From Bryum argenteum (taxonomy: Eukaryota > Streptophyta > Bryopsida > Bryales > Bryaceae), in NCBI GenBank assembly GCA_037043015.1, contig CM073328.1, positions 15,721,495 through 15,785,494 on the forward strand: DNA of 64,000 nucleotides. Direction: 5' to 3'. The notes below the pieces were generated by a model. It saw nothing but the letters and a program-made list of their open reading frames with translations. It was not told the origin of the DNA and searched no databases. Of the stretch, positions 1 to 64,000 are shown piece after piece; positions within the stretch are counted from its first letter, which is position 1, and each line of letters opens with the position of its first letter. The translations under genes and the position numbers were made by a program.

Positions 1-868
1 GCTCGCGGGGCCAATGAGCTTAGCGAAGTGGCAGTGATCGAGCTGCCGGTTCTTGAGGCTCGACCAACACCACCACCTGCACCAGCTATTGACGTGAAAG
101 AGCTTCTTTGCGAGAGCAAAACACTTAAAAAGGTTGTAGTTCCTACCGCTAGACCCAAGCTTGGAGTATTGGAGGTGCGAGAATTGGAGAAGCCAGTACC
201 TCAGAGTCCTCAGTACCTAGGTGCCACATGTAGTTGAGGTGCTTAAGACATTGAGAAAGATTCGCGTGAAGGTGGAGTCTCGGAAAGCGCCTACATATCC
301 AAACACCAAGCTCGTATCGGCAACTGGGAAGCTTGCAGAGGCATCACCACCGAAGACACCGAGAAAGGAGAAGCTAAAACCTCCTAGACTCGAAGCTACG
401 GGTGAGATCCCCGCACCTAAGAAGCTTGCAGTGGCAGCACCACCGGAGCAAGAGAAGTCAAGACGTGCTAAGCTTTTGATTGTGGCTCCAAATCCAGAGA
501 TCGATCCGGTTCAGAAGAAAGAGAAGGTTGCATCTTCAAAGTCTTCAGGGTTGCTCTCGAAGAGACACAAACCTGTGGCACCTGCAAGAACTGTGGTGGC
601 TTTAGCCGCTCCAAAGCTAACATTGCCTACACGAGCACCACAAGCACCACTAGAGATTGCATTTGCCGCATCTTCTTTCGTCCAGAGCATCAAGTCGAAG
701 AAGGAGATGAAGGTGCTCGTGAAGAAAGCTCACCAATCTTGGTTGGAGAGGGGAGTTGATTTCGTCAAGCGGTGCAAGCGGTTCTGGCCTTTGTGGTTTG
801 TGCTAATTTCTGTTGTTTCTTTTTTCTCATTCAGGTTCTTTCAAGACTATTTTTATCCAGCGCCGTAG
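1..868 (+). CDS. 3' end of a Pro/Lys/Ala-rich protein with C-terminal membrane segment (partial)
   Basis: The reading frame is already open at base 1, so the start lies outside the window. Frame 1 runs to a stop at 235-237 and is Pro/Ala-rich. Frame 2 is open from about 216 to the stop at 866-868. The switch near 215-235 must be a one-base indel or a very small intron. The downstream 215 residues are rich in Lys, Pro and Ala (short 'PKKL', 'APPEQEK' patches), look disordered, and end in a hydrophobic stretch 'FWPLWFVLISVVSFFSF' followed by a tail of about 11 residues ending 'FYPAP'. That layout suggests a tail-anchored protein, or a KASH-like nuclear-envelope protein, but no family was recognised and the KASH idea is weak. 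Codon use and composition differ from the AT-rich DNA after it. Confidence is good that this is coding, low for function. Confidence 0.6.
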
Positions 869-2626
869 GTCATCGATTTGTATAGATTAGATGGTCTTAG
901 TTTCTTGCCAATAAACAAGTGCAGAGTGCAAACTCGAAGTTTGTGTCTCAACAGCTTTGTACTCTCGTCTCTTCAATTATCAACAAATCAACAATGATGT
1001 GCTCAACATTCTCAATTTTGTTCTTGGTTGGGTTGTGAAAGGTTGAATTGAATATATACATGTGTGGTAATATTCACAGCGAGACACTCATGTATTGATT
1101 ATGAATTTCATATTAATGGTTTGGACACAGTGTAGTAGATGTGAGTCTTTTATAATATATGTCAAGTACTTTCACTTCTATACATAGCAATGCTTGACTT
1201 CTCTTTTTAAAATTGTACTTATTAGAGAGTTTTAGTATGTGTTTGGAGTAGATTTTGAATGTCAATCAAACTTCAACATAACTTTTAGTACATGAGCTTC
1301 TTTAAAGAATCCATCACTCAAAGTGATAGTTTCCTTGTGGCGTAGTTACTCTTGACTACAATCAAAAGCAATTCGGTTTTGTAATTGTAGGCATTGAATC
1401 CATTCTTAAGTGAGTTTGTGTGTATACCCTTGATACTAAGCAACTCCTCACTGATCATTAAAATGTGAATTTATCAATACAAGAAAATACAAAAACATAG
1501 GGATAATTATGAATTCACAGTCTAAATGTCATTGCAAAATTGTTAATTCTTTTCCATTGAAGTGCATCGTAAGATATATCTTACACTTGGAACTATATTG
1601 AGGAATGTTTGTTACAAGGAGAGAAAAAGAGTATATAATTTTAAGGCACATTTTTATATTCTAAGTCATTTTTTTGTATTTAGAGAAAAAGGCTCGGCAT
1701 GGTAAGAAGGTTAACATAGATACGTTGAAAATTGTTATTATATGATTATATCTACAACTATTAATGTGTACACAAAAAAGACCATTAACTTTTTGAATAA
1801 GTTATTTGTAGTCTTGAGGCAAAGAATAGGAAGGAAATAACAATAAATTAATAATTACACAAATGTTTCCTTGTTGTAACTATGTCATTCTTAGGCCGCA
1901 ACAAACAAAATACGAAGGAAGATTCATAAAAAAAATTTGAAAGCATGAAGCTTTGTACTATATTAGAATTCTTTTCACTAGCGCAAGGTGAATTTAACAA
2001 ACTTTTTACTTAAGACTTGGAAAAAGATAGTTATTTGTGCTCCATTTTGGCTTGAGAACCAAGTTTTGCTTTAAAGTTTGAAATTTTACTTTCCAAATGT
2101 AGTGATTGCATTCATTCTGAACCATAGTTTGCATTCATGCTGACCCTTTATCTAAATTAACCAAAGCAACAAAAAGTTATAGTACATTTTGTATCATTGT
2201 TTCTCCCTCCAACCGTTTTTCATTCACAAAAAGAATATGTGAGAAAGGTCTATGAACATAATACGATATGCAATGGGTGCAATTTGGATCCTAATTACAT
2301 ATTGAATGGTTTGAGGAAAGCCAAAAGATGATGATACTTGAAAGGGTGGGCACTATTAGACACTTCTTTAATCACTTCAAAGCCAAAATGGCTTCTTTCC
2401 TATTTCAAGCTCCTTAGACAAAGAATAAAATTTATTATTCTTGAGTTATAAATTGGTGTGGGTGTGGTAATACATACAAGGTGTATGTTGTAAAAATTGC
2501 AAAGCCAAATTCCAATTACAAAATTTTAACATGACTTCTCACTTCTATACTTGATATATGTATATTATTTTATTTGAATATAAATCCTTTCTCTTCCCTT
2601 CAAATTGTTGATATGCCGATAACCAT
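869..2626. other. AT-rich intergenic DNA without a recognised gene
   Basis: This is the 3' flank of the preceding gene and the left flank of the 19-kb element. An AATAAA-like motif (AATAAAC) lies near 911, about 45 bases after the stop, and could belong to the poly(A) signal. I see no other coding region, RNA gene or repeat here. Confidence 0.5.
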
Positions 2627-2661
2627 ATATAACACAGTATTTGGGAAAACCGCTCATGGCC
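2627..2661 (+). repeat. Left terminal inverted repeat of the 19-kb element
   Basis: It begins ATATAACACAGTATTTGGGA and contains AAAACCGCTCATGGCC. It matches the reverse complement of 21686-21720 with three mismatches. The flank directly outside reads AACCAT. Confidence 0.8.
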
Positions 2662-2973
2662 GAGTGCGATTTTTGTTTGTTAAATCAATTCAAATATTGT
2701 GATAATGTAAGAAATTATTAGTATATTAAAATTTAGTTGTAAGGGATGCATAGCCTATAAAAAATTTAATTTTACACATTATTTACATGTTATTTTATGA
2801 AACATTTAATCTTTCACAATAAATCCATTCAACCAAACTCAATAAATATATAAAACATATATAAGAATATTAAGAAAAAATTTAAAACATATGAAATACT
2901 ATACTCAAATAGTAAAAATCATCAAACCCACTCGATAAACAAGTTTGTAAAAACTAATGCTAATCACCTATAT

Positions 2974-5900
2974 CTATTTGATATGTGCCATACGATCTTG
3001 TCGCCACGCAGTCATCGTACCCTCAACATCTCGAACAATCAATTGTTCTGGATCGTCGTCTTTATTGGGTACCATAAGAGGAGATTCTCCAACAATAACC
3101 TTCTCTACAGCCACTTTATAAAATCCCTCTAGTTGCATTCTGTTGTGCAGTTGTCCAGACCCTAGAAGCGATATGATCTTTGCAATTGCCACTATATTGT
3201 CCTCGTGAATATCAAGTAAATTCACACGATCATCAACTTTAAACTCAACTCGATCCGCCGGTGTCTGTGTACTTGCAACACTATGGTCAAGTGAGCTGTT
3301 TGGAATCCCGGTCATGATTACCGTTGTAGGTTCGCCCTGTGAAACCGTAGTTGGTACTGATGGTCTTCTCAAAGTACTTGAACGTTTTTTCTTCAAAAAC
3401 GTGCTTGTTGCCATTGTTTTTCCTTTATCACGCCCTATAACTTTTTCAGTTGGTACCTTTGATCTACTAGAACGTCGTAATGGTTGTGTATCATCAACCC
3501 CAGAGCTCTCCAATCCTACTACATTTGTAAGTACCGGATCTTTCCTCTTCCTTTTTGTTCCTGTCTCTTTTGGAGCTACAACTTCTGGTTCCAATAAATG
3601 TAATGTCTCATCATCGTCGCCATCGTTGTCCATCTCGGATTCATCATCATCGTCACTGTCTTCATCCTCGTCGTCTTCCTCATCCACATCATTGTCACCC
3701 AACTCATCCTCCATCTCCGTGTCTGTATGTGTTTCATGACCTTCTTCTCCTTGTGGCATATCACTTTCTGATTCATCGCCAACAGATTCTCGTGATGCAA
3801 AATCAAGTACAACCCCATCATGTTGTCTTACCCACTCGGACAGCCTCATGCTCCTCTCAATGTTATCATCAAATGCTAAAATTTGAGTCCCTTTGAAATC
3901 CTCTTCAACAATTGTTGGGATAGTTGAGTTGAGTCCCACCAAGGCCAATGTCCAATCTTTTGGCAAATAACAATTGATCAACCTTGTTATTTCCTCTGGT
4001 GTTCTTCTCTTCGTATCTCCCTTTGTTGTTGCATATTTTGACTCATAATCATGAAAAACTCGGGGTAGAGGCATCTTTGTATGAGAAACATTATCGATAG
4101 GGTTAGAATTTGAAGGACACACCATCAAAATTATCACATCTCCTATCGCATCCATGGATGCAACTTCTTGCCCTCCAAATAATAAGTTGTCCTTCTTTGT
4201 CGTTGTCTTTGGTGTGAATGCCCATGTCCCATAACGAATGATTCGATGAGATTCTTCCAACTCCTCCATCAAGAAACGCATGTTCGCCCCTGGAGACAGA
4301 AAACACCACATTCCATCGAGGACAACCACTCATCCACTTCTCCAAGAATCGAATTGCTTCCTTGTAATCTTTTTTTAGTCCATGCTTTGTCCTCTCCTCT
4401 TGTATTTCCCCATCGACAATCCACCACCCATAACGTTGGTTTTCCCAACTCGCCACCTCCACTTGTAAACAAACCACCTCGATGCATGATATGGATCTCC
4501 CGTTGTTCCTCTGATCCTTGCATCTGCTTCTTCACCTTCGACTCCCACAACCAACCTTTCAAACTATAGGTGTCGTTCCCGATATATTTAACTTTTCCCA
4601 CAAAGCCTCTACCGCCATTGACAATATCGCGATGATGAGCTCTTATAGCTCCTGGTATCTCTTCGGCATACTTCTTCAATGCAGAAACGTAAACATATAG
4701 AGGAGAAGCCCAATGGCTAATAAAGCTTTTGGTGCCCAATTGGCCCAGTGCGACCAACGTGTCATGCTCCCCAAACCTCAAAACATCGATCTGCAAAAAT
4801 TCCTTCATGGTTTTGTAGGTTCCAGTGTGGCTTTCCACCTCTAACCATCGCAAAGCATTCTTGACTGCGTATCGTTGTCGTAATCGTAACGATACAAACT
4901 CCAGAGTCTTAGACCCCGGATATGGCTTATCAACATCGTTGAAGTACAACCTCTGAGTTTGTCTTGCCTCATCATAGAGCGTCGTTTGTACAATTTGTTT
5001 GTAATCGCCGTCCATCAATCCCCGCAACGGCCTCAACCAATTTATTGTCATAGGGGCAACCTTTGGTTCTTTGACATCAGAATTCTCCTTTCTTGCTCGT
5101 ATATATTTCCTCCACGCTTTTGCTCGTGCAGGATCCAAATGTAATATACGGATGTCCACCTCCTTCCCAATTCGTATAACAGAATCAAAAGCTTCATCAT
5201 CCTCCCTACACGCGTGTGAAATCCAATCGTACAACTTTGTTGATAGCTTGGTGATTGTAAGATTCTTTTCACCTTCCAATTTTTGGTTCAACACTGTTGC
5301 CATGCACATCAGCATATCACCACGACGCATGATATCTTCGTCCTCCCGAGCTTTGGGTCTTCCATAATTAATCCACAGGGAACGAAGTTTCACCAAAGTC
5401 TGCCAAGCACTTGCATGACTCTCCTTTCGGTTTGGAATGTTGAAGTCATTTTGCCGCTTTGACATCTCAAGGTACATCTTAGGATTGTCGTATACCACTA
5501 CAATCGCTTTTCTAGTCCGAAAAAGCTTGTTCAAATCCTCCTCTGTGATATGGCCCTTCTGAAATTCCTCTTCTGCCAAAACGTTGCACGCATGCAATAT
5601 GTGTTGGCCGTCACATGGCTCCCACTTAATTGTCTGCAACATATCCCTCCAATTATCGTCTTGAGATGCTTCAACGCTCCAAGTACTACAAACCTCCTCG
5701 AAATGTTGTCGTGCTCCTTCGACCTTGAAGTCCACTTGTTCTTGAAGGTCTACGTCAAAATATGAAATCGGCCTTAATGTTAAGGATGACACGTTTTGTT
5801 TTTTCAACAAACGCTCATATATATCTTTGGCATGCACCATGTCCAATATTCGCATATTGGTAAGTGTTGATGAAGGTGGAAGCACATTCTTCATCTTCAC

Positions 5901-7133
5901 CTCAAATTCTTGGTCTCGCCCAAAAATAAATCCTGCCTCTAGTTCATCAACGGGAGTTGGTCCTTCAATTTTGTATTTTGTGTTGTCGCTTCCCTCGATT
6001 TCTTCGTGTAAATCACCCCCTATGTCCATTTGGAAATCATCATCATGTACGTCATGCCCTTGGATTATACCCGGGTAAACTTCACACTCAAGATCATCTT
6101 CTGGACGCCCTCTTCCACGTTCTGCCAACAAACCTGATTTTCACATGTAAAAACATTAAAATTAGTTGTAGTTTCTAATAAATATTTTAATATATTATTT
6201 AAAAATCTATCTAAATATTCTTCAATACCTTTACTAAATGCCTATTATGAAAATTATTCATTGACATTTAAAATTTATTCAATATTGAAACAACTAAATT
6301 CAAAAATACCATCTTCCTCATTTGATATATAATTGTAACAAAACGCCATAAATCAAATATAACTAACCAATAAGTAAGAACTGAACATACCTGGTGTGTA
6401 ATTACTGGTTCTTCTTGGTCGGGCAGGTCCAAATGAGGGATGATATGGCTCTAATGCGAAACACTTTGCAAACGCCGCTGTTAGTGGATCCTCTGGCGGT
6501 GGTGTTGGAGCTGTCATGTCTCTTACAACTTGCGAAGATGAAGCCACACCCTTGTTTTCCTCCTTTTGTTTTCGTTTATACTTGATATGTCTCAACGCAG
6601 CAGCATAATTTTCCTTGTCGGTTGCCATCATGGTTGTCGCAGCTGCCACAACTGCTTTGCGGCTATCGGCTACTTCAGAAGGTAACTTTGACCACCATTT
6701 TGCCACTGTCTTCATCCCGCCAATCATAGGTGTCATTCGAAGCACCAAATCCTCTATCGGCGACAACAAATTCATCTTCTTCAGCTTATATTTGAATGTT
6801 GATCCATCCCTTTTGGTTTGGACGAAAAAATATTCAAGCTTTTCCGCCATGATTATGACCTTCTCAATGTTTCCAGAACTTTGTCCGATGCCCGTGATCA
6901 TACCATCGTTGCCCATATAGTCCTCCGCTATCCAGAGCTCCACCTCGGTTGGATTTTTGTATTTCATCCAGTAGCCATAGTCATAAAATGCCGTTGTAAC
7001 AGATATTCCCCCAGCGTCCATGATTGTACCCTGAGTGTACAAAAATAAAAACAATAAATACCTGAACTGATTGTATATCATATCAGTATAGATTATCCAA
7101 AATTGAAAAAGATGTTTATATTTCTTAAAACCG

Positions 7134-7168
<35 letters not shown>

Positions 7169-7383
7169 GTATAATTTGCTAATATATTACATGCTTGTTA
7201 TACACATAATTTTTAAAAAATTGTCTCCTAAAGGCTTCCATTAAACAAGTTCAACATTAGAGTAAAACAACATCAAAAACATTCATTTCTTGTACCTGTT
7301 TCCAAAATATTGTAAGTCAAGTGCAACTTCGGAATCGCTATCGCTTCACCAATTGTGTTTGTATATGTAGGCCTGTCATTCAT
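2974..7383 (-). CDS. Element-borne multi-exon gene, acidic nuclear-type protein, possible ParB/Srx-like fold
   Basis: Exon 6391-7030 ends CCAG|GTATGT and joins exon 6133-2974 at ATTTTCAG|GT in frame (Pro-Gly junction), so the intron is 6134-6390. A candidate first exon is 7296-7383 (starts MNDRPTYT, donor CAG|GTACAA), but it joins the next exon out of frame; the internal ATG at 7019-7021 is the alternative start. The long exon stays open to about 4460 in one frame, then sensible protein moves to a second frame (4460-4330, 'RYGWWIVDGEIQEER') and a third (4329-2974), so it has two one-base shifts or small introns. Part 1 contains 'PISYFDVDLQEQVDF', then 'CDGQHILHACNVLA' and 'AIVVVYDNPKMYLEMS', a pattern recalling ParB/sulfiredoxin-like 'DGQHR' motifs; this is inference. 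Part 3 has a long Asp/Glu run (about 3600-3770) followed by Lys/Arg-rich patches ('TKRKRKD', 'RRSSRSK'), fitting a nuclear protein. It is probably an accessory mobility protein. Confidence 0.6.
7137..7165. repeat. (TA)n microsatellite
   Basis: About 14 consecutive TA dinucleotides lie in the intron or 5' flank of the left element gene. Confidence 0.9.
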
Positions 7384-8853
7384 AGTATAAGCACAAAAAT
7401 ATATTTATACAACTACACTTCAACATAATGAAAATGAAAACAAAACTTTTCATTTTGTACCACATGCCAATAAAAAACTTATTATTATGTCTTAGGTATT
7501 ATATTTTTAATTTATGAAAGTGTAATTTTTGAATGTGTCATGATTTTTTTCTAAATTTGATATTCAAATAAAATGAATTATCTAAGAGATTGAAAAGATA
7601 AACAATCTACAACAAACCAAACTCCACCAAATATACTTGCAAAAATATATTATCTTAAATTTATTACGATTAATATAATAAATTGATAATATTTTCTCTA
7701 TTATGAAAGACTTTATATCCCTGTTCAAAATTTATAAGGCAATAATTAAAGAATCTTTCCAAAACCTTTATTTTTTCATGACAATATAATTTTAATTGTT
7801 AAATTAGTTTCAATAATTTTTAATAAGATTTTTCCAATACCAAATTTAACCTATTGAAATCAAATCTAGAAAATAAAAATTATCAATCATACCATAAATA
7901 TAATATTATACTAAAAGAACAAAAGTTAATTTATTGCTCACTTAAAAACAATTTGACAACTAGGGCATTTTTTTTTTTATTCTACACGGAATTAAATCTC
8001 AAATCATGCAAATTTTGACCAACCAAGCATGAAGCATCATTCAAATTATTAAAACTATTTGAATAGTGGGAATAAAATCACGAATTTGTTTTGCATTCAA
8101 CAAGAACCTTATGTCCGCACACATGTCCAATACCAAATTTAACCTATTGAAATCAAATCTAGAAAATAAAAATTATACTCAAAGAACAAAAGTTAACTTA
8201 TTGCTCACTTAAAAACAATTTGACATCTAAGGCTTCTTTTTTTTTCTTTTTTTTTTTTTTTTTTTTTTTTTCTACATGGAATTTAATCTCAAATGATGCA
8301 AATTTTGACCAACCAAGCATGAAGAGTCATTCAATTTATTTTAACTATTTGAATAGTGGGAATAAAATCACGAATTTTTTTGGCATTCAACAAGAACCTT
8401 ATGTCCGCACACACATGAAAAATCCTAAACAAATTATATACCTCAATATCATATACTAAAACCCTTCATTGGTTGGTTATGGGTGGCATGTCCTTAAATA
8501 AATTATTAACAAGTACAAATGACTCAAAATGAACAATTTGTAAGTGCTCTCACCTACAACACCACGTGATTGCAAAAGAGTTCAATATTCTTCTACAAAG
8601 GATTATATAGTCTCAAACAAGATAAGACTAAAATAAATATAGAAAAAGTAAAATTTCCTAAAGAAAATTCTTTTACTTAAGTCCCAGTAAAGGGGAACAA
8701 GTTACAAAGATAATTACAAAACTTAACCTGCTCTAATTTATCACTATCACTAAAACTCTAATATAACTACATGATTACATGAGAAAGGTGGATGAACTTC
8801 TAGATACGGTTACAGAATACTCTAAAAGAGAAATGCCACAACTTTCTACAACG
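7384..8853. other. AT-rich interior of the 19-kb element, no gene
   Basis: This is non-coding DNA between the left gene and the captured cargo. The only structure I see is the near-300-bp direct duplication listed separately and the poly(T) tract at about 8229-8270. Confidence 0.5.
7833..8417 (+). repeat. Tandem duplication of about 293 bp
   Basis: Unit 1 (7833-8125) and unit 2 (8126-8417) both begin TCCAATACCAAATTTAACCT and end near ATGTCCGCACACA(CA)TG. They are head to tail and about 90% alike by eye. Each contains a poly(T) tract, and the tract is much longer in unit 2 (8229-8270). Confidence 0.85.
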
Positions 8854-11408
8854 TCAAAAATCATCTACATCATCTGAAGGCTCTGCTCCTTCATCCCAGT
8901 CCAAATGCATGCCATCTGTCGCCGACAAGAAGCTCCGTGAGACCTGTCAAATCTTCCAAATAATTAGGGCGGTTCAGAACCTCCAATATGAAGTCTGAAC
9001 CTCGTTCCCTGAACTCTTTTACAACCTGCAAACACCACGCAAACACATAAGCATAAGCTTCTGATTCCCCACTTCTACCTTAGAAGGTCTCGTACAAGAA
9101 ACTGAACGTGTCTGCAATATGATAAAAGCTTAGATTTTGTCCATATGATATAAAATTCAGTAACGAAGGTAATAGATCCAGAGCAGATGAGCTGAGGGGT
9201 AGTTACGTACAGTAGCAGAGCAAGCTGTACACCTGTCAAAGGCACGTCCCGATACAACCAACTGCGCAAAATGAGCAATAAATCCTCTAACTTGATGTGG
9301 CATGATTCCCAATGGATGCTCCGTGTTGTCCGTTAAAGAAGTGCCTTGGTCAGCAGGAGCTAATAACCTGCATCAAACAACAATTGTTGAGCCGCTGTTG
9401 AAAAATTAATGCTTAGAGTAGTGTACGTATTGATCTGGAAAACTTACCCAAGTGGATGATGGAGGAGGGCTACTGCCAACTCAACAGCTAAGGAAGCAGC
9501 AATTGGAGCTAAGCCTGGCCTTGTCATTGTGCACTGCTGATCAAGCGTCCTATTCGCAGTTGATTGCACCAATGAAAGCAACAACTCATTAGTAGCCACA
9601 CTCACGAAGATTTCCGAATGCCATACTGTATTGATGAATAACAACTGGGTCATGAGCGGGTTGACTACAATGCACAAGAGCATGCTAAGACATGAGAACT
9701 TCTGTAGGGGTATTTGTTTACTTACATCCAATGGAGCAACAACATCGTTACAAAAGTAACAGCCAAGTCTAGATTGAGACTCCTCGGGACTGCTCTGAGA
9801 GTCGAGTAGAGGGCTTGCACCATGGCGCATGACAAGGTACGTATCGAAGCCCAAAGCAGCATTGATCGCCACCTAAAACATAGTATTCAGGTTAGAATGT
9901 GTAGCAGAAATTCATGATAATTGCAAGGGGGGGGCAACGGGAACACTATATGTGTATCTTGTTTGCATCTGCACATAGCAGAGTAGGCAGCCATCGACTT
10001 TCACGAGTGTGTCAGTAGGAAATTTACATCATGCTCATCCACTAGCTCTTTCATTCGCTTTATATCATCCAACACCCCCGCAACTTCATTGCTGCTGAGG
10101 ATAGCAAAAGATTGAAGTAAAAAACGTTTCGAGTTGAGCTCTAAGAAGAAGCTGACAGTATATTCTCATCAATGCAAAATCCAAATAAGATTCGCAAACG
10201 ATACTGAAACTTGTTCAGAAATTCGTAACCGTCCAAAAGCCCTGGATAAAATGTTCCTTCGTTATAGCAACCCCTTGACATGATAATCGATTGTTTGGGT
10301 AAAAGAAGTTGAGTACTCGTCTGCTCATAATGTCCATGTGAACGCAAGAAAGACAAGGAAAAGGTCAGATCAACTACCACACCAGGGAAGACTCGCTTCA
10401 GATTCTCAGCAGCAGCTTCGGCCTTCAGCTTTCCATTGTTTAGACTGTCCTCATGGGTAAACAGTGATTGCCTGAGAGGATTCGACAGTGCAACTCTTCC
10501 ATAATCCAGCAATGTGATATTACGCACACCCCATGCCTTCATCAACAGTCAAGAAAGCCGTGAGACCAGTGCCATTATAAAGAAGAAGAAGTCAAGATCC
10601 TTAATGGAGTTCAATTCAATATGAGTGCAGTACAGACCATCAATGTACGTGCCACTTGACAGCCGAGAGTGCCTGCTCCTAGTAGCAAACACTTCGTAGA
10701 AGCCATGAGAGGCAAATCGAGAGATGGCAACAATCGCCATCTCATTAACTTCAGATTTAAATCCGCTGCAGATTCAGCCAACCTGCCAACAAGAATAAGT
10801 CATGGCTGAATCATTAAAATAGACCCTCAATGGCTGAAGGAGCCGCTTTTTTACATAGAGGAGAAGATACACTGCTGTAAGAGTCTAGCTGTCAAAACAA
10901 GCAAAAACTACAAAAGAAATATATTGATCCAAGACTTAGGTTTACAATGAATAAGAGTCCCTTATATACTAATCTCTTGGCTCAACTGCCGAGGCTATAC
11001 TTTAGCTCTACTGCCGAGGCTATACTTTAGCTCTACTGCCGAAGTTCTATTTATAAAATTAATAGCGAGTGAACATCCGAGCTTATCAACGAGGCCTTGG
11101 CCCATGACAACTGCTGAATACATATTCAGGGCAACAAATCTACCAATATAAAGTAAAAACATCAACAAGAATGCGTACATGTTATCATCGACTTATAGAT
11201 TCAAGAGGAATTTTTGCTTCCAGTTTGAAAACACCCAAAAAATATTCATCCTTCTAAAAGCTCGTCACGAAGAAAGCAAAGCAACAAGATGTAGAACTAC
11301 AAGGAGTGGACACATACTTGATAGGATCCATGGACTGACCAAGATCAACAAACTTGGAGCCTTTGCCGCCACGAGCGTTGAGTTTCCACCCAACTGGGTC
11401 CTTCCACG
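8854..11408 (-). pseudogene. ATG7: Captured, decayed copy of autophagy gene ATG7 (C-terminal 60%)
   Basis: ATG7 is the E1-like enzyme that activates ATG8 and ATG12. Exons run in order on the minus strand: 11408-11318 ('DPVGWKLNARGGKG...SMDPIK'), 10782-10638 ('[16 protein letters not shown]', ATP loop '[16 protein letters not shown]'), 10536-10378 ('[20 protein letters not shown]'), about 10100-9969 ('ELVDEHDVNFLLT', then 'ESRWLPTLLCADAN'), 9875-9721 ('[18 protein letters not shown]', '[12 protein letters not shown]'), about 9560-9450 ('[18 protein letters not shown]', with the catalytic Cys), about 9368-9210 ('HPLGIMPHQVRGF', 'CTACSAT'), about 9029-8854 ('[15 protein letters not shown]', end '[16 protein letters not shown]'). 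Most exon borders keep AG/GT. Decay is clear: two bases are missing between 'FLLT' and 'TRESRW' near 10012, the donor after 'CADAN' reads AAG|AT, the 'IPMPGHP' segment is absent, and the C-terminus is frameshifted near 8915. The N-terminal part is missing. It lies inside the transposon. Confidence 0.88.
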
Positions 11409-11500
11409 CTGAGAAAACAGAGATAACAGCACGTAACTTTTAATAATGTGTTCAAACATAGGTGGAGCCCTCTCTTCCTTTAAACATGAATATTTCTTAC

Positions 11501-11602
11501 CACATAACTTCTTAAGGGCTTCAAGATCTGGCCCCAGAAGATCCATGATCAAAACTCTGTATCTTCCTTGCACTCCATACCATCGAACTTTGAGGATTCT
11601 AG
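11501..11602 (-). pseudogene. Captured exon of a casein kinase 1-type protein kinase
   Basis: The exon reads 'RILKVRWYGVQGRYRVLIMD' then 'LLGPDLEALKKLCG'. This corresponds to the CK1 hinge region, usually '...WYGVEGxYNVxVxDLLGPSLEDLF...'. The acceptor is TTGTGCAG|CT at 11603 and the donor GTG|GTAAGA at 11500, both kept. Two further exon-like pieces lie just upstream on the same strand: about 11808-11760 ('TRQGKVSTAILLVEGG', where GG may match the CK1 'LLQGG') and about 11965-11925 ('TSRPMSRLHEAG|gtacgt'). No catalytic loop (HRDIKPDN) is present, so no kinase activity is expected. On the same strand the next exon is the first ATG7 exon, so splicing would join CK1 to ATG7. Confidence 0.7.
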
Positions 11603-12145
11603 CTGCACAAGAAAGGCCACATTTCAATTACCACGAAACCCATGTTAAATGCAACACTTAACTCCCTCGAAGGGTGATTGTCTTGAACTATCAGAGAACA
11701 TGAAAGCATGTGATCCTTACTTCCTCCTTCAAGAATCCGGTATAATTATATATCCTTACTTCCTCCTTCGACTAAAAGAATAGCTGTGGAAACTTTGCCT
11801 TGACGGGTTCCTGCATTTAAGGGAGTTGTATCAGACGTCCCTCTCTTGGATGCAAAATCATGCAAACCGTAGCTTCAATACTTGATTCCATTTCCAACAT
11901 GATAAATCTGTGCCTTTTACGTACCAGCTTCATGCAACCTGCTCATTGGTCTAGATGTTTGTTCCTGCATCAGAGTAAAGCAAGCTCGTATTTGCCTTAA
12001 GACGAAACTACATCACTTAAAGAGTATTGACCAATTTGTGTGCCACGTGGTGCAGGTGCCTAATTGCAGATGGTCACATCCAATTCGTTCCCGAATACCA
12101 ATCAGAACAGCTAGAAAGTAATTAATGGGGAGATGAGGCACGCAC

Positions 12146-12296
12146 CTGTCCTGTGATTAGTGGAAGCTCGAACAGCTGGCTGTGATGACCCTCCGATATT
12201 TTCTCCGAGACAATCACCCTCCGATATTTTCTCCGAGACAACTTTCTTCACTCCCACTATTTCAGAAGGCTGTAGTGGCGCATTGAAACACTTGAC
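12146..12296 (-). pseudogene. Captured exon of a Miro (mitochondrial Rho GTPase) gene
   Basis: After the acceptor GATCAG the exon reads 'VKCFNAPLQPSEIVGVKKVV' followed by 'SEKISEG'. This is the segment of plant Miro proteins leading into the EF-hand region ('CF.APLQPSEIV..K.V..EKLPEG'). The rest of Miro is lost: a 25-26-bp direct duplication (TTGTCTCGGAGAAAATATCG at about 12190-12240) repeats the end of the homologous piece in another frame, and unrelated sequence runs to a donor-like CAG|GTGCGT at 12146. Miro acts on the mitochondrial outer membrane, but this fragment has no G domain and cannot act as such. Confidence 0.7.
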
Positions 12297-12659
12297 CTGA
12301 TCAAACAGATTCAATGAAGCGAGTACGACGTATCAGACAGAACGAACTACTTCTGCTAAAAATAAATGGAGAAATCTTCCAAGCCGCCCCACTCAATGTA
12401 CTTGAACCACACATACGAACGAGAAGGTGATGAGGAACTCTCTACAGACGAATCCAGACAGGTTTTTCATTGTGCAATGTGCGTTAACCTAATTAGATCT
12501 ACACATCGAAGCTTTAAGCAGCTAAATCTCCATACGATTTCTTGAAATTCTTTATGTTCAAGGATTTCCATGGAGGTTCCCCCCCCCCCACAAGTTGGTT
12601 CTGGACTCTTAAAACTCCACAAGTAGTTCAATGAGGCATTGAAAGAATACCGTCATTGC

Positions 12660-13354
12660 GTGAGTAGAAGCCTCCGCTCACGTATCCAGCTATGAACGAG
12701 GTCGGCGCGTAGCATACGATGAATGCCGTCACAATAGCTCCACGCCTACAACCACATGATCCAACACCCGCACTAATCAAACTCCACGCTATAATATGCA
12801 ATTAATCTAGAGTACATCTTCTAGCTACTGTAAAGCGCCAATTACACTTGCATGGCTAGTACGACAAGAGCACTTCCAGCACGTATCAACAACGCCAAAA
12901 GTCGAGAAGAGCTCGATTCGGGTCGTTTTGACTCAAAACAGAACGGTTGTTCTTCCAATTGACGAAACAAACCCGACATAGAGCATTCCGACGATGGACA
13001 AGAGGATGACAAGCAAGACCAGCATAGCGAGCTGAGCACCGGTCCCGACCAAGGCGGACAGGAGCACCAGATTGCGAGGAGCACGGAACACATCACCATG
13101 CACCAGTTTCCATCCCGACTCCTCACTCACGTCCCTCTCCTGCACACCCCATCATTTTTCTAAGAATTATCCACCATCACTTGAATTCAAACACGAAACA
13201 TCATCATCGTCGTACTCACCAACGTCTCCAGGTCGTCCTCTTCGCGTGCGTACTTTGCGTAGTCGTTCCGGAGTGTTCGCATCAGAATCATTGATACCAA
13301 CCCGGTTAGGAAGATTACCATCATGAAGGAGTTGAAAATGGAGAACCAGTGAAT
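12660..13354 (-). pseudogene. Captured three-exon fragment of a TM9SF (nonaspanin) gene
   Basis: Exon 13354-13220 reads '[20 protein letters not shown]' and ends '[11 protein letters not shown]|gtgagt'. Exon 13140-12973 reads 'ERDVSEESGWKLVHGDVFR', then a membrane span 'LVLLSALVGTGAQLAMLVLL'. Exon 12745-12660 reads 'RGAIVTAFIVCYAPTSFIAG' and 'YVSGGFYSRNDG|gtattc'. Acceptors and donors are intact and the phases fit (GTCGG|G CGT gives Val-Gly-Arg), so these three exons still splice in frame. TM9SF proteins are nine-span endomembrane (Golgi/endosome) proteins; this is the middle part with the first spans of the membrane domain. Both the N-terminal luminal domain and the remaining spans are missing. 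It is part of the transposon cargo. Confidence 0.85.
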
Positions 13355-13964
13355 CTGCCATCACCCACCACTTCCATCAATCTCCACCTATAGCTAAACT
13401 GTTTCAAGCAAAAACTCAGTATCGCTAGTACAAGCTCAAAAACTTCGTAGTGTGAAAACCTCAACCTTGAACCTCTCAACACTCACTGTTCCCCACAGTA
13501 CCTCGAAGTGAAGCAAAAACACTAGTAAAGAAGATATACGGTGTTCACCATTAATTGGTATGTAACTGCTATAACTTGTTGTGGTTCTGGTGGAAAGGTA
13601 ACCGACTATGTTCACAAGATGTTCACTTAGTATAGATGCTTTAATGCTCACCCAAAGAACAGTCACCAACAGTAATTCTCTTTCTCTCCGTAATTCTCTT
13701 TCTCTGCTAGCTCGCAGGCAACTTCTTCAAGTTAGCATTGTTGACTGTATCAGCACTGCAAGCGTGTGACCTTCACACAATACCGGATGCCTGCGGGAGG
13801 CGAGAATTCAATCGCTGGAGTCTTTGTCTCCTCGATTGGAGCGTCGTGGACACCGTTGCTGCCGCCACCACCACTAGGGTTTGGAGCGTCCTCCTTCGTC
13901 TCATCTACTGTCAGATCCGTCACTGTCCCCATGCTGAACCACCCTAAGCCCGTTCCCATCAAGC

Positions 13965-14034
13965 AGAGGTCTGCAGCCGCAGACCTCTGGGTCTCCCCTC
14001 GAGGCAAAGGTCTGCGGCCGCAGACCTCTGGGTC
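13965..14034. repeat. Two direct repeats, each a perfect hairpin
   Basis: AGAGGTCTGCAGCCGCAGAC continues to CTCT (13965-13988), a 10-bp stem with 4-base loop. AGGTCTGCGGCCGCAGACCT (14008-14027) is a perfect 20-bp palindrome. Each is followed by CTGGGTCTCC, so the unit repeats at about 43 bp. It lies inside the minus-strand cargo. Confidence 0.85.
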
Positions 14035-14049
14035 TCCTCCCTGAACCAT

Positions 14050-14566
14050 CTTCCAACAGCTTCTTAAACTCTTTGCTCCACCTATGGAGGTCTTTTTCAC
14101 TTGTGTGCTTCCGTAGCTGCACTGAGAGGACCTCGATTGGATTCAAGGAATGATCGACTCCAACAACCTTGTCGGAACTGGACACATTCTCCGACAGGTG
14201 GGTTTTATCGCGCGATTGGGATTGTCTCGCTGGGCACAACGGATTGTCATCATCGGGCACAAACGAATTGTCATCATTTGGGCATTGTGCGTTCTTGTGC
14301 ATCGAGAGGTAATGAGCCCGCCATTTCAAGCGCTCTTTTATTTTCTCGTGTAAGAAAAAAAACAAGAATTTCTCAAACCTAAAAATCGGGGGCAAGGGAA
14401 AGCACAAAAATGGGGTGCAAGGCAAAGCACATACCTTCCTTGCGAGCTTTGAGAGCTTTGCGACTGTACGCATTGGTAATTCTTTCGAGATTGTTTCCGA
14501 TCCAAGGGTGTAACCCGTTGTTCGTTGCCGATACGTCCTAGGGTCCATACTATAACAACAAATCAC
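14050..14566 (-). other. Exon-like sequence of unrecognised captured gene(s)
   Basis: On the minus strand 14550-14437 has a sensible reading 'GLHPWIGNNLERITNAYSRK' + 'ALKARKE' with a good donor (GAAG|GTATGT). A second piece at about 14150-14045 reads 'NPIEVLSVQLRKHTSEKDLH' + 'RWSKEFKKLLEDG'. I do not recognise either. Their strand and position suggest they are the 5' part of the same composite cargo as TM9SF-Miro-CK1-ATG7. Confidence 0.4.
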
Positions 14567-17500
14567 AGATGGCTCTAAACCCTAAAACTTGACGTCAACC
14601 GTTGTATCAGCTTGTCTCGGCCGCGCGCTGTCGCATTGTATTTCTAAACCCTAAACTGAGTGTGCGAAAAGAGCTCTCATTCTTGTGGATCTGAAGAGGA
14701 ATGAAATATACACTTCTTTAATTTCGAAGTAAAATTGGGGTTCCGACAGTGATCAAAGAGAGACACAAAGATGGGCAAAAAAGAAGCTTACGATCTCATG
14801 ATGCTAGCTAGCGCCGGATCGAATGAGTGATGAGCCAATTCTGTCTCAAGCTAGTATCGATGTGCCTGAAGGTATGATGACAGGTAATTGCAATGGCATG
14901 TTAAAGACCCGGCTCGTGATCGATGTTATAAGTGAGTATGGAGGCGCCCGGTGCAAGCCGCGTTGCCGACATTCGCTTTGCTTGAAACTCAAGTCTGCTG
15001 ATGCACTCACCAACCTGCTCTGCTGATAGTGTCTTACCAGAACGAGCTATCCATCTATGCATCCATATCGTTATTAACCCTAGAAGGTTGGAGCCTATAA
15101 CCGTGGTCTGAACTTCAATATTCCTGGCTTTGAATCCTCCAATTTGTCACTCTAAATGAAAGAAAATTATTTTATTTTATTTTTCATAGATGTGATCACA
15201 TGCTTTCCACACGCTCAAGAAAATTCAGTTTTTTTGAGGAAGATTTGAAATTATTGAGAATTTTCGAAGAAAAATTGAAAATAATTCATATCAAATACAA
15301 ATCACATTCAAAAATCTGAAATTTTTAGAATAAAGGGACATTGTGGTGAAGAATAGCATGGTGTAATCCACGGTTCCGTGTCATGCTATATTTGGAAAAT
15401 GAGAAAGAGACCCTATAGGCATGTAAACGACATTGTCAATAAATCACTAGATATTAGGAATTTCTTGAGATACTTATTTGGAGTAGAAACTAGACTTAGT
15501 AAGCTTCATGTTATTAGTTGAGCTTGAATTGAAAATAGATCATTTAGTTACCTAAAATTGAGACTTAATGAAAATAGGAAAAAGTTGCAGAAATGCACTT
15601 TGTGATGATTCGTTTTTAACCATTCTTCCAACTTTCGTCGATGTGATCTTAGGAAATACCGTGAATGACCTCCGATGAGTTTCAACTCATGTCAAAATCA
15701 TTTGTAATTCCAAATTCAAAGAGAATGGATGAAATTCATCCACCAGTAATAGGTTGCAGTTAATTGGACTTCTGTACATTGGCCATTTTGCTCACAAGAC
15801 ACTTCAAACCCATTGTGGAAGAAGAAAGAAAGAAAAAGTTCCATCCAACTTTAAATGTTGAGATCTCACTAATGGTGAGGAATTTGAAACTAAGATTTGG
15901 GGTACATATACATATACAAGTAAGGTGGTAGATCTCACGGTGCCACACTTGAAAATAGGTGAATAACCGAAAATTCTCACCTCGCACTAAAAAAAGGCAT
16001 TACTTAGGGTTTTTGTCAGTTTTGAAGGCTTTTGCCTTTAGGAGTTATGATTTGACAAATTTTGAGGACTTTGAGTCTAATATTTGATGTACATGATTTT
16101 GTACGAGTTATGTGCCGGATTCTACAAATGCATATTTCAAAATACATTATAGAATGAAAAATCTCTCCTTGCATTGAAAGAGGCAGTTTTGGAGGTTTTA
16201 ATGGCATGCAAATAGAGCCTTCAAAATTTAGAGGTTAAGTCTATGCCGCACTCACATACATGATGCATGTCATACCATATCATTGTTTTTGTATTTTCTT
16301 CTAAAATACATTTGCATGAAGATTGCAAAAGTGTAATAAGTTTTTTTTGAGATTCCTTCTTGTGACTTCTAGTTTTCTCAAATGTATTTCAAATCCGTTA
16401 TAACCGTGCAAAAAAAAAAAAAAATTGATAAAGATTTAACAATAATATGTTGTAAATTTATAGAATCATAAATAAATTATAAGCTTGTAAGCTTTATGAA
16501 ATATATCCTAAACCGTAACTTTTGTAAATATATTTTAAAGTGTTTTATTAATTTGTTATCATGGTTTTTTTGTAGGAAGTAATACCAAAACGCAAAACTT
16601 TTAAAGCGTGACATTGAAGGGGAGTATTTGGAAGTAGCACATGCGTTCTACAACAGGTTGGTCAATAGAAGACAATACAAACTTATTACCATCTATATAA
16701 TAGGTGTTCTTTACTACACTAAATTTGATAATTAGTGTAAGATACACTAATTTACATAAACATGTTATAATATTTACTGTTGTTCAATATTTCTACCCAC
16801 TATATTGGCCAAGATGGGGGTCCTTATATAGTATCGGAATCAATGCTATTGGTAATTGTTTTAGACAAAAGTAAAAACTTAGAGCATTTTTAAATCTTAT
16901 AATAAGCTAACACTAATTATCAAATCTAGTGTAGACATGTAAGTTACTTTTAACAAAACTCTATATCAAGTTCAAATCATGTTTATTGTTCATATTATTG
17001 TGTTTTTTTACTTTTATGGAATATAAGAGAACGTAATAAAAATTTCTATGGTCGTCAATCATGTTTCTTTGAAAATGAAAGATTATAGATTTAAGATCTC
17101 TTTGGTATAATCAATTTAGATACTTTAAGTTTTAATTTAATTACAAAGTTTTAAAGTCAAAATTTATCCCTTGTTAAACTTAAACTCAAGTAATTTAGTA
17201 ACTTTGAACATTAATATATGGAAGATCTTGTAACCAATGTTTATTCGTGAGGTTTTGCCAATTGTTTTCTTACTATATGTGGCTTTTATTATTCACTAGA
17301 TTAAAACGTTCAAGGAATTAAGGCTATGTTTAGATAAATGGAATTATATACAAATACATACTATACATGCAAGGATTTCAATTGATTTGATTCTTATATT
17401 ATATATTTTACGTATGTAACTCGCACCAATTTGAATATAACATTCTACCAATAAGTAGTTGAAAAAATAAATGAGGGTATTTGGTTGTTTATTTAATGGG

Positions 17501-18117
17501 AACTATATTTAGATATGCAAATTTAATCTATCTTTAACTTATCAATTACCATATTACTTGATTGTAAGTCAATTGTAAGTATTCAATTACCATAGTGCTT
17601 AATCTAGATGAATTTTATCATAAACTAAACTTGTAAGGTTTGCAAATTACAAAACTCCATCCCGAACAAAAACTTATTCCGAGCTCACGTGGTCAAATAA
17701 ATGTGCAAGCAATGATGTTTGAGGAATCTTCTAGCTAACTTGCAAAATAACACGTACATAACTCTATTTTATACCATCATGTTATCAATATAGGGTTTAT
17801 AGCTCAATATTTCATTAAAGTAAGTATATTGTGAATGTTAAATTGAAGGATTTTTATTATTTTAATAAATGTACAATCTATTTGATTGTACTAATCATTT
17901 AAATTATATGTTGAAAAGATTAAAAACTATATAGTTAGATAATTATAATAGATTTTCTACTAAAGTTTTGTGACCAAAACAAATTGCTTAGAAATAAGAG
18001 CTTTTATAAACTCCATGCAACAAAAATATGAATCCATTTGTAAACATCAAGGATTGCCAAAAAAACTCGAGTGTATTGAGCAATGTATCTAATAACAGTC
18101 ATCTTGTCAAATTGTAG
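14567..18117. other. Non-coding stretch between cargo and transposase gene
   Basis: Two plant telo-box-like motifs (AAACCCTA) lie at about 14576 and 14646, just upstream of the minus-strand cargo; such motifs are common in plant promoters and 5' leaders, so a cargo promoter here is possible. From 15.1 to 18.1 kb the DNA is AT-rich with no gene I can support. Upstream exons or intron of the transposase gene may lie here, since that gene begins at an acceptor (ATTGTAG|GA at 18117). Confidence 0.4.
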
Positions 18118-21100
18118 GAAGGATATGGATCACGCAGAATATACGAGCAATAAGGAGAATGCTCCCCCGTGTATCAATCATGTTACACCAACCCGTGAAC
18201 ATAGTCGTGGAAGCCACGGACAATTATCATTGGGAGACGAATTTTGGCATCCACATCCGCCCATAATCGACGCAACAGCTCCCCTTTGAATTCAAAGAAG
18301 GAGATTACACAAGAGCAATGAACACGTTGGCGTGCACCTAAAAGATGGAAATGGAACAAAGGATAGGAAGAGTTCGGAGACACAAATTCAAGCAGGCGAC
18401 AATGTTGGAGGTCTTATTTTATTTCCCCATCAATGCGCAGTCCGTATTTTAGAGGTTCATACAACAAGACTCGCGGATATAAATGTAGATGGCGAATCGA
18501 TGGTAGATTGCATTGGGCAGATTATTCGATGGTCAAAGGACTCAATCGAAACGATTGGAGGTTACAATGGTAATTATAGTCCAAGTTTAAGTGAGGTCGC
18601 CCGCCATTTTGATTTTTGTGAAGAAGGGCCCTCTGGATTCAGAAGCAATGACAAGCAGAATTCAAACTTCAGAAGTGAGGACCACGACATAGGAGGCAAT
18701 GATTCACAACATGAACAAAGTCCGTCAGTGATACAGCACATGTGCAGTGTATCCGGAGTTGATGGATTGCCACAAAGCTCACAAAAGCGAATATATGTTA
18801 TGGTTCAACGTGCAACACAAGAAAGAAGACCGAGAAAAATTGGGATAGCACGGTCTGAAAAAGTTACACTAAAAAATGTGCAGATGGACTTGCGATCAAG
18901 AAGTTGCTCAAAAGGATGCTTGGAGAAGTTGGAAGCAAGTGCTGTGCTGATGAAACGATTCAAAGCGTGGGGATCGGAGAAGTATGAAGAGAGGGCATCT
19001 TGGATTCTAGAAAACCTTACAGATGTATACAACGACAAAATGGATAAGTTTGAGACCAAACTTTGTGGGCAGTGCATTTGCAATGGTTGCTATGCGATCG
19101 CGCTTGGATATTCAAGGAGGCGGATAGAAGAATTGAAATCCGACATCAGAAGCAGGGGGATTGTTTCGGAAGTACATGATATCCAATGCAATGGCAGAAT
19201 ATCGGCGGTACATGGAAATACAGTCCATGTACCGCGTGCATCATCAGGGGTACAATCAATGAAGACAATCTTTGAGAGATTTGTAATGGAAGCTGGATGC
19301 ACTCAACCTCATAGGCAATGTCGAAGAAGGAGCGATAATGAAATGGTGCCGCTGGTGCTACTACCCGTAAATACTACACGAAAGGATGCTTTTCGAGCAG
19401 TGTCAAGAAACGTGGAGAAATTGACACTTGAAAATTCACCAGGAGTTTGTTCATTTTATCGTATGTGGCGCACAGAGTATTCCTACGTACAGATACCACC
19501 AAACTCTCGATTTTCCAAATGTCAGATTTGTTGGGAATATCGAACGTGCTTGGAGTCAAGTACCACAAACCCAACACAGAAACGTTTGATTGAGGAAAAT
19601 TTGGTACTACATCAGGCATTGCAGATCGAAGAAAGGAAGGATTATTGGGAGGCTAAAGATAATGCAAAATTGTTTCCAAATCAATCTCTCTGCTTCATCG
19701 TTGATGGGATGGACCAAAATACTACAATGGTACCAAAGTTACGACAATCGGTGAAGGGAATCGAAGGGCGGTATGTGAAGACACATTTGTGTGGTGTTCT
19801 TGTACACGGAGAAGGATTGTATTCCGACGTTTGGATTGACTCCCATCATAAGCATGATAGCAATCAGGTGATTACATCCATAATGCATGCAATTGCCGAT
19901 GTGAAAGCTCGACGTGGTGGCATTCTTCCTCCAACCTTACGCATCCAAGCGGACAACTGTGGCAGAGAAAACAAGAACCAATACATGTTCGGTATGTGTG
20001 CCGCACTTGTTGGTTTGGGCTATTTTGCGGAGATACATTTGGCTTTTCTTCTTGTTGGGCACACGCATGAAGACATAGACCAAAGATTCAGTGTTATATC
20101 TGGAATACTCAAGCGGCAAGACATCGATTCAATGCAACAACTGTTAGATTTGGTGAAGGGAGGCACATCTCCTACAGAAACATTCAGAACTTCTCGTCAC
20201 TTGGAATACATCTGGGATTGGAAGAAATTCATCACTTCGTACCTGTTTACAGGTCCAGACGCATTTGTGGGGATTTCCAAACCCCATCACTTCAGGTTTT
20301 ATTTGAAAAACAATAAGCCATTCGTTCAGACCAAGAACTATGCCCGAGATTCAAATTGGGAGCCTGCAAATGGCTATCAATGCCTGAATGAAGTGCCGGA
20401 ACGAGGTTTAAAACCGGAGTTTGCCAAAGTGGAGGAGGCAACTGAACAAGAGATGCGAGCATTGGAGGAATTTATCAAATGGAAAGAACGTTGCGTCTTG
20501 AAGTTGATGCAAGTTGAGCGTAATCTACAAGCCATAGATGATACAAAGTGGTTGTTACAATATCTCAAATGAATTTCCCGAGAAGAGCAACTTAGAGGTG
20601 TGGGAACAAACAAGCTTTTGGCCCGAAAGAATGGAGTCGCAATTTCATGTTGAGAGGGAGGAGGATATGCATGGATTGGGTGGACTTCAAAGAGGCGAAG
20701 GCAGTCCGGACGCACCAACACCGAGTGCAATCTTGAATCATCTTCCAGCAGTGCAAGAAAGGGGATATTTTGGGCCGAGACGTGACAAACCACAGAGCAA
20801 GAGCTTCAGACCTACAAGGAAGCAAGGACATGTTCGTACGGCACACGTTACATCTTTGGAGGAAACCACATCGGATCCTTATCCGGAATTTGATCCATTT
20901 AATGATGTCAAAGTTGGACATTTTGTTGCTATGAATAGCAGCATTGATGATATGAGGTTGGGCATACCTTTTTTTCTAGGAAAGGTGAAGGCTACAAGAA
21001 ATGTTTCCACAGGGTCAGGATGCATGAAGATAATATGGTATTGGCCGAAACCAACAATTCTGCAAGATGACCCAGGGATGTGGACTCACAGATACAGAAA

Positions 21101-21356
21101 CTGTCTGAAACGAAGATGGATTCCGTCTTATGAGCCGTCGGATTGGGTTGACTTAGATACAGCAATCACCTCATGGGCGCCATCTCCAAAAATTGAGACT
21201 TGTATGGTTGAAAAAACCATCGTGCAGAAAGAGATATCCATTCCAAAAGCAATGACGTTTCATTTGTTGGAGTACATGGCAAATCAATCCCATACAACAA
21301 ACGACGAGCAAGTGGACAACAATGCACGTGCAACAGAAGAAAACGACTCCGAGTAG
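18118..21356 (+). CDS. DUF7869-type transposase-like protein of the 19-kb element (interrupted)
   Basis: The first frame opens after an acceptor at 18117, runs through an in-frame TGA at 18287-18289 and continues open to 20572. Then the sensible frame shifts and ends at 21356. The middle holds 'CQICWEYR' (zinc-ligand-like), then three acidic motifs spaced like an RNase-H/DDE core: 'CFIVDGMDQNTTM', 'LRIQADNCGRENKNQ' and 'FLLVGHTHEDIDQRFS'. This arrangement is that of DUF7869 proteins, found in plants and protists and linked to DNA transposons. The C-terminal part has 'VGHFVAMNSS', 'GIPFFLGKV', 'IIWYWPKP' and 'RRWIPSY', recalling a BAH-like chromatin-binding fold. An upstream Cys cluster 'CGQCICNGCY' lies near 19070-19090. 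It stands 0.33 kb from the right TIR, pointing toward it. The TGA and the frame change near 20560 suggest this copy is inactive unless spliced. Family name is from memory of motifs. Confidence 0.75.
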
Positions 21357-21685
21357 CTGCAAAATAGTATACAAGTTTTTAGTATTAGAATAGATATTTA
21401 ATATATATTGGTTGAATTTTTATAGTCTTATTAGGTATTGATATTCCAGTGTGTATTCTAAGCATATATATACAAGTTTGTGTATATATGTAAATATATA
21501 ATACATAATATTTTATCATATTTTCTTGATCTAAAAATGTATAAAACTATGAGATATAAACAAAGTTTCTAAGTATTATATTTATTCCGGGCTGCATCAA
21601 TAAAAGAGGAAATTTTGTCAACTTTTTTGTAAAACCTCTAGTTTCACGAATATATATGAGGGAGGGAGCAAGTGCGGTTTTCAAA

Positions 21686-21720
21686 GGCCATGGGCGGTTT
21701 TCCTCAATACTGTGTTATAT
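21686..21720 (-). repeat. Right terminal inverted repeat of the 19-kb element
   Basis: Reads inward from 21720 as ATATAACACAGTATTGAGGA and AAAACCGCCCATGGCC. A second GCGGTTTTC motif lies just inside (21674-21682), a possible sub-terminal protein-binding repeat. Outside, the flank reads CTACTC. Confidence 0.8.
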
Positions 21721-23190
21721 CTACTCAAAGTTCCAAATGACCCAAGTTAAACTTTTTAAGATTTTCCAAGGCTTGGCCTCAAAATTAACGACACTAAGTT
21801 TCCGAATGGTAAATGCTTACGGTCCTCGGTCCTAAATATGTGTACCTTGAACAATAGAAACGTCTTTTCACATTAGTTGTCATGTATTTTCCCTCACTTT
21901 AACTTTGGCTTACTGTAAACTAAATTGTACAACTTGTCCTTGAAATCACTCAAAACGCAAAACAACATAGTGCGTTGTTCTTGTTCTGTTTTTCTTCAGT
22001 CACTTGTCGAGGCTTTACTTTTGTGTACAAGAGCTCCTGTGGCCATCGGGGTAATGACATTACGAACAGACACTGTATTCACGCCAATCTTCAATTGAAG
22101 ATTGGAGTTCTTATCTATCTATCTATACAAGAGCATCTTTCTCTTTGACTTGTGTATATGTGTTTGAAATAAATGCACATGTTTGCATCTCGTATTCCAA
22201 TTTTGTATTGCACCTTTCCTATATTACAAAAATACATTTACAAGTGACGTACTCTTTAACACAAAAATAAAATTTTAGTGCTAAATAGTCCTACAAAAAG
22301 GCATGCCCACCTCTCTTGGGTCATCAATTTTGAGCTCCCACATCTTAGGCACTAATAAATTTATTTAAGTGCTTAAAGTTTTCATCTTTTTACATCACAT
22401 AGACTAATAGCCTTGTGTTCAGAGTTTGATACAATTTGCCAAAGCCGGATTCACTCATTTGTAGTTTTGTAAATATAGGGGTAAACCCAATTCCTTAACT
22501 CGAATACTTGTGGTTAAAAAGGAAAAAAAATACATTACATAAAAAGGTTCACTAACCTCAAGATCAAAATCTTTCCACTCAAAAATAAAAACTCTAACTT
22601 TATATACTAATCTATCATGTTTTGGCCAACAAGGTTTTAGAGGCTTTTGAATGTCTTTAAAGGGCTTAGGCATCAAACAAGGGCGACAAATACATATAAA
22701 CAAATTCTTTACTTTTTTCAATATTCATTGTATGAACTTAGGGTCTTAGGTTTCCATAAGAATATTCCATTTTGGTAAATGCCAACTCTTCATCTCTATT
22801 CAAAGAGTTTTGGGAAATAAAAAAGTTGCTTTCAAGGATCTCCTCGTTGAAATGCATTCAAGAAACATAGTTACTTATTTTTTCCAACGAGTTTATGAAG
22901 AGGTACATTAACATTTTAAAGTTGCTCTTGGTAATCTTTTTGACCTCAAGGCCCGCCAACTTGCTTCATATATGGAAGACTTTAACAAAGATAAAAAAAG
23001 AACCTTCACACATTAATTTATTACAAGAACTTCAAACCACATGTATATCATCTCAGCGGAAAGGAAAAAAGATCATGAATCACCCAATACAATCTTCTTA
23101 GATACACTCAAATACATCACTTATATCACCACAAACAAAGATGTCACTACACTTACATCACGTATTCAAACACGTCGACAAGCACAAGTC
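21721..23190. other. Intergenic DNA, nothing recognised
   Basis: AT-rich sequence to the right of the 19-kb element. Short reading frames here show no family features. Confidence 0.4.
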
Positions 23191-23199
23191 CAAACTTTC

Positions 23200-23454
23200 A
23201 ACAAAGACAAGGCATTACTTACCTATTCTTCTTCCTCGTCTTTTATCTTGAGCAAGCTCATGTCCAGTGAGGGAGTAGCCCTGTCTAGAAGCGCTAATAA
23301 TGACCGCAGTAACATAACATCCAACATTCTCTTGTTTATGGTTGGTGACCAGTCGAGAAACAATGTTGTTCTGTCATGTTTCTGTTCTGTTTCAGTTCTG
23401 TGAAGTTTCTGAAGTTAGCATCTTAGTTTGAGCTTGGTGATGAGCATTTTGTAA
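23200..23454 (+). pseudogene. Fragments of the IRE1-sensor-like array, left edge
   Basis: TTCTGTTTCAGTTCTGTGAA and GTTTCTGAAG (23385-23416) match the third intron of array copies B and E (34007-34048 and 45670-45700). CTTGTTTATGGTTGGTG (23330-23347) matches the 3' flank of copies B and E. AGCTTGGTGATGAGCATTTT (23432-23451) matches the flank of copy D at 42764. The pieces are shuffled, so this is rearranged debris marking the left limit of the array. Confidence 0.55.
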
Positions 23455-23822
23455 TAACCCTTAAACGCCCATGGGCTCTGAAATGGGCAGCCCAACATTG
23501 GATCACATCATCTTTTGGACTTGGGCATCATGAATAGTGCACTTTTTGAACTTGGGCATCATGGATAGACCAATCAATGATGAGCTTGCAACCTCCTACA
23601 AGGTTATGTACAACCCCAGCTTACCTACCACAATCCTTTCAAAGTACAAAACCACTCATACAAATTGTGATTTGAATTGTATACTTTCACATTTTGAATG
23701 CATCACAAGAAGGTGACCAGTTTGACATCAAAATATAAGTGAAAAGTTGAGTACAGTGAGAGCTACGGAGGAGATTCCGTTGGAATCAAGCCCCTCGGGC
23801 TTGCTTGGGCGTTTAAGGGTTA
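23455..23822. mobile_element. 368-bp MITE, copy 1
   Basis: Ends are perfect 17-bp inverted repeats TAACCCTTAAACGCCCA (23455-23471 and 23806-23822). A second copy of exactly the same length lies at 58178-58545. The bases outside both ends are AA here and AT in copy 2, compatible with a 2-bp target duplication, though too short to be proof. It has no coding capacity, so it must have been moved by another element. Confidence 0.85.
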
Positions 23823-23841
23823 AACATGACAGATAAGTCCT

Positions 23842-24261
23842 GTCTCTATTTCCTCTTGCTGTCTTGAATGCGCTCTCACTTGGTCCCACACCGCACCCTC
23901 TCTTCTTTTCCTTTCCAGCCCTTGAATTCTTTTATGGCGTCTTTCGAGCTGAATCCCTTCTTGCCCTACAAAACACAAAGCAGAGAATTCAAAATTGCAA
24001 GTGATCACTCGAAAGAAGCTACTTCAATCTCGGTAGTAATGTAGCTACTTCAATGCCGTAAGATTGTAATGTGACTCTTTAAATTCATATTTTGCTCCTG
24101 GTTATTAACTTTTCATCTTTGTGTTTGTGTTTCGTGGGGCATGAAGGGATTCAGCCCGAAAGACGCCATAAAAGAATTCAAGGGCTCGAAAGGAAAAGAA
24201 GAGCGGGTGCGGTGTGGGACCAAGTGAGAGCGCATTCAAGAGAGCAGGAGGAAATAGAGAC
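23842..24261. repeat. Long inverted repeat, possible hairpin RNA locus
   Basis: Arms 23842-23980 and about 24123-24261 are reverse complements at roughly 90%, with a 140-bp loop. Both arms translate, outward from the loop, to nearly the same peptide ('ERRHKRIQGLERKRR' then 'GAVWDQVRAHSR'), so a piece of an exon seems to have been duplicated head to head. Transcription through it would give a hairpin of about 140 bp, like young MIRNA or siRNA loci. The source gene is not recognised. Confidence 0.8.
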
Positions 24262-24322
24262 AAGTGCCTTTATTTCGGGGAGAGATAAGTGTCTTTTCAC
24301 CATGTTCTTGGGAGTTGGCACT

Positions 24323-24457
24323 AATAAAATCATGTGCTCAAAATTGCATTATGTGCAAGCTTCACATTTTGTCATGCACGCTCTTAGTCAGAGGTGGTAA
24401 TCTTCTTGGCTACTTCCTAAGTCACTATCCCCAACTTTGTAGAATTTGCACATTCCA
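24323..24457 (+). repeat. Dispersed repeat, copy 1 (copy 2 at 48071-48204)
   Basis: AATAAAATCATGTGCTCAAA and AATTTGCACATTCCA bound a segment about 85-90% alike to 48071-48204. It directly follows the long inverted repeat here; the second copy lies after the array. Confidence 0.75.
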
Positions 24458-24769
24458 ATGATTGTGTATTTTTGAGTCACTATGCCACTAAGAAGAAGTA
24501 AAAGGTAGGATAAAAACTTTTTAAAAACAAGGAGTAAAGTCAAATGGAGTAGGCGATACCTCGTTAATTTGAGTATTTACGTAGTATTTGGTGAGCCTAA
24601 GATTTTTGTCCCGCAAACAAAAAACAAAGTACTCATTATCATAGTATCGCCTTAAATTAATGCAAGTTGTTTTCTATAAAGGTAAATGTCAAGGACTTCT
24701 TCACAATATTTTAGGTGGATAAAATAATCTAGAAAAAATTATGTGCAAGGGAATGCAAAGAGTTGTACT

Positions 24770-25135
24770 CCATCTAAAAGTTTTACACCTCAACCTTCAG
24801 AGCTCCAAAGAAAATTCTTTTCACACTTGGGTGTTTAGGGAATGAAGTAAAAAGGAAAGGTGAAAAACTCTCTAAAAAAGGAAATTTGACTTACTTGATG
24901 AAAGTTTGTTGGTTTCCAATTTGATCCAAATCAGTTGTGCAAGGTCAAAACTTGGGCACCAACGACTTGCCGTCACATAGCTAGGCATTTGAAATGTCAC
25001 TTCCCTTTGTCATTGGTCCGCGTACATAAGTCATTGATCAACTTCATTTCTAAATGAAACAAATTGCAAAAGCGCTGACAACCTCAAGCTAGGTCGCTCA
25101 TGAGTAACAACCTCTACGCCTTTAGTTGTGAAATC
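24770..25135 (+). promoter_or_regulatory. Relic of the A/C/D-type upstream (promoter) region of the array
   Basis: The block matches the region upstream of copy C (36500-36860) piecewise: AAAAGGAAAGGTGAAAAACT, GCACCAACGACTTG, TCATTGGTCCGCGTACATAAG and CTACGCCTTTAGTTGTGAAA. In copies C and D the last motif lies about 25 bases before the leader-exon ATG. Here it is cut off by a repeat element at 25140, so no leader exon follows. Confidence 0.6.
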
Positions 25136-25139
25136 TATA

Positions 25140-25444
25140 TTACAATACAGGAGGCTTTCTCTCACACAACGATTCCGCGCTGGAATCCGTCGTGTACCCT
25201 TTTACAAAGAGTAAAGGGATTCCAACGGTCAATACCCATTTTGAGGAATGACCCAATGGAATGTTATCGTAGAATAAAATAGAGACCATGTTTGAGACCA
25301 TTGATTTATATTTTATTATTCTAAATATATAAATTCGATAAATATTTTTTAATATTTTCTGTATCAACTTATTTGAAGTTTATGAATGTTTCATAGCTTT
25401 AGGCAATCCAAGTTGAACGTGCTCAACGGCACGGGTCCCACTAG
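25140..25444 (+). mobile_element. Repeat element with central dyad, copy 1
   Basis: Starts TTACAATACAGGAGGCTTTC and ends GGCACGGGTCCCACTAG, as does 27422-27608; the middles differ. Both have a short dyad around TTCCGCGCTGGAATCCGTCG. Each copy is inserted directly next to array promoter sequence. Class unknown; I see no long terminal inverted repeats. Confidence 0.6.
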
Positions 25445-27421
25445 TTTGTATATAGTGTAAGAGTGTATTTTTCTACATAAAGTTTCTGAGACAATAATTT
25501 TGACGCTCTAAACCACCACATATTCTTATTTAGGTGGATTTCGGTTTTTATAACTATTGACAATGACCTAGGAGTAGAATGACGCATACCAAAGAAGTTG
25601 TTATCAAATAAATTAAGGTCAATCTAAAACTAGACATGATGTAACCATCAATCTCAGTATCATCCAACCGACCAAGACTCTAAGTGTCAACAATGTAAGA
25701 TTCATGAACTTGAGCAACATTTTTTATAAAAGTTGCTGAAATTGTTGCCAACCTTCCACCTCTTCTAACGGTCTTTAGATAAAAATTGGGTAGTTGACCA
25801 ATCAATTGGTTAAAAAGGGTGCGGGTCAAAATGACACATCACGGTTTTGGGAGATTGGCACATGGATTAACGCCATTTTGATGGAATTGAGATTTCGTGC
25901 ACAAACTTTAGAGTTGTTTATTATAGTTTAAGTTATTTTAACATAGCAATATAGAAATGCACAAAGCTCTAAACAACATCTGTGCACTCAAGCACTCTCA
26001 TTCAACTTCAAGTTGAGATTGAGCGAGTCCACCCCCCATAGGGCTCTTACAAGAAAATCAATCCAACTTGAATAACCTCAACTTCATCAAATAGACAATA
26101 TTCCACCAAATAGGAACATTTTAGAGTGCTCAAAACCTATCAAATAGCATGGATTTTGCCGATTTTAGACTAATGAACATTGCCAAAGACCACGTATTTC
26201 TTACTAACCGCTCAGAAACCACAGTGTTATTGTGAATGGTTATTGCAAAATATTTGCCCTCTGACCAAATATTTCTCAATAATTTCTTAAGATCAATCAT
26301 GTTTCTATTTGCTAATGAAAAATATGTAGTCTTTGATGGCACTCAAAGGTTAAAAGCCATCTATATGTGATTTTAGGGAATGTTAAAAGACATTATAGAA
26401 TCAACTGATGGAGGACGTATGCAATATTACAAATGATGTCATTCATAATTAGATATGTATTTAAGATGTCACATTTTAGAACGTGTCTTAAAATGGCACA
26501 TCTCCTTCATTACATCATTATATGGAATAACGTCATTTTAACAAAATTGAGAATGGATTTTGTCATGAGGTGCAAAGTTCACTACTTGTGATCCAACGCT
26601 TATGGCAGTAATTGGGTAGGAGTTGGAGTGGAATCTTTATATCTTTGATTCTATGTAAGAGTAAAATCTTCATCCCGTCTTTCACTACCAACCCTTCATC
26701 TGCCGAGTACATTCTAGTGCAAGGGAACTCAACAAGCACTAAAAACAAAAGTTAAGTCCTATTTTATAAAAGTTTGTAACGACTTAATGATGGAAACGCA
26801 ACTACACAAGGTGTGATCAAACAACACACTTCCTCCTTGTGAAAAGGGTAATCACTATTGTCCAAACGTTACAAGACTAATGTCGCAAAGTCTCCTTCCA
26901 GTAATGAATGTTTGTACAATCACCTACTAGTGACTTTTCACAGGTATTCATCAATTCTTACAGTGAGCTAGATATGCCATGGAGTAATCGACTTCTTGTC
27001 GTTCTCGTTTGTCATGTCTCTGGCGAATTCCATAACCTGGTAGACATGCATTCTATATACAAAATTTAGAATATAATTGCATGGACCGCATAAGATCTAT
27101 TCTGGATGAACCTATGAAAACATTGGTCAAGTGAAGAAACGTTGTGGTTCTTACTCTAGAATCGGCGGTTTAAACTTTGACCTCAAACCTATGAACATTG
27201 TTGAGAATGTTGCATATCAAATGGTAATGTTGTTTCAATCTGCTAAAAAAACACTAGAGCAAATTCTAGAACAGTGCTTCACTTGAGCAATGTTTTGCAA
27301 AAAATGTTACAAAGCTCCCCTTGTTCTAAGAGTGTATCTTCTTTCTACAATATCTTTTTTTTAACAATTTTTTTTGGGTTGGATATGAAATCAAATGTTT
27401 TTGTCGATAACCAAATCTCTC
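25445..27421. other. Intergenic DNA, no gene
   Basis: AT-rich DNA between the two copies of the preceding repeat. No reading frame with family features was found. Confidence 0.4.
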
Positions 27422-27608
27422 TTACAATACAGGAGGCTTTGTCTCACACGACGGTTCCGCGCTGGAATCCGTCGTGGAGACTTGCCTCCTGTATCCACAC
27501 TTCCCGCTCAACCGCTCAACCAACCGCTCATGCAAGCACCGTCAAGGCTTATTTTTATAGCTTTAGGCAATCCAAGTTGAACGTGCTTAACGGCACGGGT
27601 CCCACTAG
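27422..27608 (+). mobile_element. Repeat element with central dyad, copy 2, next to copy A leader exon
   Basis: Same ends as the element at 25140-25444. Within it, ACAGGAGGC (27428) pairs with GCCTCCTGT (27485), and ACGACGG-TTCC pairs with GGAA-TCCGTCGT. It stops 19 bases before the ATG of the copy A leader exon, where copies C and D keep GAAATCTCCATA(A/C)ATA, so it replaced the proximal promoter of copy A. Confidence 0.65.
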
Positions 27609-27627
27609 TCTCTATACATAGAAAAAT

Positions 27628-29906
27628 ATGGTGGCGTGCGTCCTACTCTTCTATTCAATTTTGGGCGTGGTAATGTTTTGGTACCCAAATGTAGCTGCAA
27701 TGATCCTTCAATGTGAAGTGTAAGTTTGCCTCTCTCTCAATGCTCTTTCCTTTCCAATCAGTTATGGTGAGTACTTCAAGCTCCTTGTTAGTGCTCTTTC
27801 CTTTGCAATCACTTCAAGAGATTATAGTGACTGCTTCAAGGGTGTTCTCTCCTTGTCGTTGCTCTTTCCATTGCATTGATGGTAGATTTACTTAGATTGA
27901 TCGAATCCGTTCCTCTCCTTGCTTCATAAAGGTTGTAAACTAGTTTTGCTAAGAATGAAATAATAGCTTTAATGTACGACATTCTCAGAAGCTTATTCTT
28001 GCTTAATCTAGGTGTGAACAAGAGGCGATGCTGGTGGTATTACTAGCACGCGCCCTGCATGCAGTGAGAAACTATCTTGAACACAAAGTTTGACCTCCCA
28101 ATGAAAGTTTGCTTTCATTCGATCAAAATCCGCGACGTCCCTTGCACCAACAACTTATCTCCACATAGGCATTTGTAACATCACTCACCTCTGTCATCGG
28201 TTTGCGTACGTAAGCGCTCAAGTTCACCTCTAAATCAAACAGATTGCTACAAACGCTCGACATCTCGAGCTTAGACACTAGTGTTAAATACGGTCCTCTA
28301 CGCCTTTAGTTGTGAAATCTCCATACATAGAATATGGTGGCGTGCGTCCTGCTCCTCCATCCAATTTAAAACATAGTCTTGTTTTGGCACCCAAATGTAG
28401 CTGCAATGATCCTTCAACCTAAATTGTAAGTGCCTCTCTCCATGCCAATGCTCTTTCCTTTGCAATCACTTTTGGAAATTATTTATAGTGAATGCTTCAA
28501 GGGTGGTTTCTCCTTGCCATTGCTCTTTCCTTTGCATTCACTTTTCAAAATTATAATGATTGCTTCAAGGATGTTTCTCGTGTCAATGCTCTTCCCTATG
28601 CAATCACTTTTGGAGATTATGGTAAATTATGCTTCAAAGGTAGTTCCTCCTTGCAAGTGCTTGTTTCCTTGCAATCACTTTTGGAAATTATGGTGACTAT
28701 TTTGAGAATAGCTTCTTATTTGAGGGTGACTATTTTGAGGATAACTTCTCCTTGTCAGTGCTCTTTCCTTTGCAATCACTTTTGGAGATTATGGAGATTA
28801 TGGTGACTGCTCTGGTAAGAATGGAATGATCCTCACCTAGCTTTTATTCTCAGAAGCTGATTGTGGCTCAATGCAGGTGTGAACAAGAGGCGATGCTCGT
28901 GGTGTCACCAGCCGGTGTCCTGCATGCAGGGAATCCTGTGACCAAGCACACCATCTGGACTTATGCATCGGGATCGGCCATGGGCTCCAAACTCCCAAGA
29001 CGGGACACTCTCATGAGCAAATTGTATTTTCCGGGGCAGATGGGAATCTCTATGTCGTGGAGGGATCGCGAATCAAGGTGAGCATACGAGAATCTTATGT
29101 TAATCTATGATATCGTGATAGGAAGCCAACATTGTGCTCAAAAAACATCTTTCAGCCATTTCTGATCTACTCATGCAATGTACTCTCTGAGTTTGGTGAC
29201 AACCTCATTGGAGACCATGGGCCATGGTAAACCAGCAAAAAGCAAATTCATTTGTCCTATCCTGGATCAATTAGAGTTGTCTGCTTTACAGTAACTGTTA
29301 AGTTTGAGTTTCAGTCGAGATCTTCTGGCTTCTTTTAAGAGTCATGCGAAGTGAGGTCCTTGACATGATCTGTTTGTGCTTGTTCAGAGGACTACAATAA
29401 ACTTGAACAATCTGATCGCCAACACACCTGGGTTTACGGCAGATGGAGCAATGGTCACTAGTTTATTGAGCAATACCGTATTCCTGTTGAACAAGAACAT
29501 TGGGGCTCTCATCCGCAGATTCGATCATTCGCGGAGAATGTGGGGGGAAAGCCAGAGCGTGATTCCGAGAAGAAGTTGCCAACACTGCTCTTTCGGAGGA
29601 CTGACTATACAGTGCTTGTGCACGATATCAGAACGGGAGCTCTTCACTGGAGAGTCACGGTGGCTGATATCAAAACCATGCCACTGGGTTCGCCTTGTAT
29701 GGAAGTTCCTATCAGTCTGTTGTCGTCCAAAGGTGAAACAATACAGTTCTCAATTCTCAGTTCTCTTTTATCCACTTGGAACATTGGTGTTATGTCTCAA
29801 TAATGTCAAGTGTGTGAAGTTTGAAGGTTGAGCTTGCTCTCGTTGTGCAGGTGTATACTTGAAGAATCTGCCTCCGGATTCGCCTTCTGCATTTCCACCT
29901 CAGTGA
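27628..29906 (+). pseudogene. IRE1 luminal-domain-like gene, copy A (frameshifted)
   Basis: Leader exon 27628-27719 is open: 'MVACVLLFYSILGVVMFWYP' + 'NVAAMILQCE', a signal peptide or anchor, with donor GT|GTAAGT. A second decayed leader copy (28334-28425, 'MVACVLLLHPI' then stop) lies in the same intron. Exon 2 (28877-29077) begins 'CEQEAMLVVSPAGVLHA' but has a 4-bp deletion against copy C near 29003, shifting the frame. Exon 3 (29398-about 29738) has 'NLIANTPGFTADGAMV' and 'TVFLLNKNIGALIRRF', then two extra bases near 29545, after which 'LFRRTDYTVLVHDIRTGALH' is in another frame. Exon 4 (29851-29906) ends 'PPDSPSAFPPQ' and stop. The two central exons match the plant IRE1 sensor ('VKNTPHVSDDG', 'TVFLVDAKTG', 'MRTDY...VLWNVTVA'). 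Confidence 0.75.
28440..28805 (+). repeat. Degenerate about 65-80-bp tandem repeats in first intron of copy A
   Basis: The unit core is GCTCTTTCCTTTGCAATCAC then TTTTGGAGATTATGGTGACT and GCTTCAAGG. About five units lie here and further ones at 27738-27870. The same unit fills the first introns of copies C (36985-37280) and D (40845-41110). Copies B and E have one remnant unit (e.g. GATGCTCTTCTCGTTTTGGG at 32909). Confidence 0.8.
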
Positions 29907-29981
29907 ACAACGAAATTGGAAAGAACAGGGTAATGAAAGGTCTTAAATTCTACCAATGAGAACTTAGACCTATTCTCTCGT

Positions 29982-30050
29982 CCATGGCTGATTGCCCATG
30001 GCGGATTGCCCACGGCCCATTGCCAATGGCCGATTGCCCATGGTCGATGG
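29982..30050 (+). repeat. 15-bp tandem repeat after copy A
   Basis: Four to five units of CCATGGCNGATTGCC. Related short arrays follow copy C (about 38513-38555) and copy D (42600-42682) at the same place, so it is part of the duplicated A/C/D unit. Confidence 0.8.
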
Positions 30051-30995
30051 TCACGATGTACTAGATAAGAGGACTTTTTTGACTTATGTGGGAAAAAAGT
30101 AAATATATACTTAGCATGAATTAAGATGAGTTACCTTAACCATTGTTGACTTGATGAAGCAAGTATTCGAAAATTTAGGAATATGTTTAGGAATGAGTGA
30201 GGAAGAGGAGCTATTTTCACATATATGATACCTTGTATAATCGTAGAAAATTGAATGAACCTTGATAATTACTTTTCAAATTTAAGCACATATTCATTCA
30301 CAATTGCCTTATAGGTAAAGGGATTGAATCTCTTGACAAAATCTAGCAAAAACTTTGTGACAATTCTCACAAGTGACTCTTAATGAGGCCATGTAAAAAT
30401 GAAGAATGATATCAATTTGAATCAATGTTTCATGGAGATTGCATTGACGATTAGATGTTAAAGTTGGAGTGGGTGTTTATTCCTTTAACGCCAACAAGGG
30501 CCAATTTAGGTTCACTTCGCCGTTACATCCAGACAAATTGAATGGTAAAAAATAGAAGCACTCATTCTTGCCAACATTGTATTAACTTTGTCATTGAGCA
30601 TGCTTGTTGCAACAACATGAATCTCATAGCATATGTGAAAACTAATAGTAGTTGAACTTTGAAGTTTTGCAATCTTCCTTTTAATTTTTGAAAGTGTTCT
30701 AAGAAAAAAGTCATGAGTCGGTATGTTGGAGGGGAAAAAGTGAGTGGGTATGTTGGAGGGGAAAAGTGAGTGTTGAGATGTTGCTCCATAGTGACCTTCA
30801 CTATGCAACAACATTAATTAATTAGTCTGAAGCCTTTTCTGCCACCTGGACCCCCTTGAGGGGATGCCACATGGACCCTATGAGTGACATTACATAATAT
30901 TTTCATTTAATTCCACGAGTGAGCCCCCAACACCAGCCTCTTGTACTTTCTCATGGAAGGGAACAATTACAAACAATATGGTATAAATCTCCTCC

Positions 30996-31077
30996 CTCAA
31001 GACCCCTGCCCCAAGACCCCTGCTCTCAAGACCCCGCCCAAGACCTCGCACCAAGACCCCCGCCCCCAAGACCCCTC
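30996..31077 (+). repeat. C-rich tandem repeat (CAAGACCCCTGCC)n
   Basis: About six imperfect units of 12-15 bp (CAAGACCCCNGCC). The strand asymmetry (C-rich plus strand, G-rich minus strand) could allow non-B structure. Confidence 0.8.
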
Positions 31078-31155
31078 CAGCTGAACTCTACGGTCCGCAT
31101 TTCAGGAGCATAAGTGAGATTTTGGGAGATAGTGCAGGGATCTAACATAGTGCAG

Positions 31156-31280
31156 GGAACTTAAAGAATCTGATGACCAACACACCTCGCCAGGATGGAA
31201 AAGTGGTTTCTAGTTCCCTGCCCAATTCTTGTTGAGCACGGTCTCGGGCTCATGTGCAAATTCGACCATTCCCGACCTGT
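31156..31280 (+). pseudogene. Lone exon-3 relic of the IRE1-sensor-like family
   Basis: After CAGGG the sequence reads 'NLKNLMTNTPRQDGKVVSSS' and, after frame loss, CAAATTCGACCATTCC, equivalent to 'NLIANTPRFTADGAMV...RRFDHS' of exon 3. No exons 1, 2 or 4 are next to it. It is a sixth, isolated remnant between copies A and B. Confidence 0.65.
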
Positions 31281-32489
31281 GCTGCAATACTGCAAGGCCC
31301 AAAATGAGGATGAAGACCATTCATCGAATCATAGTGAGTATGAGAAGAAGCCCTATCATTAAATTTCTGGGTTTCATTGTGTTCTATGATGGAGGTCCAA
31401 TCGATCTGGTTTCGTCTGTATAGTGAAGTTACTAAGTATCCACATTCACACACATATTTTTCTTGCATTTATTGCACATTCAATCAACATTGTGTACATG
31501 AGATCTTAGATATCTATAGTTTCAATACATCTCAAAGTCTTTAAGTGTCTTTTTCTCCACTTTACAAATCAGTTTTGAAGTCGATGAGGTAGCAATCCCA
31601 GCCTTGTTCCCTGGTTATCTTTAACCATAGCAGCGTGCACTAGATGGGTTTGAACCTAAACTAGTTCAATCTCCAGATGTTATGACTAAGAAAGAATTAC
31701 CTTGATATTGTACACATCCTAGGATTTGTTGTGAGCTCATGGCTCATGAGCTCTTGTAATTTATGACTTTAAAAACATACACAAGGAAGTAGTACGACTT
31801 TCAATCCAATGCATACTAAAGTATATGATTGGACTTCCAAGAGAATATAAGAAGCTACGTAATGATGTTCCAATAAAGTTGTAATGAAGTTGCAATAAAA
31901 CTACAACCGTGTGACAATGAAGTTGCTAAAGTTGCATCAAAGTTGCCTCAAAGTTGCAATAAAGTTACAATAAAGTTGCACCTTCAAAGTGCAACTCTAA
32001 TCACAACCAAAGCTGTGAATCTATTTCACTTCATGATGACTTAAAATTGTGTCTAATTAGTATTCACTCAAGCCACTTTTTAATCCACAACAAATGTCAA
32101 TTATTTCATTCATGCTTTGGCATGCAATTTTGCCCTTCATATGACTCTTAAGTTAATATTATGAAAGATCAAGAAATTGATTAATCATGTAATCATCACA
32201 TGTGTGATGAGTCAAGTCACGCCACATGAGTCAAACAACATAAGTGGGAATATTAGTACAACATCGTGAGAGTTTTTTTTCTGAGTTGATTGGGTAACAA
32301 TTTATAACATAAATGTAAAGCATCCAAAGATTTGACACATAGTAGTAAGGGAACGGAGTTGAAAGGAAATATTCTTATACCTAGGCATTTAGAGATTAGA
32401 GTTGAAAAGGAAGGTAACGAACTCTCGTGTAACGAACCTCCCGACGAATGTCTCGTTTCCAAAACAACCCAAATTCGCGTCAAAACCCT

Positions 32490-32600
32490 TGCGCCAACAA
32501 CACGCGCACCCTCGAACCGAAACCCTTGCGCCAACAACCGAAACCCTTGCGCCAACAACCGAAACCCTTGCGCCAACAACACGCACACCCTCGAAGCCCT
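32490..32600 (+). repeat. 20-bp tandem repeat upstream of copy B
   Basis: Units AAACCCTTGCGCCAACAACC or variants occur four to five times. A single related unit (CTCTTGCGCCAACGACTTGT) lies upstream of copy E (44279), so the array expanded after the B/E split or shrank in E. It lies about 170-280 bp before the copy B ATG. Confidence 0.85.
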
Positions 32601-32767
32601 TGCACCAACAACTAGTCGCCACGTTTACATCTACACGTCACTCCCCTTCATCACTGGTCACCAAACCTCTTCAATTTCACCTACAATCTAAACCAATTGC
32701 TAAAACCGCTCCTCATCTCGAGCTTAGCCGCTCTTGTGAAACACCCCCTTTCCTCTTCAGCTCTAAA

Positions 32768-34142
32768 ATGTGCATCATAAACATAATTATGCTTGTGTGC
32801 GTTCTCGTCCTCCATTCACTTCTGGGCGTGGTGTTGTTCCTGCAACACAATGCAGCTGAGATGATTCTTCACCATGAAGTGTACGAGTCTCTCTCCTCGT
32901 CTCCCTGTTCGATGCTCTTCTCGTTTTGGGGATTTTGGTGATTGCTTGCAGAATAATTCAACTCGAAAAAGGCGTGATTCGTGATGCAAACCGGTTCTGC
33001 TTAGAATGGAATTGCCATCACCTGCCATTTTCCGCGAAAGCTTGATATAAGGGTGGCATTTGTGCAGGGGTGAGCCAGAGGCGATGCTCGTGGTATCACC
33101 AGCCGGCCACCTCCATGCAGTGAATCCTCTGACCAGACAGAGTATCTGGGCAATTGCAACGGGATCGGCCATGGGCTCCAAGCTCCCAAGAACGAACATT
33201 CGCGACATCACCTCGAGTGGTGAATACTCTGATAACCAGACTGTGTACTCTGGAGCAGGGAAACTCTATGTCGTGGAGGGGTCGCAAGTTAGGGTGAGCA
33301 TCCCAGAACTTTGCAATCTCTAAGACCCTGATGTTCGCATACACGAAACCAACATTTTATTGTAGGAACTTTCTCCTCATATGTGATCTACACATCCAAT
33401 ATTCCAATGTTCTCTGACAGTCTCATTGAGTGTCTATGGAGATCTGGCTGACCAGTAAATTTGCACAATCATTTGTCTTCTCCTATTCCATACGGACTCG
33501 CATCAATTACGGTTGTCGTTATTTTGATGTTAAATTGGAAACTTCAACCTCTTGGGTCCTCAACACGTACATTCAAGCGTTTTGAGGAGGTGATAATTTG
33601 TTTGTGATTCTCCAGCCGACTGCAATAAAGTTGAGGGATCTGATAGCAGACACACCTCGGGTTACGGCAGATGGAAGGATGATCAGGAGTTCAGTGAGCA
33701 GGTTCTCATTCCTGTTAAACAGAGCCACGGGGGCTCCTATCTACAAATTCGACCGCTTAGGGAGTGTGTGGGCGAAACTAGAGCCTGGTTACAAGAAGGT
33801 GCCGACACTGTTATGTCGCAGGACTGAGTATTCAGTAATTGTGCAAGATGTGGCGACGGGTGCTATTCACTGGCAAATATCGGTGGCGGATATCAGAATC
33901 ATGGGTCGTCGTTCGTATGACGAAATTCCTCTCGGTCTGTTTACGGCTAAAGGTGAAACATTGCATTTTCCTGAAGCATATGCTTTTCTCTTCTTGGAAG
34001 AGTGTTGTTCTGTTTCAGTTCTGTGAAGTTCTGTGAAGTTTCTGAAGTATGAGCCTTCTCTCCTTGTGCAGGTAAATTCTTGGAATACTTGCTTCCAGAT
34101 GCGCCTTCTGCAGAACGATCTCAGGGGAGAATTAGTTCGTGA
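32768..34142 (+). CDS. IRE1 luminal sensor-like, single-domain protein, copy B (intact, 248 aa)
   Basis: Exons 32768-32880, 33068-33293, 33616-33952 and 34072-34142 join in frame: 747 bases, 248 residues and TGA. Junctions are GAAGT|GTACGA, GCAG|GGGTGA, AGG|GTGAGC, CCAG|CCGACT, AAAG|GTGAAA and GCAG|GTAAAT. Exon 1 encodes a hydrophobic leader 'MCIINIIMLVCVLVLHSLLG', so ER entry is likely. Exon 2 has 'EAMLVVSPAGHLHAVNPLTR' and 'SIWAIATGSAMGSKL', like the IRE1 opening '(LVAALDG)TI(Y)LVD...IIWSF.SGSPI'. Exon 3 has 'DLIADTPRVTADGRM', 'SFLLNRATGAPIYKFDR', 'LCRRTEYSVIVQDV' and 'AIHWQISVADIR', like IRE1 'KNTPHVSDDGA', 'TVFLVDAKTG', 'MRTDY' and 'VLWNVTVA'. IRE1 senses unfolded protein in the ER lumen; this protein lacks the membrane span, kinase and RNase domains. 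Function (decoy, partner or secreted) is inference. Only copy of five without a lesion. Confidence 0.8.
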
Positions 34143-34289
34143 AAGGCCTAATTCCAGCCATGAAAGTTGTACTCATTTTCTTGTTTATGGTTGGTGGTCA
34201 TAGTGTTCAAAATGAGAGACAAATGTATTGTTGCGATTTCATAGTGCTTCATTAATATCCTTCTCTGGTGGATTTCTATCCGCTGTGAT

Positions 34290-35740
34290 AATAATGAGAA
34301 TAAGATTCAATGATAGAGAGTCTTAATGGCAACAAATAAATCAAGGAAGCTAACAACAAGGCCGTGTTCGACAAGGAGAAGAGATGAAGGAGGAGACTAA
34401 CCTTTCTAAACAAAGGGAAAGCTATAAGCTATATGTGGAAAAAATTGTTGAGGCATTGATGTGTCCTTGAGCTTGAAGCTTGTGAGGTAAGCACATTCCC
34501 TTCGGTAGATCTTCCTCATCTTCTAATTGTTGAAAGGTTTTGGCACCCCTAGGTTTTTGTGATGATTGATTGATTATTTTGGCAGTAGAATTGGTAGCTG
34601 TACTTGGCTTTTTCTTATCTCTAGAGGCATGATTGTGGCCTAGCACTTCAAAAGTGAGAGGCCTTAAGCTGATAGGATAAACTCGAAGGGCTTCAACACC
34701 CTTGAAAATCTTGTGTAAGCCATTTTTGTTTATCCCATCAATTCGAGAGGATAGTAAGAATCTTAAGTAGTCTTGAGATTGAAATTTGTATGTACATACA
34801 TTATTATACTATATTCCTCAATACTCTTTGATATTCTCACTCAAATAAAGGCTATTCAATTGTTTCGTACACCTTATCCATATGATTGAACCTTGATGTT
34901 GGTATCTCAATCTTCAAAACACATTCATCTGGAAGATAGGGAGTATGTATGTTTTTGAAAGAGCCAGTGAGAATTGTTTAACAATTTCTACTAAGTTTAT
35001 TTATTTGAGATGGTGAAGATATGGCAAATGATCTCAATGTGGACCAATATTGAACACTGACGTTTAGACGTTAAGGTTCTTCTGGACAAAATCTTCTCAC
35101 CCTTTTATTGTTTGGAGGTCCAATTGAGGTCAATTTGGCAATACATCCAACCACAGAAGGGTTCAAGGTGGAAGCAATGATTCTTCTAACCACATTTCCT
35201 GATTTTTTTTAACTACGTATATCATTTCGTCGCCAATTTGGTTAAATTGAGGTGTGAATGCTACACAGAATTTGTGCCACGAAGGTAAAAGCATCGCAGA
35301 CAAGAATGAGTCATTGACATGCATGATTACACCAATCATTTCTTCCTAGGAAGTTGCTATGGGAGAAGACGATGAAGGTTAGAACTAGGGCACCTTCATT
35401 CAACTCCGGCCCCTCTCACTATTCACCAAATCTGCACTTAAAGATTCAAGCAGAAAATAACACTTCATTCAACTACTCACTGTGCCATCACACCAGTGGC
35501 TACTCCTTGCAAAGATTTGTAGCCTTGAATTGAGCTAACTCAAAGTGCGGCAACACATCACACATGAGATTAGCTTTCCTTGATTTTGGTTGCAACTTCA
35601 TGTCACTGCTACCCATGATTGGAGACTAGAGGTTTCCGGCTTTGAATGTTGTTGAGATGAGCACTAATTTGATGGCCAAATATTACGCATTAGGAGTCGA
35701 CTTTTAGAAACTTTGCAAGATAAAACGGCCTCCTTGTCCT
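34290..35740 (+). repeat. 3' flanking block of copy B, duplicated after copy E
   Basis: The block matches 45880-47330 in the same order, from 'GCTA(A/T)CAACAAGGC(C/T)GTGTT' to ACTTTGCAAGATAAAAC(G/A)GCC. No gene is seen. The offset of about 11.6 kb equals the B-to-E distance, so B and E arose by a segmental duplication that included 3' flank. Confidence 0.75.
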
Positions 35741-35858
35741 TGTTCTTCGAGAAGCTGGCACATCAAAATTCTCAAGCAAGCTCAGACTTTGAGAGGCTCA
35801 ATCTACATATATGAGCAATGGAGCTCCCCTTACTCAATATGCAGTTGGGGTCACCGAT

Positions 35859-36186
35859 CCTCGCCACTAAGGGCGGTATAGAAAGGGGGTGGCGCCTCCC
35901 TGCGTGCCCACAAAACCCTGCCCGCCCACAAAACCCTGCCCGCATAAAATAATTTGGGAGTAAATTTGCCTCCTAAATTTTTGTTGTTGATGTCATCAAT
36001 GCCATCACAGGACTCTTCCAAGGAAAAATAGGGGTCGCTGATCCCATTTTTAAACTCAAAATCTGAAAAAAAATATTGTAGGGCCTCCAAAAATGCAAAA
36101 ATTGTATTTATACGAATTTCTGCCGGGCAGCGAGTGTGGGCGGGCAGGGAGGCGCCACCCCCTTTCTATACCGCCCTTAGTGGCAA
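35859..36186. mobile_element. 328-bp MULE-like MITE with 11-bp target duplication
   Basis: Inverted ends GCCACTAAGGGCGGTATAGA (35863) and the reverse complement ending 36184 continue with GGGGGTGGCGCCTCCCTG..., giving TIRs over 50 bp. GGGTCACCGAT flanks both sides (35848-35858 and 36187-36197), an 11-bp target-site duplication as seen for Mutator-like elements (usually 8-11 bp). No coding capacity. It lies between copies B and C. Confidence 0.85.
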
Positions 36187-36872
36187 GGGTCACCGATGGT
36201 CCTCTTGCCTTTCAACTGTAAGTGCAAGTTTAGTTGAACAACCCTCAGTCCCTCCTCGTTTCACATCTCCAATTATTAGCAACCAATTTGTAAGAATTTG
36301 AGTCTTTGACATTTAAGTTCATCAATCACAAATGAGATGAATATTTAAAAACTCCACTTTTGAAGGCACCTCAACCCTTAAATGCCAAGCCCCTCTAAAA
36401 TAGAAAATGGCTCTATAGAGATGATTCAAGACGAGGTGTTTTCACGCCCGGGAGCATTGGGGGTTAAGTACAAAACTATGCAAAGAGTTGTACATCGTTT
36501 AGAAGTTGTACTCTTTAGCCTTCAATAAAGAGAGTTGAAAAAAAAAAAAATTGACATTTAGGTGTACACGGAATGGAGTTAAAGGCAAGGTGAAAAACTA
36601 TCTTGAAAAGGAAGTTTGATCTCCCAATGAAAGTTTGTTTTGAATTGATCCAAATTATACATTACGCAAGGTCAAGTCCCTCACGCCAACAACGTGTCCC
36701 CACATAGGCATCTCAAACGCCTCTCAACAATGTCACTAGTTTGTGCACATAAGTGCTCAAGTTCACCTTTTAATCAAACTGATTGCTAAAAACGCTCAAC
36801 ATCTCAAGCATAGTCACTACTTTCAAACACCCTCTACACCTTTAGTTGTGAAATCTCCATACATAGAAAAAT

Positions 36873-38439
36873 ATGGTGGCGTAGATGCTCCTCTTCTATC
36901 CAATTTTAAACGTAGGACTAGTTTCAGCACCCAAATGTAGCTTAAGTGATCCTTCAACCTAAAATGTAAGTGCCTCTCTCCTTGCCAATATTCTTTTCTT
37001 TGCGATCACTTTTGGGAATTACAATGACTACTTCAAGGGTTGTGTCTCTTTGCTAGTGCTCTTTCCTTTGCAATCACTTTTGAAAATTATAGTCACCAAG
37101 GTAGCTCCTCTTGTCAATGCTCTTACCTTTGGAATCACTTTTGGAGATTATGGTGACTCCTTCAAGGGTAGTTTGTCCTTGTTGGTGCACTTTTCATTGC
37201 AATCACTTTCGGAGAATATAATGACTACCTCAAGGTGTTTTCTCCTTCTCAGTGCTCTTTCGTTTGCAATCAAGGCTCATTCAACTCAAAATCGACGCCA
37301 TTCCTCTGCTGGCTCCATAAAGGACGTGAACTGGTTCTGGTTAGAATGGAATGATCCTCACCTAGCTTTTATGTGCGAAATGCGCAGAAGCTAATTATCG
37401 CTTAATGCAGGTGTGAACAAGAGGCGATGCTCGTCGTGTCACCAGCCGGCGTCCTCCATGCATTGAATCCTGTGACCAAGCACACCATCTGGACTTATGC
37501 ATCGGGATCGGCCATGGGCTCCAAACTCCCAAGACAGGACCCTCACTCTCATGAGCAAATTGTATTTTCCGAGGCAGATAGGAATCTCTTTGTCGTGGAG
37601 GAATCGCGAATCAAGGTGAGCATACGAGAATCTTATGTTAATCTATGATATCGTGATAGGAAGCCAACATTGTGTTCAGAAAACTTCTTTTAGCCATTTC
37701 TGATCTACACATGCAATGTACTCTCTGAGTTTCGTGACAACCTCGTTGGAGACCACGGGCCATGGTAAACCAGCACAAGGCAAATTTATTTGTCTTATCC
37801 TGGATCGATTAGAGTTCTCTGCTAATTGCAGTCAGTGTTGAGTTTGAACTTCAGTCGAGATCTTCTTCATTATGGGGAGTCATGCGAAGTGAGGTCCTTG
37901 ACATGATCTGTCTGTGCTTGTCCAGAGGACTACAATTAACATGCACAATCTGATCGCCAACATACCTCGGTTTACGGCAGATGGAGCAATGGTCATCGGT
38001 TTATTGAGCAATACCAAATTCCTGTTGAAAAAGAACAGGGGGGCTCTCATCCGCAGAGTCGATCATTCTGGAAGAATGTGGGGGAAACGAGAGCATGATT
38101 CCGAGAAGAAGTTGCCAACACTGTTCTTTCGGAGGACTGACTATGCAGTAATTGTGCACGATATAGAACGGGTGCTCTTCTCTGGAGAGTCACGGTGGCT
38201 GATACCAAAACCATGCCACTGGGTTCGCCTTGCAAGGAATATCCCATCGGTCTGTTGTCGTCCAAGGGTGAACATTACGATTCTCAGTTGTGTATGCTTT
38301 TCTTCTCTTGGAACAATGCTGTTATGTTTCAATTTTGTGAAGTTTCTGAAGTTCAAAGGTTGAGCTATTCCCTCCTTGTGCAGAAGTGTACATGAAGAAT
38401 CTGCTTCCGGATTCGTCTTCTGCATTTCCATCGCAGTGA
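36873..38439 (+). pseudogene. IRE1 luminal-domain-like gene, copy C (one-base frameshift)
   Basis: The leader exon (36873-36965) is dead: 'MVA' then TAG. Exon 2 (37411-37615) is open: 'CEQEAMLVVSPAGVLHALNP' ... 'IWTYASGSAMGSKLPRQDPH' ... 'FVVEESRIK|gtgagc'. Exon 3 (37926-38267) is open through 'NLIANIPRFTADGAMV', 'TKFLLKKNRGALIRRVD' and 'LFFRRTDYAVIVHDI', then one base is missing against copy D (ATATAGAACG versus ATATCAGAACG, about 38162), shifting the frame before 'GALLWRVTVAD'. Exon 4 is 38384-38439; its acceptor is CAG|AAGTG. The first intron holds the tandem repeat (36985-37280). This copy served as the reference for the deletion in exon 2 of copy A. Confidence 0.75.
36975..37280 (+). repeat. 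First-intron tandem repeats of copy C
   Basis: Four to five units with the core TTTGCAATCACTTTTG(G/A)A(G/A)ATTAT, as in copies A and D. Units differ at 10-25% of positions. Confidence 0.8.
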
Positions 38440-39029
38440 TTATCGAAATAGGAAACAACTGGGTGGTGAAAGGGTTTTAATTCGGCGAGAGAGATCTCAG
38501 ACCTATTCTCTTAGCCATGGCCGATTGTCCATGGCCTATTGTCCATGGGCGATTGTCACCTAAAAAAGAGAGAAAAGGATTCTAAATTTTAATTTTGCAA
38601 TATTTTAAAGAATAATTAATATGAATAAGGGTGTGTTCAGGAGCCACTAGAATATAATGATATCTAAATCTCATTGTTGTTGCCAGGGTCGAGGGTGAAG
38701 AACAATATATTCAAGATGCTTCACGAAAGTTTTCATTCTAGAAGCGGTGGCTGCCGGGGGGTGATCTAACAATCTCACTGATTCCATCCAGGAGAGGTCT
38801 CAGAATTGAACGAGCCCCATAACTCCGTTGAAACTCTGAGGGAATATGTTGAGACTTCAAATACGACAACCGTGATCATGCCATTACACGTTGTTGCCTC
38901 GCGCGTGGAGGACTATGCTCGGACATAGGTCGACCGGAGTATAAATGCTCCTAGTTTGATAGATGTTTTTAACTAGTTTGAACGGTGTCACGAAGATGTC
39001 AATTTCTAGCATGAATCACGTTGCAATGG

Positions 39030-40051
39030 TACAATTGTAGAGGCCAAGCAGGGCAAGGAGGTGATTGTGGTTGGGGAGGACTCAATAGAGGAGGGTGGGT
39101 AGGAGGTGACCATGGCAGAGGAGGACTCAATAGAAGAGGGTGGGTAGGAGGTGACCGTGGCAGAGGAGGGCTTGAGAGAGAAGGCTCCTTAGGAGGTGCC
39201 GACGGAGATGGAGAACATTGAGCACCAGTGGAGGAGGAAGTTGCAGAGGACGTGACCGTGGCGGAGGTCTCGAGAGAGAAAGCTGATGACGAGCATGTCT
39301 CGGTAAAGAATGATCACAAGCAGGTCTTGGTCGAGAAGGCCTAGTACGAGCATATCTCGGTCGAGCACGAGGAAGACTCCATAGTGAAGGCCGAGCACGA
39401 GCATGTATCAGTGGAGGTGGAAGTTGCACAAGGTCTCATCAAAGGAGGTCGCGCAAGAGGGTTGGTCTAATGATAAGGCAGCTCAAGAGGAAGGCTGGAC
39501 TAATGGTCGGCTTAATAACAGGGCGGCTCAAGAAGAGGTGGCGCGAGAGGTTGTCGAGCCGGAAGTTGTCACGCCTGAATTGTGACATGAGAGGTTGTAG
39601 CACCTGAGGACGTAGCCCGAGAGGTCGTAGCACCGGAAGTCGTAGCACCGAAGATCGTAGCGCAAGAGGTTCATAGCGCGAGGGTTTGTAGCTTGAGAGG
39701 TAGTAGCGGTAGAGGTGGTTGCGGTAGAGGTGTTCGCGCGGGAGGTTGTACCACAAGAGGTTGGAGGGTAGGAGATTGCCGTACATGAGGTTACCGCGGA
39801 GGGGGAGACCAAGCCGGAAGAGCAAGTTGAGTTTATGATGATTTGTTCAAAGAAGGAGATAGCTTTCAACTTGGTGAACGCAAACCCAACAAATTTGAGC
39901 ATGATGTCTAGATGAAAAAAGAGATTGCAAAAAAGTAAGGGAAAGGGAAGGCGGTTTCTGATATTGCAAGCAACAAGGAGTCACCAAGCATCGATGCCGC
40001 ACGATCGAATGTGGAGAGTGATGTTCAAGGCTATTGGGACAAAGAGTTCTA
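39030..40051 (+). pseudogene. Decayed Glu/Val-rich repeat-coding relic
   Basis: Between copies C and D one plus-strand frame reads as degenerate repeats: 'EDSIEEGG*EVTMAEEDSIE' (39080-39150), then 'VEEEVAEDVTVAEVSREKAD' and 'DEHVSVKNDHKQVLVEKA*Y' (39220-39345), 'EVVAPEDVAREVVAPEVVAP' (39590-39650), and finally 'TKPEEQVEFMMICSKKEIAF' + 'NLVNANPTNLSMM' with a stop near 39913. Several internal stops are TAG or TGA and the frame changes, so it is dead. Minisatellite units of about 45 bp (39060-39180) and 15-18 bp (39590-39730) underlie it. No family was recognised; the purine bias is strong and strand-specific. Confidence 0.55.
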
Positions 40052-40733
40052 AGGAGAATCTCACGTTTCTCATGTTGTAGAGCCTAGTATTACATGAAAC
40101 ATTAGGGCAACAACCATCAACCCAATTGGAACCACAACAATTACACCTTTCCTCCCGGATCCATGTAATCATTCCCTTCACCATTCTCAATGTGTAATAA
40201 TCGGTTGTTTTTGTCGAATCGATTTTCATGTTGAATAATTGCCCCCGCTTGACACGAAGTTGAGAACCGCTAAAGCCTCGACTATGGTATATTATGGAAG
40301 TGCCCACTCATACCAATTGGCTGTTCTTCCACTTGCATCACAGGTTGGAGTACGCATCAGACTCTAACTACAGTAAAAGAAACTTTTAAAAGTAAGTGAA
40401 TCATCTTGATTTTACTTATCGATATGTCTCTTTTAAAAACAAGTTGCAAGAAGATGACCCATAGATCTTCTTCATGTACTAATAAGTTGCACCATAGGTT
40501 TTTGTGTTGATGGGTCAATCGTCTCGGTAGTAAAATTGCTACCTGTATACTTGACTTTTTCTTATCTCTATTGGCATGACTTAGGCAAGCCACCAAAGTT
40601 GTAGTTGCCTCCGTCATAGGTCCGCATACGTGAATCAAACAAATTGCTAAAAACGCTTGACATCTCGAACTTAGTCACTATTCTGAAACACCCTTTACGC
40701 CTTTAGTTGTGAAATCTCCATAAATAAAAAATT

Positions 40734-42536
40734 ATGGTGGTGTGCGTCCACCTTTTCTATCCAATTTTAAACGTGAGTCTTGTTTCGACACCCAAATGTA
40801 ATTGCAATGATCCTTCAACTTGAAATGTAAGTGCGCCTCTTCTTGCCAATGCACTTTCCTTTGCAATCACTTTAGAATATAATAGTGATTCATTCAAAGG
40901 CGGCGACTCCTTGCGTGCTTCAAAGTTGCTTTCTCCTTTCAATATTCTTTCCTTTGCAATCACTTCTCAAGATTATAGTAACTTCTTCAAAGGTAGTTTC
41001 TTCTTGCGATCGCTCATTTCTTTGCAATCAATTTGGAAATTATGGTGACTACTTGATGGTAGCTTCTTTTCTCAATGCTCTTCCCTTTGCAATCACTTTT
41101 GGAGATTAGGATAGTTCAACTCTAAACCGACGCCATTCCTCTGCTTGCTTCATGAAGGACGAATACTAATTGTGCTCATAATGAAATGATCCTTATTTAA
41201 TTCTTTAAGCTGATTCTTGCTCAATAAACAAGAGGCGATATTACCCGTCGGCGTCCCCTTGCATGCAGTAAATCATGTAACCAAGCACACCATCTGGACT
41301 TATGCATCAGGATCGGCCATGGGCTCCAAGCACTATTACAATTTGAGGGGGTTTGCAACGTTTTCTTCTCGAACGTTGCCCAAGTCTAGCAACATTTTGG
41401 AACTCGCTAGATCAACGTTCTTAAGAAAATAAGCAACGTTATCAAATCACCAAGCAACGTTATTTATAAACTACTAGGAAACATTGCTTACTTTTTTGAG
41501 AACGTTGTTCAAGCAAATTCCAAAACATTGCTAAACTTTAGCAACATTTACACAAAAGCAACGTTTGTACTGTTGCAAACCTCTCTCTTTTCCAATAGTG
41601 GCGCTATGGTTCTAAGACGGGATACTCACTCTGATGACCAAGTTGCATTTTCCGGGGCAGATGGGAATCTCTATGTCGTAGAGGGATCGCGAATCAAGGT
41701 GAGCATACCAGAATATTATAATATATGATATCGTGATAGGAAGCCAACATTGTGTTCAAAAACTTCTTTTACCCATTTCTAATCTACACATGCAATGTAC
41801 TCTCTGAGTTTCGTGACAACCTCATAAGAGACCATGAGCCATGGTAAACCCGCGAAAAGAAAATTCCTTTGTCTTCTCCTGGATCGATTAGAGTTGTCTG
41901 CTTAATGTAGTAACTGTTAAGTCTGAGCTTCAGTCGAGATCTTCTTCTATTACGAGTCATGCGAAGTGAGGTCCTTGACATGATCTGTTTGTGCTTCTCC
42001 AGAGGGCTAAAATAAACTTGAGCAATCTCATCGCCAACACACCTCGGGTTACGGCAGATGAAGCAATGATCACTAGTTTATTGAGCAATACCGTATTCCT
42101 GTTGAACAAGAACACGGGGGCTCTCATCCGCAGATTCAATCATTCCGGAAGAATGTGGGGGAACCAGAGCGTGATTCCGAGAAGAAGTTGCCAACACTGT
42201 TCTTTCGGAGGACTGGCTACGCAGTAGTTGTGCACGATATCAGAACGGGTGCTCTTCTCTGGAGAGTCACGGTGGCTGATACCAAAACCATGCCACTGAG
42301 TTCGCCTTGCAAGGAACTTCCCATCGGTCTGTTGTCGTCCAAAGGTGAAACATTACGTAATAGTTCTCAGTGGTGTATGCTTTTGTCCTCCTGGATTATT
42401 GCTGAACATATGTTTCAATTCTGTAAAGTTTCTGAAGTTTGATGTTTGAGCTTGCTCTCCTTGTGCAGGTGTTTACCTGAATAATCTGTTCCCAGATTCG
42501 CCCTCCGCATTCCCATCGCAGCGACTAACGAGATAG
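40734..42536 (+). pseudogene. IRE1 luminal-domain-like gene, copy D (MITE insertion and frameshifts)
   Basis: The leader exon (40734-40826) starts 'MVVCVHLFYPIL' but then loses frame. The acceptor of exon 2 is gone (GCTCAATAAACAAGAGGCG where A has ATGCAGGTGTGAACAAGAGG). Exon 2 (about 41226-41698) is split by a 270-bp MITE at 41331-41600; its second half is open and well kept ('RRDTHSDDQVAFSGADGNLY' 'VVEGSRIK|gtgagc'). Exon 3 (42003-42344) has 'NLIANTPRVTADEAMI' and 'TVFLLNKNTGALIRRF', one base short near 42165, then 'LFFRRTGYAVVVHDIRTGAL' 'LWRVTVAD'. Exon 4 (42469-42536) gives 'VYLNNLFPDSPSAFPSQRLTR' split over the junction, ending TAG. Confidence 0.75.
41331..41600. mobile_element. 270-bp CACTA-type MITE inside exon 2 of copy D
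   Basis: Starts CACTATTACAATTTGAGGGG and ends TTTTCCAATAGTG; both ends share CACTATT and, inside, GAG(G/A)GG then GTTTGCAAC. The interior repeats GCAACGTT or its complement about ten times. Direct insertion into GGGCTCCAAG of exon 2 is plain from the other copies. A clear 3-bp target duplication was not seen, so the right junction may have altered. Confidence 0.8.
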
Positions 42537-42599
42537 GAAACAACTGGGTGGTGGAAGGTCTTAAATTCGGTTAGAAAGAACTTAGACCTATTCTCTTGG

Positions 42600-42682
42600 C
42601 TATGGCCCATTGTCCATGGCGGATTGTCCATGGCGGATTGTACATGGCTCATTGTCCATGGCCGAATGTCGATGGCCAATTG
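42600..42682 (+). repeat. 15-bp tandem repeat after copy D
   Basis: Five units of (C/G)CCATGGC(G/C)GATTGT, the same family as after copies A and C. Confidence 0.8.
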
Positions 42683-44443
42683 TATTTGTTTGATGGTCAC
42701 GGTGTACTAAATGAGAGGAATTTTTCTCACTTTTTGTGGGAATAAAGTTAGTATCATAGTCAGAGCTTGGTGATGAGCATTTTGAATTGGTGAATGAGAG
42801 ATAAGTTCCTCCTCAATATGAATAAAGATGAGTTACTTTAACCATTGTTGAATCGATGAATCGGATACTCGAAAAGTCTAGAAATGTCTCAAGAAATGAG
42901 TGACCACTAGATCTACTGCCCATAAGGGAAGTGGATCATAAGATTGAACCAGTTAAAGGAGCGGACTCCAAAACAAGGCTACCTACCAACTTGAGCTCAA
43001 TGAGCTAATAAAAGCGTCAATTCATGAATTGTTGCTAAGGGGCTACATCAAGGCCAAGCTTTCCTCCATTTTAAATAAGAAGCTTTCTTGATGTAGTGTT
43101 TTAATCTTTTTCGACATTCTTGACATTCATGAGTTTGCAAGTGAGAAAGAAGAGATATTTTCAGGTATGTGATACCTTGATGAATTGGAAAAAAATAAAT
43201 GAACCTTGATGATTACTTCTCAATTTGAAACATTAATTCATTCACAATCCTCTAAGACGTAGAGAGATTGAGTTTCTTAACAGAAGCTAGAAGAAACTCT
43301 TTGACAAGTCCCACAAGTATCTTACGAGGCAATGTTAAAATTAAGAATGATTTCACTTTGAATCAATGTTTCATGGAGATTGCATTGATGGTTAGATGTT
43401 AAAGTTGGACTAAGTGTTCAATTCTTTAATTAATACCAACATTGGCCAATTCTTCGGTCAATTTGGCGTTACATACATACCTTCCATTGAGCATGCTTGT
43501 TGCAACAATATCAATCTAATAGCAATAGTGAAAACTAATAGTCCTTTATTCACTTTTGGACATGATGTTGGGCACAGCCAAGGCATGGGTATCACTTTTT
43601 GTCAAGACTAATTAGGTGATTTTTGGTTGAAACATCCAAAGTTCATCATTTTTCCATTTTTATCAATTACAAAGAGTAAAAAATCATTTTAAAATATCGT
43701 ATATGTAATTGGGATCAAGATGCACATTCCTAAGAAAAAAATTATTCAATTTTTTTATTTTTGGATCATTGAACCCTCCACAGTAAATTGCATATTGGTG
43801 GGATTTGCACGCATTATGGTGCAAAAATTATTAATTGTTTATTTGTCAAACTAACTATTTTATAAAATGCACAAGTACATGTAAGTCATATCCAAAAATG
43901 GTATCAAAATGTGATCATTTGATGTATCGAATGATTTTTTCTTAGGATTTTGTGTCATTAGGACAAACTTACTTTTTCAACTAAAATACCTAATAAAAAC
44001 TCTTAATATTCTTCAATGCGAATGAATCTTTTTTTTTTTTTGGTAGGCTATAAGTGCTGTAAATTGAAACCACATTTGGTGTTCTCATACTTAACTTCAT
44101 TTAGAAGATGGACATGTTTGACACACTTGCATGAGGTGAAATTGTACTTGAGACAATTTTTTTGGACACCCTTAGCTTAATTGTGCCCTGTTGTTCGTGC
44201 ACACACAATGCAACTCCTATGATTCTTCAACGTGAAGTGTACGAGTCTCTCTCCTTGTTGGTACGCCCACATCCAAAACTCTTGCGCCAACGACTTGTCG
44301 CCACGTTTACATTTTACACGTCATTCCCCTTTATCATTGGCTAGCATACAATTTCAACTGTAATCCACACAAATTGCTAAAACCGTTTGTCATCTCCAGC
44401 TTAGCCACTATTGTGAAACACCCTTTTCCTCTTGAGCTCTAAA
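42683..44443. other. Spacer between copies D and E with duplicated segments
   Basis: Segments at 42830-43530 match the region 30120-30620 downstream of copy A (e.g. TTTCATGGAGATTGCATTGA). A fragment at 44195-44260 (CACAATGCAACTCCTATGAT, TTCAACGTGAAGTGTACGAG) is a further partial leader exon with its donor. No open gene is present. Confidence 0.55.
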
Positions 44444-45794
44444 ATGTGCATTCCAAACATAATTATGCTTTTGTACGTTCTCTTGCTCTATTCACTTATC
44501 CGCGTAATGCTATTCCTTCACCACAATTGCAACCGCCACGATCCTTCAGCATGAAGTGTACGAGTCTTTCTCCTTGTCTCCCTGTTCGATGCTCTTATCG
44601 TTTTGGAGAGTTTGGTGATTGCTTGCAGAGTAATTCGACTCGGGAACGGCGTGATTCGTGATGCAAACCGGTTCTGCTTAGAATGGAATTATCATCACCT
44701 GGCTGCCATTTTTTGCGAAATCTTGGTTTAAGGGTGGCATTTGTGCAGGTTTGAGCCAGAGGCGATGCTCGTGGTATCACCAGCCGGCCACCTCCATGCA
44801 GTGAATCCTCTGACCAGACAGAGTATCTGGGCAATTGCAACGGGATCGGCCATGGGCTCCAAGCTCCCAAGAACGAACATTCGCGACATCACCTCGAGTG
44901 GTGAATACTCTGATAACCAGACTGTGTATTCCGGAGCAGGGAAAATCTATGTCGTGGAGGGATGGCAAGTACGTTAGGGTGAGCACCCCAGAATCTTACA
45001 ATCTACAAGATCCTGATGTTGGCATACACGAAACCAACATTTTATTGTAGGAACTTTCTTCTTCATATCTGATCTACACCTTCGATGTTCTCTGAGTTTC
45101 GTGACAGCCTCATTGAGTGTCTATGAAGATCTGGCTGACCAGTAGGTTGCAGATTTTTCTTGTCCTCTGCATCGAATCACGGTTGACTTCATTTTGATGT
45201 TACGTTCGAAACTTCAACCTCTTAGGTCCTCTCCACAAGCGTTTTGAGGAGATGATTTGTTTGTGATTCTCCAGCCGACTGCAATAAAGTTGAGGAATCT
45301 GATAGCAGACACACCTCGGGTTACGGCAGATGGAAGGATGATCAGGAGTTCAGTGAGCAGGTTCTCATTCCTGTTGAACAAGGACACGGGGACTCCTATC
45401 CACAAATTCGACCGCTTCGGGAGTGTGTAGGCGAAACTAGAGCCTGGTTACGAGAAGTAGGTGGCGACACTGTTCTGTCGGAGGACTGAGTATTCAGTGA
45501 TTGTGCAAGATGTGGCAACGTGTGCTATTCACTGGCAAATCTCGGTGCCTGAGATCAGAATCATGGGTCGTCGTTCGTATGACGAGATTCTACTCGGTCT
45601 GTTTACGGCTAAAGGTGAAACATTGCATTTTCCTGTTGCATATGCTTTTCTCGTCCTGGAACAGTCTTGTTCTGTTTCAGTTCTGTGAAGTTTCTGAAGT
45701 ATGAGCCTGCTCTCCTTGTGCACCTCAATTCTTGGAATACTTGCTTCCGGATGCGCCTTCTGCAGTACGATCTCAGGGAAGAATTAGTTCGTGA
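44444..45794 (+). pseudogene. IRE1 luminal-domain-like gene, copy E (several lesions)
   Basis: Very close to copy B. The leader (44444-44557) starts 'MCIPNIIMLLYVLLLYSLIR' but one extra base near 44525 leads to a stop. Exon 2 (44749-44978) reads 'FEPEAMLVVSPAGHLHAVNP' to 'YSGAGKIYVVEGWQVR' then TAG, from extra bases before the donor. Exon 3 (45275-45614) has TAG for the Trp codon at 45428-45430 and an inserted TAG near 45458. The exon 4 acceptor is changed from GCAG to GCAC (45719-45722). Its long, near-perfect exon 2 match to B shows a recent common origin. Confidence 0.75.
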
Positions 45795-45879
45795 AAGGCC
45801 TAATTTCAGGCATGAGAGAAGTTTACACTCTTGTTTATGGCTGGTGGTCATGGTGTACAATGATTAACAGCACAAGATA

Positions 45880-47330
45880 CAATGACAAAAAGTGTTGATG
45901 GGCATCAAAGAAATGAAGGGAGCTATCAACAAGGCTGTGTTTGCCAGTGAATGACTTATGAAGAAGAGACTAACCTTTGTGATACAAGAGAAAGCTACAA
46001 TTTCTATCCAAAATCAAAACTATTCGGGCATTAATGCCTCCTTGAGCTTGAAGCTTACCAAGTAAGCACATTTCCTTCGGGAGTTCTCCCTCACCTTGAA
46101 AGAGTTTGGCACCCCTAATTTCTGTGATGATGGATCGATGGATTTGGCAGTAAAATTGGTACGTTGTACTTGACTTTTTCTTATCTCTCGAGGGGTGATT
46201 GTGGGCAAGAAGCCAAAGTCGTAGTTGCTTCAAAAGTGGCACTCCTTCAACTCTTAGGATAAACTCGAACGGTTGTGACACCCTTGCATACTTCTGTACG
46301 CCATATTTGTTGTTCCATCAATTCAAGAGGATAGAAAGAATCTCGAGTAGCCTTGAGATTGAAAATTGTATGTGCATACATTCTTGTTCTATATTCCCTA
46401 GTATGCTTTGATATTCTCATAGGAATGAAGGCTTTTTACTCGTTTCGTTTACCTTGTCCAAATGATTGAATCTTGATGTTGGTATCTCAATCTTGAAAAC
46501 AAATTCATCTAGAAGATAGGGGGTACGTATGTTTTGAAAAGAGCAAATGAGAATTTTTAAAAAATTTCTACTAAATTTATATATTTGAGATGGCCAAGAT
46601 ATGGCAAATGATCTCAATTTGGACTACTACTGCTCAGTGACGGTTAGATGCTCAAGTTATTCTCGACTAAATCTTCTTCCTTTATAGTATGGAGGTTCAA
46701 TCAAGGTCAATTTGGCATTATTGCCCACCACATAGCTTCAACATCAAAGGATTCAAAGTTAAAGTAAGTTAGTCAACATGCACCAATCTAGTCAAATTGA
46801 TGTTTGAACGCTACACATAATTTGTGCCAAGAAGGTAAGATCATCGGAGACAAGTATGAGTCATTGACATGAATGAATACACCAATCATTTTTTTTTCAT
46901 AGGAGGTTGTTGTACAAAAAGGCGATGAAGTTTAACACAAGAGCAATGCAGAATGCATTAGAATTAGGGCAACCACTCACCTTCATTTAACTCCGGGGCC
47001 CCTCTCACTATTCACCGAATCTACACCCAAAGATTCAAGGAGAAAATTGCACTTCATTCAACTACTCACAATGGCTACTCCTTCCAAAGATTTGTAGCCT
47101 TGGACTAAGTTAACTCAAAGTGCGGCAACACAACACACATAAGACTAGCCTCCCTCGATTTAGGTGTGATCCAAGTGGATTGCAACTTCATGTCATTGCC
47201 AAGCATGATTGGAGACTCGAGGTTTCTTCGCTTTTAATGTTGTTGAGATGAGCACTAATTTGATGTACAAATTTTGCTCATTGGGAGTGGACTTTTGGAA
47301 ACTTTGCAAGATAAAACAGCCTCTATCCAT
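45880..47330 (+). repeat. 3' flanking block of copy E, duplicate of 34290-35740
   Basis: Same order of landmarks as after copy B, about 80-85% alike with small indels. No gene. Its end near 47330 marks the right limit of the array. Confidence 0.75.
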
Positions 47331-50300
47331 CGAAGCCACAGACATACTGTGTAAATGCATGTTACTGGAATATTTGCTCCGTCACTGAATCGATTCAATA
47401 TTTCTGCTACACTTACATGAGTGCAAGAATGGCAACCTGCTGATTCTAGCGTTCACCCGAAGAGATGGTGAAAAATCTTACTGTCATGAGTCCCATTCTC
47501 CAAATCTGTATTCTCATCATGGACACTCACCTCGACACCTTGAATGTGCTTAAGATGCTCCTGAGAAATTGGGTATGCAGCGATGAGCATGATTCGATTC
47601 TTTGGACCATCCTTTAATGCAAACTTCGGCTCATTTTTTAATCAGAAACATTTGAAATTCCGAACGAATGCGAGCCTCAATAACAGAAGAAAACCCCAGT
47701 TTTGTTCATAAAAAGAAAATGGCTCTGTCTGTGAAGATGATTCGATTTAAAAACTAGAGAGCGAACGGAGAGCAAAGAAATATTAGGAGTTAGGGCAACG
47801 ATGAGGAACTCAAAGGTGAGAGTTCAGCACATATCTCACCCTTTCAGCATTTCAAAGGTTGCACACCAATTCATTCGAGAGCACTCAATAATAGTGCCAA
47901 TATAACGAGAGAAGTGGAGGTTCAAGTATGTCTGGAATCGTGCTCTTGCTGCGCCTACATGGCTTTTTATTGGTACTAATATACACATGATCCTGTATAA
48001 TATACACTTGATTTTGTAGGCTTCCATGAGTGTCTAGATAGCATATTCTTTGAAGCATGTTCTCGAGGCTAATAAAATCAGGTGCTCAAAATTGCATTGT
48101 GTGCAAGCTTCACAGTTTGTCATGCATGCTCTTAGTCATGGGTGGTAATCTTCATGGCTCATTTCTGAGTCACCATTCTCAATTTTGTAAGATTTGCACA
48201 TTCCATGCGTAGAGGCTCTTGTCGTAAACCTGGCCATGTTCATTGAAGTCAAACTTTTCAATCTCAATTTAATGCCTGATTTTATGTTTTTCATTGATTT
48301 CTTCACTAATCCTATATTTGTGATTACCTCTTTTATTGTAGATGGGAAGGTAATCATTTATCCGAGGATAATCTAAGATTGTAAAGTCTGAAGAAAGTCT
48401 AGATTTTCTCAAATTAGTTGCTAAATTCTTTGGACAAAAGTCTCATAATGATCATTTTGTTTCAAGATAATGAATATGGCCTTAAACGAGCAAGTATGAG
48501 GGTGAAGTGGTGAACTTTGAGTTTAACGTTGTGTTTAAATATCATTATAAAGTTATGAATTACTTGATAATGCAATATAGTGAAATTTCAAGGTACAGGC
48601 CTGCTTCACCATTTTCTTGTCACCATATATAATTTGGAAAACCTAATCATTCGACAAAGAAACTCTCATAAATATCGATTATTTACTAAATGGATCATAT
48701 TGTTTATATTTTCTAAACTTCGTAATCTCTGGAAAGTGCAATTACATTTGGATACTACTAATTTTCTATGATCACTCTCCCAACCTCGTCAGCTACTTAT
48801 CAAAAGAGAAGAAACAAAGAAATTGATCATGGAATTACCTAGTAAAATGCACAAATGGCAGATCTAGGGAGTGGACAAGAGTGTTTAGTCGTCGCGATCA
48901 ACTTCGGCCTCCCGTTTGAGATTGCTTCCACTTCAACTCAATGTGGCACGTACACACTCATTGGTAGTTATGCACCATAATCATTGAAAGAAAATTACAA
49001 TCAGACGGATGCGCAAGGCCTTGAAAAATGACATATCATTATAGACAAGGATTTCACGATACATTTCAAATAATATCACACGTCTCTTATGGAGTCAAAT
49101 CTACAATCTACAATGTAGTACACTACTATATAAGTATAGTAGCCACGGACTGGTTTTGCCGTTCGAGATAATCACTCAAAAACCGCAATTGATATCCTAT
49201 CAAGAAGCATGAGATACAAATTATATACAAATACCGGTATGGAATTCCAAGACGCTCCCATGGATCACAAGCATGAATGACTCCATAGGGCATGGAATCA
49301 ATCAAAACGATAAGAGTCAGAGGTTTGTAGCTAGTCGGCCACTTCTTGATCTTAAGAAGAAACTTTGGACGGTGTAGGAAGTTCCAAGCCGCCAATGTCG
49401 AGGTCGTCGGCTACCCAATTGAAGTTGACCCTCTCCTTCTCCTCCACAACATCATCAGGTTGACAATCCTCCAACCTTAGCTATAGCATCTTCCAAGCTC
49501 GAGTTGAAGTGGAGGCGACGACTCGCTGGGGACGCACCTAATCCCTCCTGTACATTATCGCCCGGGTCGAAATCATGTAGCGATGGAGTCAGCAGTATAA
49601 GGAGCCCAATTGTTAAAAGGCTAGTCTAGGAAAGAAGGAATTGTTGACAAATGGCATGGAGGAGTCAAAGCGACTTGATCCTTGTCAGCTGAGAAGACTA
49701 CTCCACTCTTATCGTCAAGTCGACGATCGAGAGTCTCCCCTGCAGCGGCTACACAATTTAAATCCGTGGTGGAATAGCATCGCCCTTGTGGTCGAATTGT
49801 TGATCATGGAACTTGGTTGAAGTGGCGGCTACATAGTCAGGATTGTTGAGGGAGACGGTGTCGCCCTTCTCGTAAGGGCAATGATCGTTGCGCACGAACA
49901 GCAGTTGTTTCCCGATCTGTATTGGCGGCATAGACGATGACGCCAGAGGAGGCTATAGCTTCGAGACAAAGGCAGCTTGAAGACGCAATGTTATACTAGC
50001 TTGCCTCAAGAGCATTTGCATCTGTGCATGCGAAATGCTCACCTTCTTGTCCGACTTGGCTTGCATCTTGGAGATTTTCTCGTTGGTTGGCCAATTTCAT
50101 TCCTCGGACTGAACAAGTTGCGCGTCTTTCTCTAATTTTGTCTGATGCTTCCTAAACCCTCTTACACTCCCATCAGATCTACGATCTCCAAGATCTTGTT
50201 GTGAACACCAGTATCCAACCCCCTACCCAACAACAACTATATATTTAAGAAATCAAACGATACCTCAAGTCTAACAAGGTGGTAGCAAATTGCGATTTTG

Positions 50301-53300
50301 GTTCTAGAACTTCCAAAAACACAAGAACCTAATTCTTAAAGGCTATAGGAAAATAATGTATCCATTGTCTTGTAATCCCTAAGTGCCTCGAATGTTAAAA
50401 AGGCAATAGATGAAAGGCAAAAGCTTTGAAAGTGTCGTGATTTCTTTATCTAGACTCCCTTTTGAAGAAGATTACTTGGATTGGGTTCCACATTAAGTCT
50501 ATTTTATGTGGTAAAAATTGCAAACCCATACAATAAAGTACCAATATATGGCATGAATTTTAGTGAAGGTAGTTTTTGTTTTGAATTTTCAAACATCAAG
50601 CATGTTTTACCATTGTCAGCCAATTATATGAAGTTCACTTCCGCTTTCTACAAAAATATTAAATATACAAAGATATATATAACTATGATCCTAAGATCAC
50701 ATTTCATAACTTTTTTGTTGGAAGATTTTTGATCCAAATACCATTGAGATTCATTTTGCAATGATGTTTCTCCGATGAAATTTCTGAAAAGATGATTGAT
50801 TTTTGAGGAGCGATTCTCCTTCATCCACCATTAGATCTCATCTTTGTTTGTTGGGTTGAATTTCAATTTGAATCTAGTTTTTGTAGTAGAAATGTTAAAC
50901 CATCCAAGATGTGAGGGAGACATGGCTTGCATTTTTTGCAAGGGGTCTTGATTTGGACATTATATTCTTTGAAAAATTTGGGGCAGTTTTTAAAATTGCA
51001 AGACCATTACTTGCGCTAGGATATTTTCTCGCTTTTTTTTTAAAATGAAAAGGTTATTAAGATGAAGGTAAAATGACTTTGTAGTTGGTCATATTCTCAT
51101 CGGAATAAATTTATTGGTAGTATTTTCACCTCAAAGTGACAATGATGAAATTTTGCAATCAATTTAGATTACTAAAACATAATGATCTCGCAATCAATGA
51201 GACCACATGACTAAACTTTTGACCCACATGACATACAGTAAGTCTACTAGACAATAGTATCCTCAATTCCGTTAAAATGGCGTTATTCCGGTAAAATGGC
51301 GCTTAATGGGGTGCTTAAAATGAAAAAAATAATGTTCACTTGGTTTTTGTCGAGTTTTGACAGGATAGTATAAATGATTCTAAACCGCATTTCAAAAACA
51401 ACAATGTTTTTGAACGGTCGTTCAGAAATATTGCCCTTTGACTATGTCCAAAGTTCAAAAACCATAAAAAATGTGTGTATTATGGAGATTTTGGTGATAT
51501 TACAGAAATCGGTTGATATTACGGAGTACATGTGTGATATTAATGAACATGCCATTTTGCAGGCATAAATACTTTATGAACTTCAGTTCAAAAATATGCT
51601 TGTAAAATGGCACATTTAAGAATGTAAGCAAAATGGCCCATAGGGGATTTGGCAAAATGGCACAAAGCATACTGCAATTTTAAAGGAATTGAGGTTTAGT
51701 ACAGTTTAGATCTTAATATCTCAATTTCATTATCACTAATGACACTCCAAACACAATAGTTTGTTCTGAATAAAAATACCTCTAGTCATTTAGAGGTCAA
51801 GGACTAGTGGCTAGGTTAGAGCTAGCATAGTGTTTACACTATGCCAATTGCAAAAAAAGATTATTTAATTTTTCTTTAACCATACTATGTAATAATCATT
51901 CGAGAAATACATTAAGAACCTAGGAAAAAACCTTGCCCACCAAAAAGTAGTAGTATATGCACTACAAATTGCTCCTCTTGAATGAGATCAAGCAACCTTC
52001 TATGTTAAGGCCCTCCTTGACACTAAAGGTAAGAAGCCATGGTGTCAACAACTTCAACCAACAGTAGAGCTTAAATCTTAAATCAATTCAATTTAAGCAC
52101 TTCCATTGGACAAAGTTGTTCTCCTCATGGTTTTCACCTCTAGTGTAAAGAGAGCCCAAGTAACCAATATTCCAAAGAAAATTGGAGTTCTTCTTCTTCT
52201 TTCCATTTCATGAATGAGTACTTGTGAAGGATAAGCTCTACAGTGACCCTCCAGATTTCCAAATTCACTAAATTGTTTTTTATTTGAACTTCATCTCATG
52301 CTCCAAAATTCCTCACACTCTAGGAGATATTTGAAATCAAAGTTTGAAAACACTATTTGAAATTTGCCCAAACTTTGGTATACGCTCTTTTATTCTCAAA
52401 TTCTGCCCAAAATTGATTCCAACGAAGAAAGTTCAAAGATTCACCAAGAAATTGAGATTTGTCTTTTTTTTCTCAAGTTTTGTTCTTCTATATATGTAGA
52501 AAAGGTAGTAAGGCATGATCTCACCGTTTGGATTTTCAATTCATGTACCATTTGAAGCTTGTCAAAATTCAAGAATTTGCATCTTGCATAAAAAGTGTTG
52601 TGTGCAAGAGACATTGTCAGGAAAGAAGTGAGGAGAGGCTAGCTCTCCTGTAGCTTTATATAGAAGGAAACTATAGTTTAACTTGCTATTGTAACTCCTT
52701 GTTAAAGGATGGAGCTCATGCACCAACTCATAGTGAGTGGTTGGTGCTTATTACATGCACTAACTAACTTATAGTAGGAGTAGCTTTATTCTATTTACAA
52801 CAAACTAAAGGTATAGTAACTTATAGTAGGAGTAGCTTTATTCTATTTACAACAAAAAGAGAGCAATTGTGATGATTTTTGGCTATTCCCTTCTCCTACT
52901 CTTTGGAGATGTTACAAGTGAACTTCCTGTTACAAACTGTAAAAAACTTTGAGGAGATGAAAGATGCTACATTCTAAAGAAAGCAGAAACAGTAAGTGTT
53001 GTCGTCTCCGGCGGTGTCAACTCACTGCGCTAGGTAACTAAGGTAGATCGGTAGAGAAGAACATGTGGACTACTCTTTCCCAAGGGCCAAATCTTCCCGA
53101 AATTTCGTCTGGTGAGACAGGATCAATGCGATCCGATTGATGTTCTTCCAAACTTGGTCAGTGCACTTCCGCACTTCTGCAGAGCCAGAGTTTCCAGAAC
53201 GTCCGAACAAAGAAACGAACAATCAAACAGACAGACAGACGCAGAAGCAGAAGCATCATTATCATGATGAGAGTATCAGAGTAATTTGTTACATGGCAAT

Positions 53301-53460
53301 CCATTTGCAGTAAGTTAAAAATGCCCCACCACCACTGTTGCACTATTTCCAAAGGAAGAGAAGCAAATCAGTATCTTCTAGAACGTTGCTTCTTCTTCTT
53401 CTTCTTCTTCTTCGTCTTGTAACTTCTTTACTCTGACAAGGGCATTATAGATTTCTGTTG
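47331..53460. other. Intergenic DNA without a convincing gene
   Basis: The stretch 49400-50120 is less AT-rich than its surroundings and might be an old retroelement piece, but I found no protease, RT or integrase motif. The dispersed repeat at 48071-48204 and a 43-bp direct duplication (about 52767-52805 and 52817-52855, TAGGAGTAGCTTTATTCTAT) lie here. A (CTT)n run is at about 53391-53413. Confidence 0.4.
48071..48204 (+). repeat. Dispersed repeat, copy 2 (copy 1 at 24323-24457)
   Basis: Shares AAAATTGCATT(G/A)TGTGCAAG, CATGC(A/T)... and GATTTGCACATTCCA with the first copy, same strand. The two copies sit on either side of the array. Confidence 0.75.
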
Positions 53461-53471
53461 CCGCTGCCACG

Positions 53472-53728
53472 CCGGACACTAAATCCAATCCATGTTCCCC
53501 CTTGGAATTTCCAAATATGGAGGGAGGCTAATAAAAGGCTGCCCGGTATTTTTTTGTGTTTAAGGCCTTAAAATTCCAAGAAGAGGCCTCCGAGGGTAAA
53601 ATGGGGGTGCAGACCCCAAATTTCAAAAAAAAAATTCAAAAAAATGACCTTAAGGAGGTCAAAAATGGAAAATAAAAAAACTGGGGCGCCCCCCAAGTGG
53701 GGAACATGGATTGGATTTAGTGAGCGGC
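53472..53728. mobile_element. 257-bp MULE-like MITE with 11-bp target duplication
   Basis: Inverted ends share CACTAAATCCAATCCATG and TTCCCC (53477-53500 and 53699-53722). CCGCTGCCACG is repeated directly at 53461-53471 and 53729-53739, an 11-bp target-site duplication. The CACTA start is a coincidence if the element extends five to six bases further out, as the duplication implies. Confidence 0.8.
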
Positions 53729-54621
53729 CCGCTGCCACGAACTTTGGAGACAGAAATGGCAGCCATGCAGCAGCATTCAGTAATGACCTTTTCCTCATTC
53801 CAAGACGGACTTTGGGTAGTCCATGCCATTTTAGCAACGCCCCAGTTTGGAGTGTATAATTATAAGCCTGGTAGGTGGGGGCTACGTTAATTGGGACTAA
53901 TCCTCGCTTTCTATTTACAGGCCTGCTTCAGGCGGCTCGTGCCTTATTTTACTGAAGCCTTTTTCGCCAATTTGTTTCTAAAAATTCAAAAAGGAGGCTT
54001 TGTGACCTAATCTTGCATTTCGCATTATAAAAGTGAGGGCTGCTAGTATTTGGACTTGGACCTTGCTGCGTTTCGTTTTGTTTTGCTTCAGACTACAAGA
54101 CAAGCGGAAAGAATATTATTGCCCCCTCCCGAACTTGTCAACCCTTGAAATACCTCTTCCCCATGCACCGAACCTGCTTCAGTTTGGATCAGCCCTAAAC
54201 TCTGCCACATCAGCTTCTCTCTCTCCCTCTCTCTGCATGGGTGACAATGTCCAAGTTATATAAAATGAGAACAGAGTTTGTTTTATTGTGGATTATGGCC
54301 AAAACGGGGTCTGCAATGCATGCATCATTTGGATAGTTGTTAGTATTTTGTTGTTTATTGTTTGAAACAATCAATGTAGTTTGGTAATTATCAGCAGTTT
54401 GGTGTTGATAGTTTACAGTAGAAAGGGTCTTACCAGGATTACTACACCAGTTTGCTATCTTGGTATTTTATATAGACTCTATCCTTTTTAACCCTTTACC
54501 ATTGGGAAGGCCTTTGACATTGCCGAGAATTGTTAAGCCGGTGGACATTTCAGAGCATCTTCAAGGTTGAAAAGGAAAGGGTTAAACAAAATCTTATGTA
54601 TATATTTGAAGCAAGGTGTGT

Positions 54622-54872
54622 TTAACCCCTTAAAACCCGAATCGGGTTTGGAGGTTCAACCCGCACGAGAAAAACTCAGCCAACTTTGACCATTATAATC
54701 TCACAAATGAGGAAGAATGAACGGTTCAAATTTGGTACGTGAGAAGAATGTCAAGTGAACTTTGAGATCTTACGGTTGAATCTTTTAAATAATGTTGGGA
54801 TTGAGATTGTTTGAGCTTAATCCAAAGGAAGGTCACTTAGACCGTTTTGCAACAAGGAGAGTTAGGGGTTAA
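54622..54872 (+). mobile_element. MITE with TTAACCCCT ends, copy 1 (plus orientation)
   Basis: Ends TTAACCCCT (54622) and AGGGGTTAA (54872). It is the reverse complement, at roughly 85%, of 56068-56335. Confidence 0.75.
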
Positions 54873-56067
54873 AAAGGTTAATTAAGGTGAGCAACTTTAT
54901 TGTCGAAGAAATTCCTTTTTTTAGCATGGTACGTTTCATTCATATATGCTTTCCATGAATACCCAAAAACATGGCTTTCAAGGACAAGTTGGAGTTGGGG
55001 AAGTGTTTGTCTTGATGTGAAGGCAAAAATGGTGGCTAGGGCCAAATGGGCTGGCAAGCTAAGGGCATCACCACCCATCCCTGAAAAGGGAGGGTGCATC
55101 ATCCTCACAATAAGTTGAGTTGAGTTGGTTTGCAAGCCGGGTGCCCCACCCATGACTTGCAAACATGGTGATAAAACAAGGAAAAAACAAAAGCAAGATG
55201 AATCTCATTGGCACCTTGGAAATTGGAGAAGAAGATGGAGTTTGTCCTTTGTTTGTTCTTTGTCCTTTAGTGGGCTCCTTTGTTGTTTTGGGGTTGGAGC
55301 TCCGCCCCTCAAAATGACCTCAATTTGCAGGTCGACCTCAACTTCTAACCCCAAAAGAAGTTGAGTTCATCCATTTTGCAGGGTGGGTGGGGCACTTTTG
55401 AGGGCCGCCACTCACAATACAAGTTCAGGTCATCCATTATTCAGGATGGGTGGGAATGCTCTAACGAGGTCAATGGGAGAGCCAGCCAGCCTAGTGCGGT
55501 GGACCAGGCAGGGAGTGGTCTTGGCTGCTGTGCCCTGGGGTGACCTGTAATGGAGCCTTTTCCACATCGGCATCTCTGATTCCATCAATCTAACTACAGG
55601 CGTATCCCTGTACCACCTGCAATTCTTCAACACAACGAAAATCAATTAATTTCCCCCTTTTCTTTAGATTAAAAAAGAAAAAAAAAATCAAATAAAATGT
55701 GATCATATTTTGTTTCAGGACCCACATCAGGCAATGATATAAAATGCTTAGATTTATTTTATTTTATTTTTCTTGAACAGTATATGCTTTACTGAAGTTA
55801 AACACATACAAGTGCCAGAGCCGAAGCCCGGCAGAATTAAACCAAATTCTTTTTAAGATTTTCTAAGTCTAAACCACCAGGCTAGTAAAATGCTTAGACT
55901 TTGTCCCCACTCAGATCTATGGAAACATGGTTCTTTTGTGGGGACTCAATTTTTCTAAAAAAAATAAATACAAATGTGGAGGCTTGAGAAGGTCAACTTG
56001 AATAGTGGACCAATCTTCCCTTGATCTTGAGTAGTATGACCAACAATTCTAAGTGAAAGAATACGAG

Positions 56068-56335
56068 TTAACCCCTAACTCTCCTTGTTGCAAAACGGTC
56101 TAAGTCACAGAATTTGACCTTCCTTTAGATTAAGCTCAAAAAATCTCAATCCAAGCAGTATTTAAAAGATTCAACCGTAAGGTATCAAAGTTCACTTGAC
56201 ATTCTTCTCACATATCAAATTTGAACCGTTCATTCTTCCTCATTTGTGAGATTATAGTGGTCGAAGTTGGCTGAGTTTTTGTCCTGCGGGAACCTCCAAA
56301 ACCCGTTTCGCGTTTTAAGGAGAGTTAGGGGTTAA
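56068..56335 (-). mobile_element. MITE with TTAACCCCT ends, copy 2 (inverted)
   Basis: Ends TTAACCCCTAACTCTCC and GGAGAGTTAGGGGTTAA are inverted repeats. Shares ACTCTCCTTGTTGCAAAACG and TTCATTCTTCCTCATTTGTG with copy 1 in the opposite orientation, 1.2 kb away. Confidence 0.75.
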
Positions 56336-56865
56336 TCCTCTTATTCTTTCACTTAGTCTTTGTGCGTCGGCCATGTTGAAGGGAGGTTGGGTGAAAGTAT
56401 CTACTTGAAATAGTGTTTTAATACAAGAAATCGAACTTTTTTCGTGTAGTGTTGAGTAGAGAGGTGGTCTCCTTGGAAAATCACAGGGATCATGGTTGTT
56501 GTTAGAATGATTAAGGATAACATTCAATACTCAATATACTCTAGTGAACTTAGAATTTAAAGTGTTTATGATATATTACTAGATCCGTAGATATTAAACG
56601 ATGATCACTGAAGGCGTAAGTTGTTATTTTTTATTTTCATAATGGATAGTAGCCAACCCTCCCTTACTCAAAGAGCTCCTACGTCTCTTAGAAGTAAGAC
56701 ATAAATGATATCAAACCCACATCGATTATCATATAAAAACCTCAACCCAACTCTCCTCATTATTTATCAACTCTATCAATCTATAACCTTTCATCTTATT
56801 GCCATCCTTATTCTTATCTCCATCCTTTTACCTTGTTATCATCACACTTTTTTTACTTTTTATTT

Positions 56866-56900
<35 letters not shown>

Positions 56901-58177
56901 TGGAGTGAATGTATTTAATACACAATACTGTATTGGTGGTTAGTTTCTTCAACCCCTTGTTCCTCCATTCTCTTAACCCCTAAAGATCCACGACCACCAA
57001 AACTGTTGTTTGTTGTTTTGGGCAGCCTAGGTGAAGGTGTTTGAAGTAATACTTTTGCCAAATAGTTTCACCTATACCGCAAAGTGTATGTGGTAAAATT
57101 TCCAAAGCGAAATTCCACATTTATAATCTTCATCTAGAAATTATAGATTTCAAGTCTATAATGGACAGTTTAAATTTAGTCTTTTTAACAATTTCTCTTT
57201 CAAAATATGTTCCTAAACAAATCATTATTGAAGTTCCAAAAATATTCGTCTCAAAATTCACAAATTTGTAAAGACACCTACTCACCATTCAAGTTTTTCT
57301 TGAACCAAATATACATAACGTTATGCATGTCTTTCTATATAGTTGTTGTTAGACCTTGTTTTAGAGGATACTTTGCATGAAGGTCATAAAAGTGAAATGA
57401 GGTTCTAAAATTTTGCATGAGGGTACCCAAATTCATTACCTACATGGAGATCAATTATGACCAAAATTGTTTGGAATAACAATCTTCAAGATTTCCTTTG
57501 CACTATGGAGACAATGTCTCACAGGGAATGTTCAAAAAATGTCCTCCACAGACTTTGAACGTCGCGATCTCACAAATGGTGGAGATCCAACGATTGAAAT
57601 TTTACATGGTAGTAGTGATCGAAGGTGGGGTTTAAGATCCTACATTTGAAAGCACAAAAGAAAAGTTAGAAGTTTTGACCATGCCTCAATTTCAACAAGG
57701 TGGTAGAATATTGGAGTTTTTGGTTTTGGAGAGTACAAAGAATAGCTTGGGATTAAACGCTAGTTCTGTCTTGAAAGTTGGACTTTAGTATAATCTCAAA
57801 CTTGTGAAGAAAACGATGCCTACAATGCGATAATAGTGTCTTGTCCCTACAATCTCCGAAAATAAAAGTTACCCTCTTCTAGACTACCTATCCACTTTGT
57901 ATGCTAGTGTGGCCTCGGCATCAAAAGAGAATAGTGGAAACATGGTCTAAGTAAAGCCACAAGTATAGCCATGCTGGTATTTTAAAGCCATATTGTGCCA
58001 CTATTGCTTTACTCACGCCTTTACTCAAACCACATTTCCACTAATGAGAGGAAGAAGAAGAACTCTAAAACTATTGAGGCCAGCGTGAACAAAATGTTTG
58101 TTTAACTATTTATATATATTTTTATTTTTTTTATTTTTTGTATATATATATATATATATATAAAGTTGTTTTTTAAT
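56336..58177. other. Intergenic DNA, no gene
   Basis: AT-rich, with a poly(T) tract at about 56870-56898 and a (TA)n run at 58142-58162. The segment 57325-57420 resembles the repeats at 60383-60598. Nothing coding was recognised. Confidence 0.4.
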
Positions 58178-58545
58178 TAACCCTTAAACGCCCATGGGGT
58201 CTAAAACGGGCAGTCCAAAATTGGATCACAACATCTTTTGGACTTGGGCATCATGAATAGTGCACTTTTTGAACTTGGGCACCATGAATGAACCGATCAA
58301 TGATGAGCTTGCAACCTCCTACAAAGTTATGTACAACCCCAACCTACCTACCACAATCCTTTCAAACCATAAAATCATACATACAAATTGTGTTTTGAAT
58401 TGTAAAATTTCACTTTTTGAATGCATCATAAGATGGTGACGAGTTTGACATCAAAATATAAGTGAAAAGTTGATTACAGTGAGAGCTACAGAGAAGATTC
58501 TGTTGGAATCAAGCCCCTCGGGCTTGCTTGGGCGTTTAAGGGTTA
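58178..58545. mobile_element. 368-bp MITE, copy 2
   Basis: Same length and ends as copy 1 (TAACCCTTAAACGCCCA ... TGGGCGTTTAAGGGTTA), around 90% alike inside, same orientation, inserted directly beside a (TA)n run. Flanking AT on both sides fits a 2-bp target duplication. Confidence 0.85.
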
Positions 58546-58917
58546 ATCAGTGAAACACCCACACAAGTTTAATTTAAAAATACAGATTTACACTTCAAGC
58601 ACGACCAAGACTATCGTTAAATTATTTTTTTTCTAGCAATGAATATCATCTCTTACACCAACCTTTTCCAAAGCACTCCGACATCACAAAAGATAAAGCA
58701 TGTTAATGCATGCACCTCATTTTCATGTGTACATCCTAGCATGACACAACATTCGTGTTATTATCTTACGACATGTACCGACGATAAAAACATGTTAAGG
58801 AAAGAAGCGAACACAAGAGGGAGGGAGGGAGGATGGTACGAAATGATGAATTGATAATTGAGGCGAGGAAAAGAATGAGTGAGGGAGGGAGGGAGGGTGA
58901 TGAGCGAGCGAGCAAAC

Positions 58918-58918
<1 letters not shown>

Positions 58919-58951
<33 letters not shown>
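58919..58951 (+). repeat. (GAT)n microsatellite
   Basis: Eleven GAT units, preceded by (GAGG)-type purine-rich DNA at about 58818-58915. Confidence 0.95.
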
Positions 58952-59066
58952 ATCCACAAGTGAGGGCAAGGGCAGCAGGCGGGGAAAGTGAAACAGTTGG
59001 GGGACAGGAAGGAATTCTGTTGAGCTTGTTCAGGGAAAGTGTTCCCTTGATCCTCAACAAAAGGGC

Positions 59067-59270
59067 ATGCCACCTTTTGTCATGTTGTCTCCGCCAAGAA
59101 TGTTACAACAACAACAACAACAACGTGCTTTGGGATTCATTGATTTTTTCCATCCCGGCTTTGATTCGTCCTCCTCCTCCTCGGACACCACGCAATGGGA
59201 TCATCGCTCTTCCTCTCGCTCCCGAGGTAGAGGCACCTATAACCGACCACTCAAGGATTTTAGCATATGA
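59067..59270 (+). CDS. Possible short or first-exon coding region, uncertain
   Basis: An ATG at 59067 opens 67 codons: 'MPPFVMLSPPRMLQQQQQQR' ... a Ser run ... 'SSSRSRGRGTYNRPLKDFSI'. The overlapping frame (58960-59373) is also open, so the choice is unclear. A donor-like AAG|GTATAC lies at 59277. Purine-rich and (GAT)n DNA directly upstream would fit a 5' leader or promoter. No family was recognised. Confidence 0.25.
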   Translation: MPPFVMLSPPRMLQQQQQQRALGFIDFFHPGFDSSSSSSDTTQWDHRSSSRSRGRGTYNRPLKDFSI

Positions 59271-60382
59271 TATTAAGGTATACATTTTTTTTGTTGAATT
59301 TTTCATGTGTGCAAACACAAGGTTCTTGTTGAATGCAAAAAGTTTCGTGATTGTATTTGCATTATTCAAATAGTTATAATTGTTTAAAGTGAAAAGTTGC
59401 TTGGAACCTACAGTCGATCACATGCTCAAATATATACAAATGAGGTACATCTGTTCTTTCAAAATCTAGGAATTGGGCTTGATCGGTTATGGGTCCCCGG
59501 TCGGGAATGGGTCCCTTTACCACACTCGGGCTCGTCCCGGTGCATCTTACCCCCTTGTGAAGTGACCTTGAGTACCTCATTGTAGCCACTATTATTATTA
59601 TTTTGAAGTTATTTTTATTACTATTATTATTATTTAAATATTTTTTTGTAGTATAGTTTGTAATCACTTCTTTGAGCGTCTTTTTGGTTCATTTTTTGAG
59701 AGCATGGAATGTAATTGGGCTGGATAATATCTAACACACCTTAACTCTTAAACGCACAAGATGTCGAAAACCGACGTTTTGAATGAAAGGGAGAATCTTT
59801 GAAGAGCCATAACTTCTTCATTTGAATTCTGTTTTGGACTAAATCACATAGAGTTGGGTCCCAAATCAAGTCTTCTTTGTGTTGGAAAATTTGCAGAGCC
59901 ATACAATAAAGTATAATCTTGCAATCTATAAGTCCCCATGACTCCAAATTTGATTGACATGGCCTGCAACAAGTATACTACATGATTGTATGGTTGAGAT
60001 CTAGATGGCTTGCCTTCATTTTCATATATGACACTTTGCAAAAAGTTACGTTCAAACTTTGATACAATTCCATTTTGAGTTAAAAGTTCCATAAATTGAA
60101 ATTGTTCTCTTAATGGCATCTCAACTCTAGTATAAAGATGCTCTTATCCTATATAAATTCACAAGTATAGGTTGTGTTCTACAAGTGCAAGCTTTATGTT
60201 TAAAGTAGTTATACAATAACTTGGCTTCATAATTTCCTTGGTGTTTCGCATATTTTTCCTTTGAAGATCTATCAAAATTGGAGATTTGAGGAATTTTCTA
60301 AAACTATTTGTGTCAAAATTCACAAACTCTTGACGTCTCTTCATCATTGTTTTGTTTTTACCAAGACCTAATATGTTTTTAA

Positions 60383-60598
60383 ATTATGCATGTCTTTACA
60401 TAATTGTTGTTTCCATATTTGTCTTTGGGAAATATTTTGCATGAAAATCCAAAAAGCATAATGAGTCTTTGATCTTGCATGCATAAATTATGCATGTTTT
60501 ATCATACTTTCACATTATTGTTGTTTCCATAGTTGTCCTTGAGAAATAGTTTGCATGAAAATCAAAGAATCATAATGAGTCTTTATTCTTGCATGTAC
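60383..60598 (+). repeat. Tandem duplication of about 105-110 bp
   Basis: Units 60383-60480 and 60487-60598 share ATTATGCATGT, ATTGTTGTTTCCATA, TTTGCATGAAAATC and CATAATGAGTCTTT. A related segment lies at 57325-57420, so this is a local family. Confidence 0.8.
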
Positions 60599-60978
60599 AA
60601 ATTCAAATTAATATACTCCTTGGAGAAAGTTGTTACCAACATTTAGGGCTAACAATCATAAAGTCCCACTTTGTACAAAGTAGACTATGACTTTAGCAAT
60701 GCCATACTTTTAAAAATCAACATCAACTTTGAAGGTTTTGATTCCACAAATGGTGCAGATCTACAAGCAAGACTTTGGCATAATACTTTGATGATAACTA
60801 GCTTCAAGATCCTACGCTTGGGAGTTCTCAAAAACTATACAAAACGATTGATACTACCTCTCTGCAGAAGAGAGGAAAACTAATATTTCATGTTTTTGAG
60901 CACCAAAAAGAACAAGATTCTTTAGATAGTTAAAAAAGGTGCCTTCTTGACTTAAAGTCTTGGCAAAGAATGCAAATG

Positions 60979-61044
60979 CTAGTACATCCTAGTACACGCT
61001 AGTCCATCCTAGTACATGCTAGTCCATCGTAGTACATGCTAGTA
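60979..61044 (+). repeat. 11-12-bp tandem repeat (CTAGTACATC)n
   Basis: About six units of CTAGT(A/C)CAT(C/G) spaced 11-12 bp. Confidence 0.85.
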
Positions 61045-64000
61045 TATTCTTTGAACCTTTACTTTTTGAACTTGACTTGGATATGTACTTGTTAATAAAC
61101 AATGAGTATTTGAATTCTAATATCTAAATAATGTGGTTGACGACATGGATTGGAAACATGTTCTTAAAGAGATGATTGTGTGTTTTGCCCAATGTTTCAA
61201 ATTCAAATGCACAACATTGAAGGTGGTATTTAGTGTTGCCACACCATATGATCAACATTTGTTATACTTTTTGTTGGATTTTTCTCTTGCACATACAACA
61301 ATTTGTACTATATAGATGAGGGCAATCTTGAGATAATCTTGTAATAGTCAGTGATTTTATTTTTTAAAAGTAAACATGATTATTTACACCTATTAAGTAT
61401 GAATTATTTCCTCAAATCCAAATATTATATGATTGTTGTAGAAAAGTTTGGTATGTTCACAAAGCTTTTCAAAAAAAAGGGGAAAAAAAAAGAAAAAAAC
61501 TTCAAACCTATTTTGAGGCCAACGGAAATAGGATGTTTATTCGACCTATCTTTGAATGCCTACCCGAAGGTTCTAATACCATTATGGGACTACTAACCCC
61601 TCTCAAGGTGAACATGATGCTAGTTCCTACCTAACCACTAGTGCCTTGGAAATAAGCAACATGTTATTCACTCAAAGGGCTTCTACCTACCCATAAGATA
61701 AGCTTTGAACACCCCCCTTATAGTTGGGTGGATTATGGCAGTGAGGACCACGCCAACCTCGGAATAGAACCCACAACGTGTTGAATGGAGGCCATGCCAA
61801 ATGTTTCACCAATATTTTTAACAGAAGTTCACCAATTCAACAAACTCAATAGTCAAAACATGGTCTGCATACACCCCACAAGTACACCCCTAGTAGCACA
61901 CTACTCTCGAGCTCGGGTGTAGTGTGTCACTGTGGATGTACCCAAACCATGTTTCCACTACAGTGATAATGAAATATCGTGTTACCACAGTGTGTGATTG
62001 AGCAAGGGAATGATAGGGGTATCCACTCAGACGCGTCTTATTATGTGTGACCTATGTGTAATTCATTCTATTGTGCCACAAAATCCTTTTTTAACCCCAT
62101 GTATACAACTACTTCACCTATAAGACCATCTCGTTAGAATAATTTTCTATATTGCTATTTCATCAAAAAAATAGTTTTAAAGAATCACACTATTTTTGGA
62201 GGGGGGTACCCATATCATGCCCTTACACGATTAGGATTTGCAAAAACTTTGTACTATTGATAAATTCTTTTGCTGAAACCACAACATCTTCTACTTACAT
62301 GCGAGCATTCATATAAGCATAATTGGTAAACAATGAATGATTAGATTTGGTATTTATGAGTTTATTAGTGCGGTTAACACTATAATTCACCATTGGAGTA
62401 GTGGCTTGGGTATTAAAATATGTTCAAGTATCCAACAATACATGGTTTATATCTATGATTAGCTTACAACATGATGCATGTGGTCAAGAAAATACTTAAT
62501 GAGTGATCTATCAATAAAAATGGACCCATGATAATAAATGAATTGTTCTAAGCATTCATGGTGTTTCAATGCAGAAACCTACATCATGCATGCACACATA
62601 GGTCAGTGCTATATATGAACTAAGTATCAAATTTGGTATTTACCCCTAAGAGCCCAATCAACCATGTTATGGGTTGATCCCGAATTGTGAGGAAATGTAA
62701 CACGCCTAAAAATAATAGAAATAATAAAAAATATCTTATCTATTTTCCAAAAGTTTGTTGAATTGAGAACCACATCCAATTTACGGAACGTCTTTTGGAT
62801 CTATAAATTGTTCACTAGTGATTTTCAAAGCTTTAATTCAATGTAAAAATAAAAATTACTATCTTGAGGAACTTAACCGTACTAATCTCATCCAAGCATT
62901 TTGATCTTCATGTTGTTTTTTGAGTAGAACTTCATAAGAGTTGCAGAGATGCACATTTTACAACACATCTAAGTTTTTATTCCACACCCCTCGCGCCTTT
63001 ACGGGTTAAAATATCAAGATGTATTCAAATTTATTTGGTTCGTTTTTCTATCCACACACAATGGTGTTCCATTCGTCGTCATTCATAAGTCATGTCCCAC
63101 TAGTTAAGGCATGGAAATCGACTCCAATTTTTTGACGATGGAACAACATCTCTAGATCTTGTTTTCTATACTTCACTCTCATAGTCGGCTAAAAGGAAAT
63201 TTAATTCATGTACATGATCTCGACGATTCCTTCCATTTTTTCACGCCCTATGATTGTAAATTCTTCCGTTGCAAATCCCCATTTTGTCTCGATCTAACAT
63301 ATATGGCTGTGTATTAATGGGCCCATTCAAAGCCAACAATTTTACTGCTAATAAATTTAGTACGCACGGAACAAACATACAATTTACGGATCACCCATAT
63401 AGATGCAGATAAGGACAATGAATTTAGCAACATTTGCATAGAATGGCAATGCTCATTGTACCAACATGTAACATGATTAAAATTCGGACATGCTCCAAAG
63501 ATCGTTAGAACATTTGGCAGAAAATTTCGGTGTAGGGAAAATTCGTAAGTGAATAATATCATTGGATCAATAGGCAAGGATGATGTGATTTGGTGTACAC
63601 TGAGACAGCAAGATTTTAAGAGATAAGTGCGCAAGTACTAAACTTACCTGGCTTCGAAAAATCGCGACTCAAGTACCATGATCCGACATTTTGTTACGGA
63701 GGTGACTTGTCGGCCATTTTTTTTTTTATATAATTTTTTCGATTACTTGATTGCTCTTACGTCACGATGTGACGAGTAAAGCATTATCCGTCGAGCTAAA
63801 TTTTTGATAGATAGTCGTTATTTATTTTCTATTTACAAAGGATTGTATTGAATGTTGTGATTCAACACTATGTATACAAGTTTAGCAAGTTTCCTTATAG
63901 TGATGGAGAAATGCTCAAACCATACACAATATGCCTTGTTCTAAGAAGGGATTGTAGTTTTTCAAGAAAGATTTTTGACGGCTTGCCAAATCTTTCCCTC

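Follow-up and report, generated by a model that had tools for sequence, protein, structure and literature searches.

Truncated and mostly broken copies of the IRE1 sensor domain in a tandem array near the full-length IRE1 gene of Bryum argenteum

In IRE1, a sensor of the unfolded protein response that is widely conserved, a single chain normally joins sensing to output. What, then, is to be made of a stretch of moss DNA in which the sensing half appears to be repeated by itself? The stretch in question (the window; all 64,000 nucleotides analyzed, C8:15721495-15785494, with positions below in window numbering unless prefixed by C8) was described in a first-pass annotation as a tandem array of five four-exon genes, each encoding a leader and an IRE1-like luminal domain and ending short of any kinase or RNase. 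Repeat and tblastn searches did locate five direct copies derived from the IRE1 luminal domain on the + strand of 27628..45794, with approximate spans of 28.3-29.9, 32.8-34.1, 37.4-38.4, 40.7-42.5, and 44.4-45.8 kb (copies A to E). A partial sixth copy, made up of a leader exon (27628-27720) and an exon-2 scrap (28013-28069) on the same strand, precedes copy A, and it is the leader of this partial copy that supplied the start coordinate 27628 in the annotation. The four-exon structure was confirmed intact for copy B, the sole intact one of the five; as a tandem array of five genes the description fails, because disabling lesions are present in copies A, C, D, and E.

The exons of copy B all lie on the + strand. 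Exon 1 (32768..32880) encodes a leader with a hydrophobic N terminus, and the spliced model contains one hydrophobic stretch, at residues 1-30. The first part of the IRE1-like luminal domain is encoded by exon 2 (33068..33293), and exon 3 (33616..33952), an open frame with the RTEY motif of that domain, matches exon 3 of full-length IRE1 with an E value of 6.8e-24 in tblastn. Exon 4 (34072..34142) is a shortened start of IRE1 exon 4 that stops before the transmembrane segment. All introns are GT-AG, and the spliced four-exon model gives a product of 248 aa, exactly the length annotated. A start of exon 3 at HDLFV was rejected as intron read-through, the true start being after CAG.

Lesions in the other four copies, all on the + strand, were scored against their intact relatives. 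Copy A (28334..29905) carries a stop codon inside its nearer leader exon (28334-28417), a 4-nt deletion in exon 2 (about 28876 to 29077), and a 2-nt insertion in exon 3 (29388-29734), and its exon 4 lies at about 29853-29905. Copy C (37406..38438) has an open exon 2 (about 37410-37615), a 1-nt deletion in exon 3 (37926-38269), and an exon 4 at about 38386-38438; a search for its leader exon found none. The leader of copy D (40734..42530) is split between frames (40734-40827), exon 3 (42003-42346) has a 1-nt deletion, and exon 4 starts from 42471. Exon 2 of copy D also contains a 270-bp insertion (41331..41600, + strand) with imperfect terminal inverted repeats, the ends of which start CACTATT and are CACTA-like. 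In copy E (44444..45794), the leader is again split between frames, exon 3 (45275-45616) contains two TAG codons, and the exon-4 acceptor reads CAC, where B and the intact copy G outside the window have CAG.

The 258.8-Mb host assembly (25 contigs) was searched for further sequences of this kind. About 96 kb upstream of the array, at C8:15646894-15652809, lies full-length IRE1 (L025). This gene encodes a leader, the luminal exons, and a transmembrane segment, together with kinase (PF00069, 2.5e-38) and RNase (PF06479, 1.5e-41) domains. Searching the genome with PF06479 (Ribonuc_2-5A) gave two matches, both of them exons of this gene, so that one such gene was found. Exon 5 of its 912-aa model probably begins 51 nt too early; a length of ~895 aa is likelier, because the three related proteins described below (P0004-P0006) are without those 17 residues, and the other results are unaffected by the choice of model. 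Between IRE1 and the window lie two intact luminal-only genes, copies F (L026, 223 aa) and G (L027, 249 aa), and two minus-strand relics, H and I (L028 and L029), lie downstream. A query of the copy-A type returned 24 exon matches, 23 on C8 from 15647286 to 15886521 and 1 scrap on C6. With B as the query, 27 of 27 matches fell inside the 240-kb stretch of C8 that also holds IRE1; both counts include the luminal exons of IRE1 itself. Within that stretch, the window and the fetched loci were read and the remainder was covered by the search. No match was obtained in five 10-kb stretches flanking these loci (L034-L038). Seven copies (A to G) thus have both core exons, of which B, F, and G are open and 4 are broken, and relics H and I and the scrap on C6 are more decayed still. 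Decay on this scale suits a dead tandem array of partial IRE1 duplicates that never had a function or have since lost it, with chance alone keeping B, F, and G intact.

Are the copies derived from IRE1 at all? Single-sequence searches of Pfam and the PDB were too weak to name a family, and the identity was settled by the full-length IRE1 of the host. Using tblastn, the copies match the leader, exon 2, and exon 3 of this gene, and host IRE1, B, F, and G have equal exon boundaries and equal phases at introns 1-3. Scoring of the 8000 best-sharing candidates against the luminal region of host IRE1 gave three proteins and no more: P0004 (92% identical overall), P0005 from Ceratodon purpureus (66%), and P0006 from Physcomitrium patens (65%), a set that by itself points to a moss as the probable host. 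In single comparisons with the Ceratodon IRE1, copy B, aligned from its leader up to and including the RTEY motif and hence over most of the luminal domain, scored 145 bits (E 6e-44), and copy F scored 160 bits (E 2e-49). This homology to full-length IRE1, together with the intact leaders of B, F, and G, upholds the annotated combination of a leader with an IRE1-like luminal domain, and the sequence evidence for IRE1 ancestry of the copies is strong.

It is very improbable that the copies instead represent some other PQQ-like or beta-propeller family, the finding that the annotation itself had named as fatal to its proposal. A few weak results lean that way. Copy F gave matches to Beta-prop_ACSF4 (29.4 bits; cut-off 133) and PQQ_2 (26.5 bits; cut-off 27.6), Cake proteins, which we take to be designed propellers, top the PDB list of copy B through many tiny pieces, and first place in the PDB profile search goes to YfgL, a propeller from bacteria (E 0.045), ahead of IRE2 (0.36) and IRE1 (1.7), both weak. 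However, no such family passes its Pfam cut-off, B and G gave no match to PQQ_2 or Beta-prop_ACSF4 up to an E value of 0.1, and host IRE1 itself scores lower still with Beta-prop_ACSF4 (13.9 bits) than does F. The exon boundaries and intron phases shared with full-length IRE1, and the matches across leader, exon 2, and exon 3, likewise contradict this alternative at the level of sequence. An AlphaFold model of P0004, the full IRE1 of a near relative, was poor (3 sequences; mean pLDDT 34.6).

The copies end 13-22 codons into IRE1 exon 4, ahead of the membrane span, and the luminal domain that they retain is therefore incomplete, the last stretch up to the membrane being absent. B, F, and G are also missing two loops encoded by exon 3, roughly 17 and 28 residues long by comparison with host IRE1, that occur in the full-length IRE1s aligned. 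These three products have one hydrophobic segment, at the N terminus, whereas IRE1 has a second one, its membrane span, at 376-395. A Pfam scan detected neither kinase nor RNase domains in these three products. In the window, a motif scan returned no RNase motif and three isolated, short kinase-motif matches (two DFG and one HRD-like), with no kinase-like frame around any of them.

These absences would mislead if the copies were front ends that splice onward, with exon 4 skipped or extended into kinase exons, a possibility for which no supporting evidence was found. When IRE1 exons 4-8 were used to query the genome, six matches with E values up to 1e-15 were obtained among the 71 of 386 candidates scored. 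Five belong to full-length IRE1, outside the window, and the sixth is a 183-nt, 97% identical fragment at C8:15707533 that is a piece of the luminal part of IRE1 exon 4. Within the same 71 of 386 candidates, then, cytosolic exons occur in the full-length gene only and a second set of kinase exons, the other result that would have overturned the annotation, was not found. Ribonuc_2-5A is likewise confined to the full IRE1 gene. Trans-splicing aside, onward splicing is contradicted and its likelihood is negligible, and the Pfam scan, motif scan, and genome search agree with the annotated lack of kinase and RNase. From its sequence, the fragment at C8:15707533 is evidence of recent partial copying of IRE1, a process that would also generate a dead array.

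ER-retention tails read KDEL or HDEL, and B, F, and G have no such tail, their products ending in RISS, KISS, and PLPS. An NQT glycosylation sequon is present in B and G at a site where IRE1 reads DQT. The lack of both retention tail and membrane anchor, and the sequon, would fit a new role outside IRE1 control, in which a secreted or ER client-binding, chaperone-like product evolved quickly after truncation. We regard such a role as unlikely, and its bearing on the rates of evolution is taken up below.

A DNA tree separates the copies into type 1 (A, C, D, and F) and type 2 (B, E, and G), each with 100% support, and support inside the subfamilies is 74-93%. Relic H resembles type 1, by identity only. 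The sequence past the truncation point was then compared between the two types for 6 of the 12 possible pairs, giving z values of 7.2, 6.8, 6.5, 4.9, 2.5, and 2.1; four of these pairs exceed all 300 shuffles, and C-B and C-G stay within the shuffles. Six of the seven copies compared with IRE1 over the same region gave z values of -0.5 to 1.2. Because post-truncation sequence is common to both subfamilies and unlike IRE1, a single truncation most likely preceded the split between type 1 and type 2, and this common 3' sequence speaks against separate truncation events in each type. From exon 2 to exon 3, the copies and IRE1 have only about 57-61% of bases in common; small-RNA regulation from the inverted relics was considered and set aside at this level of identity.

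Codon likelihood models were fitted over 212 codons to compare constraint among the branches, with exon 2 of copy D masked because of its insertion and with relic H (67 codons) in no model. The tips leading to intact copies have an omega of 0.42 (p 0.0016 versus 1), and the broken tips look neutral (omega 1.07, p 0.81). Taken singly, with uncorrected p values versus 1, B has an omega of 0.20 (p 0.0005) and F of 0.33 (p 0.014); G, at 1.5 (p 0.48), gives no sign of constraint. The inner branches within the subfamilies have an omega of 0.14 (p 0.02, uncorrected) and the IRE1 branch 0.63 (p 0.05, uncorrected). The two deep branches, at about 1.25 (p 0.35 versus 1), show no constraint, a value that would be compatible with the changed constraint expected of a new role but is not different from 1. 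Without IRE1, the intact tips have an omega of 0.45 (bootstrap 0.26-0.79, with 0 of 100 replicates at or above 1) and the broken tips 1.03 (0.51-1.93), intact being lower than broken in 99 of 100 bootstraps.

Parsimony counts of synonymous and non-synonymous changes, respectively, are small: 9 and 6 for B, 4 and 14 for G, and 5 and 7 for E, and, with D left out, 8 and 4 for F, 5 and 9 for A, and 6 and 17 for C. Pooled in this way, again with D left out, intact and broken copies do not differ significantly (Fisher test p 0.21). Exons were also compared with introns. In type 2, 56 of 634 positions changed in exons 2-4 versus 72 of 395 in introns 2-3 (p 1.6e-5), a contrast carried by B (p 4e-6; G 0.32, E 0.43); intron 2 of B is unusually divergent, its flanks are not, and the slow exons of B partly reflect this. 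In type 1, exons and introns do not differ (p 0.17), and the exons of F are not slower (p 0.85).

Nonsense changes provide a further measure. Along the branches required to have remained open (the deep branches, the inner branches, F, G, and B), 6.3 nonsense changes would be expected under neutrality and 0 were seen (P 0.002, a value that the post-hoc choice of the intact copies biases somewhat). The deep branches alone account for 3.2 expected changes, with none seen (P 0.04), and the broken tips had 2 in exons 2-4 versus 2.5 expected. Considering nonsense changes only, each intact tip had a chance of 0.35-0.46 of surviving neutral drift. Those survival chances, the lack of constraint on G and the deep branches, and a protein database in which no spliced copy product appears (see below) keep a wholly dead array nearly as likely as one with working copies, if slightly behind. 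Against it stand the omega values of B and F, both less than 1, the bootstrap range of the intact group, the missing nonsense changes along the intact path, and the splice sites and phases that B, F, and G keep. B and F thus show signs of constraint, and one or two copies look as if they are protected by selection.

The protein database was queried for products of the copies. No spliced copy product was present; three matches were obtained, all single-exon pieces, and a query with G gave no match. The same database does hold the full IRE1 frame of a near relative (P0004), on a 3.6-kb contig. One of the pieces, P0001, is a reading frame of exon 3 that continues into the intron. It occurs on three contigs, and a copy of type 1 is therefore present in further sequence data. 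A scan of bacterial and archaeal contigs found no relative.

The explanation that we favor, tentatively and at somewhat less than even odds, is a birth-and-death family of sensor-only IRE1 copies that is mostly dead and in which one or two working copies pair with IRE1. We infer the steps of expression, ER entry, pairing, and damping as follows. The surviving genes would make a small protein whose N-terminal leader takes it into the ER. The predicted product would retain a large part of the IRE1 sensor fold, without membrane anchor or ER-retention tail, and would either pair with the IRE1 luminal domain or bind unfolded clients. The missing retention tail counts against this reading. Signaling by IRE1 begins when luminal domains associate, and a soluble sensor that brought no kinase into the pair would lower or tune IRE1 clustering and so damp the response. 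Pairing is proposed as the likeliest mode because Arabidopsis luminal domains do associate: when they carry a signal peptide, they associate both with themselves and with one another in BiFC (PMC4891664). A decoy role for the sensor-only copies is therefore plausible on this analysis. A more specific proposal, which we consider doubtful, is that the copies constitute a class of soluble sensor-only IRE1 that arose by one truncation, stayed coding through the split of the two subfamilies, and is now represented by B and F as ER-luminal tuners of IRE1.

How do the copies compare with known forms of IRE1? Like the full-length moss IRE1s examined (C. purpureus KC19_2G041300, P. patens PHYPA_022274, and that of the host), they have the leader, luminal exons 2 and 3, and the first codons of exon 4, and their intron phases are those of host IRE1; unlike them, they are without two luminal loops, the C-terminal luminal stretch, the transmembrane segment, the kinase, and the RNase. 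In animals, IRE1-beta (ERN2) is a brake on IRE1-alpha. The proposed copies would resemble it as a paralogue that tempers the main IRE1, although IRE1-beta is a full-length membrane protein with kinase and RNase. Arabidopsis IRE1C, which is reported from Brassicaceae, has no luminal domain and keeps transmembrane segment, kinase, and RNase, and the authors suggest partial gene duplication as its origin (PMC6883098). Like the copies, IRE1C is a paralogue from which part of IRE1 has been lost, but it lost the sensor where they lost the output half, and the annotation was apt in calling it the opposite case. The luminal constructs of Arabidopsis IRE1A and IRE1B also combine a signal peptide with the sensor domain alone, but were made in the laboratory, whereas the copies are natural genes (PMC4891664). 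In the accessible parts of the open-licence literature, neither a natural sensor-only IRE1 gene nor splitting of IRE1 on the sensor side was found.

The array shows such sensor-side splitting of IRE1 through partial duplication. If the proposal is true, a gene that has only the sensor half would mirror Arabidopsis IRE1C and offer a simple means of setting the threshold of the response. With one full IRE1 and intact sensor-only neighbors in the same genome, the decoy idea is directly testable in moss, where the intact copies may act as natural dampers of the stress response.

On the plus strand of the window, a long reading frame at positions 18290-20569 contains a DUF7869 domain (Pfam, 7.6e-53) and is followed by a 272-aa frame (20538-21353) without a Pfam match. 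Together, this pair (18290-21353) looks like a mobile element unrelated to IRE1. Another mobile element is possibly represented on the minus strand by three long frames of 451, 623, and 260 aa (2977-7135), for which a Pfam search at an E value of 0.001 returned zero matches. Also on the minus strand, a frame at 10144-10548 matches ThiF (Pfam, 1.4e-11) and adjoins a frame without a Pfam match (9447-9872); both look ATG7-like.

Tandem repeats were noted 5' of exon 2 in the broken copies A (28437-28691, unit of ~72 bases) and C (36992-37272, unit of ~68 bases), which apparently share one common unit. A 14-base tandem repeat of the type ATGGCCGATTGCC lies directly 3' of copies A (29982-30048) and D (42602-42684).

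Downstream of the window, relic I (L029 3255-3504) has fragments of exon 3 on both strands inside a 250-base span, forming an inverted repeat. The only relics found off contig C8 are an old exon-2 scrap and an exon-3 scrap in opposite orientation on contig C6 (L030 6271-6686).

Exon 2 of the full-length IRE1 (L025 2286-2511) terminates in the residues ILRRNKVE, whereas a VEG-type ending is found in the shortened copies and in IRE1 from both a near relative (P0004) and Ceratodon purpureus (P0005). The ILRRNKVE ending is a local change in the sole full IRE1 found.
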